From: Zygnema cylindricum
Lineage: Eukaryota > Streptophyta > Zygnematophyceae > Zygnematales > Zygnemataceae
Assembly (NCBI GenBank): GCA_037447655.1
Contig: JBBHKE010001952.1
Span: forward strand, 186,001 to 250,000
Direction: 5' to 3'
Length of the DNA: 64,000 bases
Positions 1 to 64,000 of this stretch are shown piece after piece (within the stretch, counting starts at the first letter, position 1; every line of letters starts with the position of its first letter). The notes under the pieces are model-generated. The model saw nothing but the letters and a program-made list of their open reading frames with translations, searched no databases and was not told the DNA's origin. A program made the translations under genes and the position numbers.

Positions 1-573
1 CGTCGACCGGATAGGAGACGCAAAGGCAAAGCGCCTCTTCTTCAACCGTGAAACGGCACAGGCTGGAAGGCGGTACATCTACAATGTCACGGTAAATCAT
101 GCGACGTCACAAGCAGTTCCAAAAAATAACGTGCGTCCACAGATTGTAGACGTTGACAACCGTCATAGGTATTGTCGACGTATACAATCGTCACAAGCGT
201 AAGTTACGATTTCGTCCTTACAAACATAGGGACACTTGAAAACCGGGTCCGGCGGATCCGCGCTAAAATACAAAGTAAGTTCGCTAAGTTACAATTACAT
301 GGGGACATACCTTAAGTCTGCGAACACACACACCACTGACACGGCTGTTTGTCGCTTTCGGCTGAGCATTGACTCTGGGAGCAGTCTCCCCTACACTCGC
401 ATGCCCAGTCACGCCCACATAATCATTTCGCGCGCGGAACCACAGATTCCATCACGTGATCCACCTACGACCAGAATCTTCCTCGATCTCTCCGACCGCA
501 TACTTATCCGCTGTCCGATGCCCCCGAATCCGGCCAACAGGAACCGTCCCCGGTTTTCGGTTTTCGTCTCCGC
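1..573. other. Region upstream of the MYB gene, no gene seen
   Basis: No open frame here has recognisable protein similarity. The last 100 bases before the MYB start are GC-rich and pyrimidine-rich and probably hold its promoter and 5' leader, but I see no clear TATA box. The long open frame starting near 236 crosses the MYB start in another frame and reads as low-complexity arginine/proline sequence, so I treat it as chance. Confidence 0.4.
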
Positions 574-2907
574 ATGGCCTTGCCCTCGCGAGTGTCGCGG
601 CGGCCGTGGACGCCGCAAGAAGACGCGCTGCTGCGGCGCGCGGTGGAGATGTACGGTCGACACGATTGGGTCCGTACTATTTCACACGTGCCAGAATTGG
701 CCTCGAGGTCTCCGAAAAGCTGCCGGCGGCGATGGCTGCAGCACCTCGACCCGCAGGTCGGTGGACCGACCGGGGAAATAAAAATAGAATTAAATGGTAA
801 AAATAAAAAAAACAGAAAAGCTGGGAAAAGACAAAAGAGAGAAAAGGAGAAATCCAATTGCGTGCGACTCGGGATAGGCTCAGAAGGTTTCTTTTTTTTT
901 TTTTTTTTTTGGTGGTGCGCAGGTCTGCCGACGGCGATTTTGCGAACGCGAGAGCCGTACGGTCGCCCTGGGACACGTGCGGTACGGACCGAGCTGGGCA
1001 AGGATTGCGAAGGCTCTGCCAGGGAGGACAGATGGCGCCATACGGGTATGCCACGTGGCAGCGCGTGGGCTATGGAGTTCAGGGAGAGGGGAAGAAAGGA
1101 GAAGAGGGAGAGGAGGGGGGAGGAGTGGAGGGACTGAAAAAGGAGAGGAGGGGGGGGGGGAGGGTGAATATGGAAAAATGCGGGGAGAGGAGGGAGAGGA
1201 GAGGGAGGGGAGAGGGAGAGGGACAGGGAGAGGGAGAGGGAATGGGAGAGGAGAGGAGAGGCCGGTTTACCGTTGGCATGGAAGAATGATATGACGATGA
1301 TGAAATCTTTTGTCGTTTTTTGGAGCTTTTCATTTTTGGTAGGATGGCAGAATGGACCTTATACGTGACGCTGACAGTATTTGTCGTTTTATGTATTTTG
1401 TCTTCTTGTGGCAGAACCATTGGCACAGCTCCCTGCACAGGCGTTACGTGACAGTGCTCGGGAGGGTGCTGGAGGCGCCCACGGTGAGGAGGGGAGGGGG
1501 GAGGGAGGAGGGAGGCGGGGAGGGGAGGGATGGGGAGGGGGGGGTTTTTGAGATTTTGGGGTTTTTTTTATTTTTGGGTTTTTGAGATTTTTTGGTTTGA
1601 TTTTGGAGAAATTGTTGAGTTTGGGACATAAGAATAATTAATGAATTCCAGTTGGGGTTGAGACGCTAGTGGGAATTTAGGTTCTTTCCCAAATTTAAAT
1701 TTGAATGTGAACGTGGGATTGAATTTGAATTGGGAGTTTCGACGATTTTTTTGTTCAATTTCTGCTTTCAAATTTTTGTGTTTTACTTCTATTGTGAATG
1801 TGAACTTACTTGTGAAATTGAAATCAACCTTTGATTAAAAATTGTCTTTTTATCGTTGCTTTCTGCTACAAATCTTTAGGTTGTACTACTGATTTGAATG
1901 TGAAACTGAATTTAGGTTTAATGGGAATTCGAAATTGTATTTGAATCGAATAGGAAATTTGTCTTTTATGTTGTTTATTATAACGCAATTTTGGGGTACG
2001 GCTATAGGCGTTCGATATTCGAGCTGCGGCCACTTTTGGAGCTACGGAGAAAATGATAAAAAATGCAATTTCAGAAAGCGATACAAAAGGAACTGAAAAA
2101 ATTTGTCGATGGGCGCTTAACTTAGCGGACATTGGGGCACAAACGGGGTCTACCATGGAGGGGAAAAAAAGTTATTTCGGAGAATTGACGAACGATTTAT
2201 CTGAAGATAACACTAGCGAAGAAAGTGGAGAAGAGACAAAGGAGTACTTTCCGGAAGAGTCGATCGAGTACCTTCAAGAAGGCACAAATATGTCTTTTGG
2301 AGCACAGAAGAATGAGTTTTTCGGAAACGTCGCAAACGAATTTTTGGGAAACGAAACTGTTGGGAAGAGGGGGATGGAGGATTGGCAAAATATGTTAAAA
2401 GTGGAAAACAAAAATGGAAATGAGTTTGAAAAGAAGGAGACAAATTTTGAAACCGATTTGTACACAACGACAACTGAGGAAAACGGTGTTTCTTCTCTCG
2501 GTGCTTTTTTTCGAAACGAGAGAAAAAAGGCGGAAGCAGAAATTTTGAGACTCAAAAATGCTCTTCTTTTGAATCAAAATGTCAATGCTATTAGTAGTAG
2601 CAACAACAGTAACAATAATAATCATAACAATTTTAATAATAACAGTACTTGCACCAACATTATTAGCAATAATGCTAGTTGTTACGGAAAATGGACACGA
2701 AATATGGGGCGGAACGAGGCGGAAAAGTGTAAAACAGAAAAATCTGATTCCGAAACAGTGTTTTCTTCTCTTGCTGACGTCAGCAAATTTTTGGGCCTGG
2801 ACGAAGGTGCGATGTGTCCTCTGCCTCCTATCCAAGAAATAGACGAAACTACGTTTTGTTCCGAAAATTTATATCCTTCGATGACGCATGTGAATTTCGA
2901 TATTTAA
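574..2907 (+). CDS. R2R3-type MYB transcription factor, four exons
   Basis: Predicted nuclear DNA-binding regulator of about 424 residues. I place exons at 574-756, 923-1045, 1415-1483 and 2008-2907; all three introns are phase 0 with GT donors (GTCGGT, GTATGC, GTGAGG) and AG acceptors. Exon 1 encodes repeat R2 (residues about 8-61) with three tryptophans and the recognition-helix motif KSCRRRW. Exon 2 encodes most of R3 (SWARIAKALPGRTDGAIR), with Phe replacing the first Trp as is usual in R3. Exon 3 supplies the end of the R3 helix (NHWHSSLHRRY), which confirms the second splice. Exon 4 encodes a 299-residue tail with an acidic stretch rich in E/D/S, a short charged leucine-containing helix (KKAEAEILRLKNALLL) and an Asn-rich run; acidic tails often act as activation domains. 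R2 is about three residues longer than usual between its second and third Trp. The start is the first ATG giving an intact R2. The target genes cannot be inferred. Confidence 0.85.
1046..1414 (+). other. MYB intron 2 with polypurine tract
   Basis: The intron opens with GTATGC and ends CTTGTGGCAG. About 1079-1262 is almost pure G/A on the coding strand. Long open frames read through this tract, but the matching R3 residues on either side (GAIR then NHWHS) show it is spliced out. Intron 3 (1484-2007) likewise begins with a G-rich run just after its GTGAGG donor. G-runs near donors can enhance splicing; that role here is inference. Confidence 0.7.
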
Positions 2908-3768
2908 CGCTTGGGTTTCCTTTGTGTTTATTTTTTTGGTAAGTTTTTTTTCGCTTTTTTTCTGGTATGTTAAGCTCAGAAAAGGTCGGAGGATTGCATG
3001 CTTTTAGGTATTTCAGATTTTTTTTTTCGGCATTGCATGGCATGTGGATGGAACGAAAGGAAAGAAAATAAGTTGACGTTTCTTATAAAATCAGTTTTTC
3101 TGTTTTAGTTTTTAGTTTTTTTTTTTTTTTAATGAGAAACATCTGCGTTGATAGTTGTTTGTCTTCCATTTTTTATTTATTTTTTGGCTATTTTTCAAAG
3201 GCACCACTGGTCACCTTGTAAAAAGAAGTTTAGTTGAAATTCTCAAATTCTTAGATCTTAGAGCTTGAAAAAGCGCTTTTTTTCCAAGTTTGAAGAGGCA
3301 ATGTCCCCTTTCCTTGTTTCAAATTTGTGTTTTATTAGTAAACCACTTTTGTTTTTGTTACGGTGCGTTTAACGCTTGGAATTTTTATGCATACATTTTT
3401 GGTTCAAAATTGTTCCCGGATGTTGATGTTTTTCTTTGAGTGGAAAATTGTCCAGATTCTATTTTTGCGTTTCCTTTTTAGTTTGTTAATTGATGAAGGC
3501 CGGAAAGTAAAAAGGAGTGTTAAAGTAATATGGATTTCCAAACTCATAAGGTTATTACACTAAAGATTTACCTTCGTTTCGAGCATATCTTACAAATCGT
3601 ATAAATTTTTATACGGTTTGCCCAAAAACTGTACAATTTGCTCTCAACATTCGGGATTTTTTTTCAATGTAATCATCCCAACAGTAATAGAAAAATAAAA
3701 AAATTGAAGAAAATGAGAAAAACGAGGCATAATGTCTGCACCACATCTGTAGCTTATAATGTAACATG

Positions 3769-3808
3769 TCTTATATTTTGTTAACAGCCTATAAAACAAA
3801 ATATAAGA
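3769..3808. repeat. Perfect 14-bp hairpin
   Basis: TCTTATATTTTGTT (3769-3782) is the exact reverse complement of 3795-3808, with a 12-base loop. The stem is AT-rich, so it may be chance or a degenerate MITE end. Confidence 0.6.
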
Positions 3809-3904
3809 AAGAGTTTTAAAATTGAAATGAAAAAACCGGATTTATCCAAAACTCTCACAATTTTTTTATGATAATTCATAATAGTTATAATTCTTTACAT
3901 CGAA

Positions 3905-4033
3905 CTGCAAATGTGCTGAAACAATCGGAGACGCTATATGTGGTTAACACTATTCGCATGTTATACTGTGTATAATGCACGTATTTAGTGAGGCCACCAC
4001 ATATAGTGTTTCCAATAGTTTTGCACGTTTGAA
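3905..4033. repeat. Imperfect foldback, MITE-like or hairpin RNA
   Basis: The inner arms are exact: CTATATGTGG (3934-3943) and CCACATATAG (3997-4006). Outward, 3905-3933 pairs imperfectly with 4007-4033, giving arms of about 37 bases around a 53-base loop. This fits a small MITE or a precursor-miRNA-like hairpin; nothing decides between them. Confidence 0.45.
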
Positions 4034-4630
4034 CTACAAATTACACCGACAAAATATAAAAGAGTTTTCCTAGTGTTTATTTTGACTAGAAAAAGGAACC
4101 AAAGAGGGTACCGATGATAAACTTTAGGTTTTTTTGCTCTCATATTGGATGATGTTTTTTTCTCCCGACATGACATGATTGCAAAAAAAGAAATGAACCA
4201 AAAAACAATAATTTTCCGTTGAGGACTGAAGAATTTGGTAAGCCGTGAAGCACTAACAGCTTTTTACCTTCATCAATCGCATCATGTTAAGCACTGAAAT
4301 TCTGTGGTCTCCATTGACCCACAGAATGAGCAGCCTATGTAAAGCCTCTAGGATAATATTTGCCCCTTCTACTTTCCCGCTGAATAAGCGCCGCCCAGGC
4401 ACACAAATATTCTGACCACTCTCAACCTTGTGAGGACAAGACTCCCCTGAGTCAAACGCAAAAAGAATCACTGAATTTGCTCACCCGAGCAGTAAGTTAT
4501 GGCTGGTCAAAGATGACCTTTATAGTTACAAGCTCTCTTAGAGAGAGAGGTACCTAAATATTACTAAGTCTCGGTCTGCCTACTCACGACTACCTACTAT
4601 TAAACCCTAGTCCAATAGGAACACTATAAA

Positions 4631-4678
4631 GTACAAGAAGGTACAATGGGCGATGTACTTATTGTACAACTATTGTAC
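4631..4678. promoter_or_regulatory. GTAC cluster in the LTR of Copia A
   Basis: Five GTAC tetramers fall within about 50 bp, and the same cluster sits in the other LTR at 9952-9999. Equivalent clusters occur in the LTRs of C, F, G, H and I. GTAC is the core bound by SBP-box proteins in green plants; regulation by such factors is inference. Confidence 0.5.
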
Positions 4679-4965
4679 GACAAGGTCTACAAGGTGACAC
4701 CTGTCATATCGGAAGCCATGGTTCCTCCTCCCATCTTCTCCGGTATCAAATAATGTGGCGCCACGTGGCACCGCGTGACGCTATATCCGTATGCCGCCGA
4801 AAAGCTCACTTCGCGTGGCGGCTTTAATGCCGGCCGTCCGATCAAAACATATTTTACACGGTTCAGATTCGCGTACATGCAGAAATTGCTCATTTTGGTT
4901 AGTCTGGTGTTAATTAGCTGTTTCGTTAATGTTTATATATTTATGAAACCCGTCACGTGTGTCGT

Positions 4966-5040
4966 TTCGTAACGCCTTAATGGTTAAGGCGTTAGGCTTT
5001 AAAGGGTCTAGAGGTCACAGGTTCAAATCTAGACCTAGGC
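4966..5040 (+). other. tRNA-like module inside the LTR of Copia A, antisense
   Basis: An A-box-like CGCCTTAATGG (about 4973-4983) is followed by a B-box-like GGTTCAAATCT (5020-5030), spaced as in a tRNA gene and on the strand opposite to the element. No complete cloverleaf forms, so this is a tRNA-derived Pol III promoter-like module rather than a working tRNA gene. Confidence 0.6.
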
Positions 5041-5198
5041 ATCATTTTATCCAAAATACCCTTATCTGCAAAAACTGCCACTTTCTAAATATGGCGGCAG
5101 CCATGGCGCGCCTTTGATCCTCACTCTCTTTCTTTAAAACAAAACTAAAATAGGGAAGTGAACTATTAATTACCTCTTTTCAACACTCCCCTTAATTC

Positions 5199-8100
5199 CT
5201 AGTCACTTTTCAATTTTAATCCACAGTTTTCTCTGCAATAAATCAACTTAGGGGAAGGCACTGCTTTTGTCATCATGTCTGCAATCATTTCTCTATCAGT
5301 TTTATGAACCAGTTTAATAATTTTATTTTCTACCTTCTCTCTGACAAAGCTTAGTCTAATATCCATATGCTTAGCTTTGAAGTGATGTTTCGGATTAGCT
5401 GCAATAGAGATAGCAGCTTGATTATCACAAAAAACATTTTGAGTTCCAGACTTCATGAACCCAAGTTCTTCAAGAAGGGATTTAACCCACATTAATTCTT
5501 TGGTGGCAGCACAGGAAGCCATGTATTCAGCCTCCATAGTGGACTGAGCAACTACTTTTTGTTGCTTGCTACTCCAACAACATGCACCGGATCCAATTTG
5601 CAACACATATCAAGTCGTACACCTCCTTAAAGGCACATCTCCATAACTGGCATCACTCCAAGTGGTGATGTCAGTGTGCTCCCCTCCCAAATGCAACCAT
5701 AATTCCCTTGTCCCCACCAGATACCTCATCACCCTTTTCGCAGCCTCCCAATCTCTCTTTCTTGGTTCATTTAGATTTCTACTAAGGACACCTACAGCTG
5801 CAGCTATATCCGGACGGGTACAGTTCATAAAATAAATTAAACTGCCTACAATCTGCCGATAAGGGATATTTTCCATAAATTTTCTTTCTATCTCGTCCAT
5901 CTCATCATTAATGATGAATATTCCTCCCTCTTCACTCCCCTCACTCACTTTCTTCAAATCCATGGGAGTAGTACATCCGTTTGCTTTCTCCATTTGAAAT
6001 TTTTCTAGCATATTACCGATTGCTTCTTTTTGAGTGAGTCTTATAATTCTATTCCCTCTATCTCTCTTCATCTGAATTCCCAAAATGTACTTTGCTTCGC
6101 CAAGATCTTTCATATCAAAACTGCTTCTAAGATCCCGTTTTAGTTTGTTAATTTTATCTAAGGACTTGCTTAAGACCAACAAATCATCCACATAAATAGC
6201 AATAAATATCACTCCATTCTCATCCTCAAATAAATATATAGAGTGATCTGAACTAATTCTGATATACCCCAAACCGGTCAGAAATTCGTCGAGCTTTATA
6301 TTCCACTGTCGCGGGGCTTGCTTAAGCCCATAGAGTGATTTTATCAGTTTGCAAACTTTGTTTTCTTCCCCACTTTCCACGAATCCTTCCGGTTGCCTCA
6401 TGTAAATTTCTTCTTCCAACTCTCCGTGCAAAAAGGCAGTTTTAATATCCATCTGGTGGATTTCCATATCCTCCGCTGCGGCTATACTTAAAAGGATTCT
6501 AACAGAAGGAAATCTGACTACAGGTGCAAAGGTTTCTTCGTAGTCTATCCTCTCTTTCTGTGTATAACCTTTTGCAACTAACCTAGCTTTGTACCTCTCT
6601 ATGGTATTATCCGGGTTTAATTTAAGTTTAAACACCCACTTACATCCGATCGGTTTTCGGTCCGGTGGACAATCTACCAACTCCCATGTATTGGCTTCCA
6701 TGATAGAGGCCATTTCTTCATTTATAGCTGTGATCCACCGGCTACTTTCTGGAGTGTTTATGGCCTCTAAGTATGTTTGAGGTTCATCTGGGTGAGACAT
6801 CTTTGTGAGTTGGTTATTTACTTGTCTTTCTTGAAGTCGTTTACTACTTCTTCTTCCCCCTTCAAAATTGGACGCTGGTATGGAAGGCATTCTTGGGTTT
6901 CGTTTTGGGAAATTTTCAGCTTCCCTATCTTCCAATTCCGGTGTCTCATCAAGTTCCTCATCGGTTTCCACTTCGTATTGTGGCGTTGCCTCGGATGTTG
7001 TCCTTTCCTCCTTCTCCTTTGGTAGATCTGCAGATTTTTCTTTTTCTCCCTCTTCCTTCTCTTCATTTTCAAAGTCAAAGTCAGAAAACTGATCCGTTTC
7101 AAATCTGATTTTGACTTCCTTATTATATTTGAATGGATCAATGGACTTCTCTTCATTCATCACCACTATGTGTTTTACCAAAATTATATCTCTCTTTTTC
7201 AAGTCATACACTCGGTATCCTTTTGTGCTCTCATCATATCCTACAAGATATCCTGGTTTCCCTCTTCCCTCTAACTTCCATTTAGTCTTATCGGAATCCA
7301 AACTGTAGACTTGACTTCCGAACACTCTCAAACTAGACAAATCAGGCTTTCTTCCTGTCCACCTCTCATACGGAGTTTTCTCTTTATTTGCTGAAGTTAG
7401 GACTCTATTTTTGATGAAATTAGCATAGTTCATAGACTCAGCCCAAAACTGCAGCCCTATCCTCTTATCACTTAACATACTTTTGGACATATCTCCTAAA
7501 GTTCTATTCACTCTTTCTGCTACCCCATTTTGTTCCGGATTATAGGGAACAGTTTTCTCATGATGAATTCCTTCTTCTTTAAGATATTCTTCAAAATCCC
7601 CTGAGGTGCATTCTTTCCCATTATCACTTCTTATCTCTTTTATTGAGGTTTCATGTAGCTTTTCACTCCATACTTTATACTCTTTGAAACATCTTAATAC
7701 CTCTGACTTATGTCTGAGAAAGTATACCTTCGTGTATGTAGACCAATCATCTGTGATAGTTAACATCCATCTTTTCCCCCCATGTGAGGCATACCTAGCA
7801 GGTCCCCAAACATCAGTGTGATCTAGATCTAATACTTTCTCTCTCCTAAATGTGGTTGCCTTTGGAAATGGAAGTCTATGAATCTTCCCTTGGGCACATC
7901 CACTACAATCATCAAAGGTCTCATCATCTTCAAAAGTAATACCCTCCACTATTCCATTTTTCTTCATTTTCTTTAATCTATCTAGATGCACATGCCCCAA
8001 CCTTTTATGCCAAAGCATCATCTCACTTGCACACGAGTAGAGAACACTCTTTTCATTGCAAAGTACAATTCTGAACATTCCTTGACTGCCCTTCTCAGCT

Positions 8101-9635
8101 ATGAAATAAACCTCATTATCAAAGCTTGCTGTGAAGATTCCTTTCCTAGTTCCTGTTTCAAACTCCTTTTCATCTAGGACAGCTGTTGAGACTAGGTTCT
8201 TGCTAAGTTGTGGAATGTAAAGAACGTCTGAGAGTGTTACAATTGAGGCCTTTCCATCAACTAGAACCTTCAAGTCAACAGTTCCAACAAGACTTGTGGT
8301 TTCTACTCTACCATCTCCGTACTCTATCTCAACTGTTGGGATCTTTCTCAGTTTAGTGAACCACCGCTTATCTTTGCACATATGCATTGAAGCCCCTGAG
8401 TCTATGATCCACCCATCCTCGGGTGGATCCCTCTTACCTCCGAAAGCACAATTTTGTCTCCGTGGAATGTCGACATGCTTTTCAGTGTTTTTCGGATTAA
8501 GGAGAAGCTCCTCAAGCTCCTCTTCAGGTTCAGTTTTTCCTTCCACTTCCTCATCAAGAACTTGAGTCAGGAAAGCCTTTTTCTTTCCTCCGTCCTTTGA
8601 AGTTCCTTGACCATCTTTCAGTCGAAGATCTGCAAGTCTGACACAATCTGCCATATAGTGTCCCGGTTTCTTGCAGAAGTGACATAATCCTCCTCGAGAA
8701 GTTCCTCTCCCCTGTCTATCAAATCTGCCACCTCCTTGTCCTCTTCCACCAAAGTTTCGAAAAGGATCTTTCCCTCTCTCCTCATCACGCTTCCGCCAAT
8801 CAGCTCCTGCAGACAATGCTTGAACACTTGGACTCCCTCTCCTAAGCTCTATGGTGCTTTCTTTCACTAAAATCATTCCCACAGTGTCATCCCAATTCCA
8901 ATTGCTATCTCCTATGTCCTGCAATCGGTTAATGATATTCTCATACTCTTCAGGTAGTTTCATCATTAATGTGTTCACACTTTGTCTCTCAGACCATGAG
9001 TTACCTGCACTCTCTAACTCTCCAAACAATGCTCCTAAATAATTGCAATAATTATCCATACTTCCTCCCTTATAAGTATAAGCTGCAATCTTATTTTCTG
9101 CCAACTGTTGCTGCTGCAATGATCCACTCTTATATTTGTTAACTAGTGATATCCAAATCTGAGATGAAGATTTGACATGCATAAGGGGAATGGCAATGCC
9201 CTTTGCTACACTTTTAAGAATTAAGAGCTTAGCAACCTTGTCTTTGTAGTTCCACTTTTCATACTCTGATCTTTCGGTCTGAACCCTTGTCGTTGTTGCT
9301 GGTGGTGCTGCTGCCGGTATCGCCTTCGGCAATGGTGTTACTTGAGTTGCAACTCTTTCCTTTTCTCCTTCCATGACAATCTCTTCTCCTTCCTCATCTT
9401 TATCCTCGGTGATGGTGGCTGCTGTTCTACCAACTGTAGAGGCGGAGGTGCCAGAAAAACGTGTCCCTCCAAACCCAGGTGGAGGTGGGCATCGAATTTG
9501 TCCAGACACTATGCCCCATAAATGCTTCTCAAATAGTTCTCCCTCCATCATCATTTCCCAATAAAGAAAGTCTGATCCATCAAATATGGGCACCCTAAAG
9601 GGTGGGCCCATAACCTGAAATTCTGTGGTCTCCAT
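5199..9635 (-). pseudogene. Copia A Gag-Pol polyprotein with one nonsense codon
   Basis: This is one frame of 1478 codons, broken only by TGA at plus-strand 5610-5612 (codon 1342), where element C has GGA (Gly). The start ATG lies inside the 5' LTR, and the frame runs through the primer-binding site. Domains by approximate residue: Gag 1-310; zinc knuckle CHFCKKPGHYMADC about 315; protease DSGAS about 410; integrase zinc region (WHKRLGH...CSGC) about 538-590 and catalytic D, D, E near 602, 672 and 705; reverse transcriptase with YVDD about 1145; RNase H with SDASYGD about 1330 and DNQAAISI after the stop. All catalytic residues I can check are present. The stop cuts off the last 136 residues of RNase H. 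It makes the particle protein and enzymes for retrotransposition in cytoplasmic particles, with integration in the nucleus. Confidence 0.93.
9601..9615 (-). other. Primer-binding site of Copia A (half-tRNA type)
   Basis: In element orientation GGTTATGGGCCCACC directly follows the LTR. As I recall it, the plant initiator tRNA-Met anticodon arm reads GGTGGGCCCATAACC, its exact complement. Drosophila copia primes with the same internal region of this tRNA. The site is also gag coding sequence (V-M-G-P-P). Confidence 0.85.
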
Positions 9636-10506
9636 TGACCCACAGAATGAGCAGCCTATGTAAAGCCTCTAGGATAATATTTGCCCCTTCTACTTTCCCG
9701 TTGAATAAGCGCCGCCCAGGCACACAAATATACTGACCACTCTCACCCTTGTGAGGACAAGACTCCCCTGAGTCAAACGCAAAAAGAATCACTGAATTTG
9801 CTCACCCGAGCAGTAAGTTATGGCTGGTCAAAGATGACCTTTATAGTTACAAGCTCTCTTAGAGAGAGAGGTACCTAAATATTACTAAGTCTCGGTCTGC
9901 CTACTCACGACTACCTACTATTAAACCCTAGTCCAATAGGAACACTATAAAGTACAAGAAGGTACAATGGGCGATGTACTTATTGTACAACTATTGTACG
10001 ACAAGGTCTACAAGGTGACACCTGTCATATCGGAAGCCATGGTTCCTCCTCCCATCTTCTCCGGTATCAAATAATGTGGCGCCACGTGGCACCGCGTGAC
10101 TCTATATCCGTATGCCGCCGAAAAGCTCACTTCGCGTGGCGGCTTTAATGCCGGCCGTCCGATCAAAACATATTTTACACGGTTCAGATTCGCGTACATG
10201 CAGAAATTGCTCATTTTGGTTAGTCTGGTGTTAATTAGCTGTTTCGTTAATGTTTATATATTTATGAAACCCGTCACGTGTGTCGTTTCGTAACGCCTTA
10301 ATGGTTAAGGCGTTAGGCTTTAAAGGGTCTAGAGGTCACAGGTTCAAATCTAGACCTAGGCATCATTTTATCCAAAATACCCTTATCTGCAAAAACTGCC
10401 ACTTTCTAAATATGGCGGCAGCCATGGCGCGCCTTTGATCCTCACTCTCTTTCTTTAAAACAAAACTAAAATAGGGAAGTGAACTATTAATTACCTCTTT
10501 TCAACA
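9616..10506 (-). repeat. 5' LTR of Copia A
   Basis: It drives transcription of the element. A TATA-like TATAAAG in element orientation lies around plus-strand 9838-9844. The first gag codons lie in its last 20 bases. A GTAC cluster lies at 9952-9999. Confidence 0.95.
10287..10361 (+). other. tRNA-like module inside the 5' LTR of Copia A, antisense
   Basis: Second copy of the A-box/B-box module described at 4966-5040, identical in the boxes. Confidence 0.6.
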
Positions 10507-10511
10507 AGCAC

Positions 10512-11010
10512 CTTAAAGTTTTATTGCTGACAATAATTATAAAAATGTAAATGAAGTCAATACTTTCGGATAATAACAGATTTTTATGACAGTTTCACAT
10601 GGGTCAACTGTGTCAGTTAAACGTACCATGAGTGACACAACCACTTACCTTTCCCTGAAAATCGACTACCAAACACGATAAAACGGAATGAAACAGTTCA
10701 AAATTACACCGAGATTACAATCTCAAGGCTCCTGAGTGACATTCTGTCAACATGTTGGAGTGGTGTTTCAATGAATGGGAAGGATCCATAGATAGAGAGA
10801 CGAGAGATGTTAGAGATCGTTGTGACAATCGGTGAATCGGCATATTCCGTGTGTTCACGCGTCAGTTTCCTACCGGTTGCTTTCAGTCCTGTACGTTCGG
10901 TTCGGTTGTTAGTTTCCCTAAGTTTTGTTTCATCTACGCGTGTGTCAAAATCAATTTCTTTTTTCTTGTCGCATCTACACGAAATAGCGTTGATACCACT
11001 AGCTTAGTGC
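10512..11010. other. Unique spacer, no gene seen
   Basis: This continues the spacer interrupted by Copia A. I recognise no coding or repeat signal. Confidence 0.4.
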
Positions 11011-11743
11011 TAGTGTTGTGTATTGAAGGCCATTTGCCAATATTCGATATGTGCCTAATTTTGAGTACCCGATAACCGGTATACTGCTTCGATGTATCGA
11101 GAAGCCCAATATCGAGATATTTAGCCGATATATCGGAAGATAATTCGATATCTTTTTTATAGGAATGGAGCAGGATAAATTAAAAAGCACGATGGTAAAC
11201 CATCTGAGTCCGGGGGTACAAAAGGGGTGGCATGGCCAAAACAGAAAAACTACAATAAAAAACAAAGAGAGCGACGGGAACACAAAAAAAAAGGAAACAA
11301 CAACAAGGAAAATAAAAGCAGTCAAACTCCAAATAAAAAATAAAAAGCACGGCAACTCTCAAAACCAAAACTACAACCCCAACCCCAACTCAATTAAATA
11401 TCTACGAAAAGCAACCCCGTAAGTCCCCCCAGCACGGGGGAACGTGATGTATACAAGTGACTCTATGCCAAAAAAAAATCAAAAGCCCTCCCCTCCTCTC
11501 CCCAATGGCGTGCGCTCAGTTGGGGGGGGGGGGGGTAGGGGGAGGGGGTATTTTGTATGGTTTGCCGTGCTATTTTTCGTACGATTTACTGTACTAACCT
11601 GTGCGGACCCCCACCTCCAACAAAATACATTGCGATTATTTTTGTTGATCCCGAAGCAATATATCGAGCCCTTCCACCATTCGATATTTGCTATATCGAA
11701 TACGGATTTATCGAGATAAATTTTTACCCGATACACAACACTA
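11011..11743. mobile_element. Non-autonomous DNA transposon, possibly hAT-like
   Basis: The ends match as inverted repeats: TAGTGTTGTGTAT at 11011-11023 and its reverse complement at 11731-11743. Both flanks carry many TATCGA-type motifs. The interior has an A-rich stretch, a G-run near 11521 and no transposase. TAGTGTTG-type ends suggest hAT, but I find no 8-bp target duplication. Confidence 0.5.
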
Positions 11744-11880
11744 CACCGTGAATCGCTTATAGTGTTAAGAAATTATTAGTGTAAAGAAAAAAATAGTGTT
11801 ATTAACGCTTTACACCGTTTCATTACCTCACGCCAACAAAACATCAACTCTTATTTATACATCTAACACTAATTAGGATA
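11740..11880. mobile_element. Terminus of a DNA transposon family shared with 30.5-31.0 kb
   Basis: ACTACACCGTGAATCGC and the following bases (11740-11769) match the reverse complement of 30971-31001 at about 25 of 30 positions. Subterminal motifs of the type TTAGTGTAAAG and TTAACGCTTTAC recur in both places. The other end was not found. Confidence 0.4.
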
Positions 11881-12340
11881 CACATTTCCATAGTGTTGCC
11901 CCGTCAGCCTATGTTCACATAGTCAACGTTTGAACAAGTGAGAACAGCTCTGCGTGACTTTATTACTAAGAATCAATTTCAAGAGAGGTTTCACGTGTCA
12001 GGGCCACTCACTTTTCGGACTCAACGCCGTTATCAGACACTATTTCTGTATGTTTGAACCAAAAAACGAGCAGTTTTAGAAAGGATTATCACAGTTTGTG
12101 CACTTCACTAATAAAAAACCAACCAAATTAGAGACAATGACACTAATTAAACCGTACCTATATTAATGAAGAGAAAAAAATGGTATTATTAATTCTATTT
12201 AAGATTCAAAGGTCAAAAATTAGGGGCGCAGATATAGCGTTATTATCACTACAGGCGATCCAAGGTGTACTTGGCGCTCACACTAATTTTTCTTCACCTC
12301 TAGCAAACAATGAGCAGTGTCACGTCTGTGCGTCGTCGAC
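11881..12340. other. Spacer, no gene seen
   Basis: It may be interior of the DNA transposon starting at 11740. I see no coding signal. Confidence 0.3.
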
Positions 12341-12599
12341 CGAGTTAGAAAGTGAAAGTGAGAGAGTCGCGTGGGAGCTTTGCTAAAGAGCCTTTCGGCC
12401 CACCGGCATTTTGCCATTGGCAACACGCGGCGAGCGACGCTAACTGGGCGGCTGATGGACCGGCTACCACAAGGCTACCGCGAGCGATTGGGAGAAAGCT
12501 ACGGGGCAAGGGAGAGGGGATCGTAGGCGTGAGAGGAGGAAAGGGGGGAGGGGGGGGAGTAGAAAAGGGGGGGAAGGACTCCCGCTCCATCTGTCGGCA

Positions 12600-13187
12600 A
12601 GGCTTTTTCTGGAGCCTTCGGAGGAGGGGAGAGAGGGGGGAGAGAAAGAACGAGACAGAGAAGGGACAGGGAGGGGAGAGAGAAGGAAGAGGAGAGCAAA
12701 GAGAGAGAGAGAGAGATGGACAAAGAGAGCGCGAACGTGAGAGAGGGAGAGGACGGAGGAAGGGAAACGGAGAGGGGGAGAAAGAGAGGGACAGAGCGAG
12801 AGGCAAGAGAGAGAGGGGGGGAAGAAATAGAGGAAAAGTGCGAGAGGCAAGTAGGAAGGGAGGGAGGGAGAGAGGGAGAGTGAGAGGAGAAAGATGGAAT
12901 GGGAGAGAGAAAAGGTAGGGTCAGAAAGGGAGAGATAGAAAGGGGAGAAAGAAAGAGAAGGAGAGAGAAACTGGGAAAGAGATGGAAGAGATAGGAGGGG
13001 AGAGAGGAAGAGAGAGATGGACAGGTGAGAGAGAGAGAGGAGAGAGGTGAGGAGAGAAGAGGAGAGGAGAGGAGGGGAGGGGAGGGGAGGGGAGAGGAGG
13101 GGAGGGGAGGGGAGGGGAGAGGAGAGGAGAGGAGAGGAGAGGAGAGGAGAGGAGAGGGGAGAGGAGAGGAGAGGAGAGGAGAGGACA
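12600..13187 (+). repeat. Long GA-only polypurine tract with GGAGA microsatellite
   Basis: The plus strand is nearly all G and A for almost 600 bases, ending in a regular (GGAGA)n-type array at about 13040-13185. Long open frames on both strands here are low-complexity (Ser/Leu/Pro or Arg/Glu/Gly) and not genes. Confidence 0.9.
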
Positions 13188-14380
13188 TGCAGTTGGGAAT
13201 TTAGGTTCGAACTAAAGAAACTTCGTGCTATTATATGCTTTAAGATTGCCACACTAAAAAGTGTTGGGGTGTACAACATGGACTTTTTGGGATGTTAGAT
13301 GGATATTAAACAAACCTATGCCTTCTTCTATCCTTATAAGAATCGGGAAAAAATATTCCGTCAGTTATTTGACAAGAATCATAAAACAAATTTTGCTACA
13401 CCGAATATGTTTTGCAAAACTGGGGCTAATATATACATAAGTAGTAAATCTGGTGAAAGTAAAATTAAGGGCAGATAAAAAAGGGCATGCATTATACCTC
13501 CTCAAGTATCCAACAGATCCAAGTAGTAAAATATGGCGACAGTGACAATTAATACGAACAAAACTTTTACCATTTTGGGCAAATTTCTCAACTTTCCCAC
13601 AATTCGTCCAATCGGCCCACCGACTTCCACTTTCGACTCACCTCCTGCGAGATACATCACATGTGACAAGTGTCACATTTTTACTTTTTGAAGTCAAATT
13701 GATAACAACAACAAAGTTTTTCCATGTATGCGTATTCACATGAGTACAAAACCGTCCTTGGTGACCTCTGCATTCTGACGTAATAAGACGTAATTGTTTT
13801 TCCGACGGTCAAGAAGACCTTTTTTTAAAAAACATTGGGGACAACAAATTCACAGGAAAGGACGAGAAAAAAAATCTATAGGCCGCAAACGGAACAGAAA
13901 AAAAAATTGCGGACGCAAGTGAGATAATTGTTACTTAGTACATGAAATGGTACATATCCCATGAGATATTTTTATTTAGGCCTTTTTAAATTCCAGCCGT
14001 TGGATTTGTAAAATCCATCAGTCCTGTTTTAAGAACAGCTTTAACCCCCTTTTAACCCCTTAAAAATACTTTATTTTTCCAAAACCTTTAGGCCATTTTT
14101 ATGCCTATTCTCTATCTTTTGACACGCAACTTAACCTAAAATTGAACCTTTATTTTTTACAGCCCCATACAATATGTTGTACACAATGGGTTTTGTGAAC
14201 ATTGTACCACAAAACATATTGTTTGCATACAGTACGGGCCTATTGTACCGCACTTTAAAACTAAGTTTTGAATCGTAAAATTCAGTTCAACTAATATGTT
14301 GTTAAGTAATAAACACAAATCCCTTTCAATCTCGATTCACAGAAAATAAAAAACAGAAATCAGCACAAAAAAAAAAAAAC
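13188..14380. other. Spacer downstream of PIG-T, no gene seen
   Basis: AT-rich. It contains one copy of the palindrome ATGTGACA-AG-TGTCACAT at 13661-13678. No coding similarity was recognised. Confidence 0.4.
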
Positions 14381-17300
14381 TCAAACAAATTGCGAAAAAA
14401 ATATTCTCTCCCATAGCCCAAAGGAAAAAAAGTAAGTACCTTTCGTGGCAGCCGTGGCTGTCTTACGCTCCTCCTCTCCCAGTCGTCTTCTTAAAGTGTT
14501 GATAATAGAGCCAAAAAACATGGCTAGCACGGTACAAGTGAGAGTGATAGTATTGTAAGGCATACTAAAATCGGGGAGAGGAAGAGGAACCACAAGAATT
14601 TCTGTGTACACTCGAAACGGTTTCCATGTCTGAGAAAAACACAGTCCGTTCAACACAAACTGTCAAAACAGAACAGAAGACGTTTTTCTCGGGTTTTGGC
14701 GGTACATTTAAATTCATCCGTTCAGTTACGATATTAATAAGATCCAAATTTCTCCAATGAGAAATCAGAAACTGAGAAATTTCCTCATGCAACTTTCTAG
14801 ACCCAGTTTATTGCCATATTTGTAACATGCTTCCTTTTCCTCTAAAGCTCTGACCTGCATGCTCTGTAACAAAGGGCTCCGCGTGACAGATGTCACATTT
14901 TCGTTGGTAGACCAATCGGTTCGCATGGAAACCGTTGGCAAAAAATGAATGATGGCCGACGGAAGATCCATGCCTCGACTTGCATCCGAGGGATGTTCAT
15001 CCACATACAAATAACCCTACCACAAGCAGAAAAACAGAAAAACCTTTCAAATGAATCAACAGAAAAAAAAAAAGGTTCAGTTCCATCTCCACAGACAAAA
15101 CTCACAAAACCAGCAGAACACAAAAATCTATCAAAATCTTCTGGTATGTAACCGGGAGAGATTTTTGCAGTCTAAAAGTTTTTGGAAACCCACTTTGTCG
15201 AACTTGATGGACAGTGTGACAGATGTCACATTCAGAGGAATCTTCAGATTTAAGTCTAGTAGTGTCGGTTTTTTGCGATCCTCTGCCAACTCAGCGTGCG
15301 CCCGTGTGGCGACCTCCCAGAGCGCCACCTGGCGGCCATCAAATCTAACTTCCAAAGTGTGAAAATAAAGACGAATAAACCATGGAACGACTTGAAATAC
15401 GGAAACAGTTCTACTCTCAACATCCCGGTTTTCATGCGAGGAGCATTCCTTTTTCAGTTTCGGTTGTTCTAAAGGCTCCTCCTGGAACTCCCTCCACCCC
15501 TGTTCCTCATCATCAAGAAGATCGAAGAAATTTCCTTCTTCGACTTTAGCGAGTTTTCCCAATTTTTTGTCCTTATCTCCGTTTGCTTGAAATTTTATAG
15601 TAATCCCACCTCTCTCATTTCCATATCCAGTAATAAACCGTTGAACGGAAAACGGAACGGCCCGTGGTGCCCATTGCAGTGGTTTTCTCCAAACCATTTT
15701 CACATCTAACAAACCAACTCTCTCATTCTCTCTCCCAGGTTTTGATTTTTGTTCAGTTCTCGCTTTCCACACATCAAACAGAACCAAAACTGACCCTGTT
15801 TTCCCCATTTTCCCCTCACTATCGTCTTCCGGAATCAAAACTTCATTTAATATTACTTCACTTTTGGGAATTATCTCAAACACTTCCCCTGACTTTGCTA
15901 AACCTTGCCAATCCTCCTCCTCTATGCTTTTCCTCAGTTCTCCCGCCCCTCTCTCTTCCTCCCCTCCAACTTCCTTAGCATGTAAAGTTGCTTCAAGTAG
16001 ATTTCTCTCAAGTTCAACATAAACTCGACTCTCATCTGCCAAAAGACATGGACTGGAAATTTCTCTTTCAAATAAAGACGAAACAGACCAATCAGGTAAT
16101 AGCTTCGGTGTCCTTCCTCCCTCTCCTGGTCTTCCTCCACTCTTCCCTCTCTCCCCTCTGACTTTGACTTTTGGCTCGAGCACTAAAGTAAGAGTTTGAA
16201 GCAACGTAATCTCGATTGAATCGTCATTTAACCCTACCCCTTTAGTACTAACATGCATTCTCATAGAATGATAATTTGCACCGTAAATTGTCGGTCGATG
16301 GAACAGAGTTGCAAGACCGGCTTTATCTCGACAGGGAAGAAGTTTTAACCAGGGAGTTAAATTTTCTGTGCAAACAGCTTCTCTGGGCAGAGCCCCATAT
16401 CGAACAGAATTTTCTGCATTCAAGTTTGGTTTGTCTCTACCTTCATTTTCTCCCTTCTCTATTTCTTCTCCCCAACTTTCCTCATTTTTACATGTCCGTC
16501 CAGGACCACCAGTTGGATTTTCTCGGTTGCCGGTGTTTTCTTTGTCTGCCCGAGTTTCTCGGTCAGGATGAAAAAAACTTTTCGGAGGTGTAGCAGTGGT
16601 TGCCGCAGATTCAAGAAAATTGAGAGAAGCACAAAATAATCCTGACAGGGAATGAGTCAAATTTCGCCACATGGCGTCCACCTGGCGATTCCCGAAAAAC
16701 CATTGAACCTCTTCAGACAAGAATGTTGGTGAAAAAAAAACAAGCAAATAAAGTAGAACTAAAAGACAAAAGATAGGATTTGCGCAAAAAATACGACTTC
16801 GGCAACAAGACCAGATTTAACAAAAGCTGAACACAAAATCAAAAAAAGTAAAAAAAAAATCCTTCAATTTCGCAGATTTTAACCTGAAATTCCGCTCATA
16901 CAAGCGGAACTGTATGAGAGACGATGAAAACAGAAGCTAAAACAAAAACTATAACATAATCAACAACTCAATGAACACCGTACAAACATCAAATCGGAAC
17001 AAATTATGACCCCCTGTAACTTTAAAAACCAGGGTTGGAAATCCAGGCCTGGTTGGGAGAGGAGCCGAACCAGGCCCAGAGCTCCACTCCTGGCGGCTTG
17101 GAGTTTTCCCGTGTGATGACGTCAGCAGAGCCCCAACTCTGTGACTGCCAACGGCCGCGAGTGAAGCTCAGCTCCGCAGCACGGATTCGTTCTTGCCGAA
17201 CCTGGGAGGGGGAGAGGGACAGGGAGGGGGAGGGGGAGGAGGAGGGAGAGAGAAAGAGAGAGAGGGAGAGGGAGACATCATTCAAACGCAAGCCATACTT

Positions 17301-18446
17301 AATCTCTCGTCGTGCAATAAAAATTTCTATCTCACAAAAGATAAAACATAAATGACCAATGGATACGATGAAAGTAAGTGTACTTTTACTATTATTATAA
17401 TTACAATTGTTCTTGATATGGTTATTATCATTACTAGTTTGCATTATAAGCATAAAATTAAGGTTTTTTCCAAGTTGATTGCAATTTAAAATCGCTAACA
17501 AATGATAGTGTAGTGACTATTGGTAAAAGTATATCGTAAAACTTATGTGTTACAAAACTGCCTAGTCTCCCAATTCCTATGTCCAATATTCCTCCTTAAA
17601 TATTTTACAGTCCATGTTTCACAATTCAGGTTCTTGTTTCTTGTCCAATGTTGTTTTTCCTTCCCATCGAAACTCGGTGGTCCTCATCCAATGTTTCCTT
17701 TTCCATTTTCACTCTTTATGCGGTAAGTTAGATGCATTATGTTTTGTTTAGGATCCTCATCCTCCAATGGTCTATGTTCTATGCGTTGTGCCGTATGCTC
17801 CATGACCCACCATCCTTGTTCCTTTACCCCACCCAATGTTTATGTACGTTCTTTTCCAATAATTTATGTTTTATGTTCCACGCGTTACTCAACATTTTGG
17901 TGTTTTGTGTTTTATGTTCCACGCTCCTTGCACCTTATCCCATTTTCCACGTTATGTGTTCCAACTGGAAAAATGTGATCTGGTTCCTTTTTCCATATCG
18001 GACTCCATTCTGGTTGCTCCACTTTCAAAAACCATCATTGTATTCGAAATTTGCAGAAAAAGAAAAGTCATTGCCTTTCGTTTGCAAAAAAAATAAATAA
18101 TATATTCTATATCCTCCTCAAGCACACACAAGGGTCACACGTACGGAGCTGCTTCACCCACCAACTGCTCAACAGCCTTCGGAAAAATGGTCGTGTGGCG
18201 CCCTCCATGCGCGCCACGTGGCAGCAGCGTATTCGAGAACAGGAAGTGTGCCAGAATTTTGCCATCTGGAAGAGGCCTCAGAAGAAGCTCCTCTGTAAAC
18301 CTTTCGGGGGAACGTTTTGAAACGTCGGGCTCGGTTTCCGAAGAACACGAGGAGTCGTATTTATGGCGGATGTTAAATTCTTTCGGAAAGTTTAGGGCGC
18401 AAGAAGTTGAGAGAAGGAAAGAAAAGAGCAGCCAGACAGCGACCAT
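14381..18446 (-). CDS. PIGT: GPI transamidase subunit PIG-T (Gpi16), five exons
   Basis: ER membrane subunit of the complex that attaches GPI anchors to proteins. Exons on the minus strand: 18446-18162, 17201-17049, 16681-15194, 15016-14855 and 14629 to about 14381. Introns 1-4 join in phase 0 and restore the family sequence at each junction. Exon 1 starts with a signal peptide (MVAVWLLFSFLLSTSCAL) and reaches the motif LLLRPLPDGKILAHF. Exon 2 has FTRGRW and KPPGVELWAWF. Exon 3 has NLTHSLSGLFCASLNFLES, CTENLTPWLKLLPCRDKAGL, the ITGYGNERGG box and FQVVPWF. Exon 4 has VDEHPSDASRG. Exon 5 has the membrane helix segment (DFSMPYNTITLTCTVLAMFFG) and RRRLGEEER. About 778 residues, longer than the roughly 580-650 usual, because exon 3 carries charged inserts. 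Intron 2 appears to use a GC donor. The true 3' end may lie in a further exon, since GTAAGA and GTACTT donors follow GEEER. Confidence 0.9.
17202..17275 (-). other. Pyrimidine-rich 3' end of PIG-T intron 1
   Basis: On the coding strand this is an extended C/T tract ending CTCCCAG before exon 2, a long polypyrimidine tract at a splice acceptor. The intron spans 17202-18161 and holds nothing else I recognise. Confidence 0.6.
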
Positions 18447-19549
18447 GGCTGTGGCTCCAGCTCCCGACGCAAAGGTTTCGCTTTACTGTAGTGTTGTTCA
18501 AATCGTGCGATTTTTTCAAATTTTCCGATTGAAAAGTATAATTCGTGACGATTTTGAAAATCGCAAAAAAACGTCTGCTGTAAACTGGAACTAGCAATTT
18601 ACGGGAAAAGTACAATAATTCCCGTAATATGTACGGTTTTTTTACGGATATGTACGGAATTCGAGGAAATGATACGTCGTAGTTATTGGTACTTTCTGCC
18701 AGTGAACTGAACAGCAATATCACGGAACTTGTACGTCTCTTCATCGAAAATGTACGCACATTTTCGAAAAGAGACGTTGAACGCCACACTTTTTTCGCGC
18801 GCGTTTTTTTATGTCGTGCAATGCTTAATGTGAAAAATGTCATTTGTACATGGTCTATACTTTATTTTTTTCCAGTCGTGTGCTGTCTGGTAGATAGAGA
18901 GAGAAGGCAAAGAGAAGGCGGCCATGGCTACGTGTCAGATAGGGTAAGACATACGGAATTTGATAAAAATGTGTCTAAATTTGATAAAATTGTGCCCTTA
19001 CAAACGTTCGAACCCGGGGGTGACAAAGTCTAATCTTCTTTCACATTCTGTGCTACCAGTTGATGAAGGAATTCCGATACTTAAATGAAGTGTCATATTT
19101 ATTTAAACATTTATAATACTTTAGAGCTCATTTAACGGGAAACTTACAAACGGCGCTATATGTAAAAAAAAAATTGTTTTAATTTGACGAAATTGTACAG
19201 ATGAAAATTCATTAACGATTTTTTACAATTTGTTCAAAAGGTTCAATGCGTTCGTTACGTATAATTCGTCACGATTGAAACGTTCGCACTAATCGCTATG
19301 AACAACTATGCTTTACTGGTTCGGTGCACAATTATAAAGTGGCACGGTATAAAATACAGTGCACGCAAGTTCTGTATATTTTCCCGCCATTTCAACCTTA
19401 CGCACAACAATTTGTATATTCAAACGACGACTTTTGTCGGTTCATTACACGGCAATATAATAATTAAAAACTGCAAAGGCAATTATTGTATATCTTTAAA
19501 GTGTTGTGTACCTGTAAGAAACTCATCGCGATAAAACCGATACCGATAG
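18447..19549. other. PIG-T upstream region, no gene seen
   Basis: Probably contains the PIG-T promoter just above 18446. No coding similarity on either strand. Confidence 0.4.
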
Positions 19550-19834
19550 TTATCGATTATTGAAGGTTTGTACTTTTGCCGTAATAAATTCTTTTTCCTT
19601 GAAGCTGAGTGGATACTCCTTCTGCCAAACAATCGCCGTCTCGTCTATCAAATCATTACGAAAGGGGGTCCCTTTGTAAATGCCATTGTCGGTCTCTGAC
19701 CAAGAAAACACCTGTTTGTTCTCCTCTAACGGTTTGGACAGCAGGGCATTCTCTTCTAACGGTTTGGACAGCAGGGCCTTCTGCTGGGGTTCTAGCTGCT
19801 CCTCTAAGGTCCAATCCATCTTCTCGGGTTCCAC
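19550..19834 (-). pseudogene. N-terminal reverse transcriptase fragment of the Gypsy-DNMT element
   Basis: The frame reads like the entry to a Ty3/Gypsy RT: KQVFSWSETDNGI, then IVWQKEYPLSFKEKEFI, resembling the usual stretch ahead of the first RT motif. It stops at 19550, where unrelated sequence begins, so no catalytic residues are present. A direct duplication of about 30 bp (19722-19782) repeats the motif LLSKPLEEN. Confidence 0.6.
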
Positions 19835-20094
19835 CGCTGCCCATACTTCGAAGGCCTACCCCAGCGGGAGATGTCTAATTCCAACTCTACTTGTGGGTCT
19901 ACTTCTCCTCCTCTTGTTAGGACGCTACTACTGACAATTTTCGCTTAGCTGTCCCTTTCCGAGCCCCCGCTCCCCCCCACTGAGGAATCCCTTGATTGGG
20001 GTGAAATGCTCGGAATGGAAACTTTTGATGAGAAAGTTTTTCTCCTTGCCTCTCTTCCCCCCTCGAGCTGGAAGTTGGCATGTGTTGCTAACAA

Positions 20095-21163
20095 CTATGG
20101 GGCTTGAAGGTAACTAGCCCTGGACTGTGGAGATTGTAGACTATCAAAGGCAAGAGAACGTTTTAACACCCATGTGATTGCATTCAAATCCATGCTCTGT
20201 TCGAGTAGGCTGCACCTCTGGAGGTATGATATACCTGGGGCGGTCGTTGTTGTTGGTCGAAATCCCATTGCCTGTTCTCGTTCCTCGACTTTCGGTGTTG
20301 TCCAGACTCCCGCCTTGCTGTCGAATATCATTCCTGTCGCTCCTTTCCGATATGCAAGGGAGTTGGGGAAGAAAACCAGGGTTGGCAAGGCTCGCCTGGG
20401 GGCCTCTGCTTTGTTGCATCAGAACAACAAGGGACGATCAGCCTTGGTCACTGGAGTGGCTATCCGCCCTGGTCCGAGGATTTGTTGCAGAGTTGTCTAG
20501 GATCTATTTTGTGGTTTTGTAAGAGTTGGTGGAGGAAAAAAAAAAGATTAGATTTGTCCAGTAAGTCCGAACTCGGTGAGCCTTTAATCCCAGCTGGGCA
20601 GCATCAAAATCAAGCGGAGCCCCCAAAACCTGCATAACTTGGTTCCAGCTATTGGCGACTTGTTTTCTTTCATCATTTCCCGCGTGGACATTTTCTAAGA
20701 CGTACCCCACTGGTGAGTCTTGCAACTACTGCAGCTATGAAATTAATTTGATCATCTGGAAGAAGGTTCGACTTCGGCTGTCCTAATGCCCTTCACCTTT
20801 TCTTGCTAGAGAGTATCCCTGACACGACCATCCTGCTACTACCACATCTACTCTTTCCAGCATGGCAAGATGGGGTTCCAGGATGTTGTCAACATTTTTG
20901 GGATGACTTTGGTGAACTCTGCAGATTGAGGATATGAGAGGATGTTGGGGATACAATTGGTGAAGTTGTTGTAGTCGGTGTTCACTGACAGCTCGGGCTT
21001 CGGGTGAGATTTCAACGGCTACATAAGACTCCACCTTGTATCCTGCCTTCAAAACAGCTTCTAGGTCCGAGTTGATTTCAAAGAAAAGTGAAAGTATTTG
21101 AAGTCTAGAATCAGGAACTGATAATAACACCACCTGTCGATTGAATTTTCGGTCTTCGGGCAA
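20095..21163 (-). pseudogene. Retrotransposon-borne cytosine-5 DNA methyltransferase domain
   Basis: About 355 codons show C5-MTase motifs in the canonical order I, IV, VI, VIII, IX, X, so this is not the rearranged DRM type. Motif I region: LSLFFEINSDLEAVLKAGYK, with the usual glycines replaced. Motif II: VAVEIS. Motif IV: AGWSCQGYS, catalytic Cys present but the preceding Pro is Ser. Motif VI: LENV. Motif VIII: QLGLKAHRVRTYWTN. Motif IX: EREQAMGF. Motif X-like: LEQSMDLN. Three in-frame TAG codons (20783-20785, 20735-20737, 20726-20728) and one frameshift between 20504 and 20388 make it inactive now. Its active ancestor would methylate cytosine in DNA, possibly the element's own copies. It lies downstream of the protease and upstream of RT. 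Confidence 0.8.
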
Positions 21164-21315
21164 AACCTCCGAAGGTTCTTACCGAGGCTTGGAGGTCTTG
21201 TTCTTTGTAAAAACAATCGAACAAGACTGGTCCACTTCCCGCCGAAGTGTGGCTATCTGTGATAATCTGGTGTGGTATCCCTCGTCCCACCGCTTGGAAA
21301 TAGGGAATTGCTATA

Positions 21316-21800
21316 TCACCTCGGCAATGTCTGTGGCTTTGGCGAGCAGTTCTGAAGTGTGGGTGGCATAAACAAGATAGCATCCGGAAACAAAAACATT
21401 GGTATTCCCCCAATTCCATAAATCCAAGGGTACCACCACCTTGGTCCCCTCGGAATCTCACAGTCCTGAACGGTAAACCGCTCATTCCACACACTTAAAC
21501 CCATATTCAACCTTTTCGAGGTGGCCATCCCCAACAGAATATCAAATTGCTTACCTTCCACCACTAAAAAGGGAATCTGGATTCGAACTCGCTGACCTGC
21601 GTCATCGGAGAACTCGATTAACATAACCTTGATGATCCCGTGAACCAGCCGGCTCCCACTGGTAACCGAGCTCATGCATATGTTACTAGGGCAGATCTCA
21701 GGTAAGAGTTCCTTGGGCATCTGTTGCAAAGGCGTAGTTGTTATTAGAATTGGGAGTGCCTTGGTGTCGACCACAACATCATGGTATCGTTCTTATCCAT
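21316..21800 (-). pseudogene. Retroviral-type aspartic protease of the Gypsy-DNMT element
   Basis: VVVDTKALPILI stands where D-T/S-G-A is expected, so the catalytic triad glycine is Lys. It is followed by about 75 residues ending FDILLGMATSKRL, the usual hydrophobic I-L-G box near the end of the fold. The frame breaks before the methyltransferase. The catalytic loop change implies loss of activity. Confidence 0.6.
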
Positions 21801-22559
21801 TGAGTTTGAAATTTCCGGTCCGGTTGAGGATAAGCGCCATATATAACGTCTTATACTCCCTATCCATCATAGGGGTATTGGGATCAGTGGACAAAAAGAC
21901 TGAACTGGGCTGGTCTGGTCTCTTTTCTCCCTTTCTGAGTGAATTTCCTCTCCGAGTGCTTGAATGAGGATATCTTCAAGCAGGTTATGGGAGGAGGCCA
22001 GTGTTTTTACATGGGTGAGGGCGTAAGGTATGAGGTGCCTTACTACTATAACTGCTGGTTTGGAGGAAGGAGGTTGAGTTTTTGGCGACAAAGTGGGGGA
22101 ACCTGGTTCTGCCGGTTTCTTCTACCCCCCCCCCCCCCCCTTTGCTTCCTCTATTTCGTTGTCTGATTTCGGTGCAAGAGGCGTTTCTAGTGTGTTATCT
22201 TACGGGCATTTCGCCATATACCGTTTAAACTAATCTTGGTTGCTCTATTTTTCGTCCTCTTCTGCCTTCTTTCCCTTCCCCTTTTGTCTATTTGTTTTGT
22301 AGTCTTCGAATCCGAGAGGCAGTTTCTTCACGATAGTGCGAGGGGGATTGGTAGGTTTGATCCCAAGATCGATGTTGTCGTTCAGAATCACCGCCCCTGG
22401 TGTGAAAGACAGTGGTCACGTGACCTTTCTGTGATGGTCTCTTTGGGCCAGTCTTTGCCTGTCCTTTCTCTACTCCATTGTGGAGTTTCAAAGTTGTCTG
22501 CGATTTTCTCCCACGCCGACATTCAAGGCTTTAGACATAAAGGTACAAACATGATGAGC

Positions 22560-22990
22560 ATTAAGAGGTTCCATATCCCACCCTATAACATCGTCATCGT
22601 CTGTACCCGCCATGGCTTCTTGTTGAAGCTCTACTAGCTTCTGTAGTAACTCTTGTTTTCTTCGCTGGAGTTTTTGAGTGGCCGTCAAAGTAAGAGTCTG
22701 GGAGGCAGATCCTAAATGCAGTGCTACCAATTCTACAGCCATCGCGGCCAGTTGCTTGCTCTGTTGATGGATGATATTCTCCGGGGTGAGTCTTGCGTGA
22801 CCTATTGGCGTTTGTTCTGGTTAGTCCATGGTGCGACGCCCCCAAGTGTGAAGGAGTTGAAGGGGGAGAGGATTCACGGCAGTTTACCCTCCGCCAGTAA
22901 ATAGAGCGTAATGCATCATCTCCTTTGGGACTCCATTCTTCCGAAAACATTTCCCCTCCTTGTGTCCTAGGAAACCGCAAGCCTCACACT
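22560..22990 (-). pseudogene. Gag zinc knuckle and adjoining segment of the Gypsy-DNMT element
   Basis: The minus strand encodes CEACGFLGHKEGKC (about 22985-22940), an exact CX2CX4HX4C knuckle for binding RNA. A frame change follows, then a glutamine/lysine-rich helical segment (KLQRRKQELLQKLVELQQE). Confidence 0.6.
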
Positions 22991-23192
22991 TGGAGCCCTC
23001 GGTGGTGCATTTGCTCCTGGTCTTATCATAGATATGCGCATCATCGAATTTTGGGAGTTTGATTTGTCGCAGCTTAGCTTGAGTTATATTGGCAGTTGCG
23101 GACCAAGGAGTTGGAGTCTAACTGTCATTCGTTAGCGATGTTTTGTCTTCCGATCATCCTCTTTGTTTGCGTTCTATATGTTTCCTTGTCAT

Positions 23193-23703
23193 TTAACCTC
23201 TCTGTTTTTCCCATTCCTTCTGCTTTAGGGCAAGTTTGGGTTTGAGCTTTTGTGGGCAGATCTTCCATTCATGATCGGTTTCTTGGCAGTTGAGAAAATT
23301 GTAGAGGAAGACCCTCTCATCTGCCCCCATGGCCGGCTCGGCCTCCTTGTCTGCCCTCGGCTTTCCTTTAAGCTTCCGCAAAACCTGCAGTTCGACGTGT
23401 TCCTTCTGGTGCAAAGAGTTCTCTCCAGCGAACCCTGCGAAATAAACGCGAGCTTTTCCTGTGACTTTTTTTTCTCGGGCTTCATTGTGGACAAGGTGGT
23501 AGAGTTTCATGGCGACCAGCGAAATCTCCTTAGTAGATGGATTGATATCTTGGATGGTCAAGCCTACAATCCAATTGTCGAGGGCAGTCTTCTCCGTGGG
23601 CCCGAAAGAATTCCGGACTGCGATGTAATATTTAGTGGCTATAGCGATAGGTCGATTGTTGAAAGTTTTGTCTTTTGAAAGAGGCTTGACAGTGTGCTAA
23701 AAA
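23193..23703 (-). pseudogene. Gag remnant of the Gypsy-DNMT element
   Basis: A continuous frame of about 165 codons. It ends in a damaged knuckle (FLNCQETDHEWKIC, the first Cys replaced by Phe). I see no other hallmark; the Gag call rests on position and the knuckle. Confidence 0.5.
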
Positions 23704-23937
23704 GAGTTTGCGGTGTCTCTATTTTCAGACACTGATAGCAGATTCATTCCTCTCGGTGTAGAGAAACCTCCAGGTGTTGAAAACAGTAGTGCAAGGTGTA
23801 GGGTTTGCCACCATCCTGGTGGCACCCCGAGCGTCCCGGAGAGCCTGCAGCTGATTGGCATACGTTAGCCCATGGGCTTGTAATTTCAAGTCTTAAGTCA
23901 ATGCAAGCGTTAAAGGAGCGTTCGCAACCGCGACCAA

Positions 23938-24755
23938 TGCAACTCTGAGACCTCCATAGGTCCTCAGAATGGACAGCTTGCAAGAAGCCTCTAAGATAAC
24001 CCTGACCCCTTCGTGTTTTTGGAAGAATAACTACCACCCTGGCAGAAAAAAACTCTGACCACCTACACTCTTGTGAAGGCAAGACTCCCCTGAGTCGATA
24101 GCAAAAAGAATCTCTGAATTTGCTCCCCTAAGCAGTAAGTCATGGAGGGTCAAAGTTGACCTTTTGTACAGAAGCTCTTTGGGAGAGAGGGTCCTATCTA
24201 CCAAATTTTTCTAAATCCTATCTCTCTCCAAAACTCTATCTACTGACGTACGGCACCAATCATATAACTGTAGTGTACTAAAAGGTACAGCTGCTGATGT
24301 ACTTTATGTATGAACATTGTACGACATGACCAAAATGTCGACACGTGTCTTATCTGGATTCGTTTTCGTAATCCTTAGAGATGCCGAAATCTTATGTCGT
24401 GGTGCCACGTGTCATCCGATGTGGCTCCGACCATAAACCGCCGAAATCTTCCTCCGGGATCTTGACATTCTTTTTGGCCGTCTGATTCAATGTCAATTTC
24501 AATCATAGCCGTCATAAATATTTGCGATGTATTTGTTTCGCTATCGAAACAAATGCGCGATACTTATTTCTTCTCCGTACGCGTAATCCGTACTTTTTTT
24601 AACTGACTTTATGTATCCCGTATATAGTTGTCGTTAAATGAATTAGCCTATGTGTTAACGTTTATATATTTGGTAAACCGAATATCGTCTACCACAGATC
24701 CTAGACTAAATGGATGAGGCTATCGGCTACCGGCGGCATTACCCATCCGTTCCTT
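23938..24755 (-). repeat. Truncated Copia LTR remnant of the C/G type
   Basis: In element orientation it ends ATGGAGGTCTCAGAGTTGCA, nearly the same as the LTR ends of C and G. It contains the GTAC-rich region and the A-box-like part of the tRNA-like module, then stops at about 24755 before the LTR start. No internal region is attached, so it is a truncated solo LTR or a broken element. Bases 23704-23937 beside it show no recognisable feature. Confidence 0.75.
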
Positions 24756-25190
24756 GTAAGTTGTTAGAGTGATTACTAATGTTATTTTATGTATTTGGTT
24801 AATTTAGCGTAAATGTTTATAGTATTAAGGTGATAAAGGTCCCATTTAGTATAAAAGTCTATTGTAATATGGTGCCGAACACAAAATACAGTAAACATTT
24901 ATGTTAATATAGGGTTGATGTGCAAAAAAAACCACAAATTAGGGTTATTCATTAAATTAAATAGAATAACATAATAACATTTGGCGTTGGTGATATTTGG
25001 GGCAAAGAAAGGCCAAATGCGGACTGTCCCAAAAAAAAGATTTGTGTTCGATAAATCACAACCGACCGTTTTTTTGTCCATGTGGAATATAACGCTTACG
25101 CCGTCATTTTGAGAAAATTTCAATCGTTTCACCAAAAAGTAGGCGAAAGCTCCGCCGCCTGCTCCACTTTTCATCCATGGATTCCATTTC
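24756..25190. other. AT-rich spacer, no gene seen
   Basis: No coding or repeat signal recognised. Confidence 0.3.
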
Positions 25191-25199
25191 ATGGACGTC

Positions 25200-26110
25200 A
25201 TTGCTTTTGTTCTACTTCCCTTTTCTCACGCCATACATATCTCTCACTCTCCCTTTCACCCTCTCGATCTGCCTCTACCTATCGGTTTCTCCCTCTTTTT
25301 TTTCTCTCACAATCTTCCTCATCTCATTATTACCTCTCACTAAGCCCTCTCTCCTCCCTATCGACCTACTTCCTCTTCTTCCACCCACACTGTCTCCTAC
25401 ATTTCTCTTTAAAATTATGATGAAAAGTGCTCCTTCTCCCGGTTTGCGTTTTCCTCTCCCTCGTCATATTCCTAGCCTCCCCATCTCCCCCTAGGTTTGC
25501 CCCCCTTCCCCCCTCCCCCCCCTTCTCTCTCCCTACTTCTGCCTCACTCTATCTTCCCCCCCCCCCTCCGCCTATCTCCCTCTCAATGCTCCTCTCCCTG
25601 TTCGTTAATCCCTCACTCTCCCTATATTTGTATCCCTCATTTTTTCTTCTTCCCCACATTCTCACCACTCAAGAAGCCTATCCTGCCCCCTCCCAATCTG
25701 GCTCCCTCTTTTACTTTTAATCTCCCTTCCCTTATCTCCCTCCCCTTGTCTCTCCCTTCCTCTACCTCTCTCCCTCTCGATTTGCCTCTCCCTATACGTT
25801 ATTCCCCGTCTCCCTATATTTGAATCCCTTTTTTTTCCTTATCCCCTTATTCTCACCACTCAAGAAACATATCCTGCTTATTCAAACTGCCTTCCTCCTT
25901 TACTTTTGATCTCTTTTCTCTCTTCCTCCTTAGTCCCCTCTTACATTCTTTGCCTCGCCATGTCTCTCGTCTCCCAATCTCCCATTTGGTTTGTCTTCCC
26001 CTCCCCCCACTCTTTCAAATGCCGCCCCCTCCTTTAACTTTGTCCCTCTCCTTCCCTCTCTCCCTCTGTCCCTCTCCTTCCCTCTCTCCCTCTCTATTTT
26101 TGTAGCCCTT
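25200..26110 (-). repeat. Polypyrimidine (CT-rich) domain
   Basis: About 900 bases dominated by C and T on the plus strand, with repeated CCCTCTCC and CTCTCCCT units. Open frames here are low-complexity Leu/Pro/Ser translations. Confidence 0.85.
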
Positions 26111-27212
26111 CTGAACTTGTTTCAATGTAGTTGTTTTTTTGTTTATCTTTTGTTTTATTGTGGTTTATTTGTGTGTCTTTTTTTGCATTTATTTATTTTA
26201 GTTTTTGATTGCGGTTTTGTTTATCGTTTTATTTTTTGTCTTATTTGCAGTTTTGACGTACTCATTATTCCCTCAGCTTTTTGAACCAAAGAAGCATACA
26301 AATAAATTATAAAAAAACAAGTTTTGACATATGAAAAAAAAGAGTGAGGAGAGGAAAGAGGGAGGTGAAGAAAGTAAGAGAGTAAAAGAGAGAGAGGAAA
26401 GAGAGGAAAGAGGGGAGATTTGAAAACAAGCCTAATACCATGTTAAATAACTGTGAAGAGTCAAAAGTAAGTGGGAGGGAAGGAGTTGCATGGATGTATA
26501 CTGAGAGTGGTGGTTTGACTCAACAAGTGACAAAAACAAATACAATATAGATAAAAATAGGGAGCACTATTTTTTTTACTATATGTTACATTCAGTATTT
26601 TTCCGAGATAAGTTTTCTTTTTTTCCGTTGTTTCTTATATCTCTTTACGGTTCCATAGCTATGGTTTGTATGTAGACTGGTCTATTAATGTACAACTTTT
26701 ATGTGTCCGTGAAAGGAATATAAAAAGAAAGGAATTTCTCATTTTTGTTTTCTGTTTATGTTATCCATTTTTTGTTTTGGGTTATGTTGTTTACTTATGT
26801 TTTTCGTTTTTTTTTTCTTCATATGATGTTGCTTTATGTTTGTAAATTATGCTTTTCATTGTTAAAAAATGATATGCGAGGTTATTTTGATAAAGAAAAA
26901 AAAAATGTCACATGTGATTTATTTAACGACCAAGATATAAAAAAAAAAGACAAGAAAAAAAATGACGTTTGATTCTTGTTTTTGATTTCGGTGGACCAAA
27001 CCAAAGGCAAAAAAACGATGTTTCGTTTATTACTTGTGAGGAAAAATAATTCGGTATATTTTAGCCAAGTACATCTACGGTATAGTCCTTTAACTAGCCT
27101 ATGTATAGCTTCCAGGTCTTGGTACGAATTTACCATTTTTTGAACTTGAAAACTTTTCATATTATTTTACTCTCATTGCCCTTGAAAAAGAATACAAGAA
27201 TGGAAGTGTTTG
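26111..27212. other. AT-rich stretch, no gene seen
   Basis: T-rich and A-rich runs with a short GA-rich patch at about 26330-26420. No gene recognised. Confidence 0.35.
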
Positions 27213-27221
27213 AAAGTTATA

Positions 27222-27404
27222 CCATTCAGCGACGACACATTGTCGTCGCTGAATGGGGGACCTGAAGTTGTACTATTCAGCGACGACACATTGTCGTTGT
27301 TGGATGGTAGAACTTAAGTTTTACCATTCAGTGACGACACATTATCGTCGCTGGTTTGTGGTGCCGAATCTGTACAATTCAGCGACGATACTTTTTCGTC
27401 ATTG
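27222..27404. repeat. Four tandem palindromes with a 51-bp period
   Basis: The first copy (27222-27256) is a perfect palindrome: 16-bp arms around CAT, core GCGACGACA-CAT-TGTCGTCGC. Copies centred at 27239, 27290, 27341 and 27392 are spaced exactly 51 bp. Later copies are increasingly mutated. GCGACGA-type repeats can be subterminal repeats of plant DNA transposons. Confidence 0.85.
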
Positions 27405-28880
27405 AAACTGTCTTAATGCAGGAACAGAGCCAGCGATGAAGTGCATTTGTTGCCGACCATAGAATTCTATACGAAACTTATGCATTCTCCATACACAAAA
27501 ACCCTTTTTTGTTGTTCGTCTCTTTTTTTCTCGCTTCTTTTTTGTATCTCTCCTTGCCAGTTGTTTCATGACTTTTTTTGAATTGCCTGTTCTCGTTGTC
27601 ACGTTGCAGGATGCGGAGGGCCCAAGATGAAGCCAAAAATAGGATACTAAAAAGTGTACTCAATGTGCGGATATTTTTTTCTTAGCAGTATATTTTGATG
27701 TATAATAGTTGGAGGGTAACAATCATTTGGAGTTTGAAATCCATGTAAGTGAGAGCTATACATATTTTAAAGGGGGTTGTTTGCAAGATAGGGGATGGGA
27801 GTTAGGGCGATGTTATCATGTTGCAAAATTATATATTTTTGTATCTTTTCAAGTATCTTATCAATCAAACTTACCCTGATTGTGTTTCACACGAGCTAAA
27901 ACATCATAGTGTGTTAAATATGTGCATTTTGCACTTTCTCCACAATGTTTCGCTCTTCCCCGTCGATAACTTTGAATTGTTTGTCTACACATTTCTTCAC
28001 CTTTCTTTCAAACCTTGATTTGAGCAATTATGGATTTAAGTATAGCATTTCATGTTCCTTCCATCCATAGATCTTTTACATGCCTCCATCTTTATTGCTT
28101 TCCCCCAAAAAAATCGAGGTTAGGATATTAAATTTGTTTTTTTCGTTATCTCCCCAAACTCTTTTCTCTTCTCTTCCCTTCCTTCTTGTTCTCTTTTTAT
28201 CTACCTTAATTCATTTTCTTTATCTCTCTCGTTTCCTTTTTATTCTTAATTATTATTCGCCTTCCTCCATCTTTCATTCGCCTCTCTCTTACCCTTCTTT
28301 AAAAGCTTTATGTATTTAAAAACCCCGCTGCACACACACACACATACAAACACACATTTTTTCTACCGACATCATTTTCTCAGGTTCTGTAAAAATATAT
28401 ACTAACATTTTACCAAGTCATTTTAAAAAACATAATCTCAATCGAAAACGAAATGTATTATATCTCATTGAAAATTAAAATAAAAACACATAAAAAAAAA
28501 TACTCGTCCCTACGCCTAAAAAATATAAGAAAGAGCCCAAAGGTTAAAACATATTAGCCTATGATCCACGTCGAATATATCTCTAATCAAACTAAAAGTA
28601 TACATCAGTTAAACAATTAATCCCTTCTAAAAAGTCTAAATTTATGCTCCTGCTCATCGCACTTTAGATCAAGATAACAAAATCAAAATTTCCTTAAAAA
28701 TGCAAGAGGAACCTAACTAATCGCATGGGTGTGGTTTATCCCCTCTTTATCTCCAATTCCAAAGACTTATCTGACGAAATCCCGTGCATAAAACATAATA
28801 AGTGAAACAAGAAGAGAATAAGAATAACATATTTGGTTAGAAACAGCCTAAAAACATGAAAAAAATAATAACACGAGTTT
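27405..28880. other. AT-rich stretch with a CT-rich patch and short CA repeat
   Basis: About 28130-28310 is CT-rich and about 28328-28355 is a short (CA)n-like repeat. No gene recognised. Confidence 0.4.
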
Positions 28881-28889
28881 TCCACTAGA

Positions 28890-30000
28890 ATCGGATTAAC
28901 GAGGAATGAGGGAGAGAGAGAAGAAGAGCCAAATTAAGAGGGAGAGGAAAAGAAAAAGGAAGATGGATAGGAGACAGAGAATAGAAAGAGGCAAATTGAG
29001 AGGGAGAGAAAAAAAAAGGAAGAGGGAAAGAGAGAGGGAGAAGGGAAAGAGGTAGATTGAGAGGGGGAGGGAGAGGCAAACCGAGAGAGAGAGGGAGAGG
29101 GTGACGCAAGTTGAAAGAGAGGAAAAGGGAGGAGAGGGAAAAGGAGAGGGAGAGAGAGGGAGAGAGAGAGGGAGAGGGAGAGGGAGAGGGGGAGGGAGAG
29201 GCAGATTAGGAGAGAGAAGGAGAGGGTGAGGGAGATGAAGAGGCAAAGAGAGAGAAAGGCTGAATGAGAGGGAATAGAAGGAGGGGGGTGAAATTTTATA
29301 TTGAGGTTGAGAGGGAGAGGGAGAGGAGTAGCGGGAGAGGCAGATTGAGAGAGGGAGGGAGAGGCAAAAGGAGAGGCACACCGAGAGGAAGAGGTAGGGA
29401 AATCGAGAGGGAGAGGAGAGGGAGAGGGAGAGGAATAGGAGAGGCGGATTGAGAGGGAGAGGATGAGGCAAATGGAGAGAGAGGCAAAATGAGAGTGGGT
29501 GGGAGAGGGAGAATAAAAGGGAAATTTAGTAGGAGATGAATGGGAGGGGCGGACTGAAAAGGAGATGAAGAGGGAGAGGAAGAGGGAGAGGGAGTGGAAG
29601 ACAAAGACTGAAATGGAGAGGGTGAGGAAGAAGAAAAGGATGGGGGAGAGGGAGAGGGAGAAAGAGAGATATATTGAGAACTAGGGCGAGAGATATCAAG
29701 GGAGAGGGAGAGGTATACTAAGAGGGACAACGAGAAGGACAAAAATAGATTGGCGGCCCCATGAGGGAGAAAACCATGAGGGAGAAAAAAGGTCAGACAA
29801 ATTGAGAAAGAGAGAGAAGGTGGTAGAAGGGGAGGGAAAGAGAGTGAGAGAAGGGAAAAAGACAAAAAATACGGTTAATAACGCTGATTGGGAAGGAAGA
29901 GGACAAAGTGAGGGGGGTGATTAAGGAGAGTTAGAGTGAAAGGAGAGAAAAAGGAGAAATAAATGGATAAAGAGAGGATAGGGAAAGGGAGAGAGAAAAA
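28890..30000 (+). repeat. Polypurine (GGGAGA-rich) domain
   Basis: About 1.1 kb dominated by G and A on the plus strand, mainly GAGAGGGA repeats. Long minus-strand frames translate to Leu/Pro/Ser low complexity and are not genes. Confidence 0.85.
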
Positions 30001-30400
30001 AAATGTATGTAACTTGCACCTTTTTTTTGTTTCTTATGCTTTTGAGAAATACATCTCCACCACGATGACATCCACGTCCCTTTTTGTTCCTACATGTTTA
30101 AAACTGTAATAATGAAATGATAATACTAACACTAAAAACTGAAAATTCATAATAAAGAAAAAACTAAGCTGAAAGTGGAGGCGAAACGTCCGATTTCTCA
30201 TCGGGAAGATGACGAGATTTGCAAAAACAGTATGGCGTGGCTAGGATGTAACGACAAAAGGAATAACTTTGTGGCTGTGATACGTGCTGAAGCCGTAATG
30301 TTTACGTGGATATAAAATTGTCCACATGTAATTTTGGGCGACCAATCACAATATGCTTGAGACGAGGTGGTTGTTGAGATTGTACATTTAGAACCAATAT
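30001..30400. other. Spacer, no gene seen
   Basis: No recognisable signal. Confidence 0.3.
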
Positions 30401-31018
30401 AGAATAAGAGTTTACTCTAATACGTCATAACATTAACGCTAAAACCGGTCACAAGCCGGAGAGACAAAAGTGCAACCATTTTAGAGTTAAACACATATTA
30501 GCATTAATTCACTTTAATAAAACAAAGCATCGCGATAGTATTAGCGTAAAGAACCCTTATTAACGTACAATATCGACATACAACGAACAAGCAACCAACT
30601 TTTTTTACAACAAGCGTTGCGTAAACATTACAATCGTACAAATCACGCATCTTAAAAATGGACAAATAATGTACGTTTTACGGCGTAGCGCCGATGCTTA
30701 ACAGCGGTAAAATAGTATGACATGCAAGTATGAATATTTTACGTGACAAATAGTCGCACATGCACGTGTGAATCTTTTACGTGGCAGCGTACGATTTCAT
30801 AAAAAAATGTATGGGTACTTATATTAATGTTAACATGTTTGCGACCGACATTTATTTTTTCAAAGACCCAAATTGGAATTACTAAACAATTAGAATGTAT
30901 GCTTTTTTTTGAGATTTTCACATTCTTAATTAGCGTAAACCACTGTAATTTTTCATACACGCTAAAGAAACTTCTACACTAATAGCGATTGGCGGTGTAG
31001 TTTATGTTTAAGCTACAC
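30400..31018. mobile_element. DNA transposon remnant with subterminal repeats
   Basis: Motifs such as TTAGCGTAAAG, ATTAACGCTAA and ACACTAATAGCG recur, and the end GATTGGCGGTGTAGT (about 30987-31001) is the reverse complement of the terminus at 11740. No transposase is visible, so it is probably non-autonomous. The left limit is uncertain. Confidence 0.4.
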
Positions 31019-31209
31019 TGGTATGCTTTTGTGTATTTTCTAGGTCTGTATTAGGATAGGAAAAAGGCAGTCCGCCTCTAACTCCCTTCTCCAAGCCCCC
31101 ACACTTGTTGTAGTCACTGAAGGCTGGATAGGGAGAAAGAGCCATGGCTGCCTAGGTTCACTAGAGAAGACAAGGGGTAAATTAGGTAGATTTACCAAAA
31201 AGGTACTTG

Positions 31210-31290
31210 ACGGACCCAGGAATTGATCCTGGTACCTACCGTCCGTCAAATCACCCGTAGCCGTTAGCTTTGTCCGTTAAGTCTAGGACT
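31210..31290 (-). other. tRNA-like module in the 5' LTR of element I, antisense
   Basis: On the minus strand the T-arm-like CCAGG-ATCAATT-CCTGG has a perfect 5-bp stem and 7-base loop (B-box-like GGATCAATTCC, 31219-31229). An A-box-like part lies about 50 bases upstream. Confidence 0.6.
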
Positions 31291-32129
31291 CATGCTTACA
31301 TTTATAGGGTTTGATGTATATTTAAACACTTACACGTAGAGATTTCCATTTAACTAGGTTAAACGGAATATAGAACATAGAATCAGTTGTACATTAAGTA
31401 CAAGACGAAATAAATAGTACATACATTTGTTTCGACCGTCTAGATAAAAAAGGCGATTTGAATCGACGGCCGTGGTGCGAGCCGAGATTCTGAAATGGCC
31501 GCCTTGGCGTTTTTTTGGTGTCGCCACTTCGGATGACATGTGGAAATGCGCTAGAGGATTGCGGGATCTCCGGGACGCGAGATGATAAGTCTAGATGTGA
31601 TAAATGTCACATTCTAGGGATGTCGTACAAGGACCGTACATAAAGTATTCCGACACCTATACTTTCCTATACGGTACAGTCATATGATTCGTTTGTACCT
31701 CTATACTAGGGGGCTTAGAGAGGGGTTTTAGGACTTAAAATATTTTGGTAGGTAACCACCTCTCTCCCAGAAAGCATCTGTATAAATCGGCAGACTTTGC
31801 CATTTAATATCAACTCATTTAGTTGACCATTTTCAGTGATTCTTTTTGTTGCACACTCAAGGGAGTCCAGGCTACACAAGGGTGTAGTCGGCCAACGTGT
31901 TTGCGTGTCAGGGTGGTTGCATTTCTAAGGGAAAGTCAAAGTGGGGAAAGTTATCCAAATCCCATATTGCAACTTTGCATTCTGTGGTGAAATTGACCAC
32001 ACTGAAAGTCTTATTTCAAATGGGTGAAGCTGTAATAGGGTATTGATTGTCAAGGGGTCAATCATTTGGGTTTTTATATACTTAGAGTCAGCACTATCTA
32101 GATTAGCTTCTTTGGACCTGCGAATTCTG

Positions 32130-33240
32130 TGTGGCTTTGGAGCCCATAGAATTACAGGTTATGGGCCTACCATCTAGGGTGCCTATGTTCAAAGGAACAG
32201 ACTTCACTTATTGGGAGTTTACGATGGAGAGATTGCTTGTCGAAAATCACTTGTGGGGAATTGTTTCAGGACCAGTGAGGTGTCCGCCACCAGGTTTTGG
32301 AGGAGCTCACTATAGAGAATCATCTGGGGCTTCCCAGAAAACGAATAAGAGTTCAGAGGGGAAAAAAGGGAGTAGGGAAAAGGAAAACCGATGGTTAGTG
32401 GAGTTAGGCTCTTGGCTACGGTTCCACTTGTGGAGGTTATAACAAAACCAAAAATTGAAGAAAATGACAGAAAAATTTGGGAATATAAAAACACTATTGC
32501 AAAACATCTCATATTTAGATATGTGTCTAAGTCCATAGCTATCACTCTTTTAAATCTAACGAAGTCTTCGGAAATCTCGGAAACACTAAGAAAGATTTAT
32601 AAGACTGAGACTATATAGAGGCAACAGATTGTAAAACAAGAAATAGAGGCCTATGTTTATAAAGGCGGTAGCATGATAGAGTTTGGCAATGATATTGTTG
32701 CGATTGTTGCATTATATGTTGAGCTTGCTAGTGCGAGATATGTAGAATCTGAGGAGAGAAATATTAATTCACTAATCGTGAAACTCCCATATGAGTACGA
32801 AGACATCATTTACCGTGTGTAGGGAATGGATGGCTCCTCATGGACTTGGAGAATTACAATGGGGATAATTCTTGTGAGGGAAAGCACTTTGGAGATTCGT
32901 AGGGGAAGTAACAGGGTGAATGTGTGGTGATTGGCGGAAGCGTGATGAGAAGAACGACGGTAACGAGCGGAAGCGTGATGAGAAAAACGACGAAAACGAG
33001 CGGAAGCGTGATGAGAGTAAGAAAGACAAAGGTAAACCTTATTGGAACTTCGGTGGATAGAGAGGGAGAGGTAAAGAAAGAGGAGCTTTGAAAAAAGTGG
33101 TTTGCTTCGCTTGTAGGAAACCGGGTCACTATATAGAAGAGTGTCCTTGTTTGGAAGAACTTCGAAGTTGGTATGTGAACGAGGAGGAAGAAGGGGAAGA
33201 GGAGAAAGAGGATGAATAAATTTTGGAGCTTTTTCACATC
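32130..33240 (+). pseudogene. Gag of element I
   Basis: The frame begins in the LTR (start ATG mutated to TTG) and reads through the primer-binding site (QVMGLPSRVPMF). It continues as a Copia-type Gag (KIWEYKN, YVYKGGSMIEF, ILVRESTLEIRRGS) and ends with a zinc knuckle CFACRKPGHYIEEC near 33110-33155. Stops and small frame changes lie in between, including a tandemly repeated Arg/Asp/Glu segment around 32930-33020. It would form particles if intact. Confidence 0.7.
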
Positions 33241-34056
33241 GGTAGAATAGAGAAGAGAGAAAAGTACACAGAAATTCCACGAAAGCAACAGTGTGCTTTT
33301 CGAGGTATAACGGAAGTAAAGGGAAGGGAGATACTCGAGGGAGTTAGAAATAATGAGGTTAATTTTATAGATATGTGGGAAACATAATACTGGTCGGATA
33401 GGGAGACTTCAATGGATTCCAAGGAAAGGCGAGAAGTAAAAATAGAGGGGGTTTTAAAGGATAGGGGAGAAGAGAAATATTTAATGAAAGGTTTAAGGGA
33501 GGAGAAATATTTATTGGGAATAAAATTTAAAAGTGATAGTGGAAAGAATTCCATAGGAGAGAGTGAGGAAATTTCAGAAAATGGGGTTAATATCATGGAT
33601 AAAAATATGAGTACGGAAGATGTAGATTTTAGGAGGGACATAGTGGGGACTCTGGATTTAAGGATAAATTTGGGGGGTAATGGTTTTGACATCATTAATG
33701 GGAGTGATGTCGTCTATGAAGGTGTGCCTATAAAAAGTTAAAACATCTGAGTGTGTGGTGCAAATTGGAGATATGGTTGGCTGTTTGAATTGCAAGAGGG
33801 AAATCGGTTTTTGTGTGGATGGAAAAGAGATGAGATGGATAAAATCTTTGCTCGGATTTATGAAAAGTGGGATGCTAAATAAAATGTGTGATCAGCAAGA
33901 TGGAATGTTTATTTCAGCTCATCTAGTAGACCTTTTAAAATATGAGGATATTTTCTTCAAGTTTTATGAAAAGAAAATAAAAAGAAAGAAAAAGAAGGAG
34001 GGGGTGGTTGTTTTTTTTGGGAGTTGAAAAGAAAATAGACTAGAAAATAAGGGGAG
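33241..34056 (+). pseudogene. Novel KE-rich segment and RNase H remnant of element I
   Basis: After a conserved IPRKQQCAF motif, where element A would continue into the protease, the sequence turns into a lysine/glutamate-rich region (EEKYLMKGLREEKYLLGIK) with no family I recognise. It ends with NGFDIINGSD and later residues that align with the Copia RNase H start (TDITTWSD in C). Element F encodes the same segment. Confidence 0.55.
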
Positions 34057-34722
34057 TGTTGAGATTTGTGTATTTTCTAGGACAGTATTAGGATAGGAAA
34101 AAGGCAGAGGCAGTCTGCCTCTAACTCCCTTCTCAAAGCCCCCACACTTGTTGTAGTCACTAAAGGTTGGATAGGGAGATAAAGCAATGGCTGCAAGGAC
34201 CGTACAGAAAGTACTGCGGCACTTGTACTTTTCTGTATGGTACAGTGATATAATTCGTTCGTACCTCAATAATAGGGGGCTTAGAGAGGGGTTTAAGGAC
34301 TTACAATATTTTGGTAGGTAACCACCTCTCTCCCAAAGAGCATCAGTATAAATCGGCAGACTTTGCCATTTAATATCAACTCATTTAGTTGACCATTTTC
34401 AGTGATTCTTTTTGCTGCGAACTCAAGGGAGTCTAAGCTACACAAGGGTGTAGTGAGTCTGAGTGTTTGCGTGCCACGGTGGCTGCATTTCTAAGGGAAA
34501 GTCAAAGTGGGGAAAGTTATCCAAAACTCATATTCCAACTTTGCATTCTGTGGTGAAACTGACCACACAAAAAGTCTTATTTCAGAAAGGTGAAGTTGTT
34601 ATGGGGTTTTGATTGTCAATGGGTCAATCATTTGAGTTTATATATACTTGGAGTCGGCACTATCTAGATTAGCTTATTTGGACTTGCGAATTCTGTGTTG
34701 CAATGGAGCCCATAGAATTATC

Positions 34723-35723
34723 GAGACATGCCGTGTTGTTAATCTTATATGTCGAGAACACCTTAGCGATGTAGAAAATGGGGTATATTTTTATCCTCGA
34801 TAAACGTACATAACCGCTTTCCTTATCGACCTTGATATTTGGTAATCGTGGGAGAAAAAACAAAATGGACGAAAGAAAACAAACCCTTGACCGTCCATAT
34901 TGAAAAAATGATATGGACGGCCAAAGTTCGCGGGTCGAAAGTTCATCAACATAGGGGCTCGAGTCCATTGGGTCAAAATCAAGTAAAAGAACGCTTATTC
35001 TTAAAAACACAATTTACCGAAAAAAAAACCTGCGAAAGCTCAATAACTGAAATAGCCCCAGGAAATCAGTGGAATTTTTACACGTGTCATTTTATAAAAG
35101 TAATAAAATACACCGAAATTGTTCGTGAAATTTTTGTGAAACGTTTATTGCCAAAAAAAGAATTAGGTTCGACCAATTTCTGAGTTTCATTATGCTTGTG
35201 TTGACCAAAAATCTATATGAAAAATGATAAAACGTTATTGCAAAACTTGTGATGGAAAAATAATTTGGGTGCAAAAGGGTGTAGAACACCAACAATACAC
35301 TATATAAGCAGATACGACTCGTCCTTTGGGTTTTGGTACACGGTGTGGTTTACTTCCCGCGCTTCCAATCTTTCCCCAAGTCCTTCATTTCCGATTGTGG
35401 GCCCACAATGCCACCTCCTTAGCAGTCTAGTCCCTCAAGGCACGTTTTTAATATACCTCTCTTTTGGGCCTTTCAAGCGAAGTAATCCGATTGAATTGTA
35501 AACAGGGTACGACATAATGTTCTTTATCACCCAAAAGAACAAGTTGCTCATATAGAAGTTACTTCCATAGTCCCTTCGGGGGATATTTGTTTGATTCCTT
35601 CCTATACTTAAACCCCAACACCTTACAATAACAGTTTACTATCGTCACCATGTAAAGTTTCACCACTCTTTTCTCTTTTGTCGGAAGCCACTCGAGGTGC
35701 AAAATATCGATGATAATGTAACT
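34723..35723. other. Spacer, no gene seen
   Basis: No coding or repeat similarity recognised. It may be the original target region of the element G insertion. Confidence 0.35.
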
Positions 35724-35954
35724 TCTAGAAATTGATGGTTCTTTTAGTATTTTCTATGTCTAAAATATAATGTAGAAAAGAAGCCGAGGCAATTTGCCTC
35801 TAACTCCTCTCTTCAACTCCTACAGTTGTTGCTGACACTGAAAATTGGAGAGGAAGCTAAAGCCATGCCTGCCTATGCTATCCAAAGATTTATGGGTAGT
35901 AGATTAGTTTTTATACGGGTAGTAGATTAGTTGAATTACTAAAAGAGTACCAAT

Positions 35955-36045
35955 CGAAACCAGGATTTGATCCTAGTACCTACCTTTCGTCAAACTGGCG
36001 ATAGCCGGTAGCTTTAGCCGTTTAGTTAAGACTAGTGTTAGGTCA
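35955..36045 (-). other. tRNA-like module in the LTR of element G, antisense
   Basis: Minus-strand B-box-like GGATCAAATCC (plus 35963-35973) sits in a T-arm-like hairpin CTAGG-ATCAAAT-CCTGG, with an A-box-like AACTAAACGGCTAAAGC upstream. Confidence 0.55.
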
Positions 36046-36779
36046 TATAGGGTTTGATAAATCTATAAATGTTTCCACGTCGACTAATTCATTTAACGGT
36101 AACTATTTACTGGATACATAGATTCGGTTATATAAAATACGGATTAAGGTACGGAGAAGAAACAAGTACCTCGCACTTGTTTCGATAGCGAAAACGAAAA
36201 CTGCGCATTTATTTATGACATCTAAGATTGAAATCTGCATTTAATTCGACGGCAAGAATGAATGCCGAGATGAAAAGGATTTTGGCGGTTTGTGATCATC
36301 GCCACATCAGATGACATGTGGCACCATGATATTGGATTTTGGCATCTCCAGGGATTACGGAAACAAATTCGGATATGACATGTGTCGACTTTTTGGCCAT
36401 GTCGTACAATGTCCGTACAAAAAGTACACAGGCACCTATACCTTTCTTTACGACACAGTAATATGATTGGTGCTGTACGTCAGTAGATAGAGTTTTATAG
36501 AGAGGTAGGACTTAGAAAATTTGGTAGATAGGACCCTCTCTCCAAGAGAGCTTTTGTACAAAAGGTTAACTTTGACCCTCCATAACTTATTGCTCACGGG
36601 AGCAAATTCAAAGATTTTTTTGATATTGACTCAGGGGAGTCTTGCCTTCATAGGGGTGAAGGTTGTCAGAGTTTTTGTCTGCCAGGGTGGCACTTATTCA
36701 TGCTGAAACACAAAGGGGTCAGGGTTATCCTAAAGGCTTATTTCAAGCTGCTCTTTCTGAGGACCTACAGAGGTCTTAG

Positions 36780-38282
36780 AGTTGCAAGTTATGGGCCCAC
36801 TCTCTAGGATACCCATCTTTAATGGAACTAGCTTCATATACTGGGAAAGTATGATGACATGAGCTCTATGCGAGAAAAGGTTTTGGGGGATAGTGAGTGG
36901 ATGAGTGGGGCTTCCATCAAGTCTTGGCATCCATCCAGTGTTTGGAGGAGGCAAATTCACTAGGAAAGCAGATCCATCTCCAACGGAGGAGACAAAGGAA
37001 GTGGAGTTGGTGGACAAAGGAAAGGAGAAGGAGACAACCACACCAATAGCAACTTGTTCGGCATTCATGTCATCTATTCCGAGGAATGAGGAGAATGATA
37101 CTAATACCTGGGACTTCAACAATATGGCCGCAAAGCACTTCATTCTCCGCCATCTTACTCAAAGGCTTGCATCTCCTCATTTGCAGGTAGAGAGGGCATC
37201 TGATCTTCGGGTGGCTCTCATAGAGATGTACTGAAGTGGTACGATTGAGCAACAACAGTTGGCTGATCAGAAAATTAAGGAGTATGTATACAAAAGGGGG
37301 AAGATGTTGGATTTTTGCAATAAGCTTGCTACACTTTTTATGGAACTAGAGAGTGCTGGAAAAGTATTTAGTGAAAAGGAAAAGGTTAACTATTTACTGA
37401 TGAAGTTATCGGATGAGTTCGAGAACATAGTCAACCGTGTAGAGGACTAGGCAGACTCAAAGTGGATATGGAACTTAGTGGAAGGGATGATTCTCGTTCG
37501 GGAGAATACGATTGAGATCCGAAAAGGAGGAAAGAGTAGGCAAGCGTTGGCAACCGGAACTGATTGGAGGAACAATGATTCCAAGAAATAGGCTGGAAAT
37601 TATCGAGCGGAGGGGAAAAAAAATTAGAGTGAGGAGTTCGGACCAAGGACTCCCAAGGGTTTGTGCCATAAACCAGGGCACTATACGGCTGAATGCACTA
37701 AGTTAACCGATCTGCGGTTAAAAGAGAGGCAGACCCATGGACCCTTGTGTAAAAGAGGAAAGTAAAAAGCCCTTGTGACACAGGTACATGAGGCGGAATC
37801 CGAGGACGAGGACGATGAACTCCCATTAGATGAGGAGTTGTAAGCGAAAAACGAGGTCGAAATTCCACGAAAGCAGAAATGTACTTTCGCTAGATTGAAA
37901 GGTGAAACAGGCTGGATTGTAGACTCAGGTGCATCCATGCACGCGTAAAGATAAAAACCTATTCAATAAGATACGAAAGATTCCCAACGGTTAGATAGAG
38001 TACAAGGATGGGAGGATAGTCACTATTACTCTTGTAGGATCGGTAGATCTAAAAGTGTTAGTAGAAGGAAAGACATCCATAGTTACATTCTCCGATATAT
38101 TGTTTATTCCGAAGCTGAACAAAAACCTCTTTTCTACGTCTGTATTAGATGATAAGGGTTTTGACACTAGCACTTGGAAAGGAGTCTTTGGTGCTAGTTT
38201 TGAGGAGGAAGTTTATTTTACTGCTGAAAAAGGTAGCCAAGGGATGTTTAGGCTGATTTTAAGCAATGAAAAGAAGAAACTT
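36780..38282 (+). pseudogene. Gag and protease region of element G, first part
   Basis: Homologous to element C throughout: QVMGPLSRIPIFNGT, NTWDFNNMAAKHFILRHL, MLDFCNKLATLFMELESAG, then a protease region with DSGAS partly preserved (about 37920). Many stops (for example near 36859, 37232 and 37448) and a damaged zinc knuckle. The start ATG in the LTR is mutated to ACA. Interrupted at 38282 by element F. Confidence 0.8.
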
Positions 38283-38487
38283 TGTTGAAATTTATGTATT
38301 TTCTAGGTCTGTATTGGAAAAATAAATAGAGTGTTGGAAAAAGGTAATTAATAGTTTACTTCTATATTTTAGTTAGAATGTAAAGAGAGAGAAAGAGTGG
38401 ACCAAAGTTAGGCCATGGCTGTTGTGTCATTTAGAAGGAGGCAGAATGAATTAGAAGGTATTTTACTAGTTTTAGCAAAATAGTGCT

Positions 38488-38558
38488 TCAGGTCGGATTT
38501 GAACCGGGGTCTGCAGAATACTATGTAGACCTACGCCTTATCCATTAAGGCACTAACG
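38488..38558 (-). other. tRNA-like module in the 5' LTR of element F, antisense
   Basis: Minus strand: A-box-like TGCCTTAATGG (plus 38542-38552) and a perfect B box GGTTCAAATCC (plus 38495-38505). The D-arm region GCCTTAATGGATAAGGC resembles plant tRNA-Arg. The anticodon loop is enlarged and the acceptor stem does not pair, so it is not a functional tRNA. Confidence 0.7.
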
Positions 38559-38844
38559 AAACGAAACACAAGATATGTTTTGCTCATATTTATCTATTGA
38601 TTTAAAGAACTAATTCGCTGCAGACTAACGAAAACGCGCATTAATCAATTCATGCATGGAAGCGAATCGAAGCCGTATAAATACAACTGAACGGGCGGCC
38701 ACCATAACAGCCGCCACCCACAATAAGCTTTCGGCGGCCTTTGAGGATAGCCTCACGCGGGGAGCCACATTATTTGATATCTGAGAAGATGGGAGGAGGA
38801 ACCATGGCTCCCGATTTGGCAGATGTCACCTTGTAGACCATGTC

Positions 38845-38892
38845 GTACAATGGCCGTACAATAAGTACATCAACCATCGTACCTTCTTGTAC
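38845..38892. promoter_or_regulatory. GTAC cluster in the LTR of element F
   Basis: Five GTAC tetramers lie within about 50 bp, in the same LTR position as in elements A and C. Confidence 0.45.
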
Positions 38893-39789
38893 GATATAGT
38901 GTTCCTATTAGACTAGGGTTTAGTAGTACGTAGTCTTGAGTAGGCAGACCAAGACTTAGTGATATTTTAGGTACCTCTCTCTAAGAGAGCTTGTAACTAT
39001 AAAGGTCATTCTTAATTAGCAATAACTTAATGCTCGACTGAGCAAATTTAATGATTCTTTTTGCCGCGGACTCAGGGGAGTCCAAGCCATACAGAGGTGT
39101 AGTCGTTCAGATTCTTTGCGTGCCAGGGTGACACTTATTTAGTGGGAAAGTCAAAGTGGGGAATATTGTCCAAAACACATATTCAAGCTTTGCATTTTGT
39201 GGTGGAACTGAGCACACAAAAGGTCTTCTCTTCACAAGGGTAAAGGTGTATTGGGGTTCTGATTGTCAAGGGATCATTCATTTGGGTTTATATCAACTTG
39301 TTGTCCGCACTATCTAGATTAGCTTCTTTTGTGTAAAAGGCACAATAACAGTAAGCACCACAATCCACCACGATGCACAGCGAAAAGCTCCAAGGATCTT
39401 CCCGTAGCAACAGCAGGCGCACACAGAAGTAACAGACAAGGTTGCGCTTTCTTACTCAAGAGAGGATTACAATATTCAACGCTCGCTGCGAAGGTCAACT
39501 CAAAGAGTCTGTCTTGTACTACGTCTGTCTCACTATTTAAACTCACTAACTGCTAGTCAACCCAATACTCTACAAATGTACACGTGGACCTTCGCGGTCA
39601 ACCGAGATCTATCCACAATATCATTCCACAACTATACGGTAAAATCTACATTCTGCGGCGTTGCTATACTGCTACGCTGCGTTGCTATACTTCGCTACGT
39701 TATTCTATGAAGTTGCTATGCTGCGATGTTGCGTTGATCTAGAATCGCACCTGCGCTTCTCTGCAACCGCAACTATAGCAGCCGAGTTT

Positions 39790-41408
39790 CTAGCCACTAA
39801 GTTTCCAACCTTGTAACCCTGTTACAGTGCCTCCCACTAAGGATTCAGTGACCCGCTGAACTTTGTTTCCTCGGGGAAATTGTAATTTCCGGAGCATGCC
39901 GTATGTCTCCTCCCGGTACTCCTCGAATTCTTGTCGTAGGTTGTCAAGTTGGTGTGTGAGCTGCTCACATTGAGTCTCCAGCAGCGCAATATGGTGGTCC
40001 GCTGCTGCCAAGCGTCTCTGAGTGATTCGCTCCCGAACCCGGTCCTCCCCTTCCTCCGGTGCCTCCGCTGGTGCCTTGGGTTGCAGCGGAATGGCTGCCG
40101 TCACAGGTTCTTCTGGTGTCGCAGACAAGGCAACTTCGGGTTCCTCGGCTTGCTGTGCCCATTGTGCAACCCCCTCTGTCGGTTCCCATCGCGGTACCTT
40201 CCTTAATTTAAATGACACGTGTTTACTGGCGGCTCGGGCCTGCTGCAGAGCGTTCCTCCGGGCCAGCTTGAGTGCCCGTACCTCGGGTGTAACCTCCGCC
40301 CGAGAGATAATGTCATGCAGATGGACGTCCCACGGATGGTAATGGCGGAGTAACCCGGAACGTGCACCCTGTACCGATAGTGCTCTTCAACTACCTCCAC
40401 AAATGGTAAGGCATGAGGGTTTAATTGTACGTAACCCTTATGGTTGTTCCCCAGGTCTTTCGTCCTCATAAAATTCCAGGCGGGGTGTGACAGCACGTGG
40501 GCGAGGATATAGATAGGGTCCCCAGGTTTTCCTGTGCGCCACGTTGCACGCCACTCCGAAGGGTCCGAATACAGGCGCTTAGTGAAGCTGAAGGTGGGGT
40601 GCGGATGCCGAGTGTCGATAGGAGATGGAAAGAGATAATCGCGGATTTCTTTTTCCTGTTCACTTTCCCCGTCTGTGTCCCCTCTTTCCCTTCCGAGGAG
40701 GAATGCCTCGTCTCCACTAGGGTATTGTGCTTTCGCCTTCTTCTCCGAGCTTTCCGAGGACTGCTTGTCCGCAGTACTCTCCTTGTTAGGGTCCCTCATC
40801 ACCTCCAGATCGGAGGCACGCTCCTCAAGTTGCAGGGGTGTCGGTTCCCGTTCCGGCTCCTCTGCATTCGACATCTCATGGTCTTCCTCATCCTCCTGAT
40901 CCCCTTCATAGAGTGGGTTGTACTCGGGGTCTTGTGAATTTTCTGACCCCTCTCCTCTGCTGGTCTCCGCTAGCCCTGCCTCGCTACTAGCTCTCTCCTC
41001 TGGTTCAAGGATTGCCACCACCTCCCTCCTCTTGTCTGCCTCTACCATGGCCTCTGCCGCCTCTAACAATCTATCCGGGCGAGGTACATCTGCTCGCCCT
41101 ACCCGTACCAGTCTCCTTCTTTTTGGCGGTGGAGAAGACGACGATGTCATGGATGTTGTGGCGTCGGATAATTGTGGTAGTGAGAGAAGGGAGGGTAAGT
41201 TGGCTGAGCAGAGTGAAGCGCTCTCAAAACTGCTTGGACTAGGCTGGGCGCTAGGGCGGATGGCGGCTTTGTTATACAGGGTTGAGGGTTTCACGTTTGG
41301 ACTCTGTGAAGCGTCGCAGTGTGCGAGGGTATCACAGCGTCCAACATTTATAAAACTGCGTTGCTGCGGCGAAACCAAGGGTACGTTGTCACCAATGTGG
41401 TGAAACAC
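39790..41408 (-). pseudogene. Accessory ORF downstream of pol in chromovirus E, unknown function
   Basis: Two overlapping frames (41408-40203 and 40218-39790) join naturally if one base shift near 40335 is allowed, giving roughly 530 codons. I recognise no family. Visible parts: a Ser/Pro-rich N-terminus with a basic PPPKRRRLVRVGR patch (possible nuclear signal), a long acidic disordered segment, a compact middle region (FTKRLYSDPSEWRATWRTG to RYRVHVPGYSAITIRG) and a C-terminal predicted coiled coil (HIALLETQCEQLTHQLDNL). The frame ends 37 bases inside the 3' LTR. It sits where some elements carry env-like or other third ORFs, but I see no signal peptide or membrane segment, so an envelope role is unlikely. 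Confidence 0.55.
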
Positions 41409-41685
41409 AATTGCGGCGTTGCGCTTTTCCTGTCAGCGCAGCGGTGGCGTTGCGTTCCTCTGATGGTACCCTATCCATATTGCGCTGCGGTGGTTGCGCC
41501 GCTGTATTGCCGAAGTGAGGTAACATCGTCGCTGCGTGTTTTCGTCGCGTCCCTAGTATTATTGCGATGGTTGCGTCATTGCGATTCGTCCTTTTACCGC
41601 GGCCGCTGCGATTGCCCCTACGGTGAAGTTAAGTGTCCTCACTCCTCTGAAACCGGCGCAGCAACTCAGGAGAATGCAAATCCTC

Positions 41686-41990
41686 CTAGTTCACCCAAGA
41701 GTCGTCCTCAGCGCCGTAGCCCTTCCAACGCACCAGATACTGGCTGGCGTTGGAATTCCGAGAGCGGCGCGACTGAAGTATCTCCTCCACCTCATACTCG
41801 TCCGAGGTACCGTGAACAAGGGGCAAAAGAGTATTCTGCCGTCGATTAGGAAATATCGAATCAGGGTCTCGAAATGGTTTAAGCAAGGAAACATAGAAGA
41901 CATTGTGGATATGCTATTTCGTCGGAATATCTAACTTATAAGCCACCTCTCCCACATGTGACAGAACCGTGAATAGGCGCGTGAATTTCG
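41686..41990 (-). pseudogene. Integrase C-terminus and chromodomain of E
   Basis: After a frame change and one TAG, the frame encodes the tail (FTRLFTVLSHVGEVAYKLDI) and then a chromodomain: YEVEEILQSRR, QYLVRWKGYGAEDDSW. Chromodomains in chromoviruses guide integration to particular chromatin marks. Confidence 0.85.
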
Positions 41991-41993
41991 GTG

Positions 41994-42965
41994 CTAATTT
42001 CTTAGAAAAGGCACCCGGTAGGAGAGGTTTGCCATATTAAGGCGAACCTTATCACCCACGCTGAAAACAATTTCTTTTTGGTGAGAGTCAGCCTGCAACT
42101 TTTGACGATCCTTTGCTAGTTGGATTGCCTTCACTGCCTTTTCCAGGTTCTCTTGCAACGTTTTGGCAAATTCCCGAGCTGCCAGGGTAAGGCAATCCGC
42201 GACCAATAAGTTTTGTGGAAGGGTGGGTTGTCGTCCGTTGAGGGAGAATGGCGTAGCATTCGTGGACAAGTGCACCGCACTGTTGTACGCCACCTTAATC
42301 GCTGTTAGATGGTTTACCCAATCCGTTTGGTGTACCGAAACATAAGCCCGCAACGCCTCCTCCAAAGTCCGATTCACTCTTTTAGTCTGACCATCCGTTT
42401 GAGGGTGGTAAGCTGTGGACATGGCCTGCTGCGTTCCACACAGCTCGAACAAACTTCTCCAAACGTGACTCACAAATTTACGATCCCGGTCGCTGACGAT
42501 CCTCTTTGGGAGTCCGTGATGGCAGAATATCTCCCGAAAGAATAAGTCTGCCACATCTCTCGCTCTGGCTGTGGTTGTTGTGGGTAAGAAATGGGCCATT
42601 TTTGTTAGGTAATCCACAACGACGAAAATAGAGTCATAACCTTCCTTGGTTAACGGGAGAGCCACGATGAAGTCCATCCAAATCGCTTCCCAAGGAACAG
42701 ATGGTATCGGAAGGGGTTGTAACAGACACTGGTGACCCGATTTTGATTTGTTTCTGTTACACGAGTCACACGTCCGGACATACTCTGCAATGTCTAGAGT
42801 CATGTTTGGCCAATAATACGCTTCAGCGACAAGTGCGGTTGTTTTATCTCGGCCGAAGTGTCCACTGAGCGGTTTATCATGACTTAATTTCAGTATCGAA
42901 TGACGTAGCTCCCGGTTTGTCGGAACGTAAAGTCTTGTTGTTTGACTTGGTTTATATCGCCACAT
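41994..42965 (-). pseudogene. Integrase of chromovirus E
   Basis: The zinc-binding HHCC region (SHDKPLSGHFGRDK to TCDSCNRNK) is followed by the catalytic core WMDFIVALPL, IVSDRDRKF and STAYHPQTDGQTKRVNRTLE. In the last motif the usual QTE is QTK, so the catalytic Glu of the D,D,E triad is Lys and the enzyme would be inactive. Open for 323 codons otherwise. Confidence 0.9.
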
Positions 42966-42995
42966 ATCATTGGCGGTCCGAACTAATACCTTTCT

Positions 42996-43848
42996 TTATA
43001 TCAGTTCTTTTAATGACTCGTCATTGTCGTATGCGGCCTTGATTCTACTTAGCCACTGATCGTCCACTTTCACCGTAGTTGTGAGTGCGCTGAGTTTCGA
43101 ATCTTGCGTTGTGTTCGACGCTGCGGTGTTCTTTTTCACAGAGCTCACGTTTACATCCTGCGATGATTGCGATTGTTCCTCCGCCACTGGAGTAGCTACT
43201 TCGGGTCTTCTCGACAGCGCATCTGCCGGATTCGTCTTGCCCGACTTATATTCAATGACAAGTTCCGGCCAGAAGGTCTGCAAAAACATCATCCATCGCA
43301 CTTGTTTCTTTGAGAACTTCGGCTGTGTTTGTAGGTACTGCAGGGCGTGGTGATCCGTGATAATTGTGATCCGCTTCCCCTAAACGTAACATTTCCAAAA
43401 TTCCAGCGCGTTGATGATCGCAATTGTCTCCTTTTCATGGGTGGCCCAGTTAAGCTCCGCTGCCTTTAGTTTTCGACTGTCGTAGGCAACGGGTTATAGG
43501 CCTTTTCCTTGATCCTGCATAAGGATCGCTCCAATAGTCATATCGCTGGCGTCTGTAATTATCGTCCAAGGTAAGTCTGGGTCGGGAACAACTAACACAA
43601 GGGCGGTAACCAACCGCTCTTTTAGCGTGTTAAAATCTGCCCCTTCCGCCGATTTCCACTCATAGGGCACGTCATCCTTGAGTAATTCCGTGAGTGGTGC
43701 AACGATTTTTGCGAAACCTTTGACAAAACGTCGATAGTAGGAGCATAATCCTAGGAAGCTCTATATTTCATAATATTCACCGGCTGCGCCCACTCTTTCA
43801 CGGTCCTCGTTTTGTTCGGATCTAGTGGGATTCCGTCCCGGCTCACCA
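42996..43848 (-). pseudogene. RT tail and RNase H of chromovirus E
   Basis: The segment reads TITDASDMTIGAILMQDQG-like and TDHHALQYLQTQPKF, typical of Gypsy RNase H, with several stops (for example near 43494 and 43382). It ends at the D insertion (43849); its RT continues at 56035. Confidence 0.8.
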
Positions 43849-44636
43849 TGTTGTTTTTAATAAAGCTTTAGTCCTCTCTATGCCTCAGCTGTGAGGGAGA
43901 GAGAGCTGTTCATGACTTAAGTTATTTTTGGTTGAGTTCGGTTCACTACTTACCAAAATTAGTGTGACAGTGAAGTTGGGAGTTCACGGTTCATTCACAC
44001 TTGGGACACGCGTCGTCACTTGAGAGAAATGCGTGAGTATGTCCTCCGTGGACGTACGGAAATTCGGTAGGACCACGGGAATTCGTGAAGTCAATTCTAC
44101 GGTCCCAAATCCTCTAATCGGACGGTTGACAGCCGACGCCAACAAATACTGACGAGGCGAGACTAGATCACTATTACTTTACGTTGTCTGAACTTCGGTG
44201 TAAATATTTGGTAGAACAGAATTTTGTATGTAGTGAATTAGTTGTTTAGTGTTGAGAATGTGGTTTATGACATACCTCCAGTACACAGGTATACTCACAG
44301 TATTTGTTGTGTTAGAATGTTAGATGTACGGCTGGAATTCCTTCGTACAGCTTAGTGTAGTTTCGGTGTATAGAAGTAGGACTTAGTGAATTTGATTCAT
44401 TAGGAACAAATGATATGAAAACTGTACACTCAGTTTTATGTAATTTCATTTTTGCATATCTCACAGATCTGTGAGCGAAACTCATTGGAATTTTGTGTGT
44501 TTGTTCCTTTGTATGTTATCTCCACTGTGGTAAACTTTCAGGACCATTGGGGCGTTTTTCTGAAAGTTATAGTCTATCAAATTTTTTGTTCAGCCATCAG
44601 TATTTGTGGAAGCTTCCTCTTTTGATTTGTTATACG

Positions 44637-46456
44637 ATGAATACTGCTGCATCTTCTTCATCTTCAGTGCCAGCAGTTGTCTCAGAACAACAGGTCACGG
44701 GCCCGCCTTCACGAATTCTGGTCTTTGATGGACGCGAATATCTGTATTGGGCAGATTTGGTTAATTCTTACTTCAAGCAAGTGAAACTTATTGATGTGTT
44801 AAATGGATCACTTGCAGAATCTGATGCCACCTTTGATCACAAAAATGACCAGGCTTTGCATTAAGTAAAGCTTATGATATCAAAAAAATTGCATATGACA
44901 TATATTAATGTTACAAAGGCATCAGAATTGTGGGATGCATTGAAATCTTCTTATGTTAAAGCTAGTGACCAGCATGAGATTATAACAGCTGGTCAAATCT
45001 ATGAGTATAAGTACACAGGTGGTAGCATGGTGGAATACACTAATCGGTTTCGAATGTTACTGTCAGAAAATGCATGTTCTGGGGGGACTTTCTCCCCTTA
45101 TCATCAGGCCATGATTCTCCTAAAAGGGCTTCCTAATGAATATAAATGAGCCTCAGATGAAATGAAAAAATTGTCTAAACTTTTTTGGAATTTGCAAACA
45201 GCTATAGAGTTTATTTTGTCAGAAGAAGCCACTTAAACAATTTTAGGATTTGGAAAACCAGCTGTAGCATTTACGGCTCAGTTTCAGAGGGAAAGTAGAT
45301 ATCAAGGGAATCAGTTTAATCCTCAGTTTGAGAAATGTGTTTATTGCTATACTGATGGTCACTCCTTCAGAGCTTGTCGTTTGTATATAAAAGTTGTTGA
45401 AACAGGTACCTTTCGGAAAGGATGGAGACACCGCGGACCTCCCATTTCCCAAAAACCTCCGAATAAAACTGTTGCATTTTCAGCGGAGGATACGGAATTG
45501 AAGAAGAAAACAACCGAGGAAACGACACCTGATGTGCTCAGTTTTCCAAAAACTGATGACAAAGAGTTCTTCGCTCTTGCCAAACTCGACATGATGGAAG
45601 GGAAAAAGGACCTCGGATGGATAATGGATTCGGAAGCTCTTCACACATGTGCTGGAACAAGTCTTGGTTTAACGAGATGTCTTCTATTCCTTTACGTCAG
45701 ATCTTTTATGCTTATGGCTATGCCGTTGAATCAAATGCAAAAGGAAACATAGATCTGGATTGTGTGATAGATGGACAGGTTGTTAAGAGAACTTTGTATG
45801 ATGTCTTGTATGTTCCAAAGTTTAAGAAAAATCTGTTTTCTACGTCTGTAGCTGAAAGCAAAGGCTTTGAGGTTCTCCAAAAAAATGGCAAGAAAATAGT
45901 GAGCAAGAATAGAAGAGTAGCTCTAGTAGGAACTAGAGGCCCAAACTTTTTGTACCGCATGGACCTGGCTAATAAAATTGATTTTGCGTACTCCAGTGTC
46001 CTATGTGATAATGTTTTGTGGCATAAAAGACTTGGTCATGTGCATCATGAGAGACTTACTAAGATGATAAAGCATGACATGATAGAGGGAGTCAAGCTTG
46101 GTCAACAAGAGTCTCATGTGTGTGATGGTTGTGCTCTCGGAAAGCTTCACAAGCTTCCCATATCACAAGTTTCTGATCACCGAGCCACAGATGTTCTTGG
46201 TATTATTCACTCTGATGTTTTCGGCCCTTCTAAAGTTCCCTCTCTGGGTGGCAGCCGCTTCTTTGTCACCTTTACAGACGATTACTCCCGGTATAGTCGC
46301 ATATACTTTATGAAGGAGAAGAGAGAAGTCTTCACTCACTTTAAGCACTACAAAATCTGGGCGGAGAAACTTCACGGCAAATATATTCTTGCTTTGCGGA
46401 CGGATAATGGTGGATAGTATGTATCTCATGCCTTTGCTGATTTTTTGAAAGAAAAT
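44637..46456 (+). pseudogene. Gag, protease and integrase start of element D
   Basis: The start ATG at 44637 lies 56 bases inside the 5' LTR, followed by a Ser-rich leader and the primer-site-encoded VTGPPSR. Zinc knuckle CVYCYTDGHSFRAC near 45328-45378. The protease site reads DSEAL instead of DSGAS. The integrase has LWHKRLGH, CDGCALGK, HSDVFGPS and RTDNGG followed by TAG. Stops also at 44862 and 45147. Broken at 46456 by element C. Confidence 0.85.
44693..44707 (+). other. Primer-binding site of element D (variant)
   Basis: GGTCACGGGCCCGCC directly after the LTR differs at three positions from the GGTTATGGGCCCACC of A and C. It again encodes gag residues (V-T-G-P-P). Confidence 0.6.
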
Positions 46457-46667
46457 TGTAGAAACTAATGGTTTTATTAGTATTTTCTAGGTCTGAAAAG
46501 AAATATAGAAGTCGAGGCAGTCTATCTCTAACTTCTCTCTCCAACTCTCAAACTTGTCGCAGTCACTGAGAAATTGGAGAGGAAGCTAGAGCCATGGCTA
46601 CCTTGGCTATCCTGAGGTTTAAGGGAATTTTATATTAGGGTTTATATATTTAATTAAAATGTATGTG

Positions 46668-46760
46668 CCGGCGGCAGGATTTGATCCTTGTACCTGCCGG
46701 CCGCCAGTTAGGAAGTAGCCGGTAGCCTTAGCCGTTTCATCTAGCGGTAGTGTTACCTAG
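46668..46760 (-). other. tRNA-like module in the 5' LTR of element C, antisense
   Basis: Minus-strand B-box-like GGATCAAATCC (plus 46677-46687) with an A-box-like TAGATGAAACGGCTAAGGC upstream. The second copy is at 52069-52161 in the 3' LTR. Confidence 0.5.
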
Positions 46761-47121
46761 CATATAGTTTGATAATTATTTATATATGTATACAAGCGAT
46801 AAACCATTTAACTAGAATTAATTACGGGATACATAGATCCAGTAATATGTAATGTACAACTTACGGTACGGACATAAATCAGTACCGCGCATTTGTTTCG
46901 TAAATGAAACAAATACCGCGCATGTATTTATTACGGCTACGATTAAAGCCGAATTTAATCGGACGGCCGGGATTAGCGCCGAGATCGCGGAGGAAGATTT
47001 CGGCGGTTTGTGGCCATCGCCACATCGGATGACGCGTGGCAAAATTCCGTTGGATTGTGGAAACTCCGGAGATTATGGCACCGAATCCGGATTTGACATG
47101 TGTCGACATTTTGGCCATGTT

Positions 47122-47170
47122 GTACAATATCCGTACATAAAGTACACCGGCAGCTGTACTTTTGCGTACG
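47122..47170. promoter_or_regulatory. GTAC cluster in the LTR of element C
   Basis: Five GTAC tetramers between about 47122 and 47169, repeated in the 3' LTR about 5401 bases further on. Confidence 0.45.
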
Positions 47171-47485
47171 GAACTCAATTCTGATTGGTTCCGTACATCA
47201 GTAGATAGAGTCTGTGAGAGAGATAGGACTTAGAAAAATTAGAAGATAGGACCCTCTCTCCCAGAGAGCTTCTGTACAAAAGGTCAAATTTGACCCTCCA
47301 TAACTTACTGCTCAGGGGAGCAAATTCAGAGATTCTTTTTGCTATCGACTCAGGGGAGTCTTGTCTTCACAGGGGTGAAGTTGGTGAGAGTTTTTGTCTG
47401 CCAGGGTGGCAGTTATTATTGCTTAAACACAAAGGGGTCAGGATTATCCGAGAGGCTTCTTGGAAGCTGTCCACTCTGAGGACTT

Positions 47486-50400
47486 ATGGAGGTCTCAGAG
47501 TTTCAGGTTATGGGCCCACCCTCTAGGGTGCCAATATTTAATGGAACTGGCTTCATATACTGGGAAAGTATGATGATAGGAGCTCTATGCGAAAAAAGGT
47601 TTTGGGGGATAGTGAGTGGACGATTGGGGCGTCCATCAAGTCTTGGAATTCCTCCAGGGTTTAAAGGAAGCAGATTCACCAGGAAAGAGGATTCACCTTC
47701 AACGGAGGAAACAAAGGAAGGAGAGGTGGTGGACAAAGGAAAGGAGAAGGAGGCGACCACACCAATAGCAACTGGTTTAGCATTCATGTCACCTATTCCG
47801 AGGAACGAGGAGAATGATACTGAAACCTGGGACTTCAACAATATGGCGGCAAAGCACTTCATCCTACGCCATCTCACTCAAGGACTTGCATGTCCTCATT
47901 TGCAGGTAGAGAGGGCATCCGATCTTTGGATGGCTCTCATAGAGATGTACCGAAGTGGTACGATTCAGCAACAACAGTTGGCTGATCAGAAAGTTAAGTA
48001 GTATGTATACAAAGGGGGAAATATGTTGGATTTTTGCAATGAGCTTGCTACACTCTTCATGGAGCTAGAGAGTGCGGGTAAAGTTTTTAGTGAAAAAGAA
48101 AAAGTTAACTGTTTACTATTGAAGTTACCTGATGAGTTCGAGAACATAGTCAACCGTGTGCAGGACTTGCCGGACTCAAGGTGGATATGGAACTCAGTGG
48201 TAGGGATGATTCTCGTTCGAGAGAATACGATTGAGATCCGAAGGGGAGGAAAGAGTGGCCAAGCCTTGGCAACAGCGACCGATTGGAGGAACAAGGATTC
48301 CCGGAAACCAGTCAGAAACTATGGGGGTAGGGAGCGGGAAAAACAGGTTGACGAGTTCGAACCAAGGGCTCCCAAAGGTTTATGTCATTTTTGTAAGAAA
48401 CCTGGGCACTATATGGCAGAGTGCACCAAGCTAACCGAGCTTCGGTTAAAGGAGGGGCAGACCGGTGGTACCCCGAGAGGAAAGAAAAAGGCCCTTGTCA
48501 CACAGGTACTTGAGGCGGAATCCGAGGACGAGGACGATGAGCTCCTTTTGGATGAGGAGTTGGAGGCGAAAACTGAGGTTGAAATTCCACGAAGGCAGAA
48601 ATGTGCTTACGGTGGATTGAAAGGTGAAGCAGGCTGGATTATAGATTCAGGTGCCTCAATGCACATGTGTAAGGATAGACACCTGTTCACTAAGATAAGA
48701 AAGATTCCCACCGTAGAGATAGAGTACGGGGATGGGAGGATAGTCACCAGTACTCTTGTAGGATCGGTAGATCTGAAAGTGTTAGTTGAAGGAAAGACAT
48801 CCATATTAACATTCTCCGATGTATTGTTTATTCCGGAGCTGAACAAAAACCTTATCTCTACATCAGTATTAGATGATAAGGGTTTTTTCACTAGCACTAG
48901 GGAAGGAGTCTTTACTGCTAGTTTTGAGGAGGATGTCTATTTCATTGCTGAGAAAGGTAGCCATGGGATGTTTAGGCTGATCTTAAGTAATGAAACGAAG
49001 AAACTTTATTATGCTGGTGTTCATGATATTATGATGTGGCATAAGAGGCTTGGGCATGTGAATCTAGATAAGTTAAGAGAGATGAAAAAGATGGGAGTGG
49101 TGGAAGGGATTCAGTTCAGTGAGAGTGATGATATAAGTGATTGTAGTGGGTGTGCTCAAGGTAAAGCACACAGATTACCCTTTCCAAAAACAGCCACCTA
49201 CAAGGGAGAAAAACTTCTAGATCTAGTACACACAGATATTTGGGGACCGGCTAGAGTGCCCTCACCGGGGGGGAAGAGATTTATGATGACTATAACTGAT
49301 GATTGGTCTCGGTATTCCCGAGTATATTTTTTGAAAAACAAGTCAGAAGCTGAGGACTGTTTTAGACAATATAAAGCATGGAGCGAAAAACTCCATGAAA
49401 CTCCAATCAAGAGAGTAAGGAGTGACAATGGTGGAGAGTATACTTCTAACCAGTTTGAGGATTTTTTGAGGGAAGATGGTGTTCAACACCAAAAGACAGT
49501 GCCAGAAAATCCTGAACAGAATGGGGTAGCTGAAAGGTTAAATAGAACACTAAGTGATAGTGCTAGAAGTATGTTGTCGGATAAGAAGATAGGAAAAAGG
49601 TTTTGGGCAGAAGCAATGAACTGTGCTAATTACCTCAAAAATAGAGTTCTTACTTCAGCTATAAAAGATCAAACACCTTATGAGAGATGGACAGGCCGGA
49701 AACCAGACTTATCTCATTTAAAGGTTTTCGGCAGTCAAGTATTCAGTCTAGATACTGATCGGTCCAATTGGAAGCTAGATCCTAAAGGAAAACCGGGATA
49801 CTTATTAGGATATGATGAGGATGTTAAAGGATATAGAGTTTATGATCTAAAAAGAGAAGATATAATCTTAGTAAAGCATCTAGTAGTTATGGATGAAGGA
49901 AAGTCTGTGGATCCCTTCAAATATACAAAGTCAGTAAAAATCAGATTTGAGTCAGAAAATTCTGATGACTTTGAGCTTCCTAACTATCCAGGTTTTAGAG
50001 ACGATGACATTCTTGCAGGAACAAATCAGACCGAAAAGGACTCGGCTGTGGAAACTCCAGTGACAACTCTACTCGAAGCGGAAGACGTGGTGGAAATTGA
50101 TTTGGAATCAAGGGATAGGGGAGAAGCCGAGTTTGTTCGAAAGAATCCACGAGAACCATCTATTCCGGCCTCATATTTTGAGGGAGGGAGGAGAAGTAGC
50201 AAAAGACTGCAAGAAAAACAGGTTAATAACAAGGTAACTAAACTATCTCATCAAGATGAACCTGAAACTTATCGAGAGGCGATGACTTGTCCAGAAAGAA
50301 ACCGGTGGAAGACAGCCATCAATGAGGAGATGGCTTCAATCATGGCAGCCGATACTTGGGAGCTGGTGGACTGTCCACCTAACCGAAAACCAATCGGTTG

Positions 50401-51844
50401 TAAGTGGGTTTTCAAACTGAAACTGAACCCAGATAACACAATCGAGCGCTACAAGGCCAGATTAGTGGCAAAGGGATTTACACAAAAGGAAGGAATTGAC
50501 TACGAGGAAACCTTTGCCCCGGTGGTCAGATTTCCCTCCGTCCGCATACTTCTCAGTTTAGCAGCGGCGGAAGACATGGAAGTGCACCAGATGGACATCA
50601 AAACAGCCTTTTTGCATGGAGAATTAGAAGAGGAGATCTTCATGCGACAACCTGAAGGGTTTGTGGAAGAAGGAGAGGAGAGTAAGGTATGCCGGCTGAT
50701 TAAATCTCTTTATGGTTTGAAACAGGCGCCCCGACAGTGGAATAAGAAGCTTGATGAGTTTCTTACCGGTCTAGGATATATTCGGATCAGCTCAGATCAC
50801 TCAATCTATGTTTTCGAAGATGAGGAAGGTTTTATATTTATTGCAATTTATGTTGATGATTTGCTTGTTTTAAGTAAATCAATGGAAAAAATTAATAAAC
50901 TGAAAACCGATCTTAAGGGGAGATTTGAAATGAAGGATATGGGGGAAGCAAAATATATTTTGGGAATTCAAGTAGAGAGAGACCGAAAAAGAAAAATTAT
51001 AAGATTGACTCAAAAGGAAGCAATAGGAAACATGCTTGAAAAATTTCAAATGGATAAAGCTAATAGTTGCACAACTCCAATGGAATTGAAGAAGGGAAGT
51101 GAGGGGAGTGAGGAAGAAGGAGTCATAGTCTTAGACGAGGAATTATCTCCTGAAGAACAGAAGTTCATGCAGACTATTCCTTACAGGCAAGTAGTGGGAA
51201 GTCTAATCTATTTTATGAATTGTACCCGGCCGGATTTAGCTGCAGCTGTAGGAGTGCTGAGTAGAAGTCTAAATGCTCCCACTAAGAAGGATTGGGAGGC
51301 AGCTAAGAGAGTCCTTAGATACTTGGTAGGAACTAGAGATCTATGGTTGCATTTGGGTGGGGAGAATACTGACATCACTACTTGGAGTGATGCCAGTTAT
51401 GGTGATGCTCCGATGAGGAGATGTACTTCTGGATATGTATTATATGTGGGTGATGGGGCTTGCTGTTGGAGTAGCAAACAGCAAAAGGTTATTGCTCAGT
51501 CCACCATGGAGGCTGAGTATATGGCCTCTTGCTCTGCTGTAAAAGAATTGATGTGGGTCAAGTCTTTGCTTGGTGAGCTTGGTCACCTTAAGAGTGGTGT
51601 GCAGAAAATATTTTGTGATAATCAGGCAGCAATCGCTATTTCTGCCAATCCTAAACACCATTTTAAAGCCAAACACATGGACATCAGACTCAGCTTTGTT
51701 AGAGAGAAAGTAGAAAACAAAATAATCAGTTTAGAGTACACACCAGATAGTGAGATGGTAGCAGATATGATGACCAAACCTGTGCCTTCCCCTAAGCTAA
51801 TTTTTTGCAGGGAGAAGTGTGGTCTGAAATTAAAGATTGACTAG
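47486..51844 (+). pseudogene. Copia C Gag-Pol polyprotein with one nonsense codon
   Basis: A frame of 1452 codons with a single TAG at 47999-48001 (codon 172), where element G has GAG. The start ATG is 20 bases inside the LTR, and codons 7-11 lie on the primer site. Approximate residues: Gag 1-290; zinc knuckle CHFCKKPGHYMAEC 299; protease DSGAS 386; integrase zinc region 517-560 and catalytic D 581, D 645, E 680; reverse transcriptase 966-1200 with YVDD near 1121; RNase H SDASYGD 1299 and DNQAAIAI 1377. All catalytic motifs look intact. Downstream of the stop an ATG at 48023 opens a 1273-codon frame containing all enzymes. Confidence 0.95.
47506..47520 (+). other. Primer-binding site of element C
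   Basis: GGTTATGGGCCCACC, identical to that of element A, directly after the LTR and inside the gag frame. Confidence 0.85.
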
Positions 51845-51857
51845 AAAATAAGGGGAG

Positions 51858-52871
51858 TGTAGAAACTAATGGTTTTATTAGTATTTTCTAGGTCTGAAAA
51901 GAAATATAGAAGTCGAGGCAGTCTATCTCTAACTTCTCTCTCCAACTCTCAAACTTGTCGCAGTCACTGAGAAATTGGAGAGGAAGCTAGAGCCATGGCT
52001 ACCTTGGCTATCCTGAGGTTTACGGGAATTTTATATTAGGGTTTATATATTTAATTAAAATGTATGTGCCGGCGGCAGGATTTGATCCTTGTACCTGCCG
52101 GCCGGCAGTTAGGAAGTAGCCGGTAGCCTTAGCCGTTTCATCTAGCGGTAGTGTTACCTAGCATATAGTTTGATAATTATTTATATATGTATACAAGCGA
52201 TAAACCATTTAACTAGAATTAATTACGGGATACATAGATCCAGTAATATGTAATGTACAACTTACGGTACGGACATAAATCAGTACCGCGCATTTGTTTC
52301 GTAAATGAAACAAATACCGCGCATGTATTTATTACGGCTACGATTAAAGCCGAATTTAATCGGACGGCCGGGATTAGCGCCGAGATCGCGGAGGAAGATT
52401 TCGGCGGTTTGTGGCCATCGCCACATCGGATGACGCGTGGCAAAATTCCGTTGGATTGTGGAAACTCCGGAGATTATGGCACCGAATCCGGATTTGACAT
52501 GTGTCGACATTTTGGCCATGTTGTACAATATCCGTACATAAAGTACACTGACAGCTGTACTTTTGCGTACGGAACTCAATTCTGATTGGTTCCGTACATC
52601 AGTAGATAGAGTCTGTGAGAGAGATAGGACTTAGAAAAATTAGAAGATAGGACCCTCTCTCCCAGAGAGCTTCTGTACAAAAGGTCAACTTTGACCCTCC
52701 ATAACTTACTGCTCAGGGGAGCAAATTCAGAGATTCTTTTTGCTATCGACTCAGAGGAGTCTTGTCTTCACAGGGGTGAAGTTGGTCAGAGTTTTTGTCT
52801 GCCAGGGTGGCAGTAATTTTTGCTTAAACACAAAGGGGTCAGGATTATCCTAGAGGCTTCTTGGAAGCTGT
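51858..52871 (+). repeat. 3' LTR of element C, 3' end deleted
   Basis: Matches 46457-47470 without length change and stops at GGAAGCTGT. Element D integrase resumes immediately (GAATTTACTGC). Confidence 0.9.
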
Positions 52872-55162
52872 GAATTTACTGCTCCGTACACAGCGGAACA
52901 AAATGGTGTTGCCGAGAGACTTAATCGGACTTTGACTGAATGTGCTCGATCTATGATGGCCGACAAAGGTGTGGATCCAAAGTTTTGGGGGGAAGCTTTT
53001 CATTGTGCTTCGTACATCAGAAATAGAGTGGAAACCCGGGCTGTTAGGGGTAAGACACCTTATGAAGTTTGGACAGGCAAAAAGCCTTTTGTTAGTCATT
53101 TTAGAGTTTTTGGTAGCAAATGTTTTATCTTTCATAATCTTCCTAATTGGAAGCTTAGTCCAAAATCTGTACCTGGTGTCTTTTTAGGCTATGATGATGA
53201 ATTTGCAGGTTATAGAGTGTATAATCCTCAGAGAGGATGCCTTTAAACAGCCATGAATATTCAGATTAAAGAAGAAAGTCAATCTATTGACGTTTTTAGC
53301 ATGGATGCAGCTGAAAGGAATGAGAAAATTATAGAGTATATCATTCTTGAGCAGGTACCTTTTACTCCATCCTCTTCTACTTCTTCTACCTCTCTCCCAA
53401 ATGCCTCTGGGCCGTCTAATACTCCTTCTGAAGCTGCTCCTTAGGTCGATGCTCCTCCCAATACATGCCTTGTGCGGCAATCTAGGGAACCAACCGTTCC
53501 CGCGTCAGATTTTCCAGAGGGAAGAAGGCAAAGTAGCCGCCTTCGAGGCGACCGAGTTGAGAGTGCTTTTTTTGCAAGCACAGGGGAGCCTCTTACTATT
53601 CATGAAGCTTTTTCCGTTCCTGAAAAAGATCATTGGATCTTGGCTGCAAATGAAGAGATAAAGTCAATTATGGAAGCCCAAACTTGGGAACTTGTGGAGC
53701 TCCCACCGAACAGGAAAGTTATCGGTTGTAAGTGGGTCTTCAAATTAAAATTGAATCCTGATAATACAATGGAGAGATATAAAGCTAGACTGGTTGCTAA
53801 GGGATTTAGCCAAAAGGAGGGAATTGACTATGAAGAGACCTTCTCTCCTGTGGTTCGCTTTCCTACTGCTAGAGTTTTGCTATCTCTTGCTGCAATAGAG
53901 GATATGGAATTGCATCAGATGGATGTTAAGAGAGCTTTCTTGCATGGTGATTTGGAGGAAGTAATTTATATGAAGCAGCCAGAGATGTATGCAGAAAAAG
54001 GGAAAGAAAATCTGGTCTGTAAACTGTTGAAGTCCCTTTATGGTCTGAAACAGGCTCCGAGGCAATGGAACCTGAAATTAGATGAGTTTTTAACCAATCT
54101 TGGCTTTACCAGGATAAGTTCACATCACTCAGTCTATGTAATGCAAGGTGATGATGGAGTGATTTATGTGGCAAGTTATGTAGATGATTTGCTACTGATT
54201 ACAAATCCATCAATGAGATTAATAAAATAAAATCAGCTTTGAATTCCCGGTTTGAAATGAAAGACTTGGGTGAGGCTAAGTATATTCTAGGAATTCAAGT
54301 AGAAAGAGACAGGAAACAGAAAATTATTTATTTAACTCAAAAAGAAGCAATCAAGAACATGTTAGAAAAGTTTGGCATGTTAGACGCAAAGGGGAGTGCC
54401 ACTCCTATGGAATTCAGTTAGAAATTGGAGGGCACGGAAACGGATGGTGGTGTTTTAGTTGATGATTTCTTAGATTCAGGGGAGGCAGATTCTATGTCCT
54501 TCATTCCTTACAGGCAGATTGTCGGAAGCCTCATTTATTTCATGAACTGTACTCATCCCGACATCTCAGCAGCGGTTGGAGCCTTGAGCCGAAGCCTGCA
54601 AAATCCAAGGAAGTCGGACTATGAGGCAGCAAAGAGAGTTCTTCGTTATCTTGCAGGAACTCGAAATCTTAGACTCTCTCTCGGTGGAGGGGAAGTCAAA
54701 ATTCATACATGGAGCGATGCGAGCTACGGAGATATGCCCAGCCGACGCTCCACCACTGGATACACTTTGAAGATCGAAAGTGGAACTTGTTGCTGTAGCA
54801 GCAAACTTGAGTAGGTAACAGCTCAGTCTACCATGGAGGCTGAGTACATGGCTGCCAGCTCGGCAGTTAAGGAGTTACTTTGGGTAAAGTCTCTTCTCTA
54901 AGAGCTTCTCTTTATGCAATCAAGACCACAGATAGTGTGGTGTGACAATCAGGCAGCAATCGTTATTGCATCTAATCCCAGTCATCACTTTAAGAGTAAG
55001 CACATAGATATCAAGCTAAATTTTGTAAGAGAAAAGGTGATGGGAAAAGTCCTGAAATTGAGTTATTTACCGGATGAGCAAATGGTGGCTGATATGATGA
55101 CGAAACCCTTACCTGCTCCCAAATTGAAGTTTTGTAGAGAGGCATGTGGACTGAGTGATTAG
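52872..55162 (+). pseudogene. Integrase end, reverse transcriptase and RNase H of element D
   Basis: Continues the D frame after the C insertion: AEQNGVAERLNRTL (integrase Glu), then a GKKPF-type C-terminal region. RT follows with MDVKRAFLHGDLEE and YVDDLLLI, and RNase H with SDASYGD and DNQAAIVIASNP, ending at 55162. Stops include 53244, 53442, 54228, 54419, 54812 and 54899; several sit where relatives have Glu, Gly or Lys. Confidence 0.85.
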
Positions 55163-56034
55163 CAGAGTCTAAAGCTTTAGGGGAGTGTTGTTTTTAATAA
55201 AGCTTTAGTCCTCTCTATGCCTCAGCTGTGAGGGAGAGAGAGCTGTTCATGACTTAAGTTATTTTTGGTTGAGTTCGGTTTAGTACTTACCAAAATTAGT
55301 GTGACAGTGAAGTTGGGAGTTCACGGTTCATTCACACTTGGGACACGCGTCGTCACTTGAGAGAAATGCGTGAGTATGTCCTCCGTGGACGTACGGAAAT
55401 TCGGTAGGACCACGGGAATTCGTGAAGTCAATTCTACGGTCCCAAATCCTCTAATCGGACGGTTGACAGCCGACGCCAACAAATACTGACGAGGCGAGAC
55501 TAGATCACTATTACTTTACGTTGTCTGAACTTCGGTGTAAATATTTGGTAGAACAGAATTTTGTATGTAGTGAATTAGTTGTTTAGTGTTGAGAATGTGG
55601 TTTATGACATACCTCCAGTACACAGGTATACTCACAGTATTTGTTGTGTTAGAATGTTAGATGTACGGCTGGAATTCCTTCGTACAGCTTAGTGTAGTTT
55701 CGGTGTATAGAAGTAGGACTTAGTGAATTTGATTCATTAGGAACAAATGATATGAAAACTGTACACTCAGTTTTATATAATTTCATTTCAGCATATCTCA
55801 CAGATTTGTCAGCGGAATTCATTGAAATTTTGTGTGTTTGTTCCTTTGTATGTTATCTACACTGTGGTAAATTTTCAGGACCATTGGGTTGTTTTTCTGA
55901 AAGATATAGTCTGTCAACGTTTCTGTTCAGCCATCAGTATTTGTGGAAGCTTCCTCTTTTGATTTGTTATACGATGACTACTGTTGCACCTTCTTCATCT
56001 TCAGTGCCAGCAGTTGCCTCAGAACAACACACCA

Positions 56035-56752
56035 CATGGCCCAGAAAATCAATTTTCTCCTTCAAGAAGTCACATTTACTCCTCTTTGCGTACAACTTAT
56101 TTTCCCGAAGGATTTGTAAGACCGTTGGTAAGTGCATCATATGATCCTCCAGCGTTCGGCTATACACCAAGATATCTTCTAGAAAGACGATTACAAACGT
56201 ATCCAGATATTGCCGAAAGGTGGAGTTAATGAGATGCATAAAAGTTGCCGGCGCATTGGTTAACCCGAACGGCATTACCCGAAAATGGAAATGGCCATAC
56301 CGAGTTCTAAACGCTGTCTTTTCCACATCCTCCTCGGCAATTCTAATCTGGTGATAACCGCTCCGCAAATCTATCTTCGAGAAATATTTAGCACCTCGTA
56401 GTTAGTCTAACAATTTGTCTATTCTTGGTAAAGGGTACGCATTCTTGACCGTTAACTTGTTTAGCGCTCGGTAGTCCACACACATACGAAAACCTCCATC
56501 TTTTTTATTCACGAAGAGAACGGGAGCTCCATACGGTGACTTGCTCGGTTTTATTGCTCCAACTTCAACCAACTCCGCGAGTTGCTTTTTAGGTTCGTCT
56601 AATTTGGTGTAACTCATCTTATACATCTGATTAGCCGGGGGTACCGCTCCGGAAACAAGCTCTTTTTTGTGGTCTACCTCGCGCTTCAGAGGTAAGCCCT
56701 CGGGGAGCTTCGAGGGAAAAACATCTACGTACTCCTCGAGAAGTTTTGTCAC
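56035..56752 (-). pseudogene. Reverse transcriptase of chromovirus E
   Basis: Frames 56752-56402 and 56368-56035 give a Gypsy [53 protein letters not shown] and then FLEDILVYS. The catalytic motif normally reads FLDDI, so the first Asp is Glu. One stop separates the two frames. It is cut at 56034 by element D. Confidence 0.9.
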
Positions 56753-57040
56753 GACTTCAATGGCCTCTTCGGAAGTCTTTCAGGTGTCGTCACATCTTTT
56801 CGAGTCGAAGTCGGGGTTCTTCTTCTGTAATTCTTCCGTAATCTCCTCCTTCGCCTCCTCCATGGGTTGGACGACCGCTACACCAACAGTTTCCCCTTTT
56901 CTGAGTGCCCTCTTAAGCTGTAAAGCCGAAAGTAGGCGTCCCTCTTCCGATCCTTTACCAGCCGCTCCCGCTTTTACCTCAAACTCTTCTTCGCCCTTCG
57001 TCACTCTCATGGCCCGACCTTTCCAATCGATAGTCGGATT

Positions 57041-57532
57041 CTATTTTTGCAGCCTTGGTTTCCCCATGATTACCTCATGGTCCCGAAGAGGTAATACATG
57101 CAGAGTGTCGTACCATCGGAATCTCCCGATTCCGACGCGTAAGTTCGGAGTACGATGGGTAATGGATAAGGAACTTCTGTCTGCCAATTCTACTGACTGC
57201 TGATCCTTAAGTACCACGAGAGGAAGCTTCAACTTTTTCACCGTCGCCTCGTTGATGAAGTTTCCCGATGCTCCGGAGTCCACCATGAAGCCAGTTGCGC
57301 GTACTCCGATTTGACCCCGAAATATCAAAGGTTCTCCTCCTTCACCGGCTAACCTCATGACGTTAAGTTTCCCCTTTCCTAGATTTTTCCTTTTTGGACA
57401 TTCACGGGCCATATGGTCCTGGGAACCGCACTGGAAGTATAAGCCATTTTGCCTCCTCCGTTGGAGCTCCTCGGGGGACAAGTTGTTGGCCTTGGTCTTG
57501 ATAGTTTTCTTTTTTTTCCGCATTACATTCAC
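57041..57532 (-). pseudogene. Zinc knuckle and protease of chromovirus E
   Basis: The knuckle reads YFQCGSQDHMAREC, with the first Cys changed to Tyr. The protease has FMVDSGASGNFI and a later HEVIMGKPRL box, in one open frame. A linker of charged sequence (57010-56780) leads to RT. Confidence 0.85.
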
Positions 57533-57545
57533 AACCTCCTTATCC

Positions 57546-58302
57546 TCACAATTGCTCCGAGCTCCATGGAAGTTGGACCATCATCTCGACGCCCCCCTCC
57601 ACCGCTACTCGACCCATAATGATAAGGTTGTCAGAAGGTGAAGTCGAGGGAATTGGTCCGCTCAGCAAACTGAATGATCGCTGAGAGACTAAGAGTTGTG
57701 CTTTCCCGAGCGAGCCATTGTTCCACATCCCTACGAATGGAGGATTTGAGTCCCTTCACGTAGCGATCCACAACTTCATCCTCCGTCATCGTAGGTATTT
57801 GAACCTTGCACTCCAAAAACTGTTGCGTAAATTCCAACATCAAAGTGCGTTGCTTCAACACTGCGATCTTATCTCTTGCAGCCTTAACCGTATTAACAGG
57901 CTGCCAGGCGTCACGGAGTAGTTGAACAAAGAGAGCCCAAAAGGTCGGTATCTCATCATTCTCCACCAATGACCTCCACCATGCACCCGCTGCCCCCTTA
58001 AGAAGACCACCCACGTAGTGAATCTTCTCACGGTCCAACAAGCTAGGAAAGTTCTCGAGATAAGTTGCAACAAAGAATAACCACGTGTCTAGGTTCTTGT
58101 GTCTTACCGGGTCGAACTCATCGGGAAGTCGTTATTTCGGTGTCCTGTAATCCCTCTCCATGCCTCCATGAGGTCGCTCACCAAGACACGATTCCAAAGT
58201 TGTGACGGTGTTGCTTAGTTGCGCGTTCTGTAATCTAACGTTTTCTAACTCCTTGATAACTTGCGCTTACATTTCCGTAGTGGACACGCCGTGTTCATCC
58301 AT
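57546..58302 (-). pseudogene. Gag of chromovirus E
   Basis: Starts near 58302 and has a stop (TAA) after 11 codons. A coiled-coil-like VIKELENVRLQNAQLSNTV is followed by the Ty3-type Gag core (HYVGGLLKGAAGAWWRSL, FTQQFLECKVQIPTM, YVKGLKSSIRRDV). A frame change separates it from the knuckle. Confidence 0.75.
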
Positions 58303-58322
58303 GCTGTCGAGTCACGAGGATA

Positions 58323-58336
58323 AGCTCCGATACCAG
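58323..58336 (-). other. Primer-binding site of chromovirus E
   Basis: In element orientation CTGGTATCGGAGC follows the LTR. It matches the 3' end of initiator tRNA-Met (TGGTATCAGAGC complement) with one change. E therefore primes on the tRNA 3' end, unlike the Copia elements here. Confidence 0.8.
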
Positions 58337-58877
58337 TGTAAAAGGCACAATAATAGTAAGCACCACAATCCACCAGGATGCACAGTGGAAAGCTCGAAGG
58401 ATCTTCCCGTAGCAACAGCAAGCGCACACAACAATAACAGACAAGGTTACGCTTTATTACTCAAGAGAGGATTACAATATTCAGCGCTCGCTGCGAAGGT
58501 TTACTCAAAGAGTCTGTCTCGTACTACGTCTCTCTCACTATTTAAACTCACTAACTGCTAGTCAACCCAATACTGTACAAATGTACACGTGGACCTTCGC
58601 GGTCAACCGAGATCTATCCACAATATCCTTCATGAACTATGCGGTAAAATCTACATTATGCGGCGTTGCTATACTGCTACGCTGCGTTGCTATGCTGTGC
58701 TACGTTATTCTACTAAGTTGTTATGCTGCTATGTTGCGCTGATCTGGAATCGCAGCTGCGCTTCTCTACAACGGCAACTATAGCAGTCGAGTTTCTAACC
58801 AATAAGTTCCCAACCTTGTAACCCTGTTACATTTTGGATTTGCAAATTCTGTGGGCAATGAAGCCCATATAATTTCA

Positions 58878-58892
58878 AACTATGGGCCCACC
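58878..58892 (+). other. Primer-binding site of element F
   Basis: AACTATGGGCCCACC, two changes from the A/C form, directly after the LTR end and encoding T-M-G-P-P. Confidence 0.75.
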
Positions 58893-59946
58893 ATCTAGGG
58901 TGCCTATGTTCGATGGAACACACTTCACTTATTGGGAGTTTACCATGGAGGGATTGCTTTTCGAAAAGTACTTATGGGCAATTGTTTGGGGACGAGTGAG
59001 GTGTCCACCACTGTGCTTTGGATGAACTCACTGGAGAGATTCATCTAGGGCTACCCAGAAAACCAACCGTATTTCAGATGCAACAGGAGTTGAAGAGAAA
59101 ATCATTGCCATGGAAGGGAAAAAAAGGGAGAAGGATAAAGGGACACCTATGGTGAGGGGAGCTAAGCTCTCTGCAACAGCTCCACTTGGAGGAGTTATAA
59201 GTAAAACTGAAGAAAATGATAGTAAAATTTGGGAGTATAAAAACATTATAACAAAACATCTCATACTTAGATATGTGTCAAAGTCCATAGCTATCACTCT
59301 TTTAAGTCTAACTAAGTCTTTTGAAATCTGGGAAACACTAAGTCAGATTTATAAGAGTGAGAATATTCAGAGGCAACGGTTAGTAAAACAGAAAATAGGG
59401 GCCTATGTTTATAAAGGCGATAGCATGATAGAGTTTTGCAATGATATTGATGCGTTATATGTTGAGCTTGCTAGTGCGCGATATGTAGAGTCTGAGAACA
59501 GAAAGATTAATACACTACTCATGAAACCCCCAGATGAGTACGAAAACATCATTTATCGTATGCAGGCAATGGGTGGCTCCTCATGGACTTGGAGCTTTAC
59601 CATGGGGATAATTCTTGTGAGGGAAAGCACTTTGGAGCCTCGTAGAGGAAGTGACAAAGTGAATGCATTTACAGCTGGTGGTGATTGGCGGAAGCGTGAT
59701 GAGAGGAACGGCGGTGACGAGCGGAAGCGTGATGAGAGGAAGAAAGACAAAGGTAAACTTTATCGGAACTTTGGTGGAAAGAGAGGGAGAGGAAAAGAAA
59801 GGGGAGCTTTGAAACGGGGGTTTGCTTCTTTTGTAGGGAACCGAGTCATTATATGGAGGATTGCCCTTGTTTGGAAAAACTTAGAAGTTGGAATGTGGAT
59901 GAGGAGGAAGAAGGGGAAGAGGAGAAAGTGGATGAAGATATTTTAG
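58878..59946 (+). pseudogene. Gag of element F
   Basis: Begins with MGPPSRVPMFDGT. After stops and a small shift, the frame is open from 59110 for 278 codons: KIWEYKN, YVYKGDSMIEFCND, ILVRESTLEPRRGS, with an Arg/Lys/Asp/Glu-rich tail. A frame change just before the zinc knuckle puts the C-X2-C-X4-H-X4-C residues in another frame (about 59825-59875). The start codon in the LTR is followed by a stop (ATGAAGCCCATATAA). Same lineage as the Gag of element I. Confidence 0.75.
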
Positions 59947-60819
59947 AGCTTCTCCGGATTAGTAGTATGGGGAAGAGAGAAATGTACACAGAAATTCCAC
60001 GAAAGCAACAGTGTGCTTTTGGAGGTTTAAGGGAAGTAAAGGGAAGGGAGGTACTTAAAGGAGTTAGACATGATGTGGATGTCAAGGAGTATAGAAAGTC
60101 AGATCTAGAATCTATAATTGAAAAAGGGAAAAATAAAAATAATGAGGATAATTTTATAGATATTTTTGAAACACAAAACTGGTCGGAAAGGGAGACTTCA
60201 TCGGATTCCGAGGAAATGGGAGAAGTAAATCTAGAGGGGTTTTTAAAAGATAGGGGAGAAGAGGAATATTTAATGAAAGGTTTAGGGGAGGAGAAATATT
60301 TATTGGGAATAAAAATAGAAAGTGATAGCAGAAAAAAATTCCATGGGAGAGAGTGAGGAAAGTTTTGAAAATGGGGTGAGTATCATGGATAAAAATATGA
60401 GTACGGAAGACGTAGATCTTATGAGGAACTTAGTGGGGATACTTGTTTTTTGGGAAAATTTGGGGGGTAATGGATTTGACATCACTAATGGGAGTGATGG
60501 CATTTATGAAGATGTGCTTGTAAAAGGGTTAGCATCTGGGTGTGTGTTGCAGATTGGAGATGGGGCTGGCTCTTTGAATTGCAAGAGGGAAATTGGATTT
60601 AGTGTGGATGGAAAAGAGATGAGGAGGATAATTTTTTTTCTCGAATTTATGATAAATGGCATGCAAAATAAAATGTGTGATGTAATTATTATTTCACCTC
60701 ATCTAATACACTTCTTTAAATACGAGGGTATTCACTTAAAGTTTTATGAGGAGAAAAGAAAGAAGAAAAAGAAAAGGAAAAAAATAAAATGTGTTAAGTG
60801 GGAGTTGAAAAAAAAGTAG
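59853..60819 (+). pseudogene. KE-rich segment and RNase H remnant of element F
   Basis: Two overlapping frames (59853-60356 and 60322-60819). The first runs from the zinc-knuckle tail through EIPRKQQCAFGG into a lysine/glutamate-rich region (EEEYLMKGLGEEKYLLGIK) with no protease site. The second ends with NGFDITNGSD, SGCVLQIGDGAG and later residues aligned with Copia RNase H (element C: SGYVLYVGDGAC), without its catalytic motifs. A lysine-rich end precedes the polypurine tract. Confidence 0.6.
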
Positions 60820-60837
60820 ACTGGAAAATAAGGGGAG

Positions 60838-61929
60838 TGTTGAAATTTATGTATTTTCTAGGTCTGTATTGGAAAAATAAATAGAGTGTTGGAAAAAGGT
60901 TATTAAGGGTTCACTTCTATATTTTAGTTAGAATGTAAAGAGAGAGAAAGAGAGGACCAAAGTCAGGCCATGGCTGCTGCGTCATTTAGAAGGAGGCAGA
61001 ATGAATTAGAAGGTATTTTACTAGTTTTAGCAAAATAGTGCTTCAGGCCGGATTTGAACCGCGGTCTGCAGAATACTATGTAGACCTACGCCTTATCCAT
61101 TAAGGCACTAACGATACACATGATATGTTTTACGCATATGTATGTATTGATCTAAAGGACTAATTCGCAGCTGACTAACGAAAACGCGCATTAGTCAATT
61201 CATGCATGGAAGGGAATCGAAGCCGTATAAATACAACTGATCGGATGCCACCATTACAGCCGCCACCCACAATAAGCTTTCGGCGGCCTTTGGGGATAGC
61301 CTCACGCGGTGCCACATGGCGCCACATTATTTGATATCAGAGAAGATGGGAGGAGGAACCATGGCTCCCGATTTGGCAGATGTCACCTTGTAGACCATGT
61401 CGTACAATGGTTGTACAATAAGTACATCGCCCATCGTACCTTCTTGTACTATGTAGTGTTCCTATTAGACTAGGGTTTAGTAGTAGGTAGTCGTGAGTAG
61501 GCAGACCAAGACTTAGTGATATTTTAGGTACCTCTCTCTAAGAGAGCTTGTAACTATAAAGGTCATCTTTGACCAGCCATAACTTAATGCTCGGGTGAGC
61601 AAATTTAGTGATTCTTTTTGCTGCAGACTCATGGGAGTCCAAGAAACACAAGGGTGTAGTCGGTTAGAGTCTTTGCGTGCCAGGGTGGCACTTATTCAGT
61701 ATTAAAATCAAATTGGGGAATATTGTCCAAAACACATATTTAAGCTTTGCATTCTATGGTGGAACTGAGCACAGAGAAGGTCTTCTCTTCACAGCGGTGA
61801 AGGTGTGTTAGGGTTCTGATGGTCAAGGGATCATTCATTTGGGTTAATATCAACTTGGAGTCGGCACTATCTAGACTAGCTTCTTTTGGATCTGCTAATT
61901 ATGTGGGCAATGGAGCCCATAGAATTTCA
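60838..61929 (+). repeat. 3' LTR of element F
   Basis: 1092 bp, running TGTTGAAAT...TTTCA, matching 38283-39331 plus 58837-58877. It preserves the LTR start codon context (ATGGAGCCCATAG) that is damaged in the 5' copy. Confidence 0.9.
61043..61113 (-). other. tRNA-like module in the 3' LTR of element F, antisense
   Basis: Perfect B box GGTTCAAATCC on the minus strand (plus 61050-61060) and the same A-box-like sequence as in the 5' LTR. Confidence 0.7.
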
Positions 61930-62767
61930 AACTTTATTATGCTGGTGTTCATGATGTAATCTTGTGGCATAGGAGGCTTGAGCATGTGAATCTAAATAAG
62001 TTAAGAGATTTGAAAAAGATGGGAGTGGTGGAAGGAATTCAGTTCGGTTAAAGTGAGAATCTAAGTGATTGTAGTGGATGTGCTCAAGGTAAAGCACACA
62101 GGTTACCCTTCCCAAAAACTGCCACCTATAAGGGAAAAAAGATTCTAGATTTAGTACACAGATATTTGGGGGCCGGCCAGAGTGCCATCACCCGGGGGGA
62201 AGAGATTTATGATGACTATAATTGATGATTGGTCTTGGTATTCCAGGGTGTATTATTTGAAAAACAAGTTAGAAGCTCAAAAGTGTTTTACAAAATATAA
62301 ATCATGGAGCGAAATTTTTCATGTAACTCCAATCAAGAGAGTAAGAAGTGACAATGGTGGAGAGTATATTTCTAACCAGTTTGAGGAATTTTTCTGAGGA
62401 AAGATAGAGTTCAACACCAAAAGATAGTTCCAGAAAGCTCGTAACAGAATGGGGCTGCTGAAAGATTAAATAGGACACTAAGTGATGGTGCTAGAAGTAT
62501 GTTGTCGGATAAGATGATAGGAAAAAGGTTTGGGCAGAAGCAATGAACTGTGCTAATTATCTCAAAAATATAGTTCTTATTTCAACTATAAAAAGTCAAA
62601 CACCTTATGAGAGATGGACAAGCCTGAAACCAGACAAATCTAACTTAAAGGTTTTCAACAATCAAGTGTTCAGTCTAGATACAGATCGGTCTAATTGGAA
62701 TCTAGATCCTAAAGGAAAACTCGGGTACTTATTAGGATATGATGAGGATGTTAAAGGATATAGAGTT
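61930..62767 (+). pseudogene. Integrase region of element G, second part
   Basis: Resumes at YYAGVHDV and follows element C: LWHRRLEHVNLNKL (one zinc-ligand His region altered), CSGCAQGK, RSDNGGEY, then SNLKVFNNQVFSLD and GYDEDVKGYRV. Several stops and small deletions. It ends abruptly at the H insertion (62768). Confidence 0.85.
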
Positions 62768-63763
62768 TGCAATTCCGTGTCCCCCATTGGATCACTGAAT
62801 TAAGGAAGCCTCTAGATAGCTTTTGGCTAGCCCTCTTTCAATTTGGATCAATGCTACCCAAGCTGACAAAAAGACAATCTGACTGCACTTGTCTGCAACT
62901 TGGAATCCCCTAAGTCCACAAAAAAAAAAATCACTGAAAATGCCTAACCAGGCAATTAATTATCAAGTGGGAAAGATACCAATATTTATACAAGCTTGTT
63001 GGGAGAGAGGCGGCTACCTCTTCAATCCTTTAAGTCCTAAACCCCTCTTACAACCCCTATCTTCTGATGTACTAACCAATCAGAAGACTGTATAGTACAG
63101 AAAGGTACTAGGGCCGTTGTACTTTCTGTACGGCCTGTGTACGACAAGGCCATGGAGTGGACGTCTATCTCCTCCAGATTTGTCATCGAGCTCCCCGCGA
63201 TTTCTGCTTCCCAATAATATCTTGCCACGTATTGACAGGTCATGTCACGTCCAAAAACCGCCAAGACGTCTATTCCGGGATTGCGGCGATGATGCGGACC
63301 ATCAGATCCGTACCGGCTTTTAATGTTTGTCGTCCAAAATAATAAATGTCCGCTACATTTGTTTCGTACGCACTAAACCTCAACTAGTTTCTATATCCTT
63401 ATTATTATTCTGTTGAATGAATTAATGAACTTGCTAATGTTTAAATAGCTATCAAACACTATGTATCATAACGGACTACTACGAGAGACCAGTAAGAGCT
63501 TACTGCTACGCCATGCTCTGTCAGTCGGAGGTTCGATCCTGTCGGACTCAACCTTTTTGTTGAGAGTGACTTAGGTCACTCTTTAGTCGTGCCTATGGAG
63601 CTGAGGCAGCCATGGCTCCACCACCCTATCTTTCCTTCAGTGACTACAACAAGTATGGTGGCTAGAGAGAGAAGGTGGAGGCAGGCTGCTTGTGCTTTTT
63701 CTTTTAGTTATTTCACCTAATTAAGACCTAGAAAATACCTTCCCTAAATCAGTGATTTCAACA
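62768..63763 (-). repeat. 3' LTR of Copia element H
   Basis: 996 bp on the minus strand, running TGTTGAAATCACTG...ATTGCA in element orientation. It carries the GTAC-rich region (about 63069-63143) and the tRNA-like module. The polypurine tract AAGGGGAG lies just outside (plus 63764-63771). The flanking target bases are GAGTT; the matching copy would lie outside the window. Confidence 0.85.
63478..63550 (+). other. tRNA-like module in the LTR of element H, antisense
   Basis: B-box GGTTCGATCC at 63530-63539 with a short imperfect T-stem. The A-box-like part upstream is weak. Confidence 0.45.
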
Positions 63764-63776
63764 CTCCCCTTATTTT

Positions 63777-64000
63777 CTAGTCTAATTTTAGTTTCTCTTT
63801 TAAACCAAACTTTTCTCTACTTTATTTTAACTTGGGAGATGGCACAGGTTTTGTCATCATATCAGCCACCATTTTCCCATCACCCCTATACACCAAATTC
63901 ACAATTTTGTTTCCAAATTTTTCTCGCATAAAACTCAATCTTATATCCATATGCTTAGCCTTGAAATTATGTTTTAGATTGGCTGCAATTGCAATTGCAG
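63777..64000 (-). pseudogene. RNase H C-terminus of element H, partial
   Basis: The minus strand reads AIAIAANLKHNFKAKHMDIR, then KMVADMMTKPVPSPKLK, followed by a stop where relatives have an aromatic residue, then the usual tail ending before the polypurine tract. It continues beyond the window. Confidence 0.8.

Follow-up and report, generated by a model that had tools for sequence, protein, structure and literature searches.

Cytosine DNA methyltransferases carried by retrotransposons have been described before, and the closest described system is KnitGypsy-Dnmt3 of Klebsormidium nitens, reported by de Mendoza et al. in 2018 (PMC5890265, main-text parts). Gypsy elements that bear a DNMT3 are, with it, already known as a kind. 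According to the same main-text parts, two SymbioDIRS-Dnmt3 copies from Symbiodinium established de novo CG methylation in yeast, methylation of the cDNA was proposed for these elements, and KnitGypsy-Dnmt3 was inactive in yeast, a result that the authors call inconclusive (PMC5890265). Passages of a 2025 survey place some DNMT3s in LTR elements (written Copia) and in DIRS elements of streptophytes and dinoflagellates (PMC12344493), and a 2019 paper describes, in the excerpt available, such DNMT3s as missing from land plants such as tracheophytes (PMC6338049). The context UAG-CAR-YYA is that of stop codon readthrough in TMV, and the parts available of the paper describing it cite rice Gypsy elements (RIRE2) as readthrough candidates, so that readthrough in Gypsy elements is not new as such (PMC2754532).

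Here, we analyzed a 64,000-nucleotide stretch of Zygnema cylindricum DNA (the window), in which an earlier reading of the letters had placed a methyltransferase (MTase) inside a Ty3/Gypsy element. That original prediction had named de Mendoza et al. as describing retrotransposon-borne DNMTs in dinoflagellates and a charophyte, and the main-text parts of the paper bear this out (PMC5890265).

Results

The window copy

The feature on the minus strand of the window is a decayed, end-truncated Ty3/Gypsy copy, and it belongs to a family whose Pol bears a DNMT3-like MTase as its first domain. Positions 23937-19563 could be aligned along their whole length to L024 (66% DNA identity), a less damaged copy from the same genome that served as the reference for the protease, MTase motifs IX-X and RT start of the window. 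The copy opens with a gag remnant (22530..23937, minus strand; tblastn against L024 gag, E=2.4e-120) that has lost its 5' part and contains stops and frameshifts, and the stretch after gag matches L024 at 4.5e-41 in tblastn. A CCHC zinc knuckle, CEACGFLGHKEGKC (22947..22988, minus strand), was recognized within it by a pattern counted six times in the window against 0.07 expected per 64 kb, and the same knuckle is present in L023 and L024. This is followed by a broken retroviral-type aspartic protease region (21397..22100, minus strand), with E=1.3e-77 to the L024 protease ORF, which in turn matches PF13650 at 2.1e-4, just under the Pfam cut-off. At the boundary between protease and MTase stands the UAG of a conserved UAG-CAA-UUC context (21311..21313, minus strand), and behind it the broken DNMT3-like C5 cytosine MTase domain (20050..21124, minus strand), which is split over two frames (21124-20546 and 20493-20050). 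The end of a spacer and the start of RT (19562..19864, minus strand; 107 bits to the L024 segment upstream of RT) close the copy, 17 residues reaching further into the next L024 segment (2.6e-4).

From the MTase to the RT start, the alignment with L024 (E=0) consists of three pieces of 328, 246 and 107 bits, and the 246-bit piece contains motifs IX-X. This protein alignment indicates that the protease and RT start had been called correctly from the letters, and both are confirmed solely against L024: the motif IX-X piece, the protease and the RT start of the window gave nothing significant against Pfam, PDB, phage MTases or another Gypsy element of the window. Stops and frameshifts are spread over gag, protease and MTase, the gag is cut at the end of a Copia LTR (23938), and nothing is left beyond the first RT residues (19562). 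The window copy is dead. AlphaFold models of its protease and MTase pieces were uninformative, with mean pLDDT values of 45.7 and 37.7.

Outside the Gypsy element, a Copia LTR fragment (23938..24732, minus strand) abuts gag with its 3' end (..CA), and it shares 82% identity with window positions 35999-36786 and with the LTR region of the Copia element that spans 46457-52871. A recombinant chimera, with the Copia LTR and the gag start fused to a Gypsy remnant, was considered and rejected, because matches to the same LTR end also terminate at four other places (L012/L032, L037, L041/L058 and L052); at L012/L032 and L041/L058, the neighbor of the LTR end is a different stretch of the element, and the recurring end looks like an ordinary LTR boundary. 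An alternative genetic code with TAG read as Q was also discarded, since the window contains kilobase ORFs that stay open when read with the standard code. The CpG observed/expected ratio was 0.64 in the remnant, 0.75 in the window and 0.42 in an open Copia ORF, and gave no methylation-decay signal.

Identity of the methyltransferase

The predicted C5-MTase on the minus strand, between the protease and the start of RT, was confirmed by PF00145 and by the L024 alignment. The PF00145 match depended on bridging the stops: it reached E=2.3e-10 when the piece was read as one frame with X at the stops and a few residues dropped, and 6.6e-9 when in-frame TAGs were read as Q. Stops and shifts interrupt the reading frame, and the plain window ORFs accordingly had no match. 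The MTase pieces also matched PHROG 116 at 4e-15 and PHROG 363 at 5e-14, with the phage enzymes aligned over motifs I to VIII at 26-28% identity in the rows listed. Scans of IMG/VR with four window pieces returned no relatives, and a motif pattern search there gave eight loci, three with an MTase and five apparently by chance, in which RT was looked for with the window RT-start piece as the sole query.

Among PDB chains, HhaI ranked first for the window piece with X at the stops (2.7e-5, with DNMT3C at 2.2e-4), and DNMT3C/3A ranked first for the read-through piece (1.7e-5 and 4.8e-5, with HhaI at 1.6e-3). The best chain for the L024 MTase was DNMT3A (1.6e-14), and the best DRM chain stood at 1.2e-3; DNMT3A was also best for the MTase of L020, a copy of a second family described below (1.2e-10), for which no DRM chain was listed. 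No DNMT1 chain fell within E 0.01 in the PDB search with either of these two domains. The predicted canonical order of the motifs was found along the L024 frame as I-IV-VI-VIII-IX-X, i.e., unrearranged; in the DRM class, motifs VI-X precede I-V. As judged from these comparisons, the MTase is DNMT3-like. A DRM origin, which the original prediction had held to be excluded, is disfavored by the motif order and the PDB ranking of L024 (DRM 1.2e-3 versus DNMT3A 1.6e-14) rather than strictly excluded.

The individual motifs named from the letters fared unevenly. The patterns of motifs IV (GWSCQGYS, 20833) and VIII (AHRVRTYWTN, 20581), which were picked after the sequence was seen, were absent from all 30 Markov simulations of 64 kb; in the window, the motif IV pattern matches once more at 11987 (plus strand), seemingly by chance. 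ENV-like strings are common in the window and no commoner than expected (seven seen versus six expected), and motifs IX-X were recovered via L024 only. Motif I and PCQ are altered, with LFFEINSD in the window versus LFSGISSD in L024, and SCQ versus PCQ.

Copies in the host genome

The host assembly searched comprises 352.8 Mb in 2689 contigs. PF00145 gave at least 123 scored matches from 782 candidates, the 131-aa MTase piece of the window at least 150 (itself included) from 1115 candidates, and the L024 MTase at least 114 rows from 1910 candidates; the first two lists combined cover at least 242 places with an MTase match. The closest other copies to the window piece were 76-77% identical among the matches listed, and many copies in that list carry further stops. 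Identical rows on C507/C1662 and C2179/C2675 suggest that some contigs may be duplicates, and the number of separate insertions is thus not exact. At least one PF00145 row did not come from an element: L018 (1498-1791) is a chromomethylase-like host exon with 4e-29 to PDB 4fsx, a chain listed as DNMT 1 that we take to be the maize chromomethylase, and the host therefore apparently encodes a CMT of its own in addition to the enzymes borne by the elements.

The RT search of the assembly yielded at least 94 rows from 4578 candidates, equivalent to 92 places, as two places were split. A listed MTase was found 0.9-1.95 kb upstream on the same strand in 54 of these rows, and the control gave 0/94 rows with a listed MTase downstream or nearby on the other strand. 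A later MTase list added eight rows, without a new control, and so the MTase and RT segments of the genome do occur together, in at least 62 of the 94 rows (61 of 92 places). In the other 32 rows, without an MTase among the matches listed, the domain may be missing, damaged or simply not listed; in one of them, C370, a stretch of 601 bases contains faint similarity (3e-4) to the C-terminal part of the MTase. Another RT row of the assembly (G000, C961:71101-72480) lies inside a 5743-aa open frame that may be nothing but a run of N. The identities of MTase and RT co-vary over 13 loci (r=0.96, Mantel p=0.0002), and the MTase starts 1485-1527 nt ahead of RT in 12 of them, the distance in the thirteenth, L031, being taken from a partial match. 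Together, the upstream association and the correlation favor a single ancient capture, after which MTase and RT descended jointly. A host DNMT pseudogene that came to lie beside a retroelement by chance would agree with the fact that the window alone gives its protease and RT no statistical confirmation; however, set against 4.4 kb of continuous homology with L024 and the upstream MTase in so many RT rows versus none in the control, this explanation has a negligible probability.

Two element families

Twenty 10 kb regions were fetched for copy anatomy. A search of the host genome for intact copies had been proposed, and open Pol frames of 1520 and 1525 aa were found in family A and a single open frame of 2395 aa in L020, a member of family B. 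Copies with an open Pol have the layout protease-UAG-MTase-RT-RNaseH-integrase-PHD-like finger, and in family B the MTase occupies the same position with no stop ahead of it, the order MTase-RT-RNase H-integrase-PHD being common to both families. In L024 (family A), gag with a zinc knuckle is followed by stops and a shift, the protease (motifs VVDTGA and FEILLGM), the in-frame TAG and the 1520-aa frame, with the MTase at residues 70-249, RT at 601-763, RNase H, and an integrase with an H2C2 finger; its C-terminus is PHD-like at E 0.0044, under the Pfam cut-off. L023 resembles it; the frames of 1520 and 1525 aa are open from, or just after, the UAG, and in both copies gag and protease are separated by stops or shifts. 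L020 is a single 2395-aa frame with two zinc knuckles, a protease-like MDTGA recognized by eye only, the MTase at 942-1078, RT at 1496-1647, RNase H, integrase and a PHD finger, the latter found in three family B proteins (1.5e-9 in L020; 1.8e-11 and 3.5e-10). The Ty3/Gypsy order, with RVT_1, rve and H2C2, was found in L024 from the protease ORF and then from RT to integrase, and in L020 from RT to integrase; the window copy reaches the RT start only. The MTases of L024 and L020 share 42% identity in BLAST (E=1e-88) and 39% over the aligned set, and their RTs about 56-57%; on these identities, family B stands as a separate and strongly diverged family within the genome.

The UAG before the methyltransferase

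The protease/MTase junction was compared at 28 places (24 distinct sequences), which were chosen as MTase/family matches and not at random. The stop is TAG at 27 places and TAA at one, and the six bases behind it are CAATTC at 25, with TAATTC, CATTTC and CAATTG found once each. The TAG at 21313 is common to the other copies seen and is therefore not a product of the decay of the window copy. This UAG context also occurs in L031 and L034, which are 38-42% identical to L024 over the junction; between subfamilies, MTase and RT start show saturation at synonymous sites, and the Gln after the stop is never CAG, nor the Phe UUU. CAA-UUC is also coding, and thus part of its conservation may be due to the protein. 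Compared with the tobamovirus UAG CAR YYA, the family A UAG CAA UUC fits at five of six downstream positions, the last base being C, not A. An RNA hairpin behind the UAG was inconsistent among the 24 distinct sequences, and one of six folded copies was significantly stable (L034 4210-4309, z -3.5), the other five not.

At the junction, the stop is missing from L020, L021 and L022 of family B, and readthrough is therefore not general. That family B manages without it, and that many copies hold other stops, would suit a UAG that is plain decay spread by master elements, with no recoding signal. We regard this as decidedly improbable, since the UAG and its next six bases are kept at 27 and 25 of the 28 places across subfamilies with saturated dS, and another stop is seen in just 2 of the 28 aligned junction peptides; a leaky stop is the reading that we prefer.

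Selection and age

Selection was analyzed in 12 family A MTases (66 pairs) that were picked as stop-free, which is a bias, and their three groups were defined after the distances were seen. Between groups (39 pairs), dN was 0.16-0.21 and dS ranged from 1.9 to infinite; within groups, omega was 0.09-0.59, with one pair identical. These values indicate that the MTase is under purifying selection. When seven copies were compared with L024, dN was 0.17-0.19 in the MTase and 0.03-0.06 in the RT start, i.e., amino-acid change is faster in the MTase. Swapping of MTases between subfamilies by recombination was also considered and found to be unsupported, dS being saturated in MTase and RT start alike.

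The faster change of the MTase would be in line with a fold that is no longer catalytic and contributes to Pol by binding nucleic acid or by aiding folding, and so would two substitutions: motif I of L024 is FSGISSD, not FxGxG, and thus lacks the usual glycines, and L020 has ECQ in place of PCQ, which makes catalysis uncertain. Yet the catalytic Cys, EN(V/I) and AHRVR are retained in both copies, and the motif that deviates in one stays intact in the other. A structural role alone is thus unlikely in our estimation, though it deserves some weight, and we favor an MTase that still modifies DNA.

Direct end repeats were seen in 3 of the 20 fetched regions, all of family B (100% over 434 bp, 99.7% over 366 bp and 100% over 262 bp). 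They were read as LTRs clipped by the ends of the stretches, and their near identity suggests that family B inserted recently; no end repeats were seen for family A in the 20 fetched 10 kb regions. L020 and L021 agree at 99.9% over a length of 7067 bases and represent two insertions or duplicate contigs.

Neighboring sequences

Pieces of a PIG-T / Gpi16 (GPI transamidase) gene (15131-18446, minus strand) lie just downstream of the remnant on the same strand, with matches at 18446-18135 and 16816-15131 and one piece in a 561-aa open frame; this PIG-T is presumably plant-like. Upstream of it, a short palindrome (18733-18777) is possibly a MITE. The L024 element and the window remnant are each followed, immediately past their 3' ends, by a repeat (69-81% identical; 9133-9900 in L024 and 18630-19266 in the window), and the matches of L023 and L033 to L024 stop at about 9133, before that repeat. 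The window also contains a recently inserted Copia element (46457-52871, plus strand) with an open frame of 1280 aa and end repeats that agree at 99.0% over 1014 bp, and another at 5613-9668 (minus strand) with a 1352-aa open frame and flanking repeats matching at 99.2% of 902 bp. A further Gypsy remnant (55970-58131, minus strand) has gag, protease and RT matches, its RT being 34-39% identical to those of the MTase-bearing families.

Discussion

We read the window feature as a decayed copy of a Gypsy element in which the UAG is leaky, MTase-Pol is made by readthrough, the cDNA is methylated and the PHD finger reads histones, and we give this reading a probability of roughly 0.6. The UAG would be a leaky stop of the tobamovirus type, mostly yielding Gag-protease, with MTase-Pol made by the minority of ribosomes that read through it; MTase and RT would thereby be packaged into the particle at a fixed ratio. 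The MTase, we infer, would methylate the element's own cDNA before or at integration, and the PHD finger may read histone tails at the target and guide integration. The pre-methylated cDNA would disguise or restrain new copies, and the element would in this way survive in a methylating host.

The MTase might instead act on element RNA or on host chromatin at large, for example on the host methylome or in marking silenced copies. For the LINE family, de Mendoza et al. bring up methylation of RNA, and they also raise host methylome effects (PMC5890265, main-text parts); in the present genome, the enzyme could be provided in trans from at least 240 places that have an MTase match. An MTase in frame with RT and integrase, behind an apparent low-dose stop, fits the cDNA better, however, and its nearest solved relatives are DNMT3 DNA enzymes; we therefore consider action on RNA or host chromatin to be rather improbable and retain methylation of the cDNA as the preferred reading.

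More speculatively, and with doubts on our side, the two families may represent one lineage with a write-and-read kit, in which a DNMT3-like writer acts on the cDNA, dosed by readthrough in one family, and an integrase-borne PHD finger is the reader, the element setting the chromatin state of its new copies. Host methylation normally silences such elements, which raises the question of whether an element with a selected methylase profits from methylating itself. The genome offers many copies, two old families, recent insertions and a compact candidate translational switch, making this question testable.

Comparison with known systems

Like KnitGypsy-Dnmt3, the present elements are Ty3/Gypsy elements with an unrearranged, intronless DNMT3-type domain in Pol, several copies and purifying selection; KnitGypsy-Dnmt3 is described with DIRS-like repeats, and the two were compared by description, not by sequence (PMC5890265, main-text parts). 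No mention of a UAG context, a PHD finger, a second family or readthrough was found in those main-text parts. SymbioDIRS-Dnmt3 and SymbioLINE-Dnmt are likewise retrotransposons bearing a cytosine DNMT, but they are DIRS and LINE elements, not Gypsy (PMC5890265, main-text parts). A Gypsy-type integrase with a C-terminal PHD finger, there besides Ulp1, is also found in Ginger1-9_HM; unlike the present family, Ginger1 elements are DNA transposons, and an MTase is unmentioned in the parts available of their description (PMC2836005). In contrast to RIRE2 and the tobamoviruses, the stop here sits behind the protease and gates an MTase, and the sixth downstream base is C. The phage DNMTs of PHROG 116 and 363 belong to the same MTase family, but to bacterial viruses and without a retroelement context. 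The host genome analyzed here, with 353 Mb, is far larger than the K. nitens assembly of about 0.1 Gb. The open-access literature, mostly at the level of titles and abstracts, contained no report recognizable as the present family. Unless KnitGypsy-Dnmt3 proves to have both, the conserved UAG and the PHD finger set this family apart.
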